Below, in pieces: positions 1-35,162 of a stretch of 35,162 nt of DNA. Positions within the stretch are counted from its first letter, which is position 1. Each line of letters begins with the position of its first letter. The stretch lies in the IMG/VR virus record IMGVR_UViG_3300010158_000188, positions 1 to 35,162 of that record; one strand, written 5' to 3'. The notes beneath the pieces were generated by a model. The model was not told the origin of the DNA and made no database searches. It saw only the letters and a program-made list of their open reading frames with translations. Origin of the DNA: a virus. The translations under genes were made by a program, and so were the position numbers.

Positions 1-141
1 AGCGCCGTATTACCAGTTGCCCTACGTGCCGCCAATCCAAAAGACGCGTCTTTCGGCAAGGTCGCTGACGTTGTTGAAATTGAATTAAATAAAGTGGCTA
101 AGGCTCCTATTAAAAAGAAGCCTGTCGCTAAAACTAAATAG
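1..141 (+). CDS. 3' end of an unidentified gene (partial)
   Basis: The first reading frame is open from the window edge to a TAG at 139-141, giving the last 46 residues of a protein whose start lies outside. The tail reads as a short ordered part (SAVLPVALRAANPKDASFGK) followed by a lysine/proline/alanine-rich end (KKKPVAKTK), typical of a flexible basic tail that may touch nucleic acid. No family can be recognised from this fragment, and it could belong to any early or replication protein upstream. Confidence 0.6.
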   Translation, partial: SAVLPVALRAANPKDASFGKVADVVEIELNKVAKAPIKKKPVAKTK

Positions 142-198
142 CGCTATTGCTTGAGCGGGGTAAGGGGAAGTATCCCGCTCAAGTTGTAGGCATTAAAA

Positions 199-285
199 AT
201 GGACACATTACTTACAAGCATTGTTCCGTTGGCCAGAGATATTGACGACGCCATTGACGAGTTTGAAAATATAGGAATTATTTAA
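199..285 (+). CDS. Possible 28-residue acidic peptide
   Basis: ATG to TAA, encoding MDTLLTSIVPLARDIDDAID followed by a short acidic/hydrophobic end. It fills the gap between the partial gene and the next clear gene. There is no convincing Shine-Dalgarno sequence (GTAGG about 9 bases upstream at best), so it is only a candidate. It could be an amphipathic regulatory peptide or simply noncoding sequence. Function unknown. Confidence 0.3.
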   Translation: MDTLLTSIVPLARDIDDAIDEFENIGII

Positions 286-346
286 CGCGTGTCGTAGAAC
301 ACGTTGGCGTGAAGTTGCTGGTACGCTTTCCCGTAAAGGGGGCAAC

Positions 347-583
347 ATGGGACTAGCAGATAAAATAGAACAAATAAGCGAAACCGTAAACGGCACTAAA
401 TGCGTTTATCAAGTAATGGTTGACGCTATGCCTAAAGATGAGCAAGAGGCTCTCCAGGCGGCCTGGGACAAAGGTTATTCGCAACGTATTATTTTGCGAG
501 CGCTTCGCTCAGAAGGTTACAAAACTAGCAACGAGGCAATACAAGGTCACAGGTCAGGCAGTTGTAAGTGTCAGAAAAAATAA
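347..583 (+). CDS. Small HTH-like protein with C-terminal Cys pair
   Basis: 78 residues, ATG preceded by a good ribosome site (AAAGGGGG, about 4 bases before the start). The first half contains a Cys-containing helical segment (GTKCVYQVMVDAM). The second half, GYSQRIILRALRSEGYKTSN, reads like the recognition part of a small helix-turn-helix in which a new position is tested for an arginine-rich half (GHRSG). It ends in a CKCQKK tail. Actinophages carry similar short proteins usually called HTH DNA-binding proteins. This assignment is by pattern only. It overlaps the next gene by 16 bases, so the two are probably co-translated. Confidence 0.7.
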   Translation: MGLADKIEQISETVNGTKCVYQVMVDAMPKDEQEALQAAWDKGYSQRIILRALRSEGYKTSNEAIQGHRSGSCKCQKK

Positions 584-819
584 AAGATATTCTTGACCAC
601 CGTCAAGAAATCTATGGTGACGCTGAGCAAAATTTTATGACAATTGGGCGTATTTGGGGAGCCTTATTAAATATCCCTGATATTCAACCACACGTAGTTG
701 CTTTAATGATGGACGGTCTTAAATCAGTTCGCTGCATAGCCAATCCGTTTTATCAAGATTCCTGGGACGACAAAGTCGGTTACATACAACACGCTAGGGA
801 GATACTCAATGGGTCTTGA
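568..819 (+). CDS. DUF6378 family protein (MazG-like fold suspected)
   Basis: 83 residues from a GTG start that overlaps the upstream gene. The pattern is that of the phage DUF6378 family: an early ILDHRQEIYGD, a central IGRIWGALL, a KS.R.IANP segment and a closing Y..DSWDD..GYIQHAREIL. The conserved acidic and lysine positions resemble all-alpha NTP pyrophosphohydrolases (MazG superfamily), so a role in trimming a nucleotide pool is possible but unproven. Length is normal for the family. It overlaps the phosphoesterase gene by 11 bases and probably belongs to the same transcript. Confidence 0.75.
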   Translation: MSEKIKDILDHRQEIYGDAEQNFMTIGRIWGALLNIPDIQPHVVALMMDGLKSVRCIANPFYQDSWDDKVGYIQHAREILNGS

Positions 820-1843
820 CAAACATTTTTCTGAACTTCCAGAAGGCATTGAGTCTAATGACATTATTGAATTGCGTAAAGCGCTCATGCGGACTCAAAA
901 AAAACTCATGGAAACCAAACAAAAAGTTGACGATTTAGTAGAAGCAACTCATAACGCGGCATACGACGCAACTCTCAGCGCGGGGCCAATTAACCCAGTT
1001 AATGCACCGACTCCAGTAAAAGGCAAAAAAACTGGAGAAGTTGCACTTATGCACATGACGGACTGGCAAGGTGCTAAGCGCACTACGTCCTATGACTCAA
1101 AAATTATGGAACAACGCGTAATGCAGTACATGGAAAAAGCGGTCAAGATTACAGAAATTCAAAGAGCAGACCACCCTGTTAAAGATTGCGTAATCATGTT
1201 TGGCGGCGACATGATTGAAGGTCTATTCAATTTTCCTGGACAAGCGTTTGAGATTGACTCAACTCTTTTTGAGCAATACGTAAACGTCTCCAGACTATGC
1301 GTGGACGTAGTGCGATATGCCTTAACTAATTTTGAAACCGTAACTGTGGTACCCGAATGGGGAAACCATGGCCGCATAGGTAGCAAGCGAGATAACGTCC
1401 CGCGCTCAGATAACTTTGACCGTATGTGTTACGAGTTGGCTAAACAATTATTACAAAATGAAAAGCGTCTTACCTGGCAGGATTGTCCTGAGGATATTCA
1501 ACGTGTAGTTATTGGCAATTACCGAGCGCTTTTAATTCACGGTGACGAGGTTGGTCGTAATGGTTTTGCTAGTCCAGGCGCAATTGTGCAGCACGCTAAC
1601 CGTTGGCGAAGCGGCTCGTATCCGTGGGAATTTAGAGACGTTTATATTGGGCATTATCACACTCACGCAGAATGGGCTATGGCCAACGGATTAGGTTCCG
1701 TTTATCAAACTGGCTCAACTGAGTCCGATAACCGATACGCGGGTGTAAACCTGGCAGCAAGCGCAACACCTTCACAGCGGTTGCATTTCATTGACCCAAA
1801 TAAAGGTCGCGTGACGGCAAGTTACAAGGTTTGGTTGGACTAA
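809..1843 (+). CDS. Calcineurin-like metallophosphoesterase
   Basis: 344 residues. After an N-terminal coiled segment (about residues 15-50) comes a complete two-metal phosphoesterase core: TDWQGAK (D85), FGGDMIEG (131-138), EWGNHGRIG (184-191), LIHGDE (242-247) and GHYHTH (281-286). In the first motif the usual DxH is replaced by DWQ, seen in some phage members. Cellular relatives include Mre11/SbcD nucleases and phosphatases; with no ATPase partner nearby, the substrate cannot be named. A phage DNA-end or nucleotide-processing role is a reasonable inference. The TAA overlaps the ATG of the FmdB-like gene, implying coupled translation. Confidence 0.88.
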   Translation: MGLDKHFSELPEGIESNDIIELRKALMRTQKKLMETKQKVDDLVEATHNAAYDATLSAGPINPVNAPTPVKGKKTGEVALMHMTDWQGAKRTTSYDSKIMEQRVMQYMEKAVKITEIQRADHPVKDCVIMFGGDMIEGLFNFPGQAFEIDSTLFEQYVNVSRLCVDVVRYALTNFETVTVVPEWGNHGRIGSKRDNVPRSDNFDRMCYELAKQLLQNEKRLTWQDCPEDIQRVVIGNYRALLIHGDEVGRNGFASPGAIVQHANRWRSGSYPWEFRDVYIGHYHTHAEWAMANGLGSVYQTGSTESDNRYAGVNLAASATPSQRLHFIDPNKGRVTASYKVWLD

Positions 1844-2019
1844 TGGCGGTCTATGAATATCAATGTTCAAACTGCAACACTGTGGCGGAATATGAATTTT
1901 CAATTCACCAAGGCGCTGCTCCAGCAATTGTCTGCCAGGCATGCGGTAAAGACGCGGCCCGTAAATTTTCTACTTTTGCAGCCGTATTTCGCGGCGGAGG
2001 TTGGGGAGGTTCAAAATGA
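1843..2019 (+). CDS. FmdB-type zinc ribbon protein
   Basis: 58 residues starting at the ATG inside the TAATG junction; an upstream TTG at 1831 is in frame but less likely. The fold signature is clear: VYEYQCSNC at the start, a second CQACG pair, and the family's C-terminal glycine-rich RGGGWGGSK. Four cysteines (CxxC ... CxxC) would bind one zinc. FmdB-like ribbons are common in Actinobacteria and their phages, where they are annotated as regulators without a defined target. The end overlaps the ribosome site and start of the GP88-like gene. Confidence 0.88.
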   Translation: MAVYEYQCSNCNTVAEYEFSIHQGAAPAIVCQACGKDAARKFSTFAAVFRGGGWGGSK

Positions 2020-2768
2020 AATATCATTTGACAAATGGTAACAGCGAGTTAAGAGCGGACGGTATATTCACGTGGACACTTCCCGCGCTTGCAGCAAAAC
2101 TTGATAATGGATTAAACGTTTTAGTTTGTCCTAATGCAGGGGCGTGCGCTCAGTTATGTTATGCCCGTTCTGGAACTTACAACTTTTCTAACGTTAAAGC
2201 GGCTCACAAAAGAAACCTTGAATTTGTCATGGGTGACTGGGTCAATGAAATGGTTATGGAGTTACGTTCTAAAAGATACAGGCCAACTCAAACCAAGGCC
2301 CGCTATTACGACTTGTTAAACCAGTCCTCATTAACTGAGTTTCAATTGAATTGGCTTAATTGGGGTGGCAAGGCAGTCCGTATTCACGACTCAGGAGACT
2401 TTTTTACCCGTAACTATTTCAAACAATGGTTGCAAGTTATAGAGCAAACCCCAGACGTTTTCTTTTACGCCTATACAAAAGAAGTTGAAATGACAAAAAA
2501 ATTTCAATTGCCGCAAAACTTAGTTTTAATTTATTCAATGGGTGGCAAGCAAGACCACCTAGTTAATAAAAAGTTAGATAGGCATGCGGAGGTCTTTCCG
2601 TCAATGGATTCTTTAGTTGAGGCTGGTTATTACGACCAAGAGGAGTCAGATATTTTGGCTGCACTTATGCCTTCAAATAAAGTTGGTATCGTGGCTAATA
2701 ACATAAAGCACCTTAAAAAGAAACAAGGTCAAGAAACTTTTGGAAGCCTTCAAGTCGCTAGAGGCTAA
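2016..2768 (+). CDS. GP88-family protein (actinophage gene product 88)
   Basis: 250 residues. The ATG at 2016 follows GGGGAGG with about 6 bases spacing, so it is preferred over an in-frame TTG at 2001. A cysteine cluster C38-x5-C44-x3-C48-Y is followed by ARSGTYNFSNV and KAAHKRNLEF, then RIHDSGDFF (around 124-132) and FFYAYTKE. This is the layout of the mycobacteriophage GP88 family. The cysteine spacing recalls radical-SAM or Fe-S proteins, but no function is established. It ends tail-to-tail with the leftward gene at 2765, overlapping it by 3-4 bases. Confidence 0.82.
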   Translation: MKYHLTNGNSELRADGIFTWTLPALAAKLDNGLNVLVCPNAGACAQLCYARSGTYNFSNVKAAHKRNLEFVMGDWVNEMVMELRSKRYRPTQTKARYYDLLNQSSLTEFQLNWLNWGGKAVRIHDSGDFFTRNYFKQWLQVIEQTPDVFFYAYTKEVEMTKKFQLPQNLVLIYSMGGKQDHLVNKKLDRHAEVFPSMDSLVEAGYYDQEESDILAALMPSNKVGIVANNIKHLKKKQGQETFGSLQVARG

Positions 2769-2959
2769 TCGTCTATATCGTCGTCAACCCAAACATTTTT
2801 AGTTGTAATGTCAATGTTATTGTCTTTTGCGAGTCCTATTGCAAACGTTAAAGCCTCTTGCGCTCGCGCCGTCATGTCATGCAAGGCGTCAGGGTGGTCT
2901 GCGGTGGAGTTAATCTCTACCCAGACTTGGTGCATGCTTATTTGAATTGAGGCGCTCAT
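2765..2959 (-). CDS. Small hypothetical protein, leftward
   Basis: 64 residues from ATG at 2959 (MSASIQISMHQVWVEINSTA). An in-frame TTG lies six codons upstream, but TGAGG directly before the ATG supports the shorter form. The protein is acidic at its C-terminus (VDDDIDD) and contains a beta-strand-like N-terminus and a helix around residues 26-48. No family recognised. A promoter-like sequence ends only 6 bases before the ATG, so the transcript may be leaderless. Convergent with the GP88-like gene. Confidence 0.7.
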   Translation of the reverse strand: MSASIQISMHQVWVEINSTADHPDALHDMTARAQEALTFAIGLAKDNNIDITTKNVWVDDDIDD

Positions 2960-2965
2960 GACCTC

Positions 2966-2993
2966 ATCATAAAGCAAGTTACGGTCAATACAA
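2966..2993 (-). promoter_or_regulatory. Promoter P6 (leftward), CGTAAC type
   Basis: On the minus strand: -35 TTGTAT (2993-2988), 16-base spacer containing ACCGTAACTTGC, -10 TATGAT (2971-2966). The spacer carries the same CGTAAC core found in five other promoters here. Only 6 bases separate the -10 from the ATG of the leftward gene at 2959, the geometry of a leaderless mRNA, which actinobacteria translate readily. Confidence 0.5.
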
Positions 2994-3000
2994 GAGGGCA

Positions 3001-3026
3001 GCAGAAACCCCTGCCGTAGCAGGGGT
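3001..3026 (-). terminator. Leftward terminator hairpin
   Basis: Perfect 8-bp stem ACCCCTGC/GCAGGGGT at 3007-3014 and 3019-3026 with a 4-base loop. On the minus strand it lies just after the stop of the 55-residue gene (3033) and is followed by TTTCTGC, a weak U-run. It should end the leftward two-gene transcript before the separately promoted gene at 2959. Confidence 0.7.
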
Positions 3027-3036
3027 AACTGGTTAC
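3025..3036. promoter_or_regulatory. Orphan GTAACTGGTTAC palindrome
   Basis: The 12-base perfect inverted repeat GTAACTGGTTAC (minus strand GTAACCAGTTAC) overlaps the stop codon of the leftward gene and touches the terminator. Read on the minus strand, CGTAACCAGTTACCC is identical to the spacer of promoter P3 at 10344-10358, but no -35 or -10 flanks it. This suggests a protein-binding site used away from a promoter. Confidence 0.45.
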
Positions 3037-3200
3037 GCGTTAAGGTTTTTGCTCAGCGCGTCTAAAAATTTGGCTTTAGGCTCAGTGGCCAACCAAGTTT
3101 CTTTTGCGGCCTCCATGCTGGTCGCAAAAATTGTGGCAAACTTTACATCTTTTGCAGCGGTTTCGCCTTCAAAATACCAGGCTAGTTCAAATACGTTCAT
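3033..3200 (-). CDS. Small hypothetical protein, leftward (55 residues)
   Basis: ATG at 3200 on the minus strand, TAA at 3035-3033. Reads MNVFELAWYFEGETAAKDVK and continues with a helix (SMEAAKETWLATEPKAKFLD). The ribosome site AGGAAGGGAATTAATA lies just before the start, inside the end of the upstream gene. It forms a two-gene leftward unit with 3203-3400, ended by the hairpin at 3007-3026. Function unknown. The size and the W/Y/F-rich N-terminus suit a small phage inhibitor or adaptor, but this is speculative. Confidence 0.7.
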   Translation of the reverse strand: MNVFELAWYFEGETAAKDVKFATIFATSMEAAKETWLATEPKAKFLDALSKNLNA

Positions 3201-3202
3201 TA

Positions 3203-3400
3203 TTAATTCCCTTCCTGTGCATTACATAAGTTGTCTAAAAACATGCCGTAAGCCTGTTTGCTTTCAAAACTAATGCGTATTTCATTACCCTCAGCGTCAC
3301 GTACTTCAAGGCGTATATCTCCAAAAAATTCTCTTGCTACGTAACTAACTGGCTTTAAGGTAACAATATGGGTGTCACCTGGTAACTGTGTAACGTTCAT
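3203..3400 (-). CDS. Small hypothetical protein, leftward (65 residues)
   Basis: ATG at 3400 on the minus strand, preceded by AGAAAGGC. The sequence suggests alternating beta strands (HIVTLKPVSYVAREFFGDIR, then IRISFESKQ) and a C-terminal helix (YGMFLDNLCNA). No family recognised. It is the first gene of the leftward operon driven by promoter P5; its ribosome site and spacing closely resemble those of the divergently transcribed gene at 3594. Confidence 0.75.
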   Translation of the reverse strand: MNVTQLPGDTHIVTLKPVSYVAREFFGDIRLEVRDAEGNEIRISFESKQAYGMFLDNLCNAQEGN

Positions 3401-3421
3401 TATTTTGCCTTTCTTGTTATG

Positions 3422-3435
3422 GGGCCTTGTTGCCC
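3422..3435 (-). ncRNA. 5' leader hairpin of the leftward transcript
   Basis: On the minus strand, GGGC-AACAAG-GCCC (4-bp stem, 6-base loop) lies about 11 bases after the P5 -10 box, i.e. near the predicted mRNA 5' end. The loop AACAAG nearly equals the AACAAC loop in the P2 leader at 7974-7979. Confidence 0.4.
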
Positions 3436-3445
3436 TAGTAAGTAA

Positions 3446-3473
3446 AGAATACCATAACTGGTTACGAAAGCAA
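3446..3473 (-). promoter_or_regulatory. Promoter P5 (leftward), CGTAACC type
   Basis: Minus strand: -35 TTGCTT (3473-3468), 16-base spacer with CGTAACCAGTTATGG, -10 TATTCT (3451-3446). The spacer from CGTAACC to TTATGG and the following TTTACTTA match promoter P4 at 11714-11741. It drives the two leftward genes 3400-3203 and 3200-3033. The palindrome-like GTAACCAGTTAT would place a DNA-binding protein between the two polymerase boxes. Confidence 0.65.
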
Positions 3474-3493
3474 GTCTATTGGGCAATTATTTT

Positions 3494-3509
3494 TGTGACG
3501 TTTATCACA
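3494..3509. promoter_or_regulatory. CRP-like palindrome between divergent promoters
   Basis: TGTGACGTTTATCACA is a perfect TGTGA-N6-TCACA inverted repeat, the textbook CRP/FNR-superfamily half-site arrangement. It lies between the -35 boxes of the divergent promoters P5 (ends 3473) and P1 (starts 3521). Its centre is about 54 bases from the expected P1 start and further from P5, so it could serve both. Whether a host CRP-like protein (GlxR/Crp type in actinobacteria) binds it is inference. Confidence 0.5.
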
Positions 3510-3520
3510 TGGTCAAATGC

Positions 3521-3549
3521 TTGTAAACCGTAACCTCTTGCCTTAGTCT
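3521..3549 (+). promoter_or_regulatory. Promoter P1 (rightward), CGTAACC type
   Basis: -35 TTGTAA (3521-3526), 17-base spacer ACCGTAACCTCTTGCCT, -10 TAGTCT (3544-3549). It shares TTGTAAACCGTAACC exactly with P2 at 7931. Expected start near 3556, leading into the rightward run beginning at 3594. Confidence 0.7.
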
Positions 3550-3559
3550 TGCTTTAACA

Positions 3560-3574
3560 GGTTGCGACGCAGCC
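3560..3574 (+). ncRNA. 5' leader hairpin after P1
   Basis: GGTTGC-GAC-GCAGCC folds as a 6-bp stem with one G-U pair and a 3-base loop, about 11 bases after the -10. It is followed by CCCAACAGAAAGG, so the stem sits between the predicted 5' end and the ribosome site. All five modules with an untranslated leader have a hairpin here. Confidence 0.4.
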
Positions 3575-3593
3575 CCAACAGAAAGGCAAGTAA

Positions 3594-3788
3594 ATGAGTT
3601 ACAAATTAGTTGACCAAAATGGCGCCAGGATTGCAGACCGCGTTAAGTTAATTTTTGTTTGCGATTTATGCGGTAATACTGCTGATTTTTACCATGGCAT
3701 GAGTACCTATTACAAAACCGTAAAAGGCGAAAAAACTCCTGAAAGTTATTGCTCTGAAATTTGCGTAAAAAAGGCGGTGGCCGCCTAA
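3594..3788 (+). CDS. Small zinc-ribbon-like protein
   Basis: 64 residues, ATG after AGAAAGG. A CDLC pair (residues 23-26) and a C-terminal CSEIC (52-56) separated by about 26 residues make a likely zinc site; a basic, tyrosine-rich middle (STYYKTVKGEK) lies between. No defined family. First gene behind promoter P1; its TAA overlaps the ATG of the next gene (TAATG). Confidence 0.8.
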   Translation: MSYKLVDQNGARIADRVKLIFVCDLCGNTADFYHGMSTYYKTVKGEKTPESYCSEICVKKAVAA

Positions 3789-4093
3789 TGACTACCAAAA
3801 TTAAAATTACCTGGAAAGCGTTTGGCAACGACCCAGAATCCAACCGTTACATAAGTGCGGTTGAGTTTGAAGCAGATTTTGCAATTACTGAGGACAACCT
3901 TGATATGTTCCTAGAAGTTGTTTACGCGCAGACCAACATACAGCGCGGCAATCTTTGGAACGTAATTGAGCCGCTATTGTCCCCGACCCGCACCCATACG
4001 TCTTTGAGTGTTGGAGATGAAATTGAAATTGACGATAAGGCATACAAGGTTGCAATGTGCGGCTTTGATTTAATAGAAAAGGCGGTGGCGTAA
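3788..4093 (+). CDS. Hypothetical protein in the recombination gene run
   Basis: 101 residues from the ATG in the TAATG junction at 3788; a longer in-frame reading from 3761 lies inside the previous gene and is not preferred. The protein is acidic and beta-rich. Its end (SVGDEIEIDDKAYKVAMCGF) reads like the small beta-barrel closing segment seen in many phage proteins of unknown function. Immediately upstream of and overlapping the annealing-protein candidate, so it may act with it. No function can be given. Confidence 0.75.
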   Translation: MTTKIKITWKAFGNDPESNRYISAVEFEADFAITEDNLDMFLEVVYAQTNIQRGNLWNVIEPLLSPTRTHTSLSVGDEIEIDDKAYKVAMCGFDLIEKAVA

Positions 4094-4677
4094 TGGCTTT
4101 TAACCTAGATAATTATGAACCAGTTGCAAACCGTTTAGCGCGAGCGCATGCGGAACACCCTGACATGCGAGTTATTACCAACATTGTTGACATACACCGT
4201 GACGACAATGGCGCTCCTAAGCAATACGTAGTCCAGGCGCAAATTTGGTACGGCGATATTTTGAAGGCTCAAGATTATGCCGAGGAGATTGTTGGCAACG
4301 GCATGGTGAACAAGTCCTCAGCCTTAGAAAATGCGTTAACGTCCGCAATTGGCCGCGCATTAGCCGACGCTAATTACCAAGGTACCAATTTGGAAAACCC
4401 TAGCAAGACGCGCCCTAGCCGTGAGGAAATGCAAAAGGCGCAACGTATCCAAGAAAGTGCCGCGCCGATTGTTGTACCAATTGCCCGCGTTTATGATGAA
4501 AAAGAAATAGCGGCGGCAAGTGATTGGATTGACTCAGTTGCAAACATTGTTGATATTGAGGAATTAAAAAAAGTTTGGAGTGACCAGGCCGCGTTGCTTG
4601 ACGTACCAGTCCAAAAAGATACTCTTAAGGCTGCAATTAACCGACAAGTTGCTAAGGGAAAGAAGGCCGTTAAATGA
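4093..4677 (+). CDS. Putative single-strand annealing protein (ERF/Rad52-like)
   Basis: 194 residues. The N-terminal half shows the arrangement used by phage annealing proteins: an opening YEPVANRLARAHAEHPDMRV, a strand pair with VQAQIWYGD, and then VNKSSALENALTSAIGRALA (about 78-97) with a following glycine. The S-A-L-E-N-A-x-T-S-A-I-G-R-A-L core is typical of ERF/Sak-type and related proteins that pair single strands during phage recombination. The C-terminal part is helical and lysine-rich (VAKGKKAVK). The Cas4-like nuclease at 5458 and RusA at 7531 supply logical partners. Family-level call by motif; not confirmed by alignment. Confidence 0.6.
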   Translation: MAFNLDNYEPVANRLARAHAEHPDMRVITNIVDIHRDDNGAPKQYVVQAQIWYGDILKAQDYAEEIVGNGMVNKSSALENALTSAIGRALADANYQGTNLENPSKTRPSREEMQKAQRIQESAAPIVVPIARVYDEKEIAAASDWIDSVANIVDIEELKKVWSDQAALLDVPVQKDTLKAAINRQVAKGKKAVK

Positions 4678-4787
4678 CACAAATTGAATATCTAAAAAAT
4701 AATTTAATTGACTCTTTTGAGCAGATTGGTTACACAAAAGAGCAAGCCTCAACAATGGTTAACGCAATATTTGGGAAGTTAACATGA
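4674..4787 (+). CDS. 37-residue hypothetical protein
   Basis: ATG overlaps the previous TGA (ATGA) and its own TGA overlaps the next ATG, a tight chain that supports a real gene. Sequence begins MTQIEYLKNNLIDSFEQIGY and continues as a helix (TKEQASTMVNAIFGKLT). It resembles a small helical bundle or UBA-like fold, but is too short to assign. Confidence 0.6.
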   Translation: MTQIEYLKNNLIDSFEQIGYTKEQASTMVNAIFGKLT

Positions 4788-4972
4788 AACCCTGGTATGA
4801 AACTCTTACACGACGCGGTTGGATTGTTTTATGGACAGCGGTTGTATTAGTAATTAGTTTATTTACTTATGCGACACGTGACGTTTGCTACGTAGGGCCG
4901 TCAGGAAATGCGTTAGGTTACGGCTCTTGCTCAAAAATGATTGAGGACAACTCCAATGCCAACCATAAATAA
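4784..4972 (+). CDS. Small membrane protein
   Basis: 62 residues. A basic N-terminus (KPWYETLTRRG) precedes one strong membrane span at about residues 13-30 (WIVLWTAVVLVISLFTYA), followed by an external-looking segment with two cysteines (DVCYVGP and GSCSKM). Single-span topology with positive inside gives N-in, C-out. Holin, spanin or superinfection-exclusion roles are all possible. Its position among recombination genes, away from the lysozyme-like gene at 9877, argues against a simple lysis cassette. Confidence 0.7.
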   Translation: MKPWYETLTRRGWIVLWTAVVLVISLFTYATRDVCYVGPSGNALGYGSCSKMIEDNSNANHK

Positions 4973-5120
4973 AACTGATTACTACACGATAATTACTGAG
5001 CAACATATTTGTTGCGACGCATTGCAATTCAAACATAAATGCAACAGGTGTTTAGAGTTTATGGGTTGCTACTTTTGCGGATTTAATTACAACGAACCGC
5101 ATGAGGGTTGTGCTGCATGA
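4956..5120 (+). CDS. 54-residue Cys/His-rich protein (zinc finger-like)
   Basis: ATG at 4956 overlaps the end of the membrane protein; TGA at 5118-5120 overlaps the next ATG. Contains ICCD, CNRC, a CYFC pair, two histidines (QFKHKC, EPHEGC) and a final cysteine, enough for one or two zinc sites. Function unknown; one of about a dozen tiny Cys-rich genes in the window. Confidence 0.7.
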   Translation: MPTINKTDYYTIITEQHICCDALQFKHKCNRCLEFMGCYFCGFNYNEPHEGCAA

Positions 5121-5461
5121 CAATTACTCCAGATGAAGTTGAGCAAAAACTTAAAAACTTATCTAAAGAAGTTGACGTAGCGCAACAAGATTTAGAGGCT
5201 GCTGAGTTGGAATATTACATATCTAAAGCCAGTTACGAAATTGCATTAGCAAAATCAAGATTAGTTTTAGGTAGCCAAGGCGTTAAAACTGTTGGAGAAC
5301 GAGAGGACAGGGCGCTGGTAGTAAATGAGGAATTGGCCCAACGTTTAGCAATTGCAGAAGCCAAGGTAAGAGCGGCTAGGGGTAATTCCCAGAGACTCCG
5401 TGAACAAGTTGATATAGCACGTTCAATTGGAACTAGCGTAAGGGCGGCAATGAACTTATGA
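5117..5461 (+). CDS. Coiled-coil hypothetical protein
   Basis: 114 residues from the ATGA start at 5117 (an upstream in-frame start at 5108 is inside the previous gene). Nearly the whole protein is predicted helix with heptad character: EQKLKNLSKEVDVAQQDLEA in the first part and AIAEAKVRAARGNSQRLREQ in the last. It has a short non-helical break around residues 53-63 (GSQGVKTVGER). This suggests an antiparallel hairpin of two long helices. It overlaps the Cas4-like nuclease gene by four bases and may be a partner or adaptor. Confidence 0.75.
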   Translation: MTITPDEVEQKLKNLSKEVDVAQQDLEAAELEYYISKASYEIALAKSRLVLGSQGVKTVGEREDRALVVNEELAQRLAIAEAKVRAARGNSQRLREQVDIARSIGTSVRAAMNL

Positions 5462-6114
5462 CCACAGATATAAATAAATTACTACGAAGCGCATTGGAGA
5501 CACATGACAACCAAAGACCACGTTCTCAACAAAAGGCTCTTGGCCCTTCAAGTATTGGAGATTGCTCAAGGCGAGTTTGGCACGCGTCTCACGATACGCC
5601 GCATACAAATCAAACAGACGGTCTCCCCGCAATCCTTGGAACCGCTATCCATGCCGCAATTGCAGAAGCCATTGCACTTGAGGACCCTTTTGGAGACGAC
5701 TTTTTAATTGAGGAAACCGTCCAAGGATTAGGGCGTACTGGCCACGTAGATTTATTTATCCGCAGCGCTGGTTTGGTGGTGGACTGGAAAACTACAAAAA
5801 AGAAATCATTACGTTACTTTCCCTCCGAGCAGCAAACGTTGCAGGTGCAAGTCTATGGCGTTTTAATGGAGGAAATGGGCCATAAAGTTAATGAAGTTTG
5901 CCTTGTTGCAATACCACGTGACGGCGAAATGGCAGACATTAAAGCCTGGCGTACTACCTATAACCGAGAAACTGGTTTACGTGGTTTGAACTGGTTGGAA
6001 AAAATTGAAAACATGGAGACAAAACCAGCGCCAGAAAAAAATGTTAAGTTCTGCTCCAAATACTGCAATTTTTATGACGCGTCAGGAGAAGTGGGTTGCC
6101 CGAGTTTGTTGTAG
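5458..6114 (+). CDS. Cas4/RecB-family PD-(D/E)XK nuclease with Fe-S cluster
   Basis: 218 residues. H65 (GTAIHAAIAEA), GHVDLF (D98) and VVDWKTTKKKS (D109, K111) give the PD-(D/E)XK active site; QVQVYG supplies the RecB-family QxxxY motif. One cysteine before the nuclease core (C36, GDCSRRVW) and three after it (C199, C203, C214) match the four-cysteine 4Fe-4S arrangement of Cas4 and AddB nucleases. It is probably a 5' or 3' DNA exonuclease producing single-stranded ends for the annealing protein at 4093. No CRISPR genes or arrays are nearby, so an adaptation role is not implied. Confidence 0.88.
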   Translation: MTTDINKLLRSALETHDNQRPRSQQKALGPSSIGDCSRRVWHASHDTPHTNQTDGLPAILGTAIHAAIAEAIALEDPFGDDFLIEETVQGLGRTGHVDLFIRSAGLVVDWKTTKKKSLRYFPSEQQTLQVQVYGVLMEEMGHKVNEVCLVAIPRDGEMADIKAWRTTYNRETGLRGLNWLEKIENMETKPAPEKNVKFCSKYCNFYDASGEVGCPSLL

Positions 6115-6449
6115 ATTACAAAAACGTTCATTGGGAAAAAGCAAATTGTCAAGACATTGGCACTAATGCGTTTTACGTAATGGACGACGAGCCAAAAGAC
6201 AGGCGATTAGTGAAAACTGAGTATGCGCGAGCCGTATGCGCGGTTTGCCCTATTCAAAAAAAGTGTCTGGAATATGCGTTTAAGCATGAACAGTACGGTT
6301 TATGGGGAGCAATGACTTCTCAAGAACGCGCTTATATCAAGACGGGCAAACTTGGTGGGCCAACAGTGCGCCAAGGATTAACAGAACTTAACTCTCTTGG
6401 CATATCTTTGAGAGAGGTTTACGCAACAGCGCGAAAGGCGGAAGCATGA
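6096..6449 (+). CDS. whiB: WhiB-family Fe-S transcription regulator
   Basis: 117 residues. The start is a TTG at 6096 with AGGAG seven bases upstream; no ATG lies before the first cysteine. Four cysteines C18, C48, C51, C57 (C-x29-C-x2-C-x5-C) would hold the 4Fe-4S cluster, and GLWGAMTSQER (68-78) is the family's G-[IV/L]-W-G turn. The following basic/HTH-like tail probably contacts DNA near the sigma-factor interface. WhiB proteins are essentially confined to Actinobacteria and their phages, which is the strongest host clue here. Phage WhiB proteins can reprogram host sigma-dependent promoters. It overlaps both neighbours. Confidence 0.93.
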   Translation: MPEFVVDYKNVHWEKANCQDIGTNAFYVMDDEPKDRRLVKTEYARAVCAVCPIQKKCLEYAFKHEQYGLWGAMTSQERAYIKTGKLGGPTVRQGLTELNSLGISLREVYATARKAEA

Positions 6450-7306
6450 GCATTAAGTTAATGACCTGGGTTTGGGAAAACTCACACTTTGAGGGAAAAA
6501 AACTATTGCTACACCTGGCTATGGCTGACCACGCTAACGACGACGGATATTTTTATGCAGGTCAAAAACGTTTAGCAGAAAGAGCCAGATGTACGCCTGA
6601 GCATATCCGCTTAGTTGTAAACGAAATGGTTCAAGAAGGTTATTTGATAATTGAGCGTAAAGGCAACACCTCAAAACACGCCACTCAATACAAATTGACG
6701 GTGCCAAAAACTCTTAAACCAAAACCCAACTATCACAAAGACCTTGACGCGGATTTTGAAAGGTGGGAAAAGTCTAAACAAAAGTTATCCACAGGGCAGG
6801 TTGACTCCCCAAATGATTTGGGTAGTGAAAACGTTGACTCCCCAAATCCAACGGGTCAACTCCCCAAATCCGCTTGGGGACAACCTATAAGAACCTTTAA
6901 TATAAAAGACAACGGCAACAAGTTGCCGACACCTGTAAAAGAAATATCTAAAATGCAAGAACTGGTTGCGCTTTATTTTGACAATTTAGAAAATGCTCCA
7001 GTTAAACCCACTGGGAAAATGATTGCTGGCCAGATTCAATTAGCGTTGCGGGATATTACGGTTGAGTACCTTGAAATCTTGATACCTATGGTGGCTCAAA
7101 GCGGCTTACCCTTGACGCCTAATACCTTGATGATTACGGCCAGGGAGCAAGCAAAACAGGTGGCAGACATAACACGTGCCAACAAGGATAAACAGGCCGC
7201 AAAAGAGCGTTCAGAGGCTTTAGACAGGGAGGCCAGGGAACGCCAGGCTAACGCGGTTCCTATGCCTGAGGCGATTAAGAATTTATTTAGAAACGTGGAC
7301 GCATAA
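6446..7306 (+). CDS. Phage replication initiator (winged-helix, lambda O-like organisation)
   Basis: 286 residues. The N-terminal 90 residues form a winged-helix domain: MTWVWENSHFEGKKLLLHLA, then QKRLAERARCTPEHIRLVVN and a wing ERKGNTSKHATQY. A hydrophilic linker (about 115-150) is encoded by the iteron cluster at 6785-6915. The C-terminal part is helical, with the long basic/acidic stretch RANKDKQAAKERSEALDREA. This order, with an origin inside the linker of its own initiator gene, matches lambda O and similar initiators. No helicase lies directly downstream in the window. ATGA overlap with whiB. Confidence 0.78.
   Translation: MSIKLMTWVWENSHFEGKKLLLHLAMADHANDDGYFYAGQKRLAERARCTPEHIRLVVNEMVQEGYLIIERKGNTSKHATQYKLTVPKTLKPKPNYHKDLDADFERWEKSKQKLSTGQVDSPNDLGSENVDSPNPTGQLPKSAWGQPIRTFNIKDNGNKLPTPVKEISKMQELVALYFDNLENAPVKPTGKMIAGQIQLALRDITVEYLEILIPMVAQSGLPLTPNTLMITAREQAKQVADITRANKDKQAAKERSEALDREARERQANAVPMPEAIKNLFRNVDA
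6785..6915. other. Putative replication origin: DnaA box, iterons, AT-rich segment
   Basis: Inside the initiator gene: a perfect DnaA-box consensus TTATCCACA at 6785-6793. Two exact iterons GTTGACTCCCCAAAT follow at 6800-6814 and 6833-6847, and a third (13 of 15 matching) at 6855-6869. An inverted partial copy lies at 6874-6885 (complement GGTTGTCCCCAA). Iteron spacings are 33 and 22 bases, whole helical turns. The first iteron overlaps a CCCAAAT-G-ATTTGGG dyad (6808-6822). An AT-rich stretch (6885-6907, ending TTTAATATAAAA) follows, as expected for a duplex-unwinding element. Confidence 0.7.
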
Positions 7307-7326
7307 CCTTACGTTATAGGTTATGC
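7301..7326. promoter_or_regulatory. Inverted repeat GCATAACC-N10-GGTTATGC
   Basis: Perfect 8-base arms at 7301-7308 and 7319-7326 with centre about 18 bases apart, spanning the stop codon of the initiator gene. It could be an operator for a dimeric protein or an RNA hairpin. There is no T-run after it, so it is a poor terminator. It lies just upstream of the small gene at 7347. Confidence 0.45.
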
Positions 7327-7346
7327 TTATGGTTACGGGGGTAGCA

Positions 7347-7538
7347 ATGGTTAAACAGATACCAGTGTGGAAATTACAAACAGGCGACGCCGTTTATTTA
7401 AAAGGCGCTCGCATGACAATTACTAACCTCAATGACGAAATTACAGGCGTCACAATGAGTTTAATTGACAATAGTGGGCGTGGTCATTGGGAAAATTTTG
7501 GCCATGACGATATTATCCCGCTTGACATAAGTGATTAA
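7347..7538 (+). CDS. Small beta-rich hypothetical protein
   Basis: 63 residues starting at ATG 7347, which follows GGGGG with 5 bases spacing; earlier in-frame ATGs at 7323 and 7329 fall within the inverted repeat and lack a ribosome site. The sequence (QTGDAVYLKGARMTITNLND ... TMSLIDNSGRGHWENF) looks like a small SH3-like or KOW-like beta barrel. No function known. It overlaps rusA by eight bases. Confidence 0.7.
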   Translation: MVKQIPVWKLQTGDAVYLKGARMTITNLNDEITGVTMSLIDNSGRGHWENFGHDDIIPLDISD

Positions 7539-7899
7539 ATTTGAGGTTGAGGGCCACCCAGTAACCCAGGGTTCAATGAAAGTTATCAACGGACGTGTTT
7601 TGCATAGTCGCGGTGAGGCTTTAATTCTCTGGCGAACAATGGTTGCGATAGCAGCGCGTAAAGCGGGTTGTTTTCCAGTACCAAATCCAGTTGAAATGAC
7701 AATTGACTTCCGTTTGCCACGCCCTAAAACAGTCCGCAGAAACTTGCCCTACGTTGCACCTGACCTTGATAAGTTAATTCGCGCGGTTCTTGACTCGCTT
7801 ACTGGAGTTGCATACGTGGACGACGGTCAAGTTGTCACAATAAATTCAACCAAAACTTACGGTGAGCCTGGAGTGACAATCACGCTTGATACTTTGTGA
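7531..7899 (+). CDS. rusA: RusA-family Holliday junction resolvase
   Basis: 122 residues from a GTG start. Family marks in order: GHPVTQGSMK near the N-terminus, W34, DFRLPRPKTVRR (59-70), the catalytic PDLDKLIRAVLDSLTG (77-92, D78 and D80), DDGQVV (97-102) and K108. RusA is a dimeric nuclease that cuts four-way junctions during replication and recombination, and so can clear branched DNA before packaging. It is the last gene of this run. Its TGA stop lies inside the conserved GTGACC element that precedes promoter P2. Confidence 0.92.
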   Translation: MIKFEVEGHPVTQGSMKVINGRVLHSRGEALILWRTMVAIAARKAGCFPVPNPVEMTIDFRLPRPKTVRRNLPYVAPDLDKLIRAVLDSLTGVAYVDDGQVVTINSTKTYGEPGVTITLDTL

Positions 7900-7917
7900 C
7901 CAACACCACAAAAATAA
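7896..7917 (+). repeat. Module-head element, copy 1
   Basis: Begins GTGACCAACACCACAAAAAT and ends AA. It is identical over 22 bases to copy 2 at 10301-10322 and similar to copy 3 at 11679-11700. In all three the element starts exactly 35 bases before the -35 box. The first GTGA includes the stop codon of rusA. The A-run may act as an UP element. Confidence 0.7.
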
Positions 7918-7930
7918 TTGTGTCAGGTAC

Positions 7931-7959
7931 TTGTAAACCGTAACCACTTACCTTAATCT
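7931..7959 (+). promoter_or_regulatory. Promoter P2, CGTAACC type
   Basis: -35 TTGTAA (7931-7936), 17-base spacer ACCGTAACCACTTACCT, -10 TAATCT (7954-7959). The spacer holds GTAACCACTTAC, one mismatch from the palindrome GTAACCAGTTAC. It drives the run beginning at 8006. Confidence 0.7.
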
Positions 7960-7969
7960 TCTCTTAACA

Positions 7970-7983
7970 GGCCAACAACGGCC
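7970..7983 (+). ncRNA. 5' leader hairpin after P2
   Basis: GGCC-AACAAC-GGCC (4-bp stem, 6-base loop) lies 11 bases after the -10. It is followed by CCAAACAGAGAGAAG with the ribosome site. The loop is nearly the same as in the leftward P5 leader (AACAAG). Confidence 0.4.
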
Positions 7984-8005
7984 CCAAACAGAGAGAAGTA
8001 AAAAA

Positions 8006-8353
8006 ATGAATACAAGCGTTGAAGTTAAAGCAGAACAAGGTTTAGTAGTTATTGAAATGTTAGAAGGCCATGGAGGAAATAAGTACCAGGTACACGCAGA
8101 AGGTTGTTTAGATATTGCCCGCTTTATTGCCCGCGGTTTTGAAATTTGCTACAAGGGAAACAGTTACGTTGAATTTGCAATGGAAGCCTTTAGCGATTTA
8201 GCAGGGGATTACCTTACAGACGCCGATAATATTAAAGTCTGGAACAAGGCAGTAATTAACGAAGCAGATAGTTACAGCCCAATTAAGGCATGTTGCAAAA
8301 AGCAGATAGCAGCCGAAGTTGCTCCACTCAAGAACGTGGAGGTAAACATTTAA
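8006..8353 (+). CDS. Hypothetical protein
   Basis: 115 residues, ATG after GAGAGAAG. Beta-strand-rich start (VKAEQGLVVIEMLEGHGGNK), an aromatic middle (GFEICYKGNSYVEFAMEAF) and a C-terminal region with two adjacent cysteines (KACCKK). Not recognised. First gene in the P2 module; its TAA overlaps the ATG of the next gene. Confidence 0.75.
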   Translation: MNTSVEVKAEQGLVVIEMLEGHGGNKYQVHAEGCLDIARFIARGFEICYKGNSYVEFAMEAFSDLAGDYLTDADNIKVWNKAVINEADSYSPIKACCKKQIAAEVAPLKNVEVNI

Positions 8354-8496
8354 TGAAATGCTCAAAATGTTTAAATGACTTGCACCCACTAGCAGCGTTT
8401 CCAAACCGACTATGCGTTGATTGTTACGCGCAAACTCCAGAAGCAAACCGACCAATTACCGCCCGTGAACTAGCGCAGATATGGGGTGGAAAGTAA
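8353..8496 (+). CDS. 47-residue zinc-finger-like protein
   Basis: The ATG in the TAATG junction at 8353 is chosen; a longer in-frame reading from 8290 lies inside the previous gene. Two CxxC pairs (MKCSKC and LCVDC) about 15 residues apart should bind one zinc, followed by a helical tail (ANRPITARELAQIWGGK). Function unknown. Confidence 0.75.
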   Translation: MKCSKCLNDLHPLAAFPNRLCVDCYAQTPEANRPITARELAQIWGGK

Positions 8497-8648
8497 TGGC
8501 ATGCGAGGACTACCCATGTTGCGGACATGAAATGGGTGATTGTGAAGGCAAACTTTACGGCACTGATGAAAGCATTAAAAAACGGGTCTGGAATAACTAC
8601 GTGCGCCAAGGATATGACTATGGCCGTGAAGGTGAGGACGACAGATGA
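8496..8648 (+). CDS. 50-residue Cys/His-rich protein
   Basis: TAATG start at 8496 and ATGA end at 8645-8648 tie it to both neighbours. The N-terminus (MACEDYPCCGHEMGDCEG) has four cysteines and one histidine. The rest (SIKKRVWNNYVRQGYDYGRE) is charged and helical. The CCGH..GDC pattern recalls short phage proteins described only as hypothetical. Confidence 0.7.
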   Translation: MACEDYPCCGHEMGDCEGKLYGTDESIKKRVWNNYVRQGYDYGREGEDDR

Positions 8649-8809
8649 GTAACAAAAATTGGTACAACGTATTGATTATCAGTGAAAAAACTATAAAAGT
8701 TTACGCTGAAAGCGCTGAGGAAGCAAAAGAAGTTGCAGATAATAAAATGCAACCATTATGGAGCGCCGAAACCGCGCACCGTACAGACGGGACAATTGAG
8801 TATGACTAG
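8645..8809 (+). CDS. 54-residue hypothetical protein
   Basis: ATGA-coupled start. Alternating strand-helix-strand pattern: WYNVLIISEKTIKVYAESAE followed by EEAKEVADNK. This is the small ferredoxin-like or DUF-type fold seen in many phage accessory proteins (compare the fold-like pattern at 3033-3200). Overlaps the next gene by 8 bases. Function unknown. Confidence 0.65.
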   Translation: MSNKNWYNVLIISEKTIKVYAESAEEAKEVADNKMQPLWSAETAHRTDGTIEYD

Positions 8810-8999
8810 CAATCTTAACCGTTGCGAAGGTTGCCAAGCATGGACATGGGGTTTTGAACGTTGGTGCAATGACTGTTTTGAGAAAGCCAACTGGCCAGAA
8901 TTTGAAAAACTACTTGAGTCTCCCAACCCAATCTTTGTGAAATCCAACCTCAAGCGGTACCGTATTGGAGGAAAAGAAAGGGCGCGACGAAATGATTAA
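8802..8999 (+). CDS. 65-residue zinc-finger-like protein
   Basis: ATG at 8802 overlapping the previous stop; a longer reading from 8733 has no ribosome site of its own. Two CxxC pairs (CEGC and CNDC), with W and F around them (WTWGFERWC), then an arginine/lysine-rich tail (RYRIGGKERARRND) suitable for nucleic-acid contact. Function unknown. Confidence 0.72.
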   Translation: MTSNLNRCEGCQAWTWGFERWCNDCFEKANWPEFEKLLESPNPIFVKSNLKRYRIGGKERARRND

Positions 9000-9183
9000 A
9001 CGACGCTGTTACCACTGTGGAACAGTTGGCGGGTTCACAAACAAACTTTACGAGTATCCCGTACAGAATATGGACTCAATTTTTGCATGCGATAGATGTG
9101 AGGAACGCTCTGGTTGGAACGCCGTGTTCATTAAAGATAATGGAGACGTAAACATGAGAAACATAGGTGGCGATTATGAGTAA
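8992..9183 (+). CDS. 63-residue zinc-finger-like protein
   Basis: ATG at 8992 overlaps the previous gene by eight bases; AAAGGG lies about 10 bases upstream. CYHC near the N-terminus and CDRC about 30 residues later form a two-pair zinc site. Sequence between: TVGGFTNKLYEYPVQNMDSI. Unknown function, part of the serial Cys-rich block 8353-9183. Confidence 0.72.
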   Translation: MIKRRCYHCGTVGGFTNKLYEYPVQNMDSIFACDRCEERSGWNAVFIKDNGDVNMRNIGGDYE

Positions 9184-9397
9184 ACAAGTACAAACGGAAG
9201 GTGAAGCACGTTTAGCGTTGCACTCTTTTTTGAAACATGCGTCTAAAAATTTTAAAAAGGCTATTGAACTGGACGACGACAGAGTAATTGCGGTAGCGCT
9301 TACTGATTTCCTAAGCAAAATAAAACCATATTACGAAATATCCTTGTTGCTTGCTGGTTACGAAGCGCCAAAAGAAAATGAGGAAAGCAATGGTTGA
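9176..9397 (+). CDS. Helical hypothetical protein
   Basis: 73 residues from ATG 9176 with AGGTGG six bases before it; a GTG at 9167 is the alternative. Almost wholly helical (EGEARLALHSFLKHASKNFK, then DDRVIAVALTDFLSKIKPYY) and ends with an acidic tail (APKENEESNG). No family recognised. Overlaps the following winged-helix gene by eight bases. Confidence 0.7.
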   Translation: MSKQVQTEGEARLALHSFLKHASKNFKKAIELDDDRVIAVALTDFLSKIKPYYEISLLLAGYEAPKENEESNG

Positions 9398-9698
9398 GCA
9401 AATGACTTTTGACTCCGTACCACTTTTCCGCAATGGCGCTCCAGATACCAGCGTTAAAGCCGCGCTGGAATTACCCGTGTCTCAACTTGAACAAATGGTT
9501 TATGAAGCCATACGCGCGTCTGGACACAAAGGCATAACCGCTGATGAATTGCTGGCGTTATTCCCTGGATTTAGTTACTCAAGCATTACTGCTCGTCCTG
9601 CAAGCCTTAAGCGAAATGGGCTAGTAGTTGACACTGGAGAACGTAGAGCGGGCCGTTCAGGGCGCTTACAAGCCGTATTAAAGGCAACAGAATTATGA
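9390..9698 (+). CDS. Winged-helix DNA-binding protein
   Basis: 102 residues from ATG 9390 (AGGAAAG just upstream). After an N-terminal extension, residues 32-95 form a winged helix: QLEQMVYEAIRASGHKGITA, then DELLALFPGFSYSSITARPA as the HTH, and LVVDTGERRAGRSGR as the wing. The same architecture occurs in many phage and Streptomyces proteins annotated simply as HTH proteins. A repressor or activator of local promoters is possible, including of the CGTAACC family, but the sequence does not show it. The stop overlaps the next ATG. Confidence 0.78.
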   Translation: MVEQMTFDSVPLFRNGAPDTSVKAALELPVSQLEQMVYEAIRASGHKGITADELLALFPGFSYSSITARPASLKRNGLVVDTGERRAGRSGRLQAVLKATEL

Positions 9699-9880
9699 GC
9701 GTTGACAGCGTGATTATTTACTGCACCTGCGGACAATTGCGACACACTTCCAACGATTGTGTAGTTTGCGCTATCCTAGGACGAGAACTGCCCCCTACCA
9801 AGGAGGTCACTATGACCACAAACTTGAAACTGGTAACAGCCGAAATTGTCGGAAAGGAAGCGGCGAAAGTAGTCCGCTGA
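9695..9880 (+). CDS. Cys-rich protein preceding the endolysin
   Basis: 61 residues, ATGA-coupled. Residues 10-25 hold CTC..........C..C, a likely zinc site. Halfway through comes a very strong in-frame internal ribosome site and ATG at 9812, which would give a separate 22-residue peptide (MTTNLKLVTAEIVGKEAAKV plus VR). The TGA at 9878-9880 overlaps the CTG from which the endolysin frame can start. This suggests the last part serves translational coupling or a frameshift rather than being part of the Cys-rich domain. Confidence 0.6.
   Translation: MSVDSVIIYCTCGQLRHTSNDCVVCAILGRELPPTKEVTMTTNLKLVTAEIVGKEAAKVVR
9801..9814 (+). promoter_or_regulatory. Strong internal ribosome binding site
   Basis: AGGAGG (9801-9806) followed by TCACT and ATG at 9812. 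It is among the best Shine-Dalgarno matches in the window, yet the ATG opens only a 22-codon frame ending at 9880, in the frame next to the endolysin. It should therefore be read as the translation entry for the endolysin. Confidence 0.65.
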
Positions 9881-10299
9881 TACGTTTAGCCAAAATCCTT
9901 TTAGTAGCCGCATTGTCGGTAGGGTTTGGTTTTGCAGCACCCGCGGAAGCAAAAGCACCGCGCAATGAATTTGTCTCCAGAACTCCTGAGGCGGCTCAAC
10001 AATATGCTCAAAAATATATTAAGACGCATAGTTGGGGCAGCGCTCAATGGAAATGTTTGAAGTCATTATGGACGGCCGAAAGCAACTGGCGTCCCGACGC
10101 GTTTAATAAAACACCTGTTTACCAAATCCGTGACGGCAAGCGCGTAAAACTCCACGCTGGCGGTATTCCGCAAAAACTCAATTTGAGTCCAAAAGAATCC
10201 GTAGAAACCCAGGTTCATGAAGGGGTCGAATATGTTAAAAGTCGTTACGGGAATCCTTGCTCAGCCTGGAGTTTCCACCTTCGGCGCGGCTGGTATTAG
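9877..10299 (+). CDS. Secreted lysozyme-like transglycosylase / endolysin candidate
   Basis: About 140 residues if started at the CTG at 9877. The frame is open back to about 9757, but that part does not look protein-like. A signal peptide is clear: LIRLAKILLVAALSVGFGFA, then PAEAKA with a probable cut after AEA. The mature part is lysozyme-like: KCLKSLWTAESNWRPDAFN with catalytic Glu, GGIPQ, then ETQVHEGVEYVKSRYGNPCS and AWSFH..RGWY, as in actinobacterial transglycosylases with aggregation-factor-like ends. It would cut peptidoglycan glycan strands after Sec export. No ATG exists in frame; see the finding on translation start. Confidence 0.75.
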   Translation: MIRLAKILLVAALSVGFGFAAPAEAKAPRNEFVSRTPEAAQQYAQKYIKTHSWGSAQWKCLKSLWTAESNWRPDAFNKTPVYQIRDGKRVKLHAGGIPQKLNLSPKESVETQVHEGVEYVKSRYGNPCSAWSFHLRRGWY

Positions 10300-10300
10300 T

Positions 10301-10322
10301 GTGACCAACACCACAAAAATAA
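10301..10322 (+). repeat. Module-head element, copy 2
   Basis: Same 22 bases as copy 1 at 7896-7917 (starts GTGACCAACACCAC), beginning two bases after the endolysin TAG and again 35 bases before the -35 box of P3. The following GTCAGG-GAC is also partly shared with copy 1. Confidence 0.7.
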
Positions 10323-10335
10323 ATACGTCAGGGAC

Positions 10336-10364
10336 TTGCATACCGTAACCAGTTACCCTAATCT
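10336..10364 (+). promoter_or_regulatory. Promoter P3, CGTAACC type
   Basis: -35 TTGCAT (10336-10341), 17-base spacer ACCGTAACCAGTTACCC, -10 TAATCT (10359-10364). The spacer holds the full palindrome GTAACCAGTTAC. Drives the run from 10410. Confidence 0.72.
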
Positions 10365-10368
10365 TTAC

Positions 10369-10392
10369 TTATTAGAGCAAACGCACTAATAA
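10369..10392 (+). ncRNA. 5' leader hairpin after P3
   Basis: TTATTAG (10369-10375), 10-base loop AGCAAACGCA, CTAATAA (10386-10392): perfect 7-bp stem starting at the predicted transcript start. The P4 leader has TTATTGG/CCAATAA with loop AGCAACCGCC, so one A-U pair is replaced by G-C with pairing kept. Confidence 0.6.
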
Positions 10393-10409
10393 AACGAAAG
10401 GTTAGAAAA

Positions 10410-10562
10410 ATGAAAAAATACACACCCGCAGAATACGAAGCCCGTATTGCTCAAATGAAAATAAATATTGGTTACACAAAAACAAAGCAGATTAAGGTTA
10501 CAGGCTTTAATTTTCAGACTGGCGAATACACAGTGCATTTTGAGACAGTAGAGGCTCTCTAA
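10410..10562 (+). CDS. 50-residue hypothetical protein
   Basis: ATG after CGAAAGGTTAGAAAA. Helix followed by beta strands (MKKYTPAEYEARIAQMKINI, then TKQIKVTGFNFQTGEYTVHF). First gene of the P3 module. TAATG junction with the next gene. No family recognised. Confidence 0.7.
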   Translation: MKKYTPAEYEARIAQMKINIGYTKTKQIKVTGFNFQTGEYTVHFETVEAL

Positions 10563-10969
10563 TGACTATACGTGAAGTTGAGTTGAGCAAGACAATGCAG
10601 GTTGGCGATATTTTGTTAGCCAGTTGGGGATACGAAGCAAATATCTCAGACTTTTACCGTGTTATTAAGCGAACAGCAACTACCGTGACGGTAGAAAAAT
10701 TAAAGTCCCAGGTTGTTGGACTTGGTGACTTTTATGACGCCCGCCGAATAATGCCAACAGATGAGGTTGCCACTGAGCGTAACTACCATATTGACGGCGA
10801 TATTTGGGAACCAATTGTTTTGAAGCGCAAAATTAAGACCAACGTTATACAAAGTTGGAACGGCTTGCTTGGCGATTATGAAATTACACGTGAATATATC
10901 CAACCAAATGACTACACCTACGCACACGTTTGGGACGGAACTGAGCAAATTGACTACAACCACCATTAA
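10562..10969 (+). CDS. Hypothetical beta-rich protein
   Basis: 135 residues. The opening (MQVGDILLASWGYEANISDF, YRVIKRTATTVTVEKL) is typical of a small beta-barrel found in phage proteins of unknown role; the C-terminal half is rich in Y, W, D and H (HVWDGTEQIDYNHH). No catalytic motif visible. Translation coupled to the previous gene through TAATG. Confidence 0.72.
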   Translation: MTIREVELSKTMQVGDILLASWGYEANISDFYRVIKRTATTVTVEKLKSQVVGLGDFYDARRIMPTDEVATERNYHIDGDIWEPIVLKRKIKTNVIQSWNGLLGDYEITREYIQPNDYTYAHVWDGTEQIDYNHH

Positions 10970-10982
10970 GAAAGGCGCACCA

Positions 10983-11186
10983 ATGACAAACTTGATTACG
11001 TATAAAAGAAAAAACAAGATGTTTGCCTGGAAAACTATTGAACTGTTTGCCAGTGACTTACCGCACCCATACACAATAAAAGCCACGGGAGACAAAGAGT
11101 CTTTTTATCTGGCCGTTTATGACTCAATTGACGAGGCCCTAGAAGCAATGCAACTACTACAAGATGAGGTAAAAAATGGACTGTAA
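10983..11186 (+). CDS. 67-residue hypothetical protein
   Basis: ATG at 10983 after AGAAAGGCGCACCA; the longer frame from 10869 lies inside the preceding gene. Strand-rich, ending in a helix with DSIDEALEAMQLLQDE. It resembles the small alpha/beta adaptor proteins at 8645 and 3033 (a tail helix with EA..A). Overlaps the next gene by 11 bases. Confidence 0.7.
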   Translation: MTNLITYKRKNKMFAWKTIELFASDLPHPYTIKATGDKESFYLAVYDSIDEALEAMQLLQDEVKNGL

Positions 11187-11376
11187 TGACGAGACTTGTA
11201 CTGAGTGCAATAACAGTGCGTTCAGGTTACAACTTGAGCAACAAATCCGAGACAAAATTGCTAATGAAGTTGAATACAAAATGCTTCCTATATGCGTTTG
11301 CGAGCGCTGCAACAACATGTTTGAAGGACGCCTAGTCCAAAAAGCCATTGACATTATTAAAGGAGATAAAGCATGA
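11176..11376 (+). CDS. 66-residue zinc-finger-like protein
   Basis: Two cysteine pairs near the N-terminus (MDCNDETCTEC) and one CVCERC motif later, separated by a coiled helix (FRLQLEQQIRDKIANEVEYK). Up to two zinc ions could be bound. ATG at 11176; ATGA coupling to the following gene. Unknown function. Confidence 0.72.
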   Translation: MDCNDETCTECNNSAFRLQLEQQIRDKIANEVEYKMLPICVCERCNNMFEGRLVQKAIDIIKGDKA

Positions 11377-11507
11377 TTTACACAAAACAATTCAAAACCG
11401 TATTTTTAGTTATTGGAAAAGGCCGCCGTTTTGGACTTGGCCTCGTCATAGACAAATACGGAGCCAACCTTGATTTTGGCCCATTTTGGTTTGCAATTGA
11501 ATTCTAA
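11373..11507 (+). CDS. 44-residue hypothetical protein
   Basis: ATG after AAAGGAGAT with good spacing and overlapping the previous TGA. Sequence MIYTKQFKTVFLVIGKGRRF continues with an aromatic-rich strand (NLDFGPFWFAIEF). It looks like a small beta sheet rather than a membrane span. Unknown function. Confidence 0.68.
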   Translation: MIYTKQFKTVFLVIGKGRRFGLGLVIDKYGANLDFGPFWFAIEF

Positions 11508-11682
11508 AGAAGTTGCGGCCTGCAATTCTAAACGACGGTATCCAGATAACGCCAGCGCCGAGACCATGCGAAGCATGTTCATAATGCTCAACAAAAAACG
11601 ACGCACCAAATATGAAGCAAGAGCCTATTTATGCCCTGTCTGTGACGGCTGGCACTTGACTTCTCAGGTCTTAAAAGTGTGA
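11497..11682 (+). CDS. Zinc-ribbon-like phage protein
   Basis: The core is KEVAACNSKRRYPDNASAET plus AYLCPVCDGWHLTSQ. This is the common small phage pattern C..K.RY...A..............AY.C..C..WHL, with three cysteines and a histidine as probable zinc ligands. The start is uncertain: no ATG precedes the first cysteine, and TTG at 11497 (61 residues) or 11470 (70 residues) both overlap the upstream gene. Its TGA lies inside the copy-3 module-head element. Confidence 0.68.
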   Translation: MNSKEVAACNSKRRYPDNASAETMRSMFIMLNKKRRTKYEARAYLCPVCDGWHLTSQVLKV

Positions 11683-11700
11683 GCAACACCACAAAAAAAG
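11679..11700 (+). repeat. Module-head element, copy 3
   Basis: Starts GTGAGCAACACCACAAAAAA: one base differs from copies 1 and 2 over the first 19. It contains the stop codon of the upstream gene and starts 35 bases before the P4 -35 box. Confidence 0.68.
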
Positions 11701-11713
11701 ACCCTTCATACGG

Positions 11714-11741
11714 TTGACACCGTAACCAGTTATGGTAATCT
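11714..11741 (+). promoter_or_regulatory. Promoter P4, CGTAACC type
   Basis: -35 TTGACA (consensus, 11714-11719), 16-base spacer CCGTAACCAGTTATGG, -10 TAATCT (11736-11741). The best -35 of the family. Drives the run from 11786. Confidence 0.75.
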
Positions 11742-11745
11742 TTAC

Positions 11746-11769
11746 TTATTGGAGCAACCGCCCCAATAA
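11746..11769 (+). ncRNA. 5' leader hairpin after P4
   Basis: TTATTGG (11746-11752), 10-base loop AGCAACCGCC, CCAATAA (11763-11769). Same length, offset and loop pattern as the P3 leader, with a compensated pair in the stem. The ribosome site AAGGAGAAGG follows directly. Confidence 0.6.
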
Positions 11770-11785
11770 ACAAAAGGAGAAGGCA

Positions 11786-11953
11786 ATGAATATTTATGAC
11801 GCAGAAGATACAGTTTACAGTTTTGAAAAGATGTTATTTAAGGCAACAAATTGCCTAGGAAATAATGCTGAAAGCGCTACTAAGCAGATACATATTTTGG
11901 CTTTATTGGCTGAATATGTTGAAGCAAAAAACACTTTGAAAGTTGGTGCATAA
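11786..11953 (+). CDS. 55-residue helical hypothetical protein
   Basis: ATG at 11786 after AAGGAGAAGG; an in-frame upstream start at 11732 would lie in the promoter. Sequence: MNIYDAEDTVYSFEKMLFKA, then helical to the end (QIHILALLAEYVEAKNTLKV). Probably two helices. Unknown function. TAATG junction with the next gene. Confidence 0.72.
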   Translation: MNIYDAEDTVYSFEKMLFKATNCLGNNAESATKQIHILALLAEYVEAKNTLKVGA

Positions 11954-12252
11954 TGTTTAGAGATTGCGACGCCACAGTCCTAAGAGATCAAATTGGCATG
12001 ATGAATATTTTTGCAATTAGCGGCGGACGCATTACAGTCCGTGAAACTGGAATTACCCTACCTGTTGCTCATGGTTACTCAGTAACCGTTGACCTAGCCG
12101 CTAACGACACTTACACAGTACGACGTATTTATACCCGCGCTGGCAAGGTTACGATAAAGGGTGAAGTAGAAGGCGTGTTTTGTGATGAAATTGGCGAGAT
12201 TGCTTACCAGGCAAGTTGCTACCAGAACGTAGAAATGAAGTTTGCACTATGA
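11953..12252 (+). CDS. Hypothetical phage protein
   Basis: 99 residues. Pattern MNIFAISGGRITVRETGITL, LPVAHGYSVTVDLAANDTYT, VRRIYTRAGKVTIKG, EIGEIAYQASCY. I have the impression of a recurrent actinophage family with the ISGGR and GY.V.V.L...D.Y.V.R signatures, but no function is known. TAATG start, ATGA end. Beta-rich, with no membrane or catalytic signature. Confidence 0.75.
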   Translation: MFRDCDATVLRDQIGMMNIFAISGGRITVRETGITLPVAHGYSVTVDLAANDTYTVRRIYTRAGKVTIKGEVEGVFCDEIGEIAYQASCYQNVEMKFAL

Positions 12253-12422
12253 AATGCGTATTGTGTGACAAAACCAGTTACTTAGGACTAAACCTGCATA
12301 ACGGAAAGCACGTTTGTTATGAATGTATTGAAGAATTTAAAAAGTTTCAATACTACGCGCCTACCCCTTACCAAGAACAACCAGGCAACTATTTCCCAAA
12401 GATAGGCTTAGTTGCGAATTAA
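12249..12422 (+). CDS. 57-residue zinc-finger-like protein
   Basis: ATGA-coupled start at 12249. CVLC and CYEC pairs about 17 residues apart around LGLNLHNGKHV, then an aromatic/proline-rich tail (FQYYAPTPYQEQPGNYF). One zinc site expected. Unknown function. Confidence 0.74.
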   Translation: MKCVLCDKTSYLGLNLHNGKHVCYECIEEFKKFQYYAPTPYQEQPGNYFPKIGLVAN

Positions 12423-12425
12423 GGC

Positions 12426-12437
12426 GTAAGCGGTTAC
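12426..12437. promoter_or_regulatory. GTAAGCGGTTAC operator-like site
   Basis: In the 38-base gap after the zinc-finger gene. Its complement GTAACCGCTTAC differs from the GTAACCAGTTAC palindrome at two central positions. No -35/-10 pair fits around it, so it is an orphan site like 3025-3036. A short CCCC-AGACA-GGGG hairpin (12443-12455) follows and overlaps the ribosome site of the next gene. Confidence 0.35.
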
Positions 12438-12460
12438 AGTATCCCCAGACAGGGGGCGAC

Positions 12461-12553
12461 GTGACCATAATTGAAATACCTAATCCAGACTGGGCGCCAA
12501 GTAAAGACCCAACGCACGTTCCTTATTTTGATGATGATGAGGACGACGAGTGA
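12461..12553 (+). CDS. 30-residue acidic peptide
   Basis: GTG start with AGGGGG just before it. The peptide is MTIIEIPNPDWAPSKDPTHV followed by the very acidic end FDDDEDDE. Acidic mimic or small regulator are possibilities, with no direct evidence. Its TGA overlaps the next GTG. Confidence 0.5.
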   Translation: MTIIEIPNPDWAPSKDPTHVPYFDDDEDDE

Positions 12554-12636
12554 CGCGCCAAATGATTTATGAACTATCTTGGCAATTAGTAATTATTGCG
12601 GTTGCTCTTGTAACTATCTGGAGACACCGTGGATAA
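12550..12636 (+). CDS. 28-residue single-span membrane peptide
   Basis: GTG start in a GTGA overlap, TAA at 12634-12636 overlapping the HNH gene start. After a polar MTRQMIYE, residues 9-24 (LSWQLVIIAVALVTIW) form one membrane span, with basic RHRG at the end. It is too small for a typical holin, and a role in exclusion or lysis timing cannot be shown. Confidence 0.5.
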   Translation: MTRQMIYELSWQLVIIAVALVTIWRHRG

Positions 12637-12952
12637 AAAAATTGTTGCAAAAGTTGTAGAGCGTGCTAAAGGATATTGTGAAGTTTGCGGTTGGGACTTA
12701 ACTGACGACTACGCGCTGCACCACAGAAAATTAAAGTCAAGAGGAGGCAAGGACACCGTTAGTAATTTAATGGCCGTCCACCACAAATGCCACAATCTTG
12801 GAACTGACAGTATTCACTTAAACCCTGAAATGGCAACAGAAAAGGGATATATGGTGAGCGCATGGAAAGAACCGCATGAAGTAGCAGTAAGACAACCAAA
12901 CGGCAAAATGGTTTATTTTGATGACAACGGAAATAAAACGGAGGCAGAATAA
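12629..12952 (+). CDS. HNH endonuclease
   Basis: 107 residues from GTG 12629. Zinc-supported HNH fold: CEVC (17-20), ALHHRKLKSRGG (29-40), S45-N46-L, and HHKCHNLG (51-58). These give the catalytic His (H31/H32), the central Asn (N46), and the second His plus zinc cysteine. The C-terminal tail with MVYFDDNGNKT forms a small beta end. It is probably a nicking or homing-type nuclease. It sits directly before ssb, and phage HNH proteins of this size also assist DNA packaging or recombination. Confidence 0.85.
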   Translation: MDKKIVAKVVERAKGYCEVCGWDLTDDYALHHRKLKSRGGKDTVSNLMAVHHKCHNLGTDSIHLNPEMATEKGYMVSAWKEPHEVAVRQPNGKMVYFDDNGNKTEAE

Positions 12953-13320
12953 TGGAAGCACTAACTACCGTAACTGGTAATTTAGGTAAAGATATAGAAC
13001 TCAAGTTTTCAAAAGACGGTTTGGCGATTGCCTCTTTTAGCATTGGCCACACTCCCTCAACTATGCGGAACGGTGTCCGAGAGGACGGCGAGACAATGTG
13101 GTTTAGGGTTACGGTTTTTGGAGACAAAGCGGAAGCCGTAGCAGACCGTTTGAAAAAAGGTGACGCGGTTCTAGTGACAGGCAAACTCAAACAAAGCACT
13201 TACACAGGTAAAGACTTACTGGAAAAAACAAGTCTTGAAATTACGGCGACTGAGGTGGGTCTTTTGATTAAAGCCGCACCACGCGCTCGCCAAGTTCAAG
13301 AGGACAGCGCACCATGGTAG
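12952..13320 (+). CDS. ssb: Single-stranded DNA-binding protein
   Basis: 122 residues with the OB-fold signature: VTGNLGKDIELKFSKDGLAI, ASFSIGHTPST, MWFRVTVFGDKAEAVADRLK, KGDAVLVTGKLKQSTYTGKD. The disordered C-terminal tail is very short and ends QEDSAPW. The usual acidic-aromatic tip (DDDIPF type) is reduced, with tryptophan as the last residue. Binds single strands during phage replication and recombination. TAATG start. Confidence 0.93.
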   Translation: MEALTTVTGNLGKDIELKFSKDGLAIASFSIGHTPSTMRNGVREDGETMWFRVTVFGDKAEAVADRLKKGDAVLVTGKLKQSTYTGKDLLEKTSLEITATEVGLLIKAAPRARQVQEDSAPW

Positions 13321-13496
13321 AAAACCATTACAGCGCTAGAGAAGTTATTGACCTCCTAGGCATAACCTTTAACAACTTGCACCAACTCCAGCACCGCGGG
13401 ACGTTGAAATGGACAGAAAAGGTAGGGCAAAAGGTTTTTTATCCAAAAGACCTGGTTGACGTTTACCACCAAAAACGCCTCAATCGCAAAAAATGA
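13314..13496 (+). CDS. Excisionase/MerR-like HTH protein
   Basis: 60 residues. YSAREVIDLLGITFNNLHQL then HRGTLKWTEKVGQKVFYPKD gives the small winged HTH of the HTH_17/excisionase group (helix-turn-helix, short wing, YPKDLV). The end RLNRKK is basic. It could be a recombination directionality factor, but no integrase is in the window, so a transcription regulator is equally likely. Overlaps ssb by seven bases. Confidence 0.78.
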   Translation: MVENHYSAREVIDLLGITFNNLHQLQHRGTLKWTEKVGQKVFYPKDLVDVYHQKRLNRKK

Positions 13497-13511
13497 CGCT
13501 ACGATTATTCG

Positions 13512-13718
13512 GTGAACATTACCGAGGAAGTGTCCCTTGCTGAACTAGATGAGGCAATGGGGCACCTTGCTGAGCAGTTAAAAGACCGCTACGGCAATCG
13601 CTTAACATGGCAACGTAAAACCTTGCTCATGGAAAGCATGGACGATTTACTTGATTACAGGTTAATGCTTACGAAAGGCGAAAATGGAGACAGTAACAGC
13701 ATTGGTGGAAACTCTTAA
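13512..13718 (+). CDS. Helical hypothetical protein
   Basis: 68 residues from GTG 13512; no clear ribosome site, so the start may be later. Helical: EEVSLAELDEAMGHLAEQLK, then TLLMESMDDLLDYRLMLTKG. The C-terminal part overlaps the next gene by 35 bases, a larger overlap than elsewhere here. The protein could be a terminase- or DNA-binding accessory. Unrecognised. Confidence 0.62.
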   Translation: MNITEEVSLAELDEAMGHLAEQLKDRYGNRLTWQRKTLLMESMDDLLDYRLMLTKGENGDSNSIGGNS

Positions 13719-14262
13719 AGAGTATCCAGGGAACCCGCGTAAAGGCGATATTGACGCTATTGCTGAATCGTTGAAAGTTAATGGGCAATACAAGCCGATA
13801 GTTGTCCAGGAAAGCACTGGGTACGTTTTAGTCGGGAACCATACGCTCAAGGCAGCCCGTAAATTAGGTTGGGACTTTATTGAAACCGTGGAAGTTGATG
13901 TTGACGATGAAGGCGCTAAAAGAATTGTTTTAGCCGACAACCGTACAAGTGACGCCTCAACTTATGACTATGACCTTTTGGCTGAAATGTTAAAGTCGCT
14001 ACCCTCAATTAAAGGTACAGGCTATGACGCTGAGTCATTAAGTGCGTTACTTAACGAAGTCTCTGGAATTTTGCCTGAAATGCAAGAAAACGGCGTAACG
14101 GCAGGTTTAGGTACCCCGATTATTCATTACGACATTATTTTTGATACTGAGGAACAGCAAGTCGTTTGGCATAACTACTTGAAATGGCTAAGATTGCAAG
14201 AACCCGAAGGGCAAACAAATGCAGCGCGCATGGCATTGCACTTGAGAAAGGTTATGTCATGA
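13684..14262 (+). CDS. ParB/sulfiredoxin-like domain protein
   Basis: 192 residues. Typical ParB N-terminal domain: YPGNPRKGDIDAIAESLKVN, GQYKPIVVQ, YVLVGNHTLKAARKLGW (the GxHxLxAA loop, with N-H replacing E/G-HR) and VLADNRTSD. It lacks the central HTH of a chromosomal ParB, as in phage ParB-like proteins that bind CTP or work in DNA modification or as methyltransferase N-terminal modules. The C-terminal part (TPIIHYDIIFDTEEQQVVWH) resembles a segment often following such domains in phages. First gene of the modification-like cluster. Confidence 0.82.
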   Translation: METVTALVETLKEYPGNPRKGDIDAIAESLKVNGQYKPIVVQESTGYVLVGNHTLKAARKLGWDFIETVEVDVDDEGAKRIVLADNRTSDASTYDYDLLAEMLKSLPSIKGTGYDAESLSALLNEVSGILPEMQENGVTAGLGTPIIHYDIIFDTEEQQVVWHNYLKWLRLQEPEGQTNAARMALHLRKVMS

Positions 14263-14879
14263 GTACCTTGAAAAAATATCAAGATGAGTTAAAACTCAAA
14301 GGCGGCGTGTTGATTAAAGGGTTTGTTGAACCTAACGTTGCTCTTGAGTGGGCTGAGCGGGCCAAGGCTGGCATTCAATCAAGAATTGACCGCCCTGTAA
14401 TTGAAGCAAAAGAATTAGATGAAGGTGGAGAGCGTCACGGCAAAATTGCAGACGCGTTTGAAGCGGAAAAAGTATTGCCTGAAATTTTTGGTTTGTATCA
14501 AGGTGCCAGGTTATTTTTGTCAGAGTTAATTGAACGCCCTGTAATTTGTTCACCTTATCCACGAAGCACCGTAACGCTCAAAGTTTATGACCGCCCTGGA
14601 GACCAGCAAGGTTGGCACCGTGACACTAATCCATTGACAGCGTTACTTATTGCCACCGAGACCCTAGGCAATTACGGTACTGAAATTGAAGCGCGTGACG
14701 GCTCAGTATTTAATTTAGAAAACCAGCCAGGTGATTTATGGGTTATGTATGGCCGCGAATTACGCCATAGAGTGCCGTCTATTCCAGAAGGTAAGTGGCG
14801 AGTAACTATTCCGTTGAACTATTACCACCCAGACGATGTTTGGCGCCCTCAAGGTACCGATAATCTAATTTACGGATAA
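14259..14879 (+). CDS. 2OG-Fe(II)-dependent oxygenase
   Basis: 206 residues from the ATGA start at 14259; a longer frame from 14184 lies inside the previous gene. Fe ligands are H120 and D122 in QQGWHRDTNPL and H170 in ELRHRV; R181 in KWRVTIPLNYY binds 2-oxoglutarate. The double-stranded beta-helix strands around residues 105-185 fit the family. Substrate is unknown: hydroxylation of a nucleic-acid base, protein or small molecule are options. The neighbours (ParB-like and PAPS-reductase-like proteins) suggest a DNA or nucleotide substrate. The AlkB-type nucleotide recognition lid is not obvious. Confidence 0.83.
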   Translation: MSTLKKYQDELKLKGGVLIKGFVEPNVALEWAERAKAGIQSRIDRPVIEAKELDEGGERHGKIADAFEAEKVLPEIFGLYQGARLFLSELIERPVICSPYPRSTVTLKVYDRPGDQQGWHRDTNPLTALLIATETLGNYGTEIEARDGSVFNLENQPGDLWVMYGRELRHRVPSIPEGKWRVTIPLNYYHPDDVWRPQGTDNLIYG

Positions 14880-14881
14880 GC

Positions 14882-15946
14882 ATGCCAAGATATAAACGCT
14901 ATATTGAGGCGAACGTTTATGATGAAGCAAAAAAACGTTTACACCATATTTACGATACGCATGACAGCGTAGTCGTTGCATTTTCTGGCGGTAAAGACTC
15001 TCTTGCACTGTTGCATGTCACTAAAGAGGTTGCATTAGAACGCGGTCTAAAAAAAGTACACGCAGTTTTCCGTGATGAGGAAGTAATCCACCAACAAGTT
15101 GTTGATTTTGTCCGTGGATATATGGACGAGCCTTGGCTTGACCTTGCTTGGTGGACAGTACCGCTGCAATCGCACAAATTTATTCTTGGCAAAATGATGG
15201 ACTACACACAATGGGACCCTGACCGTCAATGGGTAAGACCAAAACCTGAGTGGGGTTTAACTGAGAAAGATTTAGATATACCGCTCAACACTCCACTTAC
15301 ACAGTATTCCGCAGACGACTTAATGATTCGCAACTTTCCTGGGAAGGTAGCAATACTTACTGGAGTACGCGCCGCTGAGTCAATGATTAGATTTAGGTCA
15401 TGCGTAAATAAACTTAACGAGAATTATATTAACGCGTGCAGTAGTCCAAGAGGAGTTTTAGCCAGGCCGATTTATGACTGGGTTGAAAATGACGTGTTTA
15501 AGTATTTTTATGACAACGATATTAAATATTGTCCTATTTACGACAACCAGTTATGGGCGCGACGTCAATTTAGAGTGGCAAGCGGTATAACAAGCGAAGC
15601 CTCCAGAGAATTTGGCAAAACACGCGAGTATGACCCTGACCTTTATGCAGCAATTATTGAGGTGTTTCCTGAAATTATTGTTCAAGAGCGTTATTACAAA
15701 GAATTAGACAAAGAGGCAATTATTAGGCAGTACGCCACGTCGTTTGACTCTATTGAACTCTGGATACAAGAAAACATTACTGACGAGCGCCAGTTCAAAA
15801 AAGCCATGAAAGAACTAGGCCGCGTAAAAGGGTTGGCCAAAATATCCCCAGGACTTTACCCGTTTGATTACGTACTCAAAAACTTTATGACTGAGGGCGG
15901 CAAGCGCAACATATTCCCACTAATTGTCAAGAAGGAGAAAATATGA
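14882..15946 (+). CDS. PAPS-reductase-like protein (COG3969/IbrA type)
   Basis: 354 residues. The PP-loop SGGKDS (35-40) follows HDSVVVAF, with the helical YEANVYDEAKKRL start and FRDEEVIHQQVVDFVR. Further marks: GVRAAESMIRFRSC and PIYDWVENDVFKYF. This is the phage/IbrA branch of the N-type ATP pyrophosphatases rather than a true sulfate-assimilation reductase, as the redox-active C-terminal ECGLH is absent. It is paired with an IbrB-like ParB protein directly downstream, as ibrA-ibrB occur in prophages of enterobacteria. Activity of the pair is not established. The end overlaps the next ATG. Confidence 0.88.
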   Translation: MPRYKRYIEANVYDEAKKRLHHIYDTHDSVVVAFSGGKDSLALLHVTKEVALERGLKKVHAVFRDEEVIHQQVVDFVRGYMDEPWLDLAWWTVPLQSHKFILGKMMDYTQWDPDRQWVRPKPEWGLTEKDLDIPLNTPLTQYSADDLMIRNFPGKVAILTGVRAAESMIRFRSCVNKLNENYINACSSPRGVLARPIYDWVENDVFKYFYDNDIKYCPIYDNQLWARRQFRVASGITSEASREFGKTREYDPDLYAAIIEVFPEIIVQERYYKELDKEAIIRQYATSFDSIELWIQENITDERQFKKAMKELGRVKGLAKISPGLYPFDYVLKNFMTEGGKRNIFPLIVKKEKI

Positions 15947-16500
15947 AAGACCCAATTAACGACATTGTTTGGCGCAACGTTGAGGAGTTAAGGGCCAATC
16001 ATTGGAACCCTAACCGCGTGCATAAAATGGAATTAAAACTACTTGAACACTCTTTACTTAGTACAGGTTGGATACAGCCAATTTTAACTAACGAGACTGG
16101 CCTTATCATTGACGGTTTTCACCGCTGGCGTTTATCCCAGGACAGTAAAGCGGTACGCGCTCGCTACGACGGCAAGGTTCCAGTAGCCACGCTTCCAGTT
16201 GACGACGCTACTGCTATGGCTATTACGGTACGCATTAACCGCGCCAAGGGAACACACGTTGCTATTGAAATGCACAATCTAGTGACGTCTTTAATTACTG
16301 AGCATGGCTGGACGCGTGAGCAAGTCGCAAAAGAAATTGGGGCAAACCTGGACGAAGTGGACGCATTGGCTCAAGAGGGTATTTTTGCCGCAAAAAAGAT
16401 AAAGGATTGGGGTTATAGCCACGCTTGGTATCCAGGCGAAGGCCCTGTCGGTGGTGAGGCTGGTACTCAATGGGCTAGAGAACAAGGGTTAAGTATTTAA
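15943..16500 (+). CDS. ParB-like protein, IbrB type
   Basis: 185 residues. WNPNRVHKMELKLLEHSLLS, GWIQPILTN, LIIDGFHRWRLSQ, VPVATLPVDDATAMAITVRI, NRAKGTH: the ParB/sulfiredoxin core with GFHRW as the phosphate/nucleotide loop and the RINRAKGTH motif of IbrB-type proteins. A small HTH-like C-terminal segment (GWTREQVAKEIGANLDEVDA) follows. ATGA overlap with the PAPS-reductase-like gene implies stoichiometric expression and a complex. Confidence 0.85.
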   Translation: MKDPINDIVWRNVEELRANHWNPNRVHKMELKLLEHSLLSTGWIQPILTNETGLIIDGFHRWRLSQDSKAVRARYDGKVPVATLPVDDATAMAITVRINRAKGTHVAIEMHNLVTSLITEHGWTREQVAKEIGANLDEVDALAQEGIFAAKKIKDWGYSHAWYPGEGPVGGEAGTQWAREQGLSI

Positions 16501-16502
16501 GC

Positions 16503-17066
16503 ATGAGGTTTAACGCGCCAGAATATCTTGAGGACTGGAAAAACGGGAAGTACCCAAATATCCATAAGATTATGTTTAACGCCGTAAAACTTTATGGCCA
16601 AGGCAATAACGTCTTGGACTTATGCTGCTCAACTGGATTACTTGGTACTCAAATTGCGGAGAAGTTAGGCAAAACCGTAATAGGTATTGAGTCAAGCCTA
16701 GTGTCAATTGACCTGGCTAAAGCGTATGGCATACCAATACCTATCCAGCAAATGAAATTGACTCGTGACACATTGGAACCTTTTGTAACCTTTTGTAACC
16801 TTTACTCAATTCAAACAATTGTTGCTAGACGCTGCATACCTGAGTTATTCGGTGAGGACTATGACTTTGGTTTAGAGTTTGTTGCAGCCATGGCCACCAT
16901 TGGAGTCAAAGAAATATTTTTGGAAGGCCGCGTTAAAACAGCAAACGCCACAAATATATTTAACTCAGTTGAACACGAAATAGACTTGTTTAATACTTAT
17001 GACATGTATAAGGTTACGAAAAGATTAGGAAACATAGGTTATTTAACTTTATCGGAGGCGATATGA
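16503..17066 (+). CDS. SAM-dependent methyltransferase-like protein
   Basis: 187 residues. NVLDLCCSTGLLGTQIAE (37-54) is motif I, and VIGIESSLVSIDLAKAY (59-75) with E63 contacts the SAM ribose. No DPPY/NPPF or PC motif typical of DNA amino- or cytosine-methyltransferases is present; after VARRCIPELFG the rest is unremarkable. The catalytic residue is therefore unassigned; it could methylate a nucleotide, protein or an intermediate made by the neighbours. Last gene of the modification-like cluster, overlapping the following HNH gene. Confidence 0.7.
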   Translation: MRFNAPEYLEDWKNGKYPNIHKIMFNAVKLYGQGNNVLDLCCSTGLLGTQIAEKLGKTVIGIESSLVSIDLAKAYGIPIPIQQMKLTRDTLEPFVTFCNLYSIQTIVARRCIPELFGEDYDFGLEFVAAMATIGVKEIFLEGRVKTANATNIFNSVEHEIDLFNTYDMYKVTKRLGNIGYLTLSEAI

Positions 17067-17515
17067 CAGTTAACCCATACAACGGGTTCCCAGGAGCGTA
17101 CAGAACAAAGCAAGCCAACAAGCAACGGACATTATTTGCAAGCGGGAAACTTAGGAAACCTATCTCCTGTAAAGCATGTAACTTAACTGAGCAAGAAGGC
17201 GCCACAATACACTCACACAGCGAAGACTACTCCAACCTATATGAAACTTTTGGCGTGTGTTTCTCTTGCCACATGGCTATCCATAGACGGTTTAAGGATT
17301 TACCAACTTGGCAAAAATGGTGTGACTTAATCTCTGACGGCTGGCAACCGCCTTATGGCCGCAACTATGAAACGTTCCTAGAAACTTGGTATGGAGTAAG
17401 CCGCGAAATAGTAGAGCGACCTAATGCGTTAAACTGGTTACACTCTTTACCATTAGAGGAACCAAACCTCTACAACCCGAACGAAGGACAATTGTGGGAC
17501 GTACAACAATCTTAA
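17063..17515 (+). CDS. HNH-like nuclease beside the terminase genes
   Basis: 150 residues. CKAC (36-39), IHSHSEDYS (49-57) and CFSCHMAIHRRF (66-77) form the zinc-held beta-beta-alpha fold of an HNH nuclease with the HxHxEDY variant. The C-terminal part (WQKWCDLISDGWQPP, WYGVSREIVERP) is helical and tryptophan-rich. HNH proteins directly upstream of small and large terminase genes are needed for cos cleavage in several HK97-like phages; the same is likely here. It overlaps terS by 22 bases. Confidence 0.78.
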   Translation: MTVNPYNGFPGAYRTKQANKQRTLFASGKLRKPISCKACNLTEQEGATIHSHSEDYSNLYETFGVCFSCHMAIHRRFKDLPTWQKWCDLISDGWQPPYGRNYETFLETWYGVSREIVERPNALNWLHSLPLEEPNLYNPNEGQLWDVQQS

Positions 17516-17970
17516 ACGACGCTATTCAAGCCAAAATGGTGCAAGCAATAGAAGGTGGTAACTACGCTCCAACCGCCGCTGACTATGCTGGTATTGGCGT
17601 AAGCACTCATTACGACTGGCTCAAGAAAGGCGAGTCTGGAGAAACCCCTTACGCGGAATATCTGGAGGCTATAAAAAAGGCGGAGGCAGTTGCAGAAGTA
17701 CGCAACGTGACGTTGATTCAAGCCGCAGCGCAAAACACCTGGACGGCAGCCGCTTGGTATTTAGAGCGTAAACATTATGACCGTTGGGGCCGTAAAGACC
17801 GCAATCAAATTGAACTTACTGGCGCTAATGGCAGACCCATTGAAATTAACTCAACACGGGTTGACGCTAGAACGGCTTTACTTGAAATGCTAGGCCATAC
17901 GACAACTGAGGAGATAACCGAGGACGTTGTAATAGTTGAGGAAACAACAGAATTAGGCGGAGACGCTTAA
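17494..17970 (+). CDS. terS: Terminase small subunit
   Basis: 158 residues, GTG start at 17494. N-terminal HTH (MVQAIEGGNYAPTAADYAGI with STHYDWLKKGESG), then a helical oligomerisation part (AVAEVRNVTLIQAAAQ) and WTAAAWYLERKHYDRWGRKD, a signature of Terminase_2/HTH small subunits. The tail is acidic (EEITEDVVIVEETTE). It recognises the packaging site and activates TerL. Followed by a 95-base intergenic region before terL. Confidence 0.88.
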   Translation: MGRTTILNDAIQAKMVQAIEGGNYAPTAADYAGIGVSTHYDWLKKGESGETPYAEYLEAIKKAEAVAEVRNVTLIQAAAQNTWTAAAWYLERKHYDRWGRKDRNQIELTGANGRPIEINSTRVDARTALLEMLGHTTTEEITEDVVIVEETTELGGDA

Positions 17971-18065
17971 TACCGCTAAGTGAAAAATAAGTAACTTAGT
18001 TGAGTGCTGGACTTAGCCCTTGCCTCCACCCAGGCGGGGGCAAAAGTTCGCAGTAAGGAGGGCAA
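17971..18065. other. terS-terL intergenic region with dyads
   Basis: CTAAGT (17976-17981) and ACTTAG (17994-17999) form a 6-bp dyad with a 12-base spacer. TTGCCTCC (18020-18027) pairs with GGGGGCAA (18036-18043) across an 8-base loop (one G-U), with no T-run behind it. The strong ribosome site AAGGAGGG (18055-18062) precedes the GTG of terL. No CGTAAC promoter is present. The dyads could be a packaging recognition (cos/pac) site or an mRNA structure. Confidence 0.4.
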
Positions 18066-19499
18066 GTGTCACAAAGTTTATTTGAGGAAATGCAATCCTT
18101 AACTAAAGATGAGGCTTTAGAACGCGTTGCTAAACTCCCTGAGGGCGCTTCTGAGGACTTAATCCGCAGACCTTGGTGGTTTATTGGCCGTCCAGAACAA
18201 CAAGAGCCACCTGGAGACTGGAGCGTCTGGCTTATTCTTAGCGGACGCGGTTGGGGTAAAACCCGTACTGGCAGCGAATGGTTGGCTCAACAAGTAATGG
18301 CTCAACCTTTTGCACCAGACGGCACGCCTACTGAATGGGCAATTATTGCTGAGACTTTCTCTGATACCCGCATTATGTGCATTGAAGGGCCTAGCGGCAT
18401 GTTAAGAGTGCTGGAGCGCTTAGGCTTAAAACAAGACGTGGACTTCACATATAACAAATCGTTATGGCAGGTCAACTTTAAACAAGGCCAAAGAATTCAC
18501 ATGTTTGGAGCAGACAATCCTGACGCTGGCCGTGGTTTTAACCTGGCTGGAGTATGGGCAGACGAGGTAGCCAAGTGGCGCTATCCGTATGAAACTTGGT
18601 TTGAAGGTATTGCTCCAGCATTGCGTATCGGTAAACACCCAAAAGCCTGTATTACTACGACACCCAAACCTATCCAGATACTTAGGGAATGGGTAGCCCG
18701 TACAGACGGGTCGGTGCATGTTACGCGTGGCTCAACTTTTGACAACGCAACTAATTTATCGGGCGCGGCGCTTATTGAATTGCAAGCGCGTTACAACGGT
18801 ACAAGAGTTGGCCGTCAAGAGTTGTACGGAGAGTTATTAGAGGACGTAGAAGGCGCACTGTGGACGCGTGGAGTCATTGACCGTAACAGAGTGACCCTAG
18901 CGCCTCCTATGGGCCGTATAACCGTATCAATTGACCCCGCCGTTACCAATACTCAAGCAAGTGATGAAACGGGCATTATCGTTTGCGGCAGTGACAGTCA
19001 AGGCAATGGTTACGTGTTAGCCGATTATTCTTTTAAGGGCAGTCCGCTGGACTGGGCAACTAAAGCGGTTGAGGTATTTGACAAACATAAAGCAGATTCA
19101 ATTTTGATTGAAGTAAACCAAGGTGGCGATATGGTTGCGGCAGTTTTGAAACAGGTGCGTTTAGGTTTGCCCATTAGAGAAGTGCGAGCGCATGTCGGTA
19201 AAAAACTTAGAGCCGAACCTGTTGCTGCAATGTATGAACAAGGCCGCATTCGCCACGTAGGAAGTTTTGACGTTTTGGAAGACCAAATGACTACCTGGAC
19301 TCCAGACGTACCCAATTCTCCAGACCGTCTTGACGCAATGGTGCAAGCGTTTGCCGACTTATTAGGTACCTCAAACGTTACTAACTATCTAAACGCGCTC
19401 GCTAATTTCTGCCCTGCATGCGGTTTGCCTATGCCGAAATCAATGCCGTATTGCTCAAAGTGTGGCGCGCCAATGAAGCCAGAGGCTAACACGCTATGA
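18066..19499 (+). CDS. terL: Terminase large subunit with C-terminal zinc ribbon
   Basis: 477 residues. Walker A LSGRGWGKT (58-66), Walker B AGVWADEVAKW (161-171, D166/E167), coupling motif ITTTPKP (196-202). RNase H-like nuclease: SIDPAVTN (D290), a further Asp around 355 (NQGGDMV) and SPDRLDAM (419-425). ATP-driven DNA translocase and headful or cos nuclease docking on the portal. After the nuclease, residues 449-466 carry CPAC ... CSKC, an extra zinc ribbon (NFCPACGLPMPKSMPYCSKC) rarely described on terminases. GTG start after AAGGAGGG. Confidence 0.95.
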   Translation: MSQSLFEEMQSLTKDEALERVAKLPEGASEDLIRRPWWFIGRPEQQEPPGDWSVWLILSGRGWGKTRTGSEWLAQQVMAQPFAPDGTPTEWAIIAETFSDTRIMCIEGPSGMLRVLERLGLKQDVDFTYNKSLWQVNFKQGQRIHMFGADNPDAGRGFNLAGVWADEVAKWRYPYETWFEGIAPALRIGKHPKACITTTPKPIQILREWVARTDGSVHVTRGSTFDNATNLSGAALIELQARYNGTRVGRQELYGELLEDVEGALWTRGVIDRNRVTLAPPMGRITVSIDPAVTNTQASDETGIIVCGSDSQGNGYVLADYSFKGSPLDWATKAVEVFDKHKADSILIEVNQGGDMVAAVLKQVRLGLPIREVRAHVGKKLRAEPVAAMYEQGRIRHVGSFDVLEDQMTTWTPDVPNSPDRLDAMVQAFADLLGTSNVTNYLNALANFCPACGLPMPKSMPYCSKCGAPMKPEANTL

Positions 19500-19528
19500 T
19501 TACCCAACGTTTTCATTAGGGGAGATAC

Positions 19529-19872
19529 ATGGCTTCCGTTTACAACACCACAATTGACCAGGGCGCAGACTGGTATATCAATTTCACATATCAAGATAGT
19601 TCTGGCGTGGCAATCAATTTAACTGGTTATACCGCCGCTATGCAATTACGCGCCCCAACAGATAGCACCATTGCTTCACTTTCATTGACAAGTCCTAGCA
19701 ATGGAATAGCAATTACTGCCGCAACTGGTTTAGTAGCCGTTCACGCAACAGCGGCGCAAACAACCGCATTAGTCGCTGGAATTTATAATTACGATTTAGA
19801 AATAACTTCCAGTTCAAATATTGTAACTCGTTTAGTGCAAGGTCAATTAACGGTATTGGCTCAGGTAACACG

Positions 19873-19876
<4 letters not shown>
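19529..19876 (+). CDS. Virion structural protein, BppU-like N-domain type
   Basis: 115 residues. [35 protein letters not shown], then [20 protein letters not shown] and QGQLTVL: the immunoglobulin-like beta sandwich found at the start of phage baseplate/fibre proteins (BppU-type) and head-fibre anchors. It probably anchors the downstream collagen-like fibre. GGGGAGA ribosome site; ATGA overlap with the next gene. Confidence 0.7.
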
Positions 19877-20535
<659 letters not shown>

Positions 20536-20544
20536 GATAATACA

Positions 20545-20907
20545 ATGGCAACTTATACAAAGATTTTGCTCTCAGGTTCAACACAAGGGCAACCAATCAC
20601 GGTAGTTCAAACTGCCTCAACTGGTACAACAATTCACGCAACAGGAACTTCATCAGCAACTATTGACGAAGTCTGGCTATATGCAAACAACACTTCAACT
20701 TCTCCTGTTGTATTAACAGTTCAATTTGGTGGCACTGGTTCAGTGCAACACGCAAAACCAATTACTCTTTCACCACAATCAGGTGACGTTCTTATCGTTG
20801 CTGGTCTGCCTTTAACTGGCACAGGTTCTGTAGCAAATACAGTTTATGCTTTTGCCGCAACAGCCTCAGTTATTACAATTTCAGGTTATGTAAACAGGAT
20901 TTCATAG
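20545..20907 (+). CDS. Small structural (decoration or fibre-associated) protein
   Basis: 120 residues, beta-rich: MATYTKILLSGSTQGQPITV, TIHATGTSSATIDEVWLYAN, LTVQFGGTGSVQHAKPITLS. Low in charge, high in T, S and V, with a jelly-roll or Ig-like look. The protein at 25580 is similar in style (small, TTPTLIA, VQIYNGHSSAIYI). Probably a capsid- or fibre-associated protein. Ends at the GTG start of the next gene. Confidence 0.7.
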   Translation: MATYTKILLSGSTQGQPITVVQTASTGTTIHATGTSSATIDEVWLYANNTSTSPVVLTVQFGGTGSVQHAKPITLSPQSGDVLIVAGLPLTGTGSVANTVYAFAATASVITISGYVNRIS

Positions 20908-21863
20908 TGGCTAATCCTAACCGCAGAGGACAAGCAAGCGCATCGGTAGGAACTGGTATGACTGGTTCTAGTATCACACCATTTGCTAACACTTCGGCAA
21001 TTTTGCCATACGGTTTATTTTTACAACAAACAAAAAATGCGGGCGATACATCAGTCACAATTCCTGCTGGAGTTACTTGGGTTTATGCAATTTGTGTAGG
21101 TGGTGGTGGTGGCGCATCGGGTGCAGGTGGCGGCGCAGGTGGTGTTGCTTGGGGTTGGACTTTAGCAAATAGCACTTGCGTTGTAGGAGCAGGGGGAACA
21201 GGAACTGGTGGTTACACTCGTTATGGAAATATAATTGCTGGTGGCGGTGCCATTGCTCAAGGAATTGGCGGTAATACCGCTGCTGCTGGTTCTCTTGGTA
21301 GCGGTGGCGGTGGCGCATCGGGTGCAGGAGCAAGCGGTTATAGCGGAAATGGTGGCGCAGGTTCAATAAATTATTGGGGTATACCTGCTTCTGGAAACCC
21401 AGGTGCTGTTAATCCAAACGGCGGTATTGGCGCTGGCGGTTCAGGCGGTACTGGTGTAGGTACATTAGGAACTTCAACCATTACTGCTGGAAATGGTGGA
21501 GATGGCATCTCTGGTGGCGGCGGTGGTAATAATAATCAAACTTCTGGAACTTGTGGTGGTGGCAATGGTGGTTCAGGTTTAGTAGGTGGCGGTGCTGGTA
21601 GAGCCACAGGTTCAAGCGGTGCTCGTACAGGTGGCAACGGCGGTAACGGGATTAACATTTTAACTGGTGCATTTCTTGCTGGCGGTGCAGGAACAACAGG
21701 TACAAACGCAAATGGTGCTGGCGGTGGCGGTTCTGGCATTGCTGGCGCTGGAACTGCTGCCTCTGGAACTACTGGTGGCAACGGTGGTTTAGGCGGTGGT
21801 GGCGGCGGTGGCGGTGTAGCACAAGGAACTGGCGGCGCAGGAATACTTTATCTTTTCTATTAG
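20907..21863 (+). CDS. Glycine-rich adhesin-like protein A
   Basis: 318 residues, GTG start overlapping the previous TAG. N-terminal 55 residues (ILPYGLFLQQTKNAGDTSVT, IPAGVTWVYAICVGGGG) form a strand module also present in protein B. The remainder is very glycine-rich (GGGGGASGAGGGAGG type runs) with isolated aromatic and hydrophobic caps. This is the composition of polyglycine-II sandwich receptor-binding proteins such as the tip adhesins of T4-like phage S16. It is likely a receptor-binding or fibre-tip protein. Confidence 0.75.
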   Translation: MANPNRRGQASASVGTGMTGSSITPFANTSAILPYGLFLQQTKNAGDTSVTIPAGVTWVYAICVGGGGGASGAGGGAGGVAWGWTLANSTCVVGAGGTGTGGYTRYGNIIAGGGAIAQGIGGNTAAAGSLGSGGGGASGAGASGYSGNGGAGSINYWGIPASGNPGAVNPNGGIGAGGSGGTGVGTLGTSTITAGNGGDGISGGGGGNNNQTSGTCGGGNGGSGLVGGGAGRATGSSGARTGGNGGNGINILTGAFLAGGAGTTGTNANGAGGGGSGIAGAGTAASGTTGGNGGLGGGGGGGGVAQGTGGAGILYLFY

Positions 21864-21872
21864 GAGCAAACA

Positions 21873-22706
21873 ATGAGTGTAAACATTTATCAAAATTCAT
21901 CATTCAGTGATGTGCCTTATGGACTTAAATTGCGACAAACTATTACTGCTACAACTTCATCTGTTGTAATTCCAACTGGTATTCAAAGAGTTTATGCAGT
22001 TGTTATTGGTGGTGGTGGAGCAGGTTCAACACAAACTACAGGTGGCGGTGGTGGCGGTGGTGCGGGCGGTTATTCTGCTGGTTGGACTTGGATAACAAGT
22101 AACGCAACTGTTGGAGCAGGCGGAACTGGTACAACAACTTCTGCTCTTGGCGCTAACGGTGGTTCAAGTATTTATGGAATGGTTCTTGCTGGTGGCGGTG
22201 CAGGTGGACAAAACTCAACAAGTGGCGGTGCAGGTGGTGGGGCAACAACTGCCTCAGGTTCAGTATCAACGGTTTCTTATACAGGCGCACCTGCTGTTTC
22301 AGCAACCTTAGTGGGTTATGCCGCTGGCGCTGGTGTTGCTGCTATTGGTGGCGTTGGAGTTTCATCAGGTGGCGGAGCAGGGATAACAACAGTCACTGGA
22401 ACAATTACTGCATTTGCTGGTGGTAGAGGTTTGATTTGCGGTGGCGGTGGAGCAGCAGGAACAGCAGGTGTTGGCACAGGTGGTGCTGGCGGTACTGGTG
22501 ATTTTTTTGCTGGTGGCGCAGGTTCAACTGGCACTGGAATAACTTTTGGTGGCGGCGGTGGTGGAGCAGGATACTTAGGAGCAGGTGCTGCTGGTTCTGC
22601 TAATGCTGGCGGTAACGGTGGTTCAGGAGGCGGTGGCGGTGGTGCTGGTTCAACACTAGGCAAGGCTGGCAATGGTGGCGATGGAGCAATTTTACTTTAC
22701 TACTAG
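21873..22706 (+). CDS. Glycine-rich adhesin-like protein B (paralogue)
   Basis: 277 residues. Same architecture as A: DVPYGLKLRQTITATTSSVV, IPTGIQRVYAVVIGGGG, then glycine-rich segments to the end (GNGGDGAILLYY). Both end with a hydrophobic strand (A: GGAGILYLFY; B: GDGAILLYY). The pair arose by tandem duplication. Alternative binding specificities or heteromeric tip subunits are reasonable inferences. Start after TAGGAGCAAACA. Confidence 0.75.
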   Translation: MSVNIYQNSSFSDVPYGLKLRQTITATTSSVVIPTGIQRVYAVVIGGGGAGSTQTTGGGGGGGAGGYSAGWTWITSNATVGAGGTGTTTSALGANGGSSIYGMVLAGGGAGGQNSTSGGAGGGATTASGSVSTVSYTGAPAVSATLVGYAAGAGVAAIGGVGVSSGGGAGITTVTGTITAFAGGRGLICGGGGAAGTAGVGTGGAGGTGDFFAGGAGSTGTGITFGGGGGGAGYLGAGAAGSANAGGNGGSGGGGGGAGSTLGKAGNGGDGAILLYY

Positions 22707-22714
22707 GAGCAAAA

Positions 22715-22873
22715 ATGGTTACAAAATATAATTATGTTTCAACTTGTTGTAATACAGATTACAGCGAAACACGTAATGAGTCTCAGCCACAGGTTTACAC
22801 AATTTGCGTTCAATGCGGTCAAGGCGAATATACGCTACTAGCGCAAACGCCTGATACCATTACCGAAGCCTGA
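22715..22873 (+). CDS. 52-residue Cys-containing protein
   Basis: ATG after AGGAGCAAAA, the same ribosome site as the adhesin-like gene before it. CC at residues 11-12 and CVQCG (31-35) could bind zinc (NYVSTCCNTDYSE, YTICVQCGQGEY). It is followed by a 30-base gap and the portal gene. Unknown function. Confidence 0.7.
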   Translation: MVTKYNYVSTCCNTDYSETRNESQPQVYTICVQCGQGEYTLLAQTPDTITEA

Positions 22874-22903
22874 AATACAAGGGGCAATAACTAGGGAGAT
22901 ACC

Positions 22904-24718
22904 ATGGGTCTTAGAGACCGTATCGCAAAAGCAATAGCAACAACAGATTTAGAAAAAGCCGCTCCTAATTTACCAGCGGGCGCGGGAGTATTAACTGAAA
23001 ACCAAATGAGACAAGCCGCTGGCGCTATTGGTCAAAGTTATGGCAACAACACACCCTTAGAAAGAAACCCTTGGTTGTCAATGGTGCCGTTTGGCCCTGG
23101 CAACCCAATTACTCCAGGCGCTATCAACCCATTACGTGCAGACGGGCGTCCAGACCCACGCCGTTACGAATACCAGGTTGCTCAAAACATAAACATTACA
23201 GAAACGCGCTTAGTGCCGTTCAAAACATTACGAGCAGCGGCAGACCAAATAGATATTTTACGCCGTTGTATTGAAGTGCTTAAATCAAAAGTAGTTGGTC
23301 TTGAGTGGGACATTATTATTGGCACAGACGCAAGCGAAAAAATTGTAGCAATGTCTGGAGGCGATCATGTTCGCGCAATGGCTAAAGCACGCGAAGGACT
23401 TAACGACGAAATTGACCGAGTACGCACATTTTGGGAAAACCCAGATAAAGCAAACGGTTTAACTTTTACAGACTGGTTAATGATTGCTCTTGAGGAGTTG
23501 CTTGTCATTGACGCGCTTGCAGTGTGGCCACAAAAGACAGTAGGCGGAGACCTTTACGGTTTGCAAATTCTTGACGGTGCAACCATTAAGCCGCTACTTG
23601 ACGACAGAGGCATGCGTCCAATGGCTCCAGCGCCAGCGTTTCAACAGATACTTTATGGTTTCCCGCGCGCTGAGTTTAGTGCTAACAATGACGACCCTAA
23701 AGCGGACGGCGAGTTTACTAGCGACGACCTGGCTTACATGGTACGTAATCGTAGAACCACTAGCGTCTATGGACAATCTCCAGTAGAGCGAGCACTCTCA
23801 TTAGCCGATATTTATTTACGACGTCAACAATGGATACGCGCTGAGTACACAGACGGCGTACTTCCTGAAACCATGTTTACAACTGACGCAACATGGGGTA
23901 CTAACCCAGACTTATTGCGCGCTTATGAAAATATCCTCAATGACGATTTAGCGGGTCAAACAGAACAACGTAAACGCGCCCGTTTATTGCCTCAAGGTAT
24001 TTTGCCAGTGGTCAACACTACATACGGCGAGAAATTCAAGGACACACTTGACGACTTTTTGATTGCCTCAATCTGTGGACACTTCGGAGTGCAGCCAACT
24101 GAAATTGGTTACACACCTAAGTCTGGTTTAGGCGGCGGGGGACACCAACAGGGTCAAGCCCAATCTGGAGAAGCACTGGGTTCTCAACCTATTGTCAACT
24201 GGTTAAACAAAATGATTACAAATCTTTCCTACGCTTATCTTGGTATGCCGCGCGAATTAGAATTCCGTTTAATGTCAAGCAAGCGTCTTGACGACGAAAG
24301 CGCTGCACGTAAGTCAGACATTGAAGTAAAAGGCGCGGGTAAGACAGTAAACGAACGCCGCAGCGAATTGGGTTTACCTCTATTAGACACACCTCAAGCG
24401 GATATGCCGTTGCTATTAGCAGGTAATACCCTTTATTTATTTAGTCCCGAAGGTATTGTCAAGCCTGACGACCAGGCTTCTGCTCCTCAACTTGAGCAAG
24501 ACGGTGAAACTGAAATATCTCAAGAACAGGTTGAGCCTCCTAAAGAGGAAGTAGCCGCTGAGGTCAAAGCGTTTATGAAATGGGCAAACAAAGGTAAACG
24601 TGGCCGTGATTTTGAGTTCAAACTAATTGACTCAGTTGTTGCTGACGCCCTTAACCGTTGCGCCCTTGAAGGCGACCTTGAAACTGCTAGGTCACTAGCC
24701 AAGGCATATATTTCATGA
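22904..24718 (+). CDS. Portal protein
   Basis: 604 residues. Recognised from position (after terminase and before the MuF-like gene), size and motifs: RRYEYQVAQNINITETRLVP, LRAAADQIDILRRCIEVLKS, EWDIIIG, YMVRNRRTTSVYGQSPVERA, YLRRQQWIRAEYTDGVLPE and FLIASICGHFGVQPTEIGYT. This matches the DUF935/SPP1 gp6-like portals. It forms the dodecameric vertex channel through which DNA is packed. A helical C-terminal extension with an acidic segment (QEQVEPPKEEVAAEV) may contact the scaffold or MuF-like protein. ATGA overlap with the next gene. Confidence 0.9.
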   Translation: MGLRDRIAKAIATTDLEKAAPNLPAGAGVLTENQMRQAAGAIGQSYGNNTPLERNPWLSMVPFGPGNPITPGAINPLRADGRPDPRRYEYQVAQNINITETRLVPFKTLRAAADQIDILRRCIEVLKSKVVGLEWDIIIGTDASEKIVAMSGGDHVRAMAKAREGLNDEIDRVRTFWENPDKANGLTFTDWLMIALEELLVIDALAVWPQKTVGGDLYGLQILDGATIKPLLDDRGMRPMAPAPAFQQILYGFPRAEFSANNDDPKADGEFTSDDLAYMVRNRRTTSVYGQSPVERALSLADIYLRRQQWIRAEYTDGVLPETMFTTDATWGTNPDLLRAYENILNDDLAGQTEQRKRARLLPQGILPVVNTTYGEKFKDTLDDFLIASICGHFGVQPTEIGYTPKSGLGGGGHQQGQAQSGEALGSQPIVNWLNKMITNLSYAYLGMPRELEFRLMSSKRLDDESAARKSDIEVKGAGKTVNERRSELGLPLLDTPQADMPLLLAGNTLYLFSPEGIVKPDDQASAPQLEQDGETEISQEQVEPPKEEVAAEVKAFMKWANKGKRGRDFEFKLIDSVVADALNRCALEGDLETARSLAKAYIS

Positions 24719-25545
24719 TTTGGGGCGCTCATAAGGCTGACGGGCGCATTGCTGCTAAGAACTCAGTAAAAATACGCGCTGCAATACGTAGGTCAATTGA
24801 CGCACGTCAAATTTTTGAGGACTATCAACATACACACCCTTTTGTAACAGATAACAATGTCCAAGACCGCGCTCGCGCAAGAGCCTGGGCCATGTTGCAT
24901 GTTCAAATTGACACGGCGCCAATTAAAGCCGCCGTTATTAAAACCTGGGCAGACGGTTTTTTATTAGGTGTTGATTCTGCAAATGAGGCAGTAGTTAAAG
25001 CACGTCGCGCAAATAAAGCGAGTGACGTTTACGTTGATTGGGCCAATTGGAAACCAGGCAACAGAGCAGCCGCGTTAATCCTTAGACCTAATGGCGCGTT
25101 TCAACGATTACTGGCTAAAGCAAACATAACCAGTGACGCAATAGCCAAGGTTGGTTATGACCGTATCGGCACAGCACTAGCGGACTCAATTGCCGCAGGG
25201 TTTTCGCCTCAAAAGGCAGCCAGGGTCATGTTAGATAAAATTGGCGACCCTGCTAGAGCGTTAACAATTGCCATTACTGAGCAGAACCGCGCCATAAGTG
25301 TTGCCACTATTGAGCGGTATCAAGATTATGGTTTAGAAAAAGTAGAGTGGAGTGGTGCTAATCCTTGCGATATATGCGCTCCAAATGAAGGCCAAGTAGT
25401 AACTATTGGTACGTCTTTTAACAGCGGGGATACTGAGCCACCTGTTCACCCAAATTGTCGGTGCGCTTTACTCCCAGTTATTGCGGGCATGGAGGACGAC
25501 CCTAGTGGCGGCCAAGATTATTTAGATACGCTTGCACTCTCGTAA
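24715..25545 (+). CDS. MuF-like minor head (head morphogenesis) protein
   Basis: 276 residues. The C-terminal domain has the MuF/SPP1 gp7 signature: ALTIAITEQNRAISVATIER, WSGANPCDICAPNEGQ, PPVHPNCRCALLPV. The two cysteine pairs (CDIC, NCRC) with H form the conserved zinc-like site. The N-terminal 120 residues are a helical linker region. Such proteins are injected or bound at the portal and are needed for head assembly. Coupled to the portal gene through ATGA. Confidence 0.9.
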   Translation: MIWGAHKADGRIAAKNSVKIRAAIRRSIDARQIFEDYQHTHPFVTDNNVQDRARARAWAMLHVQIDTAPIKAAVIKTWADGFLLGVDSANEAVVKARRANKASDVYVDWANWKPGNRAAALILRPNGAFQRLLAKANITSDAIAKVGYDRIGTALADSIAAGFSPQKAARVMLDKIGDPARALTIAITEQNRAISVATIERYQDYGLEKVEWSGANPCDICAPNEGQVVTIGTSFNSGDTEPPVHPNCRCALLPVIAGMEDDPSGGQDYLDTLALS

Positions 25546-25579
25546 TGTTATGATTACGTTCGGCCCTAAGGAGATATAA

Positions 25580-25861
25580 ATGGCATTGGTTCACTTAAAC
25601 AATACAGTTCAGACAACGCCCACTTTAATTGCAGCAATTCCCGCTGGCATTGGACGTTCTCGCGCGGTGCAAATTTACAACGGACATTCAAGCGCAATTT
25701 ATATTGGTGACACTTCAATTACAACAAGCGGTGCAACTATTGGCCGTTCAATTGCCGCAAGCGGTTCATTTCAATTGTGGTTAGACGGCGGAGATAAAAT
25801 TTATGCAATTTCAGCCGCAGCAACGGCCGCTGGAGCAGTCGTAGTAACTTACTCGGCGTAA
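25580..25861 (+). CDS. Small beta-rich virion protein
   Basis: 93 residues, ATG after AGGAGAT. MALVHLNNTVQTTPTLIAAI, RAVQIYNGHSSAIYIGDTSI and GDKIYAISAAATAAGAVVVT form about seven beta strands. Similar small proteins next to capsid genes in actinophages act as capsid decoration or stopper-like subunits. The resemblance to 20545-20907 in style is superficial. No function assigned. Confidence 0.7.
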   Translation: MALVHLNNTVQTTPTLIAAIPAGIGRSRAVQIYNGHSSAIYIGDTSITTSGATIGRSIAASGSFQLWLDGGDKIYAISAAATAAGAVVVTYSA

Positions 25862-25865
25862 TCAA

Positions 25866-27524
25866 ATGGCTAAAGGAGAGAAAGCAACCGTGAACGATTT
25901 AACAACCGCATTTTTTGCAATTGTAAAGGCTGATAAAAATGACGACGGTACTCTTATGGTTTACGGCAAAGCGACAGACGACTCTCTTGACATTGACCAA
26001 CAAATTTGTGACCCAATTTGGTTAGATACAGCAATGCCAGAATGGTTCAAGTCAGGCGGCAATATCCGTGAACAACACTCCTCAATTGCGGCAGGTGTTG
26101 CAAAAGAATATGAAAAAAAGTCAGACGGTCATTACATACACGCACTTGTTGTTGACCCAATTTCAGTTAAAAAAGTTGATACTGGAGTGTTAAAAGGTTT
26201 TAGTATTGGGATTAAATCTCCACGTGTTATCCGTGACACAAAGGCTGCAAACGGGCGTATTGTTGACGGACAAATTGTTGAAGTAAGTCTTGTTGACCGT
26301 CCCGCAAATCCTAATTGTCAATTGGTATTAGCCAAGAGCGTTGAAGGTGAAAGCGGTATGTGGAAAGTAGAGCAACTTATTGAAAAAGAGGAAAAGAAAC
26401 CTAACTATGCAGCCATTAACTCTGGCGGCGGCAACTCAGAACCCGCTGACAAAGAACTTTACAATCGCGTAAAGGGCGAGGCTAAGGCCAAGTTTGACGT
26501 TTATCCTTCCGCAGTAGCAAACGCCTGGACAGTACGCGAGTACAAAAAGCGCGGTGGCACTTACAAAAAGAAAACAAAAAAGAGCGCCGACGCAGAAAGT
26601 AGTCAAATGAATACAGCAATTGAACTGGTTGAAACAGCCAAGTCCCTGGCAACAGGTGACATTAAAAAGTTTGACCAAAAACTATATGACAGCGCTCGTA
26701 CAGCACTAGCGCAACTCATTGTTGTTGAAGCAAATGAAATGGCAACAGAGGACAGCAATGAGGAAATGTCTATTGCTCACCTACTAGCCGCAGTACACCA
26801 CCTATTTGCCTGGTACGAGGGCGAGGAATCAGAAGGAGAAGTTATGGATAACAAGGAAAATATTGAAATGGCAGCGGACTCTGATAAAGAAATGATGTGT
26901 AAAGAGTGCGACAAAATGGAGAAAGAGTGCAAGTGTGCTGGCGGTTTTGTAAAATCCGCGGAAGCGCATAAATGTCTTGAATGTGGTTGCGGTATTCCGC
27001 AAGATACACATGGCCGCGACGACGTTTCAACAGCGGAAATGGTTACTCCAGACGAAGCACCTAAGTCCGCCGAGGCTGAGGAAGTTGAACTTCCAGTTGA
27101 AGCGCCTATTGAAACTCCAGTAGAGGAAGCAACACCAACTGAGGAAGTTACTCCAGTTGAGGACGAAAAAGTTTCTGAAAGTGATGAACTTACAGAAAAG
27201 ATAGAAGCCCTTGTGGAAAAAGCACTTAAAAATGCTACCGAGTCTCTCAAATCAGAGATTGCCAACTTGACTGCTGCAAATGAGGCAGCAATTGAGAAGG
27301 CAGTAGGTTTAGAGTCGGAGTTATTAACGGCTAAAAGTCTTGCCGTCGGCGGTGGCCCTAAGCGCACCGTAAAGCCAATAGACCACGCGTCAACAGATTT
27401 ATTGGTTAAGGCAGCAACATACAAGGCTAAAGCAGACGCAACAACCGACCCAGATTTGGCTAAGGGTTACGGCTTAATGGCAAAAGAATATTTTGCTAAA
27501 GCCGCCGAAGCCGAGTCAAACTAA
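25866..27524 (+). CDS. Prohead protease (XkdF-like) fused to DUF-type, Cys-rich and scaffold segments
   Basis: 552 residues. Residues 12-155: XkdF-like prohead protease with H71 (NIREQHSSIAAG), S113 (GVLKGFSIGI) and VEVSLVDRPANPN. Residues 178-238: YAAINSGGG ... KFDVYPSAVANAWTVREYKK, a small domain common in phage proteins. Residues 345-376: eight cysteines (CKEC, CKC, CLECGC), a probable zinc module. Residues 400-440: acidic/proline-rich. Residues 440-490: coiled coil (LTEKIEALVEKALKNATESL). Protease plus scaffold in one gene. The start is ATG 25866 or GTG 25890, which has AAAGGAG upstream. Confidence 0.85.
   Translation: MAKGEKATVNDLTTAFFAIVKADKNDDGTLMVYGKATDDSLDIDQQICDPIWLDTAMPEWFKSGGNIREQHSSIAAGVAKEYEKKSDGHYIHALVVDPISVKKVDTGVLKGFSIGIKSPRVIRDTKAANGRIVDGQIVEVSLVDRPANPNCQLVLAKSVEGESGMWKVEQLIEKEEKKPNYAAINSGGGNSEPADKELYNRVKGEAKAKFDVYPSAVANAWTVREYKKRGGTYKKKTKKSADAESSQMNTAIELVETAKSLATGDIKKFDQKLYDSARTALAQLIVVEANEMATEDSNEEMSIAHLLAAVHHLFAWYEGEESEGEVMDNKENIEMAADSDKEMMCKECDKMEKECKCAGGFVKSAEAHKCLECGCGIPQDTHGRDDVSTAEMVTPDEAPKSAEAEEVELPVEAPIETPVEEATPTEEVTPVEDEKVSESDELTEKIEALVEKALKNATESLKSEIANLTAANEAAIEKAVGLESELLTAKSLAVGGGPKRTVKPIDHASTDLLVKAATYKAKADATTDPDLAKGYGLMAKEYFAKAAEAESN
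26844..27524 (+). CDS. Nested scaffold protein (in-frame internal start)
   Basis: ATG 26844 lies in the protease frame and is preceded by AAGGAG (26833-26838) with 5 bases spacing, a better ribosome site than that of the full-length gene. It would give a 226-residue protein with the Cys-rich module, acidic segment and coiled coil (residues 327-552), i.e. the scaffold alone. Lambda C/Nu3 and many HK97-type phages make scaffold this way. The sequence shows the site but not its use. Confidence 0.65.
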   Translation: MDNKENIEMAADSDKEMMCKECDKMEKECKCAGGFVKSAEAHKCLECGCGIPQDTHGRDDVSTAEMVTPDEAPKSAEAEEVELPVEAPIETPVEEATPTEEVTPVEDEKVSESDELTEKIEALVEKALKNATESLKSEIANLTAANEAAIEKAVGLESELLTAKSLAVGGGPKRTVKPIDHASTDLLVKAATYKAKADATTDPDLAKGYGLMAKEYFAKAAEAESN

Positions 27525-27543
27525 CCGAAAGGAACACCCACTC

Positions 27544-29211
27544 ATGGCCGAAATGCCACGCGCTAAGGATTTGTTCGGGGACGCAGCACCTATTGAGGCA
27601 GCAAACCGCATGGAGGAATACACCGAGTCACTCGGTAAAGCCCTTTCACACGGTTCATCTGTTCCAGGACTAGCGCCTTCCGCAGACCCACTAACAGCAA
27701 TTGAGTCACTTGTTGCTAACAAGTCACTTACACCAGACGCTCTTGCAAACTTGAATACCGCGCTTGCTTCACAACGTGTTGCAATGCAGGAAATTCAAAA
27801 AGACGTAACTCTAACATCTCCATTATCAACATCTTTTGCAGCCTTTGACCTTGAAGCACCTGCTAAGTTACTAACACCACGTCCAACACCACTACGTAAC
27901 CGTATCCCACGCAAGAAGGGCGTTGGCACATCACACCGTGTCAAGCGTATTCTTGGTTATACAGGTACAGGTACAGGCGGAGTCGGCAACACATGGCCAG
28001 GAATTACTGAGTCAACAACAACCGCTTTCGGTTCAATCAACTACGAGCGCGGGCCAAAAATTGCCTATGCAGCGGACGATTTAATCCTGCCTTACAACTC
28101 ATACTCACTATCTGACTCAGTGTCATTTGACGCTAACTTCTCAGGTATGGGTTATCAAGACCTACGTCAACTATCATCAACTTCAACTCTATACGCAACT
28201 ATGCTTATGGAAGAACGTATGATGTTGATGGCACGCGGTACAGCCTCAGGATATTCAGGCGCTCTTTCAGCACCTACATTTACAAAGGCAGCACCAACAG
28301 CGGCAACAGGTCAAACAGCATTAGCCGCAACTACTTATTACATCAACGTAACCGCTGACGCAGGTATCTCAGGTTCAGGTTTCGGTGAGTCAATTCTTGG
28401 TACAGAAACTTCACAGGTTGTTGCCTCAGGACAGGTTCTTACTGTTTCAGTTGCAACAGCGGTAGCGGGCGCACTTGGTTACAACATTTACGTTGGAACT
28501 ACAACTGGCGCTGCTAACTTGAAGTATCAAGGAACACTTAAGGGCGTTGGTACTTTCACAGTGCAGGGCGCCGCTTCAACACAAACAACAGGTAACACAG
28601 CACCACTAAAGACAACAACAGCCGCAGCCTCACGTGCCTCAGCAGATACTTCTGCTTATGCAACAGGCTACGACGGTATTTTGCCTACTGTTCTTGGTGC
28701 TAACTCAGGTTACAACAACGCAATTAACGCAATATTCTCAACCTCTAACCCAGGCGCGGAATATCAAACAGTATTTGCTGGTCTATATGACTCAGTAAAG
28801 GCTGACCCAGACCTAGTATTGCTAAATGGCAATGACCGTAAGCAACTATCTGACGCAATCAAGTCAGGTTCAACTGCTAACTACCGTCTAACCATTGACA
28901 ATCCAGGTACAGGCGGCACTACCTATGGCTCAATCGTTACTGGTCTCCAGAACGAAGTTACAGGTAAGTCTGTTGACCTAGAAGTACACCCATGGCTTCC
29001 ACAGGGTGTATCTCCAGTGCTTTCATTCACACTTCCAATCCCTGATACTGAGGTATCGGACGTTTGGTCAAACTTCCTAGTTCAGGACTACATGGGTATC
29101 CAGTGGCCAGTAACTCAGTTTGCGTATGAATTCAGCACATACTTCCGCGGAACCTTCTTCTGTACTGCTCCAGCATGGAACGGTGCAGTTTCAGGTATTG
29201 TTTCTGCTTAA
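27544..29211 (+). CDS. Major capsid protein with inserted Ig-like domain
   Basis: 555 residues from ATG 27544 (an in-frame upstream start at 27493 lies in the protease gene). Residues 1-105 are helical and scaffold-like, probably cleaved. The HK97-type core follows: TPRPTPLRNRIPRKKGVGTS, YERGPKIAYAADDLILPYN, VSFDANFSGMGYQDLRQLSS and RMMLMARGTASGY. Residues 242-357 (TALAATTYYINVTADAGISG, LGYNIYVGTTTGAANLKYQG) are an Ig/FN3-like insertion. The core resumes with ATGYDGILPTVLG and ends with the P-domain strands. The codons look highly expressed. A strong hairpin follows. Confidence 0.9.
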   Translation: MAEMPRAKDLFGDAAPIEAANRMEEYTESLGKALSHGSSVPGLAPSADPLTAIESLVANKSLTPDALANLNTALASQRVAMQEIQKDVTLTSPLSTSFAAFDLEAPAKLLTPRPTPLRNRIPRKKGVGTSHRVKRILGYTGTGTGGVGNTWPGITESTTTAFGSINYERGPKIAYAADDLILPYNSYSLSDSVSFDANFSGMGYQDLRQLSSTSTLYATMLMEERMMLMARGTASGYSGALSAPTFTKAAPTAATGQTALAATTYYINVTADAGISGSGFGESILGTETSQVVASGQVLTVSVATAVAGALGYNIYVGTTTGAANLKYQGTLKGVGTFTVQGAASTQTTGNTAPLKTTTAAASRASADTSAYATGYDGILPTVLGANSGYNNAINAIFSTSNPGAEYQTVFAGLYDSVKADPDLVLLNGNDRKQLSDAIKSGSTANYRLTIDNPGTGGTTYGSIVTGLQNEVTGKSVDLEVHPWLPQGVSPVLSFTLPIPDTEVSDVWSNFLVQDYMGIQWPVTQFAYEFSTYFRGTFFCTAPAWNGAVSGIVSA

Positions 29212-29223
29212 TACGTAAGGCGA

Positions 29224-29270
29224 AAGGGGAGTGCGTCATATTTGAACAGGCGCACTCCCCTTACTTATTT
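29224..29270 (+). terminator. Strong hairpin after the capsid gene
   Basis: AAGGGGAGTGCG (29224-29235) and CGCACTCCCCTT (29251-29262) form a perfect 12-bp stem with a 15-base loop, followed by ACTTATTT. Probably a partial terminator or mRNA-stabilising structure that raises capsid levels over downstream connector genes. No promoter is evident before 29292, so some readthrough must occur. Confidence 0.8.
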
Positions 29271-29291
29271 AGTAATTGAAAGAGGGCAATC

Positions 29292-29564
29292 ATGGCAAAA
29301 TACGTAGCACCAGATAAAGGCGTTAGAGAAACAGCAATTGGTAACAAAACTTATCGCCCAGATAAAGGCGGTTTATACAATGTTGAAAATGCGTCTCACG
29401 CGCGCGCAATGAAAGCCGAAGGTTTTTTTGAGGCAAGCCTTATGGGGCCAACGACAAACGGCGGTCTTGGATACACTTGCTCAGAGTGTGGTTTTGGCAG
29501 TTGGTTCCTTAAATGCGGACGTTGCGGCCACGTTACTGAGGCAATACAGAAAGACGGAGACTAA
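29292..29564 (+). CDS. Zinc-ribbon-like head-associated protein
   Basis: 90 residues. The start matches short head-completion proteins of actinophages (MAKYVAPDKGVRETAIGNKT). The C-terminal part has CSECGFGSWFLKCGRCG (CxxC x9-10 CxxC), a classic zinc ribbon. Coupled to the connector gene by TAATG. Probably a virion or assembly protein; exact role unknown. Confidence 0.72.
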   Translation: MAKYVAPDKGVRETAIGNKTYRPDKGGLYNVENASHARAMKAEGFFEASLMGPTTNGGLGYTCSECGFGSWFLKCGRCGHVTEAIQKDGD

Positions 29565-30454
29565 TGGCAACTGGCGTAACAACTCAACACCCGTTTAGTG
29601 AGAACCCATACGTTACCGTCGCAGAATATAAAGCCGCGCCAACCGCTATTGACTATGACAATTTAGTAGTCGGTGGAAATGCCGCTGCTCAAGACGCTGA
29701 ACTAGCAAACGCTATTTTGCGCGCCTCCTCCTTTATGGACGAGTACCTTAATCAAAACTTAAATGCTTCAACTCAGGTTGAAAACCAGCGTACCCGCATG
29801 ACGTCTCAAGGTTTTATCGCGTTGCACCCAAATAACAACCCAGTTATTTCACTACAAAGTTTTTCTTATGGCACTGACCCAAATAGCCTTACAGCGCTAA
29901 GCGACTGTTCAAAAGTCTGGTTTGAAGACCAGCAAATTATTATTCCGTTGTCACAATTGGCAACAACTTACTCATCTCAAGGGCCGCTATCTTTTGGAGT
30001 GGCCGCGGCTCCACGCCAGCCTATTTTTGTTACTTATCAGTACACTTCTGGATACGTTAATAATCTCATTGCAACCGCAACAGCCGCCGCAACAAGCATG
30101 ACCGTACAGACTGTTGACGGCATTGTGCCAGGTATGAAAATGCGTATCTACGACGGCGCTCAAAGCGAAACCGTACAGGTTGCAACTTCCTATACCTACG
30201 GTTCAACTACCGTTCCCTTGGCCTCAGCGCTGGCATACAGCCACGCAGCGGGCGTCTCCTTCGGTAATCTACCCCAAACAATTAAAGAGGCTTGTATCCT
30301 CATTACAACGGCTTTCCTAAAAATACGCGGGGACAACTCTTTAACCATGAACATAACCACTCAACCAAGTGGCACCGTGTCTGGCGCTCAACGATTTGGC
30401 TCTGAAATGCAAATTGCTATTGGCATGCTTGACCTTTACCGACGGATTCGTTAA
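29564..30454 (+). CDS. Head-tail connector (gp6-like) with inserted beta domain
   Basis: 296 residues. The connector signature is in the first and last parts: YVTVAEYKAAPTAIDYDNL, ANAILRASSFMDEYLNQNL, and LPQTIKEACILITTAFLKIR with IGMLDLYRRIR, the helical ring adaptor below the portal. Residues 168-235 (TATAAATSMTVQTVDGIVPG, MRIYDGAQSETVQVA) form an additional beta module, as in other actinophage connectors. The downstream ATG overlaps the TAA. Confidence 0.82.
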   Translation: MATGVTTQHPFSENPYVTVAEYKAAPTAIDYDNLVVGGNAAAQDAELANAILRASSFMDEYLNQNLNASTQVENQRTRMTSQGFIALHPNNNPVISLQSFSYGTDPNSLTALSDCSKVWFEDQQIIIPLSQLATTYSSQGPLSFGVAAAPRQPIFVTYQYTSGYVNNLIATATAAATSMTVQTVDGIVPGMKMRIYDGAQSETVQVATSYTYGSTTVPLASALAYSHAAGVSFGNLPQTIKEACILITTAFLKIRGDNSLTMNITTQPSGTVSGAQRFGSEMQIAIGMLDLYRRIR

Positions 30455-30945
30455 TGGCGGGCCGCGTTGGGGTTCGCGCGACCCTTTACAATTGGTTAAC
30501 AACAGGCAACATAGCCAACCTCAACCAGATATTTACGTCTTTTCCAAAACGCATTAACTATCAAGTTAACTCTCAACCAGGACAATTGTCTCGCGCTGCT
30601 ATGGTTATTTTTATTGCGTCAGAAAATGAAAGCCGTATCGCAATTGGCGGCGCTCATAACGGTTGGAAACGTATTGACTATTCTGTAATTTTGCAGGTGT
30701 ACCAGCACTCTTTAGAACGCAACTCAGAACAAGCCATGGCTGATTTTGACGTTTTAATTGACAGCATTAAAAGCCGCCTTCGCGCTGACCATAATTTCGG
30801 TGATACAACTGGGACGCTTGTCTGGCAAGGCGCTGAACCAGCAATTAACTGTACATACGGAGAGCCAGCAAGTCCCGAAAATGGCACCGCCACGGAAACG
30901 TTTGCTGAGATACAATTTGACGTAACTGAAATGATACAAGCCTAG
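30454..30945 (+). CDS. Tail terminator / neck protein candidate
   Basis: 163 residues. VRATLYNWLTTGNIANLNQI, FPKRINYQVN, AMVIFIASENESRIAIGGAH, NGWKRIDYSVILQVYQHS and VLIDSIKSRLRAD. The alpha/beta layout and position directly after the connector fit the gpU/gp10-type tail terminator or head-tail joining family. No catalytic motif. Start in a TAATG junction. Confidence 0.7.
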   Translation: MAGRVGVRATLYNWLTTGNIANLNQIFTSFPKRINYQVNSQPGQLSRAAMVIFIASENESRIAIGGAHNGWKRIDYSVILQVYQHSLERNSEQAMADFDVLIDSIKSRLRADHNFGDTTGTLVWQGAEPAINCTYGEPASPENGTATETFAEIQFDVTEMIQA

Positions 30946-30953
30946 GAGCAACC

Positions 30954-31142
30954 ATGAAAGTAACATATATCGGCACAGACGAGCGTGTGTTCCCTACGCT
31001 TGGCCTGACAGTAAAACCAAATGAGTCATTTGAAGTTCCAGAGGACTTTAATTCAGCGCTTGTTACAACAGGTGCAGTAAAACCAATTCCAACCGCACCA
31101 ATAGCAACGTCTGCCGCGTCAGACTCAACAGTAGGAGAGTGA
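30954..31142 (+). CDS. Small tail-region protein
   Basis: 62 residues, ATG after TAGGAGCAACC. MKVTYIGTDERVFPTLGLTV, KPNESFEVPEDF, then a low-complexity alanine/serine tail. Proteins of this type occur between terminator and tail-tube genes in many actinophages. No defined function. Confidence 0.7.
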   Translation: MKVTYIGTDERVFPTLGLTVKPNESFEVPEDFNSALVTTGAVKPIPTAPIATSAASDSTVGE

Positions 31143-31146
31143 ATAC

Positions 31147-32133
31147 ATGTCAGTACAAAATAGTGTCCGCAGTTATTTAGGTATCGCAAAAGAAGCAACT
31201 AAAGGTACCGCAGTAGCCCCAACCGATTTCCTTCCAGTAATGGCGAGCAGCCTAAAGCCTGTTGACGTTATTGACCCGCTTTTTGATGAAGGTTTACGCG
31301 GTTCGTTAGTTAAGAATTACAACTATGTCCCAGGACGTACTCGCTCAACTTATGATTTCAGCGGTTCAGTATTTGCTGACACTGTTGGTTATTCAATTGC
31401 TGGTCTTTTGGGCGACGTTTCAACTGTTGGAGCAAGCGCACCTTACACACACACAATTTCATTGAAAAACTCACCAACAGCGGCAGCCGACGCGCAACCA
31501 ATTTCATACACAATTACTGATTTTTATGCAGCGGCAGTACGCGCTTACCCAGGTGTGCAATTCAGCGACTTTTCATTGAAGTTTAATGCTGACGGCATGC
31601 TTGAATATGACGCTAAAACAACAGGTTGGGCGAGCGCGGCAGCCTCAACACCTACACCTAGTTTCTCGGCTGTCCTACCTACACAGGTTTGGCAAGGCGC
31701 GGTAACTGTTGGCGGTTCAACAATTTCAAACAGCATTAGCGGTTCAATTGACATGAAGCGTCCAGTGACTCCTGTTTACGGAATTGCAACAACTCAAAAC
31801 CCATATAACGTATTTCTTGGCGCGCTTGAAGTAACTGGCAAAATTACTTTTGTAATGGAAGCCGATACTGAATTAACTCGCTACCTAACAAACACTCAAC
31901 CAGCCTTAGTATTCAACTGGTCTTACGGAACAGGCGCAACAGCGGTTCAAATTCAAGCAACCTTAACAAAAGGTGCTTATGTTGCAGCCGCAATTGACCG
32001 CGGTTCTGATTTTGTACAAATTTCAGTTGACATTAACGCTCTTGGTAACACCACAGACGCAGGAACTTCTGCTGGATACTCACCTATCAAATGGGTTCTA
32101 AAGAACGCTAAGGCTTCTGGCACTTACGCATAA
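31147..32133 (+). CDS. Major tail tube protein
   Basis: 328 residues. VRSYLGIAKEATKGTAVAPT, followed by SYDFSG-like strand blocks (GRTRSTYDFSGSVFADTVGY), YTITDFYAAAVRAYPG, FSLKFNADGMLEYDAKTTGW, FVMEADTELTRYL and ADFVQISVDINALG-like ends. The fold is the beta barrel of Caudoviricetes tail tubes. A strong terminator follows, as is usual for an abundant tube protein. Confidence 0.85.
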   Translation: MSVQNSVRSYLGIAKEATKGTAVAPTDFLPVMASSLKPVDVIDPLFDEGLRGSLVKNYNYVPGRTRSTYDFSGSVFADTVGYSIAGLLGDVSTVGASAPYTHTISLKNSPTAAADAQPISYTITDFYAAAVRAYPGVQFSDFSLKFNADGMLEYDAKTTGWASAAASTPTPSFSAVLPTQVWQGAVTVGGSTISNSISGSIDMKRPVTPVYGIATTQNPYNVFLGALEVTGKITFVMEADTELTRYLTNTQPALVFNWSYGTGATAVQIQATLTKGAYVAAAIDRGSDFVQISVDINALGNTTDAGTSAGYSPIKWVLKNAKASGTYA

Positions 32134-32139
32134 TATCTA

Positions 32140-32199
32140 GCAAGCGGGGGTCTGGTGGCAACGTACGCCTTCCCGTTGCCCCGCCCCGCTTGCGTATTT
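32140..32199 (+). terminator. Terminator after the tail tube gene
   Basis: GCAAGCGGGG (32140-32149) pairs with CCCCGCTTGC (32184-32193). Inside, GGCAACG (32157-32163) pairs with CGTTGCC (32174-32180). The structure is followed by GTATTTTTAG. This is a strong intrinsic terminator with partial readthrough expected. Confidence 0.85.
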
Positions 32200-32238
32200 T
32201 TAGTATGATTTAGGAAGGCAAACTATCAGGAGGCAAAT

Positions 32239-32592
32239 ATGTCAACAAAAGTAACACTACCCTCAGGCGCAACCGTCACACTTAAAGACCCTTCATTGCT
32301 ACGTGTCCGTGACCGTAAAAATGTTATGAAGGCTGGCGAAAACATTACTGGCGACATTTCAAAAGCACTTGCATTAGGTGACACAATTATTGCAATGCTT
32401 GTTGAGGAATGGTCATTTGATTTGATTATCCCTAGCGTCAAAATGGAGTCATTAGACGACCTTGAAATTGTTGATTATGACGCGTTAGTTGAAGCAACCG
32501 CTGAGGCACAAAAGTCATTGTTTCCCTCACTTGCAAAAACAGACGCAAATGAGGCAGACCCAAAAGCGCCCGCCGACAACTCGAAAGATTAA
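32239..32592 (+). CDS. Tail assembly chaperone, short form (gpG-like)
   Basis: 117 residues, ATG after AGGAGGCAAAT. VTLPSGATVTLKDPSLLRVR, EWSFDLIIPS, DDLEIVDYDALVEATAEA and a polar tail with ADPKAPADNSKD. The protein sits between tube and tape measure, as lambda gpG does. The stop at 32590-32592 is bypassed by a -1 shift at 32559-32565 (next entry). Confidence 0.88.
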   Translation: MSTKVTLPSGATVTLKDPSLLRVRDRKNVMKAGENITGDISKALALGDTIIAMLVEEWSFDLIIPSVKMESLDDLEIVDYDALVEATAEAQKSLFPSLAKTDANEADPKAPADNSKD

Positions 32593-32783
32593 AATGGGTA
32601 CTCCAGGGCGGCTCAAGAAATGAGTCACTCACTTATCCTGACCAACAGTGGTTTTACTACACCATGGCCGAACGTTTTGGTTGGACGCCAGAACAGGTAG
32701 ATAACCTTCCCGCTGAAACCGCGGATTGGCTTATTGCTATTGGCAACATGGTTGAGGAAATCAAAAACGAGAGGGCAGAATAG
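32239..32783 (+). CDS. Tail assembly chaperone, frameshifted long form (gpGT-like)
   Basis: A slip of -1 at C CCA AAA (32559-32565) puts ribosomes into the frame that is open to TAG at 32781-32783. The product is 109 residues of the short form plus 72 new residues: SARRQLERLKWVLQGGSRNE, LTYPDQQWFYYTMAERFGWT and PEQVDNLPAETADWLIAIGN, then MVEEIKNERAE. The extension has the PDQQW..MAERFGWT..Q...P signature of gpT parts. It has no useful start codon of its own (the only ATG gives 39 residues), so the shift is required. Expect a low fraction of long form, as in lambda. Confidence 0.88.
32559..32565 (+). promoter_or_regulatory. Programmed -1 frameshift site CCCAAAA
   Basis: Canonical X XXY YYZ heptamer in the 0 frame: C32559, CCA 32560-32562, AAA 32563-32565. 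It sits nine codons upstream of the 0-frame stop and opens the frame of the conserved gpT-like part. Confidence 0.88.
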
Positions 32784-32792
32784 GTAATCCTA

Positions 32793-33227
32793 ATGGGTGC
32801 AATAGTTGTTAAAAATATGCAGGACGTCATTAACGCTATTGACAGGTCTGTTGACAACTACGAGCAAGCCGCCCAATACGGTATATCTATGGCCGCGCTC
32901 GCAATTGAGCGTCAAGCAAAATTAAACGCTAACACTGGCACGCACAAAAGAGGCCAAGGACATATCTCTGGAACTGGCCCTGGCCCTAACGTTGTAACTG
33001 GCACATTAAGACGCTCTATTACTACTGAAATACGTTATGGGTTTGGCAGTTATATCGCAACTATCGGGCCGACTGTTGAGTATGCGCGTGCAGTTGAATT
33101 GGGTAGCCCACGCTGGAAGTCAGGCGTGCGGTATCCTTTCTTAGTACCAGCGGTCGGTTATTTAGTTGGAAGCGGCAAACTAAACAACATATTTACCACG
33201 AATTTTAAGTCACGATTGAAGGGATAA
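32793..33227 (+). CDS. HK97 gp10-like minor tail or connector protein
   Basis: 144 residues. MQDVINAIDRSVDNYEQAAQ, AIERQAKLNANTGTHKRGQG, GPNVVTGTLRRSITTEI, IGPTVEYARAVELGSPRW, YPFLVPA: the HK97 gp10/phage minor-tail pattern (G.L..SI....., EYA..VE.GS). It normally lies upstream of the tail tube, whereas here it is between the chaperones and the tape measure. No good ribosome site before ATG 32793. Confidence 0.82.
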   Translation: MGAIVVKNMQDVINAIDRSVDNYEQAAQYGISMAALAIERQAKLNANTGTHKRGQGHISGTGPGPNVVTGTLRRSITTEIRYGFGSYIATIGPTVEYARAVELGSPRWKSGVRYPFLVPAVGYLVGSGKLNNIFTTNFKSRLKG

Positions 33228-33228
33228 C

Positions 33229-35162
33229 ATGGCCAATGTAATCCCTCCAATGCTTATTGAGTTACAACTTGAGACCGCCAAAATACAGGCGCAAATGCAA
33301 CAACTCAACGGCAAATTTGACGACTTCGGCAAAACTGTCGAGAAGCAAGGCGGGTTTTTACAGAAGTTTAAGGCTACCGCAGCGGGTGTATTTGCTGGCA
33401 ACGTTATGGCCACGGGCTTGAACATGATTAGAACCGCCATGGTTGACGCCATAAAAGACGCTCAAGAGTACGAGGTACTACTAAGCAAAACAGCGGCGGT
33501 AATTGAATCAACTGGAAACGCGGCTGGCATAAGTGTTGACGGTCTAAAAAAGCAAGCCGCAGCGCTTGAACAACTATCCTCAGTTGACGAAAACATAATT
33601 CTAAACGGTGAAAACGTAATTGCTACCTTTACTCAAATCCGCAATGCAGCGGGTAAGGGTAACGACATATTTAACCAAACAACTAAAGCCGCGCTTGACC
33701 TTTCAGTAGCGCTCAGTTCAGACATGCAGTCCGCGTCTATTCAATTAGGCAAGGCTCTCAATGACCCAATTAAGGGTGTTACAGCGCTAACTAAAGTCGG
33801 CGTTACGTTTGACGCTCAACAAAAAGCGCAAATTAAAACTATGGTCAACGCGGGCAACGTGCTTGGCGCTCAAAAGATTATTTTGGCGGAAGTAAACCGA
33901 GAGTTTGGCGGGGCAGCAAAAGCCGCTGGCGATACTTTTGCAGGTGGAGTTGCACGCGCTAAAGATAAGGTTCAAGATTTTGCCCGTGATTTAATTACCA
34001 ACGTCCAACCTGTATTGCTAACTATCGGCAAAACTATTGGAGACCTTTACAACAAATTCCTAGCACCGTTTTTTAGTTTATTAGCAAGAAATAAAGAAAC
34101 AATTGGAGCGTTTGCCGCAATTATTTTGACCGCAGTTGTCGCAATAAAAGCATATAACGCAATTCTTGCAATTAGTAAGGCAGTGCAGACCGCGTATGCA
34201 GTTGCTCAAGTTTTAATGAGCGGCGGACAATTAGCGTCTATTGCTTCAACCAATGGACTAGCCGCGTCTATGCTTAAACTCAACTGGACCCTGCGAGAAA
34301 ATCCAATTGGGGTAGTAGTTGCCGCTATTGCACTTTTGGCCGCTGGCTTCGTGTTAGCGTGGAATAAGAGTGAAACTTTTAGAAAAGTAATGATTGAAAT
34401 TGGCAAGGCAGGGTTAACCGCACTCAGTTACCTCATAGAATTTATGGGATTATATGCAACAAGCGTATTAAAAGTAGTTACTGGGCCTATGCGTCTATTG
34501 CTAAAAGGTCTTGAAATGCTTGGCGTTAAAGGTGCTGGTACCGCGTTAAAAGAAATAAACGGGGCCATTGACAACGTCGGTAAGTTTTTTGACACTGCCG
34601 CAAAAAAGGTTGAGTCGTATAAAAAAACACTAGACGGTCTTGCTGATAAAAAAATTAAATTACCTAGTTTTGGCGGTACAACACCAGACGCAACAACGGG
34701 CAAAACTGGAACAGCAACAAACCCAACAACTGTAACCGCAGACCAACTTAAAGCCGCCGCCGCCGCAGCAAAAGCCGCAAAAGCCGCAGCAGACAAAGCG
34801 GCAAAAGAACATATTGCAGACGTCAAAAAAGCCAATGACGACGTAAGCAAACTTTATGTTGATATGAATAAAGTAATTCTTGAAGGCTCTCAAAAGCAAG
34901 CAGATGAGTTGGTAAAGCGCGACAAAAAAATTGTTGACACTAAACAAAAGTACGCTGACCTTGAACTCAAAATTACCAAAAAGAAAAACGACGAACTCAA
35001 GAAAAACGAGGACGACTGGAACGCAGATTACTCAAAGGCGTACGCGGCCAACAAAAAAACTCTTGAAAATATAGAAAAAGCATATGCTAAGAAAAAGACT
35101 GACATTATTGACGCGTACAATGAGCGCGTTGCAGATTTGAATACAAAGGCCAGTGAGGACAT
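33229..35162 (+). CDS. Tape measure protein (5' part, runs off the window)
   Basis: 644 codons are open from ATG 33229 to the right edge, so the gene is incomplete. The N-terminal 60 residues are helical (LELETAKIQAQMQQLN-like). Next is a TMP core: KTMVNAGNVLGAQKIILAEV, DMQSASIQLGKALNDPIKGV, FGGAAKAAGDTFAGGVARAK. Membrane-like segments follow around residues 285-320 and 360-385 (TIGAFAAIILTAVVAIKAYN; PIGVVVAAIALLAAGFVLAW). An alanine/lysine-rich linker (AAAAAAKAAKAAADKAAK) and long coiled coils follow. It sets tail length and may help DNA cross the host membrane. Confidence 0.92.
   Translation, partial: MANVIPPMLIELQLETAKIQAQMQQLNGKFDDFGKTVEKQGGFLQKFKATAAGVFAGNVMATGLNMIRTAMVDAIKDAQEYEVLLSKTAAVIESTGNAAGISVDGLKKQAAALEQLSSVDENIILNGENVIATFTQIRNAAGKGNDIFNQTTKAALDLSVALSSDMQSASIQLGKALNDPIKGVTALTKVGVTFDAQQKAQIKTMVNAGNVLGAQKIILAEVNREFGGAAKAAGDTFAGGVARAKDKVQDFARDLITNVQPVLLTIGKTIGDLYNKFLAPFFSLLARNKETIGAFAAIILTAVVAIKAYNAILAISKAVQTAYAVAQVLMSGGQLASIASTNGLAASMLKLNWTLRENPIGVVVAAIALLAAGFVLAWNKSETFRKVMIEIGKAGLTALSYLIEFMGLYATSVLKVVTGPMRLLLKGLEMLGVKGAGTALKEINGAIDNVGKFFDTAAKKVESYKKTLDGLADKKIKLPSFGGTTPDATTGKTGTATNPTTVTADQLKAAAAAAKAAKAAADKAAKEHIADVKKANDDVSKLYVDMNKVILEGSQKQADELVKRDKKIVDTKQKYADLELKITKKKNDELKKNEDDWNADYSKAYAANKKTLENIEKAYAKKKTDIIDAYNERVADLNTKASED

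Follow-up and report, generated by a model that had tools for sequence, protein, structure and literature searches.

Five composite phage promoters share a spacer motif and upstream CRP/GlxR-type sites, suggesting control through a host regulator

Results

Five promoters share a motif at a fixed distance from the -10 box

The window analysed here is the whole 35,162-nt stretch of viral DNA, from a presumptive freshwater actinobacterial phage, taken from IMG/VR record IMGVR_UViG_3300010158_000188. Within it, a spacer motif is shared by five promoters, P1-P5, each of which has a -35-like box, a spacer of 16-17 bp and CGTAACC inside that spacer:

P1, 3521..3549, + strand: -35 box TTGTAA (3521-3526), spacer motif CGTAACCTCTTGC (3529-3541), -10 box TAGTCT (3544-3549)
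P5, 3446..3473, - strand: -35 box TTGCTT (3473-3468), spacer motif CGTAACCAGTTAT (3466-3454), -10 box TATTCT (3451-3446)
P2, 7931..7959, + strand: -35 box TTGTAA (7931-7936), spacer motif CGTAACCACTTAC (7939-7951), -10 box TAATCT (7954-7959)
P3, 10336..10364, + strand: -35 box TTGCAT (10336-10341), spacer motif CGTAACCAGTTAC (10344-10356), an exact dyad, -10 box TAATCT (10359-10364)
P4, 11714..11741, + strand: -35 box TTGACA (11714-11719), spacer motif CGTAACCAGTTAT (11721-11733), -10 box TAATCT (11736-11741)

CGTAACC is separated from the -10 box by 9 bp at all five promoters. On a 21-bp family matrix running from CGTAACC to the -10 box, and built with the five sites themselves included, P1-P5 scored 28.5-34.4 bits versus 8.3 for the next-best site in the window. 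This 21-bp motif is promoter-specific, unlike the word CGTAACY alone, which occurs 27 times against 8.8 expected; 20 of these matches lie outside the six sites listed in an earlier note on this DNA, one further match being a copy at 3031, so the word by itself does not mark promoters. With up to three mismatches allowed, GTAACCAGTTAC was matched 77 times, compared with 33 +/- 6 expected. P1-P5 did not stand out in a generic sigma70 scan, indicating that box matching alone would have missed the family.

The earlier note had proposed a six-promoter CGTAAC family, and P1-P5 have the places, boxes and spacer lengths it gave, but its sixth member, P6 (2993, - strand), lacks the family motif. The distance from CGTAAC to the -10 box at P6 is 6 bp, not 9, and the site is outside the top 16 matrix matches and has no CRP site; its -35 box is not kept in the related phages L004 and L005, though CGTAACTTrCTTTAT is. 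A second exact copy of GTAACCAGTTAC (3025-3036, - strand) overlaps a stop codon and reads GTAACCGCTTTG in L004/L005, which makes it an unlikely site. Also not accepted was a degenerate copy at 12425 (CGTAAGCGGTTAC, 9 bp before TATCCC), with a score of 6.2 bits.

CRP/GlxR-type palindromes lie upstream at two fixed spacings

The strongest regulator signature, which had been missed previously, is a CRP/GlxR-type site upstream of every family member. The pattern TGTGA-N6-YCACA occurs four times in the window versus 0.13 expected, a count reached in 0 of 100 shuffles, and each occurrence is just upstream of a member:

3494..3509, no strand assigned: CRP/GlxR-like palindrome TGTGACGTTTATCACA, common to the divergent P1 and P5, arms invariant in L004 and L005
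7895..7910, no strand assigned: CRP-like palindrome TGTGACCAACACCACA of P2, its left half containing the rusA stop codon
10300..10315, no strand assigned: CRP-like palindrome TGTGACCAACACCACA of P3
11678..11693, no strand assigned: CRP-like palindrome TGTGAGCAACACCACA of P4

Relative to TGTGA-N6-TCACA, one site is perfect and three have one mismatch, ending in CCACA. Assuming full independence, four randomly placed sites would all fall in those zones with P ~ 2e-9; the sites are not fully independent, as P1 and P5 share one and P2-P4 have the core CAACA in common, so part of the likeness among the sites reflects copying. Measured from the centre of the CRP site to the first base of the -35 box, the distance takes only two values across the window, L004 and L005: 28 nt at six of their ten promoters and 19 nt at the other four. 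These spacings differ by 9 bp, which is not a full helical turn. The -35 boxes at these promoters are poor.

That the palindromes serve another purpose, for instance as terminators for the genes before them or as targets of a different factor, is in our judgement quite improbable. The P2-P4 sites do overlap or follow stop codons, the palindrome can form a hairpin, and the single host site found in most relatives lies between convergent genes. However, no T run follows the palindrome on either strand, the stem is short, the genes flanking the P1/P5 site diverge and need no terminator there, and the spacing to the -35 box is exact.

A hairpin follows each promoter

A 5'-terminal hairpin is predicted after each of P1-P5, ahead of the ribosome site:

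P1 leader, 3560..3574, + strand: GGTTGC-gac-GCAGCC, at the predicted mRNA 5' end
P5 leader, 3422..3435, - strand: GGGC-aacaag-GCCC
P2 leader, 7970..7983, + strand: GGCC-aacaac-GGCC (whole leader z = -3.7)
P3 leader, 10369..10392, + strand: TTATTAG...CTAATAA (z = -3.0)
P4 leader, 11746..11769, + strand: TTATTGG...CCAATAA, with a compensatory change relative to P3

About 20 wider actinophages retain the promoter-then-hairpin plan, with compensatory changes. An Rfam search returned no match. The outer helix of the leaders (e.g. CCCT...AGGG) is probably partly upstream of the transcription start.

CRP arms and CGTAACC are conserved while their surroundings change

The spacer motif is kept at 5/5 orthologous sites in L004/L005 and was absent elsewhere in IMG/VR and from 99 genomes related to the presumptive host; the refuting condition set by the earlier note, no enrichment in related genomes, had a mixed outcome. 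Other IMG/VR matches to the 21-bp pattern were each inspected, and none had a CRP site or cassette context; they are mostly coding by appearance. A replication-protein scan found no relatives, a PAPS reductase search returned distant phages lacking the cassette, and five longer records of phages without the spacer motif contained no CRP site.

Across the P1/P5 region, the three phages agree at all 24/24 positions of the palindrome arms (ten positions) and of the two CGTAACC blocks, versus 79/124 invariant positions elsewhere (p = 6.5e-5; 0/147 shifts). Only 2/6 and 4/6 positions of the two -35 boxes are invariant, and such variable boxes beside invariant arms and CGTAACC are as expected of activator-dependent promoters. 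The right half of the P5 motif and its CGTAACC are invariant in L004/L005. In L005 the P2 orthologue keeps both half-sites, and the stretch from the CRP site to the -35 box carries a 9-bp indel.

These comparisons also bear on whether the family reflects descent only, in which case a mobile promoter-plus-hairpin cassette would have been copied to several places in the genome without any shared regulator. In favour of copying, P2 and P3 share TGTGACCAACACCACAAAAATAA and GTCAGG, and the P3 and P4 leaders are alike. The right half differs at the L005 orthologue of P2, so one of the two P2 upstream regions was probably replaced by a P3-like one. Against descent alone, the orthologues retain the CRP arms and CGTAACC but differ in linkers, N6 cores and -35 boxes, a pattern that copying by itself would not produce, and linker length takes only two values; we regard descent without a regulator as improbable. 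Co-regulation of the five promoters on both strands, which the earlier note had also proposed, is well supported.

The spacer motif may be a promoter element rather than an operator

The palindrome proposed earlier, GTAAC-CA-GTTAC, is exact only at P3, as had been stated, and matches 4/5 pairs at P2, P4 and P5, but only 3/5 at P1, and P6 drops out as a non-member. What stays constant in the motif is the asymmetric CGTAAC(C); the right half varies (AGTTAC, AGTTAT, ACTTAC, TCTTGC). In wider relatives, CGTAAY was found in 7 of 18 independent post-rusA promoters against 1.0-1.4 expected, while control words (reversed, complemented, CGTAAR) occurred 0-1 times among the same 18. It sits just 3' of the -35 box, e.g. 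TTGACACCGTAATC in L080, and forms no dyad. This recurrence without a dyad speaks more for an element of the promoter, or one linked to sigma, than for a dedicated operator.

The earlier note had instead envisaged one phage dimeric repressor, bound to the dyad between the -35 and -10 boxes and keeping the accessory and leftward units off. The exact or near dyads at P2-P5 and the constant 9 bp to the -10 box would suit such a protein, as would the restriction of the motif to this phage clade and its absence from the 99 host-related genomes; a phage-specific operator would be distributed in this way. In host genomes, GTAACNNGTTAC was not above control. Nevertheless, we consider a repressor unlikely in view of the variable right half, the 3/5 pairs at P1 and its orthologues, and CGTAAY standing at the same place without a dyad in the wider relatives. 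Three of its four candidate regulators also occur in relatives lacking the motif: the HTH protein at 347 in 78/79, WhiB in 34 and the HTH protein at 13314 in 7. The fourth, the winged-helix protein at 9390, did not turn up in any of the loci; most of their contigs stop short of it, including those of the motif-bearing relatives. A PDB sequence search with the HTH protein at 347 returned nothing useful.

A second possibility, to which we give somewhat less than even weight, is that CGTAAY is a core promoter element of this actinophage group, read by polymerase or by a sigma-bound phage factor (e.g. WhiB-like), with no operator involved. WhiB proteins work bound to sigma A region 4, and the count of 7/18 with near-empty controls speaks for such an element; CGTAAY is nonetheless missing from 11/18 promoter clusters, TTGACNNCGTAAY is not enriched in host genomes, and we know of no WhiB-DNA contact at the CGTAAC position. 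An origin of the spacer motif in host promoters was unsupported by the host-genome tests.

The presumptive host encodes a CRP orthologue

One MAG contig, together with WhiB, points to the presumptive host. The MAG (G001), which carries a syntenic phage, L123, has one Crp beside nth. Its alignment with M. tuberculosis CRP covers the full length (E = 1e-77) and takes in the SRETV recognition helix, and a cNMP-binding protein was present in 25/25 host relatives searched. No CRP or cNMP-binding domain was found in the phage. The 16 closest host genomes contained no class III adenylate cyclase, leaving the cAMP signal uncertain; M. tuberculosis CRP is described as only mildly enhanced by cAMP (PMC4005916). 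Sites of that protein cluster at -60 to -40, with -62.5 (a divergent pair) and -58.5 also listed (PMC4117774).

Discussion

Judged from their sequences, P1-P5 form a single family of five composite promoters. The order of elements is a putative host CRP/GlxR site, a weak -35 box, CGTAACC on its downstream edge, a TAATCT-type -10 box and a 5' hairpin. From these elements, their exact spacing and conservation, and the occurrence of CRP in the presumptive hosts but not in the phage, we infer that P1-P5 are probably CRP-activated, class I-like promoters spread as cassettes. Host CRP bound upstream (centre at about -54 or -62 to -64) would recruit RNA polymerase in the class I manner, activating rather than repressing, and so drive the early/accessory units jointly, both rightward and leftward. 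This suggests that several phage gene sets are switched on via a host regulator. CGTAACC may be contacted by a second factor or by sigma-bound polymerase, and the hairpin may protect or insulate the mRNA.

More speculatively, and with considerable doubt, these may be two-input promoters, in which host CRP acts from upstream and CGTAAY is the target of a sigma-bound phage factor, either WhiB-like or the conserved HTH protein, followed by the covarying 5'-terminal hairpin. CGTAAY plus hairpin would then be a general, undescribed expression cassette in phages of freshwater actinobacteria, with CRP control as an addition made by this clade.

Phages of the abundant freshwater Actinobacteria are hard to study, and we found no account of their expression timing. 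If CRP activation is correct, promoters wired to host CRP would tie infection to the metabolic state of the host.

CRP class I promoters, including those of the M. tuberculosis CRP and C. glutamicum GlxR regulons, likewise have TGTGA-N6-TCACA upstream of a poor -35 box, sometimes shared by divergent promoters, and the presumptive host has an orthologous regulator. Unlike in those regulons, the predicted sites here belong to a phage genome: several of them fall within 8 kb, each keeps one of two fixed spacings that differ by 9 bp, and the spacer contains a conserved CGTAACC element.

We know of no CRP site or spacer motif in the PeSL cassettes of T4-like phages. PeSLs couple an early promoter to a stem-loop terminator and are copied around the genome (Arbiol 2010; Comeau 2014, as cited in PMC4503421), whereas the stem-loop here comes after the promoter, at the mRNA 5' end, without a T run. 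In cluster K mycobacteriophages, the SAS GGGATAGGAGCCC (13 bp) stands beside start codons (PMC3203893); it is not present beside the start codons after P1-P5. SAS/ESAS resemble our family in being non-coding cassettes that carry inverted repeats and recur ahead of the starts of some genes in an actinophage, but SAS is not described as part of a CRP-site promoter (PMC3203893), and we saw no sequence likeness.

A further parallel is coliphage T1, in which cAMP-CRP controls the pir, dam and recE promoters by repression (PMC6737242). There host CRP reads host metabolism into expression at several phage promoters, as it would here. The phages and hosts are unrelated, and the geometry here suggests activation, which would make P1-P5 an activating counterpart to CRP repression in T1.

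A family of five promoters in the phage genome

The six promoter sites listed in the earlier note were aligned on CGTAAC.

Aligned sites (position, strand) and stems of the leader hairpins
P1: 3521 (+); stem GGTTGC/GCAGCC
P2: 7931 (+); stem GGCC/GGCC
P3: 10336 (+); stem TTATTAG/CTAATAA
P4: 11714 (+); stem TTATTGG/CCAATAA
P5: 3473 (-); stem GGGC/GCCC
P6: 2993 (-); rejected as a family member

Only P1-P5 form one family, with the pattern CGTAACC-NN-TTRY, a TAATCT-type -10 box set 9 bp from CGTAAC and a -35 to -10 spacing of 16 or 17 bp; these elements and their spacing are clear, and we hold them with high confidence. In a matrix built from ten promoters of the window and of the related phages L004 and L005, the window's five scored sites included, P1-P5 scored 28.5-34.4 bits versus 8.3 for the next window position. 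The word CGTAACY is over-represented in the window (27 observed, 8.8 expected) and most copies lie outside promoters, so the word alone is weak evidence. At 12425-12443, CGTAAGCGGTTACAG-TATCCC looks like a degenerate sixth copy that keeps the 9-bp spacing; it scores only 6.2 bits, has no CRP site and is followed by the inverted repeat CCCC-AGACA-GGGG. A GC-rich inverted repeat, CCCCTGC-TAC-GGCAGGGG-TTTCT (2995-3023), read from the sequence after the leftward genes, probably terminates the P5 unit.

The window, a 35,162-base IMG/VR virus record with 45% G+C, carries an actinophage gene set (exonuclease, GP88, WhiB, replication initiator, RusA, SSB, ParB-like protein, PAPS reductase, terminase and portal). 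A protein encoded at 14184-14879, adjoining PAPS reductase, narrowly passes the Pfam HalD (halogenase D) cut-off (28.1 versus 26 bits). Named phages are distant: the closest by exonuclease is Actinomycetia phage DSL-LC01 (47%), and nothing among 50,697 phage records comes close to the 2-14 kb region at the DNA level. An IMG/VR scan using the window exonuclease yielded three close relatives, L003, L004 and L005 (100%, 96% and 95% exonuclease identity, respectively).

A probable CRP site upstream of the promoters

Reading outwards from the aligned sites, we found the CRP/GlxR-type palindrome TGTGA-N6-YCACA upstream of every member P1-P5. The window contains four such sites, all at family members (0.13 expected), and the single site between the divergent P1 and P5 would serve both. 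Because P1-P5 had been chosen without regard to this feature, its presence is an independent observation, with the caveat that P2, P3 and P4 have some sequence in common by copying. Only two distances separate the CRP centre from the first -35 base: 28 nt, at P2-P5 and at the P5 copies in L004 and L005, and 19 nt, at P1 in the window, L004 and L005 and at the L005 copy of P2. Assuming a start 7 nt after the -10 box, this would put the centres close to -54 or to -62 to -64.

Across the P1/P5 region of three phages, the ten positions of the CRP arms and the two CGTAACC blocks are invariant (24/24), compared with 79/124 other positions (p = 6.5e-5), and none of 147 circular shifts equalled 24/24. 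The -35 boxes keep 2/6 and 4/6 positions. The L005 orthologue of P2 has a different N6 core, TCACA for CCACA, and 9 bp fewer between the CRP site and -35. From this invariance and these differences, selection appears to act on the CRP arms, the spacer element and the linker length.

Among 2.9 million viral contigs scanned for the CRP site with CGTAACC, real cassettes turned up in L003, L004 and L005 only, and a scan with the 21-bp promoter pattern picked out just these three again. None of 99 genomes from relatives of the presumptive host has the 21-bp pattern. The enrichment looked for in related genomes gives a mixed picture, with the motif kept at 5 of 5 orthologous sites in L004/L005. In five longer phages that lack the motif, no CRP site occurs anywhere in the record; a sixth has one, in apparent coding sequence. 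The co-regulated family proposed earlier is real, but the weaker half of its logic had been named.

The spacer element in wider relatives

The earlier note had placed one dimeric phage repressor on the spacer dyad GTAAC-CA-GTTAC, which is perfect at P3 but partial at the other members. In wider relatives the post-rusA promoter has another sequence, yet 7 of 18 independent clusters have CGTAAY there (1.0-1.4 expected; 0-1 for control words), just downstream of -35, e.g., TTGACACCGTAATC in L080. By eye, all of these CGTAAY-bearing promoters lack a GTTAC half at the dyad spacing. What stays invariant in the element, as judged from these sequences, is therefore asymmetric and probably older than the window clade. 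This speaks more for a contact linked to polymerase or sigma than for an operator dedicated to a dimer, although a phage-specific factor may be involved; a separate repressor bound to the spacer is unlikely. In host genomes, TTGACNNCGTAAY shows no enrichment. Three of the suggested regulators (the HTH proteins at 347 and 13314, and WhiB) are also present in many phages that lack the motif.

Leader hairpins

A short hairpin follows each of P1-P5, about 10 nt past the -10 box or earlier, where the mRNA is predicted to begin. Taken singly, not every leader is more stable than its shuffles (z from -0.3 to -3.7), so the case rests on comparison across leaders. Among 26 leaders, which were partly selected for stems, each of the four outer pairs is formed by four or five standard pair types; in 18 less selected post-rusA leaders, hairpins exceed those of shuffled sequences in length (combined p of about 3e-9). 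UAACA 5' and CCAA 3' of the stem are common to many leaders, and Rfam gave no match. The hairpin supports the promoter calls and suggests a role in mRNA protection or insulation.

About 20 freshwater actinophages (L016-L081; e.g., L026:11299, L019:12376, L080:17541) carry a post-rusA leader of the form UAACA-(covarying hairpin)-CCAA, which may be an RNA leader family not yet described. The window is not alone in having repeated promoter cassettes, since phage L035 has its own three-copy family (12718, 17384 and 18269), TAAGGCAGAATT followed by leader hairpins.

A proposed host regulator and its comparison with M. tuberculosis CRP

The best-supported explanation is that these are composite phage promoters, probably CRP-activated, that spread as cassettes. 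The window phage encodes no cNMP-binding protein. The sole match in the genome collection is an Actinomycetota MAG (G001, 1.5 Mb) with a syntenic phage contig; it has one Crp, whose gene adjoins an endonuclease III-like gene (nth), as crp does in M. tuberculosis. CRP-type or cNMP-binding proteins occur in 25/25 related genomes. The 16 closest (G001-G016) have one CRP-type protein each, with two cNMP-binding matches in one genome, and no class III adenylate cyclase (PF00211). Many of G001-G025 contain a single exact TGTGA-N6-TCACA (e.g., L143:1501, L149:1501), which recurs between the ends of an apparent parB and a convergent amidase-like gene (gene names by eye).

The MAG Crp aligns with M. 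tuberculosis CRP over its whole length, recognition helix included, and CRP is the likely binder predicted for the phage palindromes. The stimulation of M. tuberculosis CRP by cAMP is described as no more than mild (PMC4005916). Sites of this protein concentrate between -60 and -40 relative to starts, the strongest including -62.5 and -58.5 (PMC4117774). Because its upstream sites tend to activate (PMC4117774), we propose, with somewhat less assurance than for binding, that CRP would activate rather than repress the phage promoters.

Follow-up and report, generated by a model that had tools for sequence, protein, structure and literature searches.

In P1 oriR, RK2 and pSC101, whose initiators are of the Rep_3 and similar families, the initiator's iterons lie beside a DnaA box and an AT-rich region, and the origin is found outside the initiator gene. 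Other origins are carried within the gene of the protein that reads them. In lambda, the iterons of ori-lambda lie in the middle of the initiator gene O, with an AT-rich region on one side (PMC7466680), and in SPP1 the direct repeats and the AT-rich unwinding element of oriL lie within gene 38, which encodes the origin-binding protein (PMC6316719). The plasmids pPR9 and pSK41 differ over about 500 bp that cover the DNA-binding domain and the ori, while the C-domain stayed the same, and the pPR9 N-domain is a PF13730 (HTH_36) domain homologous to a phage replication protein (PMC5703833). Many of the theta plasmids in E. coli make use of DnaA, and DnaA boxes were not detected in the staphylococcal plasmids (PMC5703833).

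The DNA studied here, called the window, is a 35,162-base IMG/VR virus record, IMGVR_UViG_3300010158_000188, from position 1 to 35,162; the record is possibly incomplete. Based on its sequence and on that of its relatives, bases 6785-6928, inside the linker-coding part of an initiator gene, are very probably the theta-replication origin of this phage (probability roughly 0.86).

The initiator gene and its neighbours

Judged by its profile matches, the gene at 6446-7306 is an "O-like" phage initiator. The HTH_36 (PF13730) match at the N-terminus has an E value of 4e-6 and 27.0 bits, with a curated cut-off of 25. The best PHROG match is phrog_391, "replication initiation O-like" (E 7.5e-11), which aligns initiator residues 1-134 with positions 1-141 of a profile of 298, and the other PHROG matches are also annotated as O-like or as replication initiation. 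At Pfam E values up to 10 the protein matched only HTH_36 and weaker HTH families, with no match to Phage_rep_O (PF04492) and none to RepA_N (PF06970), and at the same threshold the C-domain had no match at all.

The structure of the initiator was predicted with AlphaFold2. The pLDDT is about 92 for residues 1-70 and below 50 for most of residues 116-163, and the C-domain is modelled with moderate confidence. The best Foldseek matches of the model were 4pql, 4pt7 and 5kbj, which are titled "N-Terminal domain of DNA binding protein", "Structure of initiator" and "Structure of Rep-DNA complex". This match is limited to the common winged helix, and it is not discriminating, as other, unrelated winged-helix proteins reached an equal or higher Z in a second structural alignment. 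Because the C-domain has no Pfam match and only modest model confidence, its role in recruiting a helicase is one that we infer.

The gene lies in a compact neighbourhood, shown in Table 1 together with the elements of the linker DNA. The WhiB-like gene overlaps both the stop of the exonuclease gene and the start of the initiator gene, and the next long ORF 3' of the initiator is RusA. A single-stranded DNA-binding protein (SSB) is encoded at 12.95 kb, and there are no tRNA genes in the window. Because the WhiB gene points there, the phage host is probably actinobacterial; the similarity of TerL is distant and is largely to actinophages, with others too. Further along, two ParB-like proteins are encoded at 13684-14262 and 15943-16500. 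The stretch 13684-17066 also encodes a PAPS-reductase/PP-loop protein (14882-15946), a 231-aa protein and a methyltransferase, and this group of genes is possibly a DNA-modification cluster.

Table 1. Features of the initiator gene, of the candidate origin in its linker DNA and of the adjoining genes; positions are those of the window, or residues (aa) of the initiator
Feature	Position	Strand	Basis or remark
PD-(D/E)XK exonuclease	5458..6114	+	upstream neighbour; Pfam PF12705, phrog_1674
WhiB-like regulator	6096..6449	+	Pfam Whib E 1.6e-14
Replication initiator gene (861 bases, 286 aa)	6446..7306	+	Pfam HTH_36, phrog_391, AlphaFold2 model
Winged-helix HTH_36 domain of initiator	aa 1-85		N-terminal
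Disordered linker of initiator, its DNA containing the candidate origin	about aa 89-163		
Helical C-domain of initiator	about aa 164-285		
DnaA box TTATCCACA, perfect E. coli consensus	6785..6793	+	sole exact match in 35 kb
Iteron 1 GTTGACTCCCCAAAT	6800..6814	+	exact copy
Inverted partial iteron ACTACCCAAAT	6816..6826	-	10/11 match
Iteron 2 GTTGACTCCCCAAAT	6833..6847	+	exact copy
Iteron 3 GTCAACTCCCCAAAT	6855..6869	+	13/15, two changes relative to GTTGACTCCCCAAAT
Terminal inverted partial iteron, GGTTGTCCCCAA on - strand	6874..6885	-	read from sequence
AT-rich stretch, candidate unwinding element	about 6880..6909		77% AT over 30 bp
Dyad CGGCAACAAGTTGCCG, 16 bases	6913..6928		same in L003 and L004 (alignment)
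RusA-like resolvase	7531..7899	+	downstream neighbour; Pfam RusA E 4.7e-14

Repeats in the linker-coding DNA

A sequence-only reading of this DNA had described most of these elements, and the perfect DnaA box, the 33- and 22-base steps between iterons and the AT-rich stretch were all found as it had them. Other parts of that description needed adjustment. Its three iterons are two exact copies and a third that matches at 13 of 15 bases, and its single inverted partial copy is there and is one of two. The spacing that it gave as whole turns comes to 3.1 and 2.1 turns, which is roughly but not exactly in phase, and the 130-base block that it drew at 6785-6915 extends to about 6928 when the CGGCAACAAGTTGCCG dyad is included.

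The DnaA box is separated from iteron 1 by 6 nt. Iteron 1 and the inverted copy next to it form an 11-bp dyad with a 1-nt spacer, and the terminal inverted copy pairs with iteron 3 in a second dyad; a terminal dyad likewise ends the array in the relatives L020, L035, L041 and L048. Within the AT-rich stretch, the 20-bp maximum of 85% AT, at 6886, is matched by 0.6% of window positions. Third codon positions near the AT-rich stretch and the CGGCAACAAGTTGCCG dyad are 83-88% conserved between the window and its near relatives L003 and L004, compared with 73-75% in the C-domain, in what is a small sample.

The repeats were compared with what the protein sequence would impose. Iterons 1 and 2 share a frame and encode VDSPN, so that two of the three copies could simply mirror a repetitive VDSPN linker of the protein, but iteron 3 is in another frame and encodes GQLPK, and in relatives consecutive copies 23 bp apart pass through all three frames. 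The repeat score of the initiator gene was reached in 0 of 1500 synonymous-codon shuffles. A repeat at the level of the peptide is thus hardly credible, and the frame and shuffle tests led us to reject it for the whole array. Because of the same shuffles and the frame of iteron 3, the window's iterons are, on the evidence of codon usage, genuine and under selection at the DNA level. For the DnaA box the case is different: a perfect box appeared somewhere in the gene in 457 of 20000 codon shuffles (2.3%), and because of this rate of chance occurrence per gene the box by itself is only suggestive.

Initiators and DnaA boxes in relatives

A single-sequence search of IMG/VR with the initiator gave no matches, because the HTH and the linker change fastest. 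Relatives were gathered instead with the exonuclease gene as bait, along with an alignment search, a third search and bacterial genomes, for a total of 103 initiators, nonredundant at 85% nucleotide identity. Loci L006-L008 were collected through RusA matches only, and the phage of L008 is of another type. In 57 of 80 related loci an HTH_36-type initiator lies 268-340 bases downstream of the exonuclease. The order exonuclease-WhiB-initiator is likewise seen in 57 of the 80, with the WhiB gene inferred from the spacing and, in several loci, from ORFs.

Significant iterons, defined as at least 3 iterons with a score reached by at most 1 in 100 codon shuffles, were found in the linkers of 46 of the 64 nonredundant initiators of the first set, and 39 of those 46 have copies spread over more than one frame. 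The array lies at a median 36-47% of gene length. The commonest steps are 23, 30, 21, 22 and 33, mostly 21-23 or 30-33 bp, and the iterons of many relatives share the core GGGGNGWCA, which the window's iteron holds on the opposite strand (ATTTGGGGAGTCAAC). Iterons unconserved beyond codon constraints had been named by the sequence-only reading as a sign against an origin, and with 0 of 1500 shuffles in the window and 46 of 64 relatives this is not what was found. Its placing of the origin in the linker-coding part of the initiator gains strong support from codon-independence and from the same architecture in dozens of relatives.

The similarity of iterons tracks the similarity of winged helices, with a Mantel rho of 0.61 (0 of 1000 permutations as high). 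For pairs less than 70% identical rho is 0.41, and shared ancestry confounds the correlation. The same pattern can be followed between the window and L003/L004. These two have 84-86% nucleotide and 89-92% amino acid identity to the window in the exonuclease gene, 95% amino acid identity in RusA and 80-81% nucleotide identity in the initiator C-domain, but only 66-67% nucleotide and 67-68% amino acid identity in the HTH. Their linker differs from the window's: its repeats are of the AAAGGCCCAACTCTG type, follow one another in steps of 44 and 22 bp and include an inverted copy. There are fewer of them, they are weaker, and by themselves they are not significant against codon shuffles. Directly 3' of the iteron array the alignment is good again. 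The HTH and the candidate sites thus appear to have changed jointly while the rest of the region was kept, and the low HTH identity could be fast divergence instead of exchange. The closest full-length relatives besides these, L011-L013, carry CTCCCCAACT iterons.

Since the window encodes ParB-like proteins at 13.7-16.5 kb, the array could in principle be a parS-like partition site for them. This is very improbable, as the site is part of the initiator gene and varies in sequence along with the initiator HTH, and no ParA was found among the scanned window proteins.

Two side observations concern the surroundings of the array and of the gene. In many relatives, including L018, L020, L021, L041 and L055, two to three GAACCRTCA-type direct repeats about 10-12 bp apart lie 3' of the iterons, and L027 has GAAACACCC repeats there; they possibly belong to the unwinding element. 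The slot that follows WhiB, downstream of the exonuclease, is filled by other genes in about a dozen relatives (for example L119, L126, L164, L169, L170, L175 and L181). Its occupants include probable initiators of other types ("MSIVRSPRPDNHYTIV...", "YMQLYVADYLADTAHL...") and, in L151, L172 and L183, a DNA-methyltransferase-like gene; origin modules seem to be exchanged at this place.

DnaA boxes were counted in the linker zone (nt 241-430) of the relatives, with the window excluded and with expected counts taken from codon shuffles, whose P values treat related genes as independent. The perfect TTATCCACA box occurs there in 6 genes, where 0.77 were expected (P 1.5e-4), and TTRTCCACA in 11, where the expectation was 1.15 (P 4e-8); outside the zone the counts are 1 against 0.24 and 2 against 0.54. 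Grouped into HTH clusters at 60% identity, TTATCCACA is present in 4 of 21 clusters, with 0.69 expected by chance (P 0.006). At 50% it is present in 3 against 0.69 (P 0.03) and TTRTCCACA in 3 against 1.02 (P 0.08), and at 45% the clustering merges nearly all initiators. The order of the window, with the DnaA box followed by iterons and then by a downstream element, recurs in L035, L090 and L106.

Relatives carry both TTATCCACA and TTGTCCACA boxes, and a freshwater Actinomycetota genome (G001, C102:15414-15626) carries, next to dnaA, four TTATCCACA in a stretch of 213 bp, a site which is probably an oriC with the E. coli-type box. This genome serves as a freshwater Actinomycetota for comparison only, not as an identified host. 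The contrast that had been drawn between the window's E. coli-type box and actinobacterial boxes does not survive these two observations.

Whether the box is used is a closer question. The window's nearest relatives L003, L004, L011 and L013 have no DnaA box, and because of this the window's own box may be dispensable or a chance match. The iterons could then be the origin on their own, with the phage initiator and a host helicase sufficient, as is largely so in lambda, where dependence on DnaA is described through pR transcription and competition for DnaB (PMC7466680). The 2.3% of codon shuffles that contain a perfect box fit such an origin, while the 8- to 10-fold enrichment of boxes in the relatives' linker zones, which extends over four HTH clusters other than that of the window, and the short distance from the box to the first iteron stand against it; we regard it as a real possibility that falls somewhat below even odds. 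That host DnaA takes part, as the sequence-only reading had proposed, is plausible given the family-wide enrichment, and it is not general, as the close kin without a box show. For the window's origin, DnaA taking part is slightly more likely than not.

Proposed mechanism and comparison with described origins

By analogy with lambda and SPP1, the N-terminal winged helix of the initiator would bind the three direct iterons and the two inverted copies, at sites a few helical turns apart, and would bend the DNA; the adjoining AT-rich stretch would then melt, and the C-domain, host DnaA at 6785, or both may help to recruit and load a host DnaB-type helicase. A host helicase is proposed because the scan of the window's proteins gave no helicase, primase, polymerase or known loader; the record is possibly incomplete, and the short ORF at 7323-7538 lies outside the scanned set. 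The DNA-binding domain and its site would be inherited and exchanged jointly, as one cassette, because the site lies within the gene of the protein that reads it.

A skew minimum elsewhere was the other sign against an origin named by the sequence-only reading, and on this the skew is neutral, speaking neither for an origin here nor against one. Neither GC nor TA skew has a signal or turn at the candidate origin: GC skew is positive and equal on either side of 6.85 kb (0.039 and 0.039 over 2 kb), and the detrended minimum and maximum are at 4.0 kb and 22.7 kb, in a window where the long genes are nearly all on one strand and replication is possibly one-way or concatemeric. This lack of support from skew would suit an autoregulatory operator, with the initiator or WhiB acting on transcription of its own gene or of those downstream while replication starts elsewhere. 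The iterons of known initiators often double as autoregulatory sites, and these sites lie downstream of the WhiB and initiator starts, within the transcribed operon. An operator is nevertheless improbable, as the array is in the middle of the gene and not at a promoter, dozens of O-like initiators use the same position, and the array adjoins an AT-rich stretch, like those of lambda and SPP1 (PMC7466680, PMC6316719).

Read as an origin, the array is an experimentally tractable candidate for a group of uncultured, probably actinobacterial phages. The origins of many phages may be readable straight from the initiator gene, with out-of-frame repeats in the linker as the diagnostic. The joint changes of HTH and iterons are a natural resource for working out how winged-helix initiators select their target DNA, and with the DnaA-box subset the use of DnaA at intragenic phage origins becomes testable. 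Tentatively, at a little short of even odds, the HTH_36 initiators of phages can be read as a large class of self-contained origin cassettes, each made of a winged helix and its cognate iterons in the linker DNA. A DnaA-box module, optional but recurrent, would sit just upstream of the iterons or among them. If this is true, phages of diverse bacteria, this one probably actinobacterial, tie their intragenic origin to the DnaA of the host, in contrast to lambda and to plasmids of the pSK41 type.

The window's candidate origin belongs to a known kind of intragenic iteron origin, that of lambda O, SPP1 gene 38 and pSK41/pPR9 rep. It resembles lambda O and the O genes of Stx phages in its mid-gene iterons, its AT-rich flank and an N-domain as the expected binder. 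Lambda has 4 iterons and Stx phages have 6, each an imperfect 19-bp inverted repeat, whereas the window has 3 direct and 2 inverted copies of 11-15 bp. The term "lambda-like", used in the sequence-only reading, holds as a way of working; because there is no PF04492 match and no gene like that of the lambda P loader was found among the scanned proteins, membership in the lambda O family is not supported. A further difference is the window's DnaA box. SPP1 gene 38/oriL likewise has repeats and an AT-rich element inside the initiator gene, and differs in having the loader gp39, the helicase gp40 and, as a second origin, oriR; the window gave no match to any of the three.

The rep genes of pPR9 and pSK41 (RepA_N) share with the window's initiator a DNA-binding N-domain, a central linker encoded by the ori and a separate C-domain, and the replacement of N-domain and ori in pPR9 is the pattern seen between the window and L003/L004; they are Firmicutes plasmids with another iteron sequence, and the window is a phage. 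P1 oriR, RK2 and pSC101 are alike in that iterons adjoin a DnaA box and an AT-rich region, but they have initiators of the Rep_3 family and origins outside the initiator gene, where the window has an HTH_36 initiator and an intragenic origin. What the window and its relatives add to these systems is of interest for iterons that occur family-wide and independently of frame, for an HTH and iterons that change as a pair, and for a DnaA box that recurs.

Follow-up and report, generated by a model that had tools for sequence, protein, structure and literature searches.

The locus described here raises the question of whether a compact row of phage genes, encoding two ParB-type proteins, an oxygenase, an IbrA-like PP-loop protein and a methyltransferase-like protein, forms a single functional unit, and what that unit acts on. 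The genes adjoin the terminase genes in the window, i.e. the whole stretch of 35,162 nucleotides of viral DNA that was analysed (IMG/VR record IMGVR_UViG_3300010158_000188). The original prediction from this DNA described a five-gene cluster at 13684-17066, and all its ORFs, their order and the ATGA couplings are indeed present (Table 1). Neighbouring genes overlap or are separated by gaps of a few bases, and ATGA start-stop overlaps are seen in the sequence at 14259, 15943 and 17063. For OXY, the coupled start at 14259 was used, although the mechanical ORF list opens the frame earlier, at 14184. The extent of the cluster had been drawn too short, however, since a sixth gene coding for an HNH-like small zinc protein (17063-17515) was missed. 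Its motif is invariant across the homologues, and the gene belongs to the cassette. No published description of this cassette was found in the open-licence literature.

Table 1. Genes of the cassette in the window
Gene	Position	Strand	Assignment
ParB1	13684..14262	+	ParB/Srx fold, phrog_723
OXY	14259..14879	+	Fe(II)/2-oxoglutarate oxygenase, BesD/HalB/HalD-like fold (predicted); optional cassette member
IbrA-like	14882..15946	+	PP-loop (SGGKDS) ATP pyrophosphatase, PAPS-reductase fold, phrog_2302
ParB2 (IbrB-like)	15943..16500	+	ParB/Srx fold, DGFHR, phrog_2159
MT	16503..17066	+	class I SAM methyltransferase fold, phrog_11826
HNH-like small zinc protein	17063..17515	+	CxxC...HxE[DE]Y...CxxCHxxxH; sixth cassette gene

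The genes had been expected to co-occur in other phages, and they do so widely. In a census seeded on IbrA, 66 contexts were complete on both sides; ParB2 was present in all of them (66/66), ParB1 was present in 63, the HNH-like gene in 46, a GNAT gene in 30, MT in 19 and OXY in four. ParB2 is the obligate partner of IbrA, and the two proteins were found in 222 and 215 phage records, respectively, from nearly identical genera. Phages that are not related to one another repeat the order ParB1-IbrA-ParB2-(MT or GNAT)-HNH-like, as a rule next to the terminase. The relatives of MT, which occur in 17 phage records, all fit the cassette as well: 15 through ParB or PAPS features that coincide with the match, prophi79-1 by inspection and Waltz by a ParB1 match about 1.7 kb upstream. 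Single-sequence IMG/VR scans with OXY, MT and ParB2 gave nothing or short domain matches, and alignment queries were needed.

The two ParB-type proteins that had been recognized were both confirmed. ParB_N matches fall just below the Pfam cut-off in the first (3.7e-5) and the fourth protein (1.1e-4), and the respective matches to phrog_723 (3.8e-49) and phrog_2159 (4.6e-70) are strong. The motif G[FY]HR of ParB2 is present in 103 of 104 loci. What had been overlooked is the link of ParB1 to other DNA-modification cassettes. The N-terminal part of ParB1 recurs in ParB proteins that open TGT/preQ0 cassettes and in others that are fused to DNA methyltransferases; among the relatives of ParB1 are ParB domains within genes annotated as DNA methyltransferases. 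The C-terminal domain Y-x-I-x-FD...QQ...W is complete only in IbrA-linked members.

This link is also seen in the slot before the terminase in cluster-B mycobacteriophages (Bclasvirinae), where Laurie, Indlovu, Heath, Phlyer and ABU were compared. In Laurie (Rosebushvirus), ParB-TGT-QueC-QueD-QueE-FolE lie directly before the terminase, and gp1 of this phage is 41% identical to the window ParB1 over 150 aa (E 7e-23). The slot holds ParB-TGT-glycosyltransferase-deacetylase-adenylate kinase in Indlovu, ParB-TGT in Heath, ParB1-IbrA-ParB2 in Phlyer and adenylate kinase only in ABU. ParB1-IbrA-ParB2 substitutes here for the preQ0 cassette. Rosebush DNA is known to carry dPreQ0, at about 28% of G (PMC6884629). 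Alternatively, the position before the terminase might simply tolerate insertions, which would also explain the shared slot.

The gene following ParB2 is variable in a regular manner. The protein in the window gave weak methyltransferase matches and belongs to phrog_11826 (2.9e-28); its AF2 model (pLDDT 95) has the Rossmann SAM-binding fold and reached Z 14-16 with many class I SAM enzymes. The ties at this level single out no specific relative, and the neighbours are generic, mostly small-molecule enzymes. The motifs [DNS]PP[YFW] and PC of DNA methyltransferases were not found by eye in the MT alignment (A6), which conserves VARR..PE and EGR instead. Among 71 dereplicated IbrA loci, 19 carry MT, 37 carry GNAT and none carries both, and the window differs from its sister locus L002, which has GNAT, exactly at this cap gene. 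MT and GNAT are interchangeable alternatives in one slot. About 17 label changes are needed on the IbrA tree, and supported branches force at least 11 of them; the labels are no more clustered than shuffled ones. Such repeated swapping may reflect competition of two chemistries for a single acceptor, and a modification that phages alter so as not to be recognized would be expected from it. The cap is not universal, since neither MT, GNAT nor the HNH-like gene was detected in Phlyer. Phage Mu Mom is a GNAT-fold enzyme that modifies phage DNA just before packaging; it has no detectable sequence relation to the cassette GNAT, and the window has MT instead. A SAM synthetase gene lies close upstream of the MT-type cassette in three loci (L186, L189 and L096), which is consistent with heavy use of SAM.

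The oxygenase is found in five lineages. It scored above the cut-off with the HalD Pfam model (2OG-Fe oxygenase family), and its modelled fold is nearest to those of BesD, HalB and HalD, which act on free lysine or ornithine (Z 21.2-22.2, compared to at most 17.8 for other families). The fold is shared with the BesD-like lysine hydroxylase 7jsd, too (Z 22 over 200 residues), and the BFVD structure A0A516L8B1 is close to it (TM 0.90). The iron-binding motif H120-D122-H170 was found as predicted, H120 and H170 being invariant and D122 being D or E among five homologues. Since HxD or HxE occurs in five out of five homologues in place of the carboxylate-free HxG/A of halogenases, the iron site is of the hydroxylase type, and a BesD/HalD-like halogenase was rejected although the fold would fit. 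The lysine-binding residues of BesD, E120, H134 and D140, correspond to S103, Q117 and T123 in the HalB sequence alignment. As they are not conserved, the link to amino acids is weak, although the nearest folds act on free amino acids; the phage context of OXY is another difference from these enzymes. Kinship with TET-like dioxygenases was rejected as well, as it was limited to the C-terminal part (E 0.12) and absent from the 50 best structural matches. No OXY relative was found outside the cassette: all nine IMG/VR loci with such a relative have it in the cassette (one being cut by the contig end), and neither 50,697 phage records, searched with three diverged homologues as extra queries, nor a scan of genome contigs gave a match.

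Taken together, the six genes at 13684-17515 probably constitute a cassette for hypermodification of phage DNA bases. The genes are co-inherited in a recurrent order, their cap enzymes alternate, the slot and ParB1 are shared with preQ0-type cassettes, and the folds and motifs are intact. The single function proposed originally stands for the cassette as one unit, DNA modification being its best reading; OXY and MT do not hold as fixed additions to an IbrA/IbrB pair, because OXY is rare and GNAT fills the MT slot in more loci. In the order of steps that we infer, ParB1 would bring the machinery to DNA, a role that would also fall to the ParB of TGT/preQ0 cassettes and to ParB proteins fused to methyltransferases. 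IbrA with ParB2 would then use ATP to activate the base, or a group on the base, and couple a small nucleophile; an amine, e.g. an amino acid, is the likeliest candidate. OXY, where present, would hydroxylate the adduct or its precursor, and in the last step MT would cap the adduct with a methyl group, whereas phages with GNAT would use an acyl group. As for the HNH-like protein, it may serve this pathway as a small zinc nuclease or by binding DNA. Modification would probably occur late, before packaging, and shield the DNA from restriction, and swapping of the cap would alter the look of the DNA to modification-sensing nucleases.

None of the known systems compared matches the cassette entirely. 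The preQ0 cassette of Rosebush-type mycobacteriophages (ParB, DpdA-like TGT, QueC/D/E, FolE) is likewise a multi-enzyme system with a PP-loop protein, QueC; in the cassette, however, TGT, QueD, QueE and FolE are missing (TGT is not among the six genes in a scan covering part of the window ORFs), IbrA is not QueC, and the caps and OXY are extra. A precedent is the phage CmoX/CmoY pathway, which is accompanied by ParBc genes and in which glycine is attached to a cytosine derivative of virion DNA by an ATP-dependent amide ligase (PMC12783734). This 5-carboxymethylcytosine-glycine pathway (CmoA/CmoX/CmoY, Synechococcus phage S-B43) resembles the cassette in combining an ATP-dependent ligase with tailoring on phage DNA, often near ParBc; however, the cassette contains no CmoX-like cytosine carboxymethyltransferase, and CmoY is an asparagine-synthetase homologue, unlike the PAPS-reductase-like IbrA. 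DndC of DNA phosphorothioation shares the PP-loop fold, the DNA-modification context and a ParB-fold partner (DndB), but it requires cysteines for its Fe-S cluster and for sulfur transfer (PMC10853773), whereas the cassette lacks the Fe-S cysteines, the cysteine dyad and DndA/D/E.

We consider it unlikely that the cassette modifies RNA, for instance at tRNA anticodons, as an escape from host defences that target RNA. The PP-loop enzymes TilS, TtcA and MnmA act on tRNA, and GNAT, methyltransferase and 2OG oxygenase steps also occur in tRNA pathways. The PP-loop ATPase fold of IbrA, a weak match of MT to phrog_4752 (tRNA methyltransferase), a gene annotated as tRNA-methyltransferase in the same slot of Gordonia phage Fresco and the rRNA methyltransferase Bud23 among the Foldseek neighbours of MT would fit such a role, whereas the two ParBs, one of which also occurs in DNA-modification cassettes and in fusions with DNA methyltransferases, the substitution for the preQ0-type cassette and the terminase-adjacent position point to DNA. 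It is distinctly improbable that the genes form a restriction-modification-like unit, in which phage DNA is protected by its modification and the DNA of the host or of competitors, being unmodified, is cut by the HNH-like protein. The frequency of the HNH-like gene and its invariant motif would suit this, but the gene is missing from Phlyer and several other lineages, and HNH genes next to terminases often have a part in packaging. That the genes serve to package the genome or to process its ends at the terminase, as opposed to genome-wide DNA modification, is highly improbable, too: the cassette adjoins terminase genes in the window, in the annotated Salgado, Phlyer and prophi79-1 and, on visual inspection, in many loci of IMG/VR, but the terminase families differ between loci, the order or strand of the HNH-like gene and ParB2 varies, and SAM supply, oxidation and acylation do not belong to packaging.

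The remaining alternatives concern the IbrA-like protein itself, which matches PAPS_reduct (Pfam, 3.8e-13) and phrog_2302 (2e-110). The motif SGGKDS is present in all 102 full-length homologues, among which no cysteine is invariant, the most conserved one (C217) reaching 88%. Phage cysH has been treated as an auxiliary metabolic gene (PMC10434257), and the PAPS_reduct domain would allow this reading, but a role in sulfur assimilation is barely credible given the obligate ParB partners and the lack of a catalytic cysteine conserved in the family, for which the CysH identity was rejected. The IbrA-like label holds for a PAPS_reduct PP-loop protein adjacent to a ParB2-type ParB, but not for a classical IbrA: DUF3440 (PF11922) was not found in the window protein at E up to 0.1, although it is present in the classical relatives of Streptococcus phage 94 and XCL1123. 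The partners of these two relatives are matched by the ParB2 model, and so is the IbrB-annotated gene of Rhizobium phage RHph_I4 (3e-47), yet the cassette adds ParB1, a cap enzyme and the HNH-like gene, none of which was found beside the classical pairs inspected in phage 94 and XCL1123. The homologues in RHph_I4 are annotated as co-activators of prophage gene expression IbrA/IbrB. A gene-regulatory function like that of E. coli IbrA/IbrB, which this annotation would favour, is nevertheless very improbable for a protein without DUF3440, and the conserved motifs SGGKDS, DGFHR and HxD...H, together with the swapping of group-transfer enzymes, indicate catalysis.

Viral PAPS reductase or cysH labels are usually read as auxiliary genes of sulfur metabolism. 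Judging from gene context, the cassette genes of this PAPS-reductase-fold subfamily probably serve DNA modification, which would change virome annotation. The question is directly testable in phages of Arthrobacter, Mycobacterium smegmatis and Bacillus subtilis that have been cultured, with the sister phages Rosebush (preQ0) and ABU as positive and negative controls. Among these, Arthrobacter phages Salgado and Laroye and Bacillus phage 055SW001 have the MT type of cassette, Phlyer has the core alone and ABU has no cassette. As a tentative and rather doubtful extension of DNA hypermodification, built on analogy with TilS, which makes lysidine in tRNA, the cassette might build a hitherto unreported DNA base: the PP-loop enzyme would couple an amino-acid-like, possibly diamino-acid, adduct, followed by optional BesD-like hydroxylation and by a methyl or acyl cap swapped between phages as a disguise resembling antigenic variation. 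Two neighbouring genes may be further hints in this direction: an ectoine synthase gene is placed between IbrA and IbrB in XCL1123, and a SET-domain gene lies between ParB1 and OXY in the locus L105.

The five genes of the original prediction were placed correctly among the ORFs of the window, an IMG/VR virus record of 35,162 bases, and family searches identified their products as two ParB/Srx proteins (ParB1 and the IbrB-like ParB2), a PAPS-reductase-fold PP-loop protein (IbrA), a 2OG-Fe oxygenase (OXY; Pfam HalD) and a methyltransferase (MT). ATGA overlaps join ParB1/OXY, IbrA/ParB2 and MT/HNH-like, the other junctions of the cassette being gaps of a few bases, and the HNH-like gene overlaps the small terminase gene. 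The best explanation of the cassette is probably a DNA-base hypermodification.

IbrA relatives were drawn from IMG/VR, phage records and GTDB genomes, and one profile per cassette gene was run over 111 loci (the IMG/VR gene calls are mechanical ORFs). Among the 66 loci of this IbrA-seeded census with sufficient flanking sequence on both sides, ParB2 was found in all 66, ParB1 in 63, HNH-like in 46, the GNAT acyltransferase in 30, MT in 19 and OXY in 4. The background rate of such matches is low: the same contigs, surveyed over about 500 kb beyond the cassette, gave one match each for MT and ParB2, four for HNH-like, nine for ParB1 and none for GNAT and OXY. Since the census starts from IbrA, reverse searches were also run. 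MT relatives were found in 17 phage-collection records, 15 of which had ParB or PAPS features where the match lay; prophi79-1 fitted the cassette on inspection, and Waltz has a ParB1 match about 1.7 kb upstream. All nine IMG/VR loci with OXY relatives (one cut at its left end) have them within the cassette. HNH-like relatives occurred in five phage records, and both of the two inspected adjoin IbrA. The phage records contained 215 IbrA and 222 ParB2 relatives, with identical counts for both in the main genera. Outside the annotated phages, ORF sequences were read by eye to judge whether the cassette adjoins the terminase.

The slot after ParB2 (after IbrA in differently ordered lineages) holds MT or GNAT (Pfam Acetyltransf). 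Among 71 IbrA sequences (<80% identity), 37 were accompanied by GNAT, 19 by MT, none by both and 15 by neither; some of these last loci are perhaps incomplete or have diverged beyond the reach of the profiles. The cap label switches 17 times on the IbrA tree, a quick tree with 23 of 68 inner branches weak; at least 11 switches are forced by well-supported branches, and the labels cluster no more than shuffled ones. This is a stronger argument for the alternation than the simple hypergeometric chance of zero overlap (2e-8), which ignores relatedness. OXY is present both in the window and in L002, its nearest relative; the cap slot is exactly where these two differ. We infer that MT and GNAT would cap one common acceptor, an amine or a hydroxyl.

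The cluster-B mycobacteriophages are a natural experiment on the slot directly upstream of the terminase, which contains ParB-TGT-QueC-QueD-QueE-FolE in Laurie (Rosebushvirus), ParB-TGT-glycosyltransferase-deacetylase-adenylate kinase in Indlovu, ParB-TGT in Heath, ParB1-IbrA-ParB2 in Phlyer and only adenylate kinase in ABU. Rosebush carries the same genes of the preQ0 pathway as Laurie, from which the gene order was read, and in its DNA dPreQ0 represents about 28% of G (PMC6884629). The N-terminal 130-150 residues of ParB1 are homologous to the first gene of these slot cassettes, and the full form of its C-terminal domain occurs in IbrA-linked members only. Further ParB1 relatives lie within genes annotated as DNA methyltransferases. 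The slot cassettes of Rich and Indlovu possibly serve a glycosylated deazaguanine.

SGGKDS is kept in 102/102 full-length IbrA sequences, and this PP-loop would offer ATP-dependent activation. These sequences contain no invariant cysteine and, therefore, do not conserve the thiol chemistry seen in PAPS reductase and DndC, although with C217 present in 88% of them sulfur might still play a role in some members. Classical IbrA proteins (Streptococcus phage 94, XCL1123) carry DUF3440, whereas the window IbrA does not. ParB2 has G[FY]HR in 103/104 sequences, a motif similar to the one with which sulfiredoxin/SerK-like proteins of the ParB/Srx fold bind nucleotides.

The modelled OXY (pLDDT 89) is nearest in fold to the BesD-like lysine hydroxylase and to BesD/HalA/HalB/HalD (Z ~22; next family 17.8). 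Its iron site, HxD/E...H, is of the hydroxylase type, and the BesD residues binding free lysine are replaced. An amino-acid-type adduct is suggested by this BesD-like fold, the CmoY precedent (PMC12783734), the ectoine synthase beside the XCL1123 IbrA and the SET-domain gene in locus L105, but we regard it as rather unlikely. MT was modelled at pLDDT 95 and shows a class I fold of generic type.

Coordinates of cassette genes and neighbouring features (L numbers denote compared loci)
Feature	Location	Context
ParB1	window 13684-14262 (+)	
OXY	window 14259-14879 (+)	
IbrA	window 14882-15946 (+)	
ParB2	window 15943-16500 (+)	
MT	window 16503-17066 (+)	
HNH-like small protein	window 17063-17515 (+)	Immediately 3′ of MT; invariant CxxC...HxE[DE]Y...CxxCHxxxH
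SAM synthetase	L186:807-1892	Close upstream of MT- and OXY-bearing cassette; the copy covered by the Pfam scan
SAM synthetase	L189:810-1895	Close upstream of MT- and OXY-bearing cassette
SAM synthetase	L096:2-1084	Close upstream of MT- and OXY-bearing cassette; open at left contig edge
SET-domain gene	L105:5311-6333	Between ParB1 and OXY; likewise in L191, L192
Ectoine synthase	L201:4598-4990 (Pseudoalteromonas phage XCL1123)	Between DUF3440-type IbrA and ParB2 partner
Second protein, PP-loop/PAPS-reductase-like by eye	L047:6578-7435	Just 3′ of a cassette with OXY; Pfam gave no match at 0.01
Vincenzo gp1, ParB1-type domain with apparent DNA methyltransferase fusion	L198:1-1440	CPPY motif, by eye; adjoined in the same pre-terminase slot by gene annotated carboxylate deaminase
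GlcNAc deacetylase and adenylate kinase genes	L197 (Rich), L199 (Indlovu) 1-3600	In slot; annotated glycosyltransferase additionally in Indlovu
GP88 family protein (Pfam PF17338)	window 2001-2768	
Collagen-like protein	window 19873-20535	After terminase genes; long G-A-T type repeats
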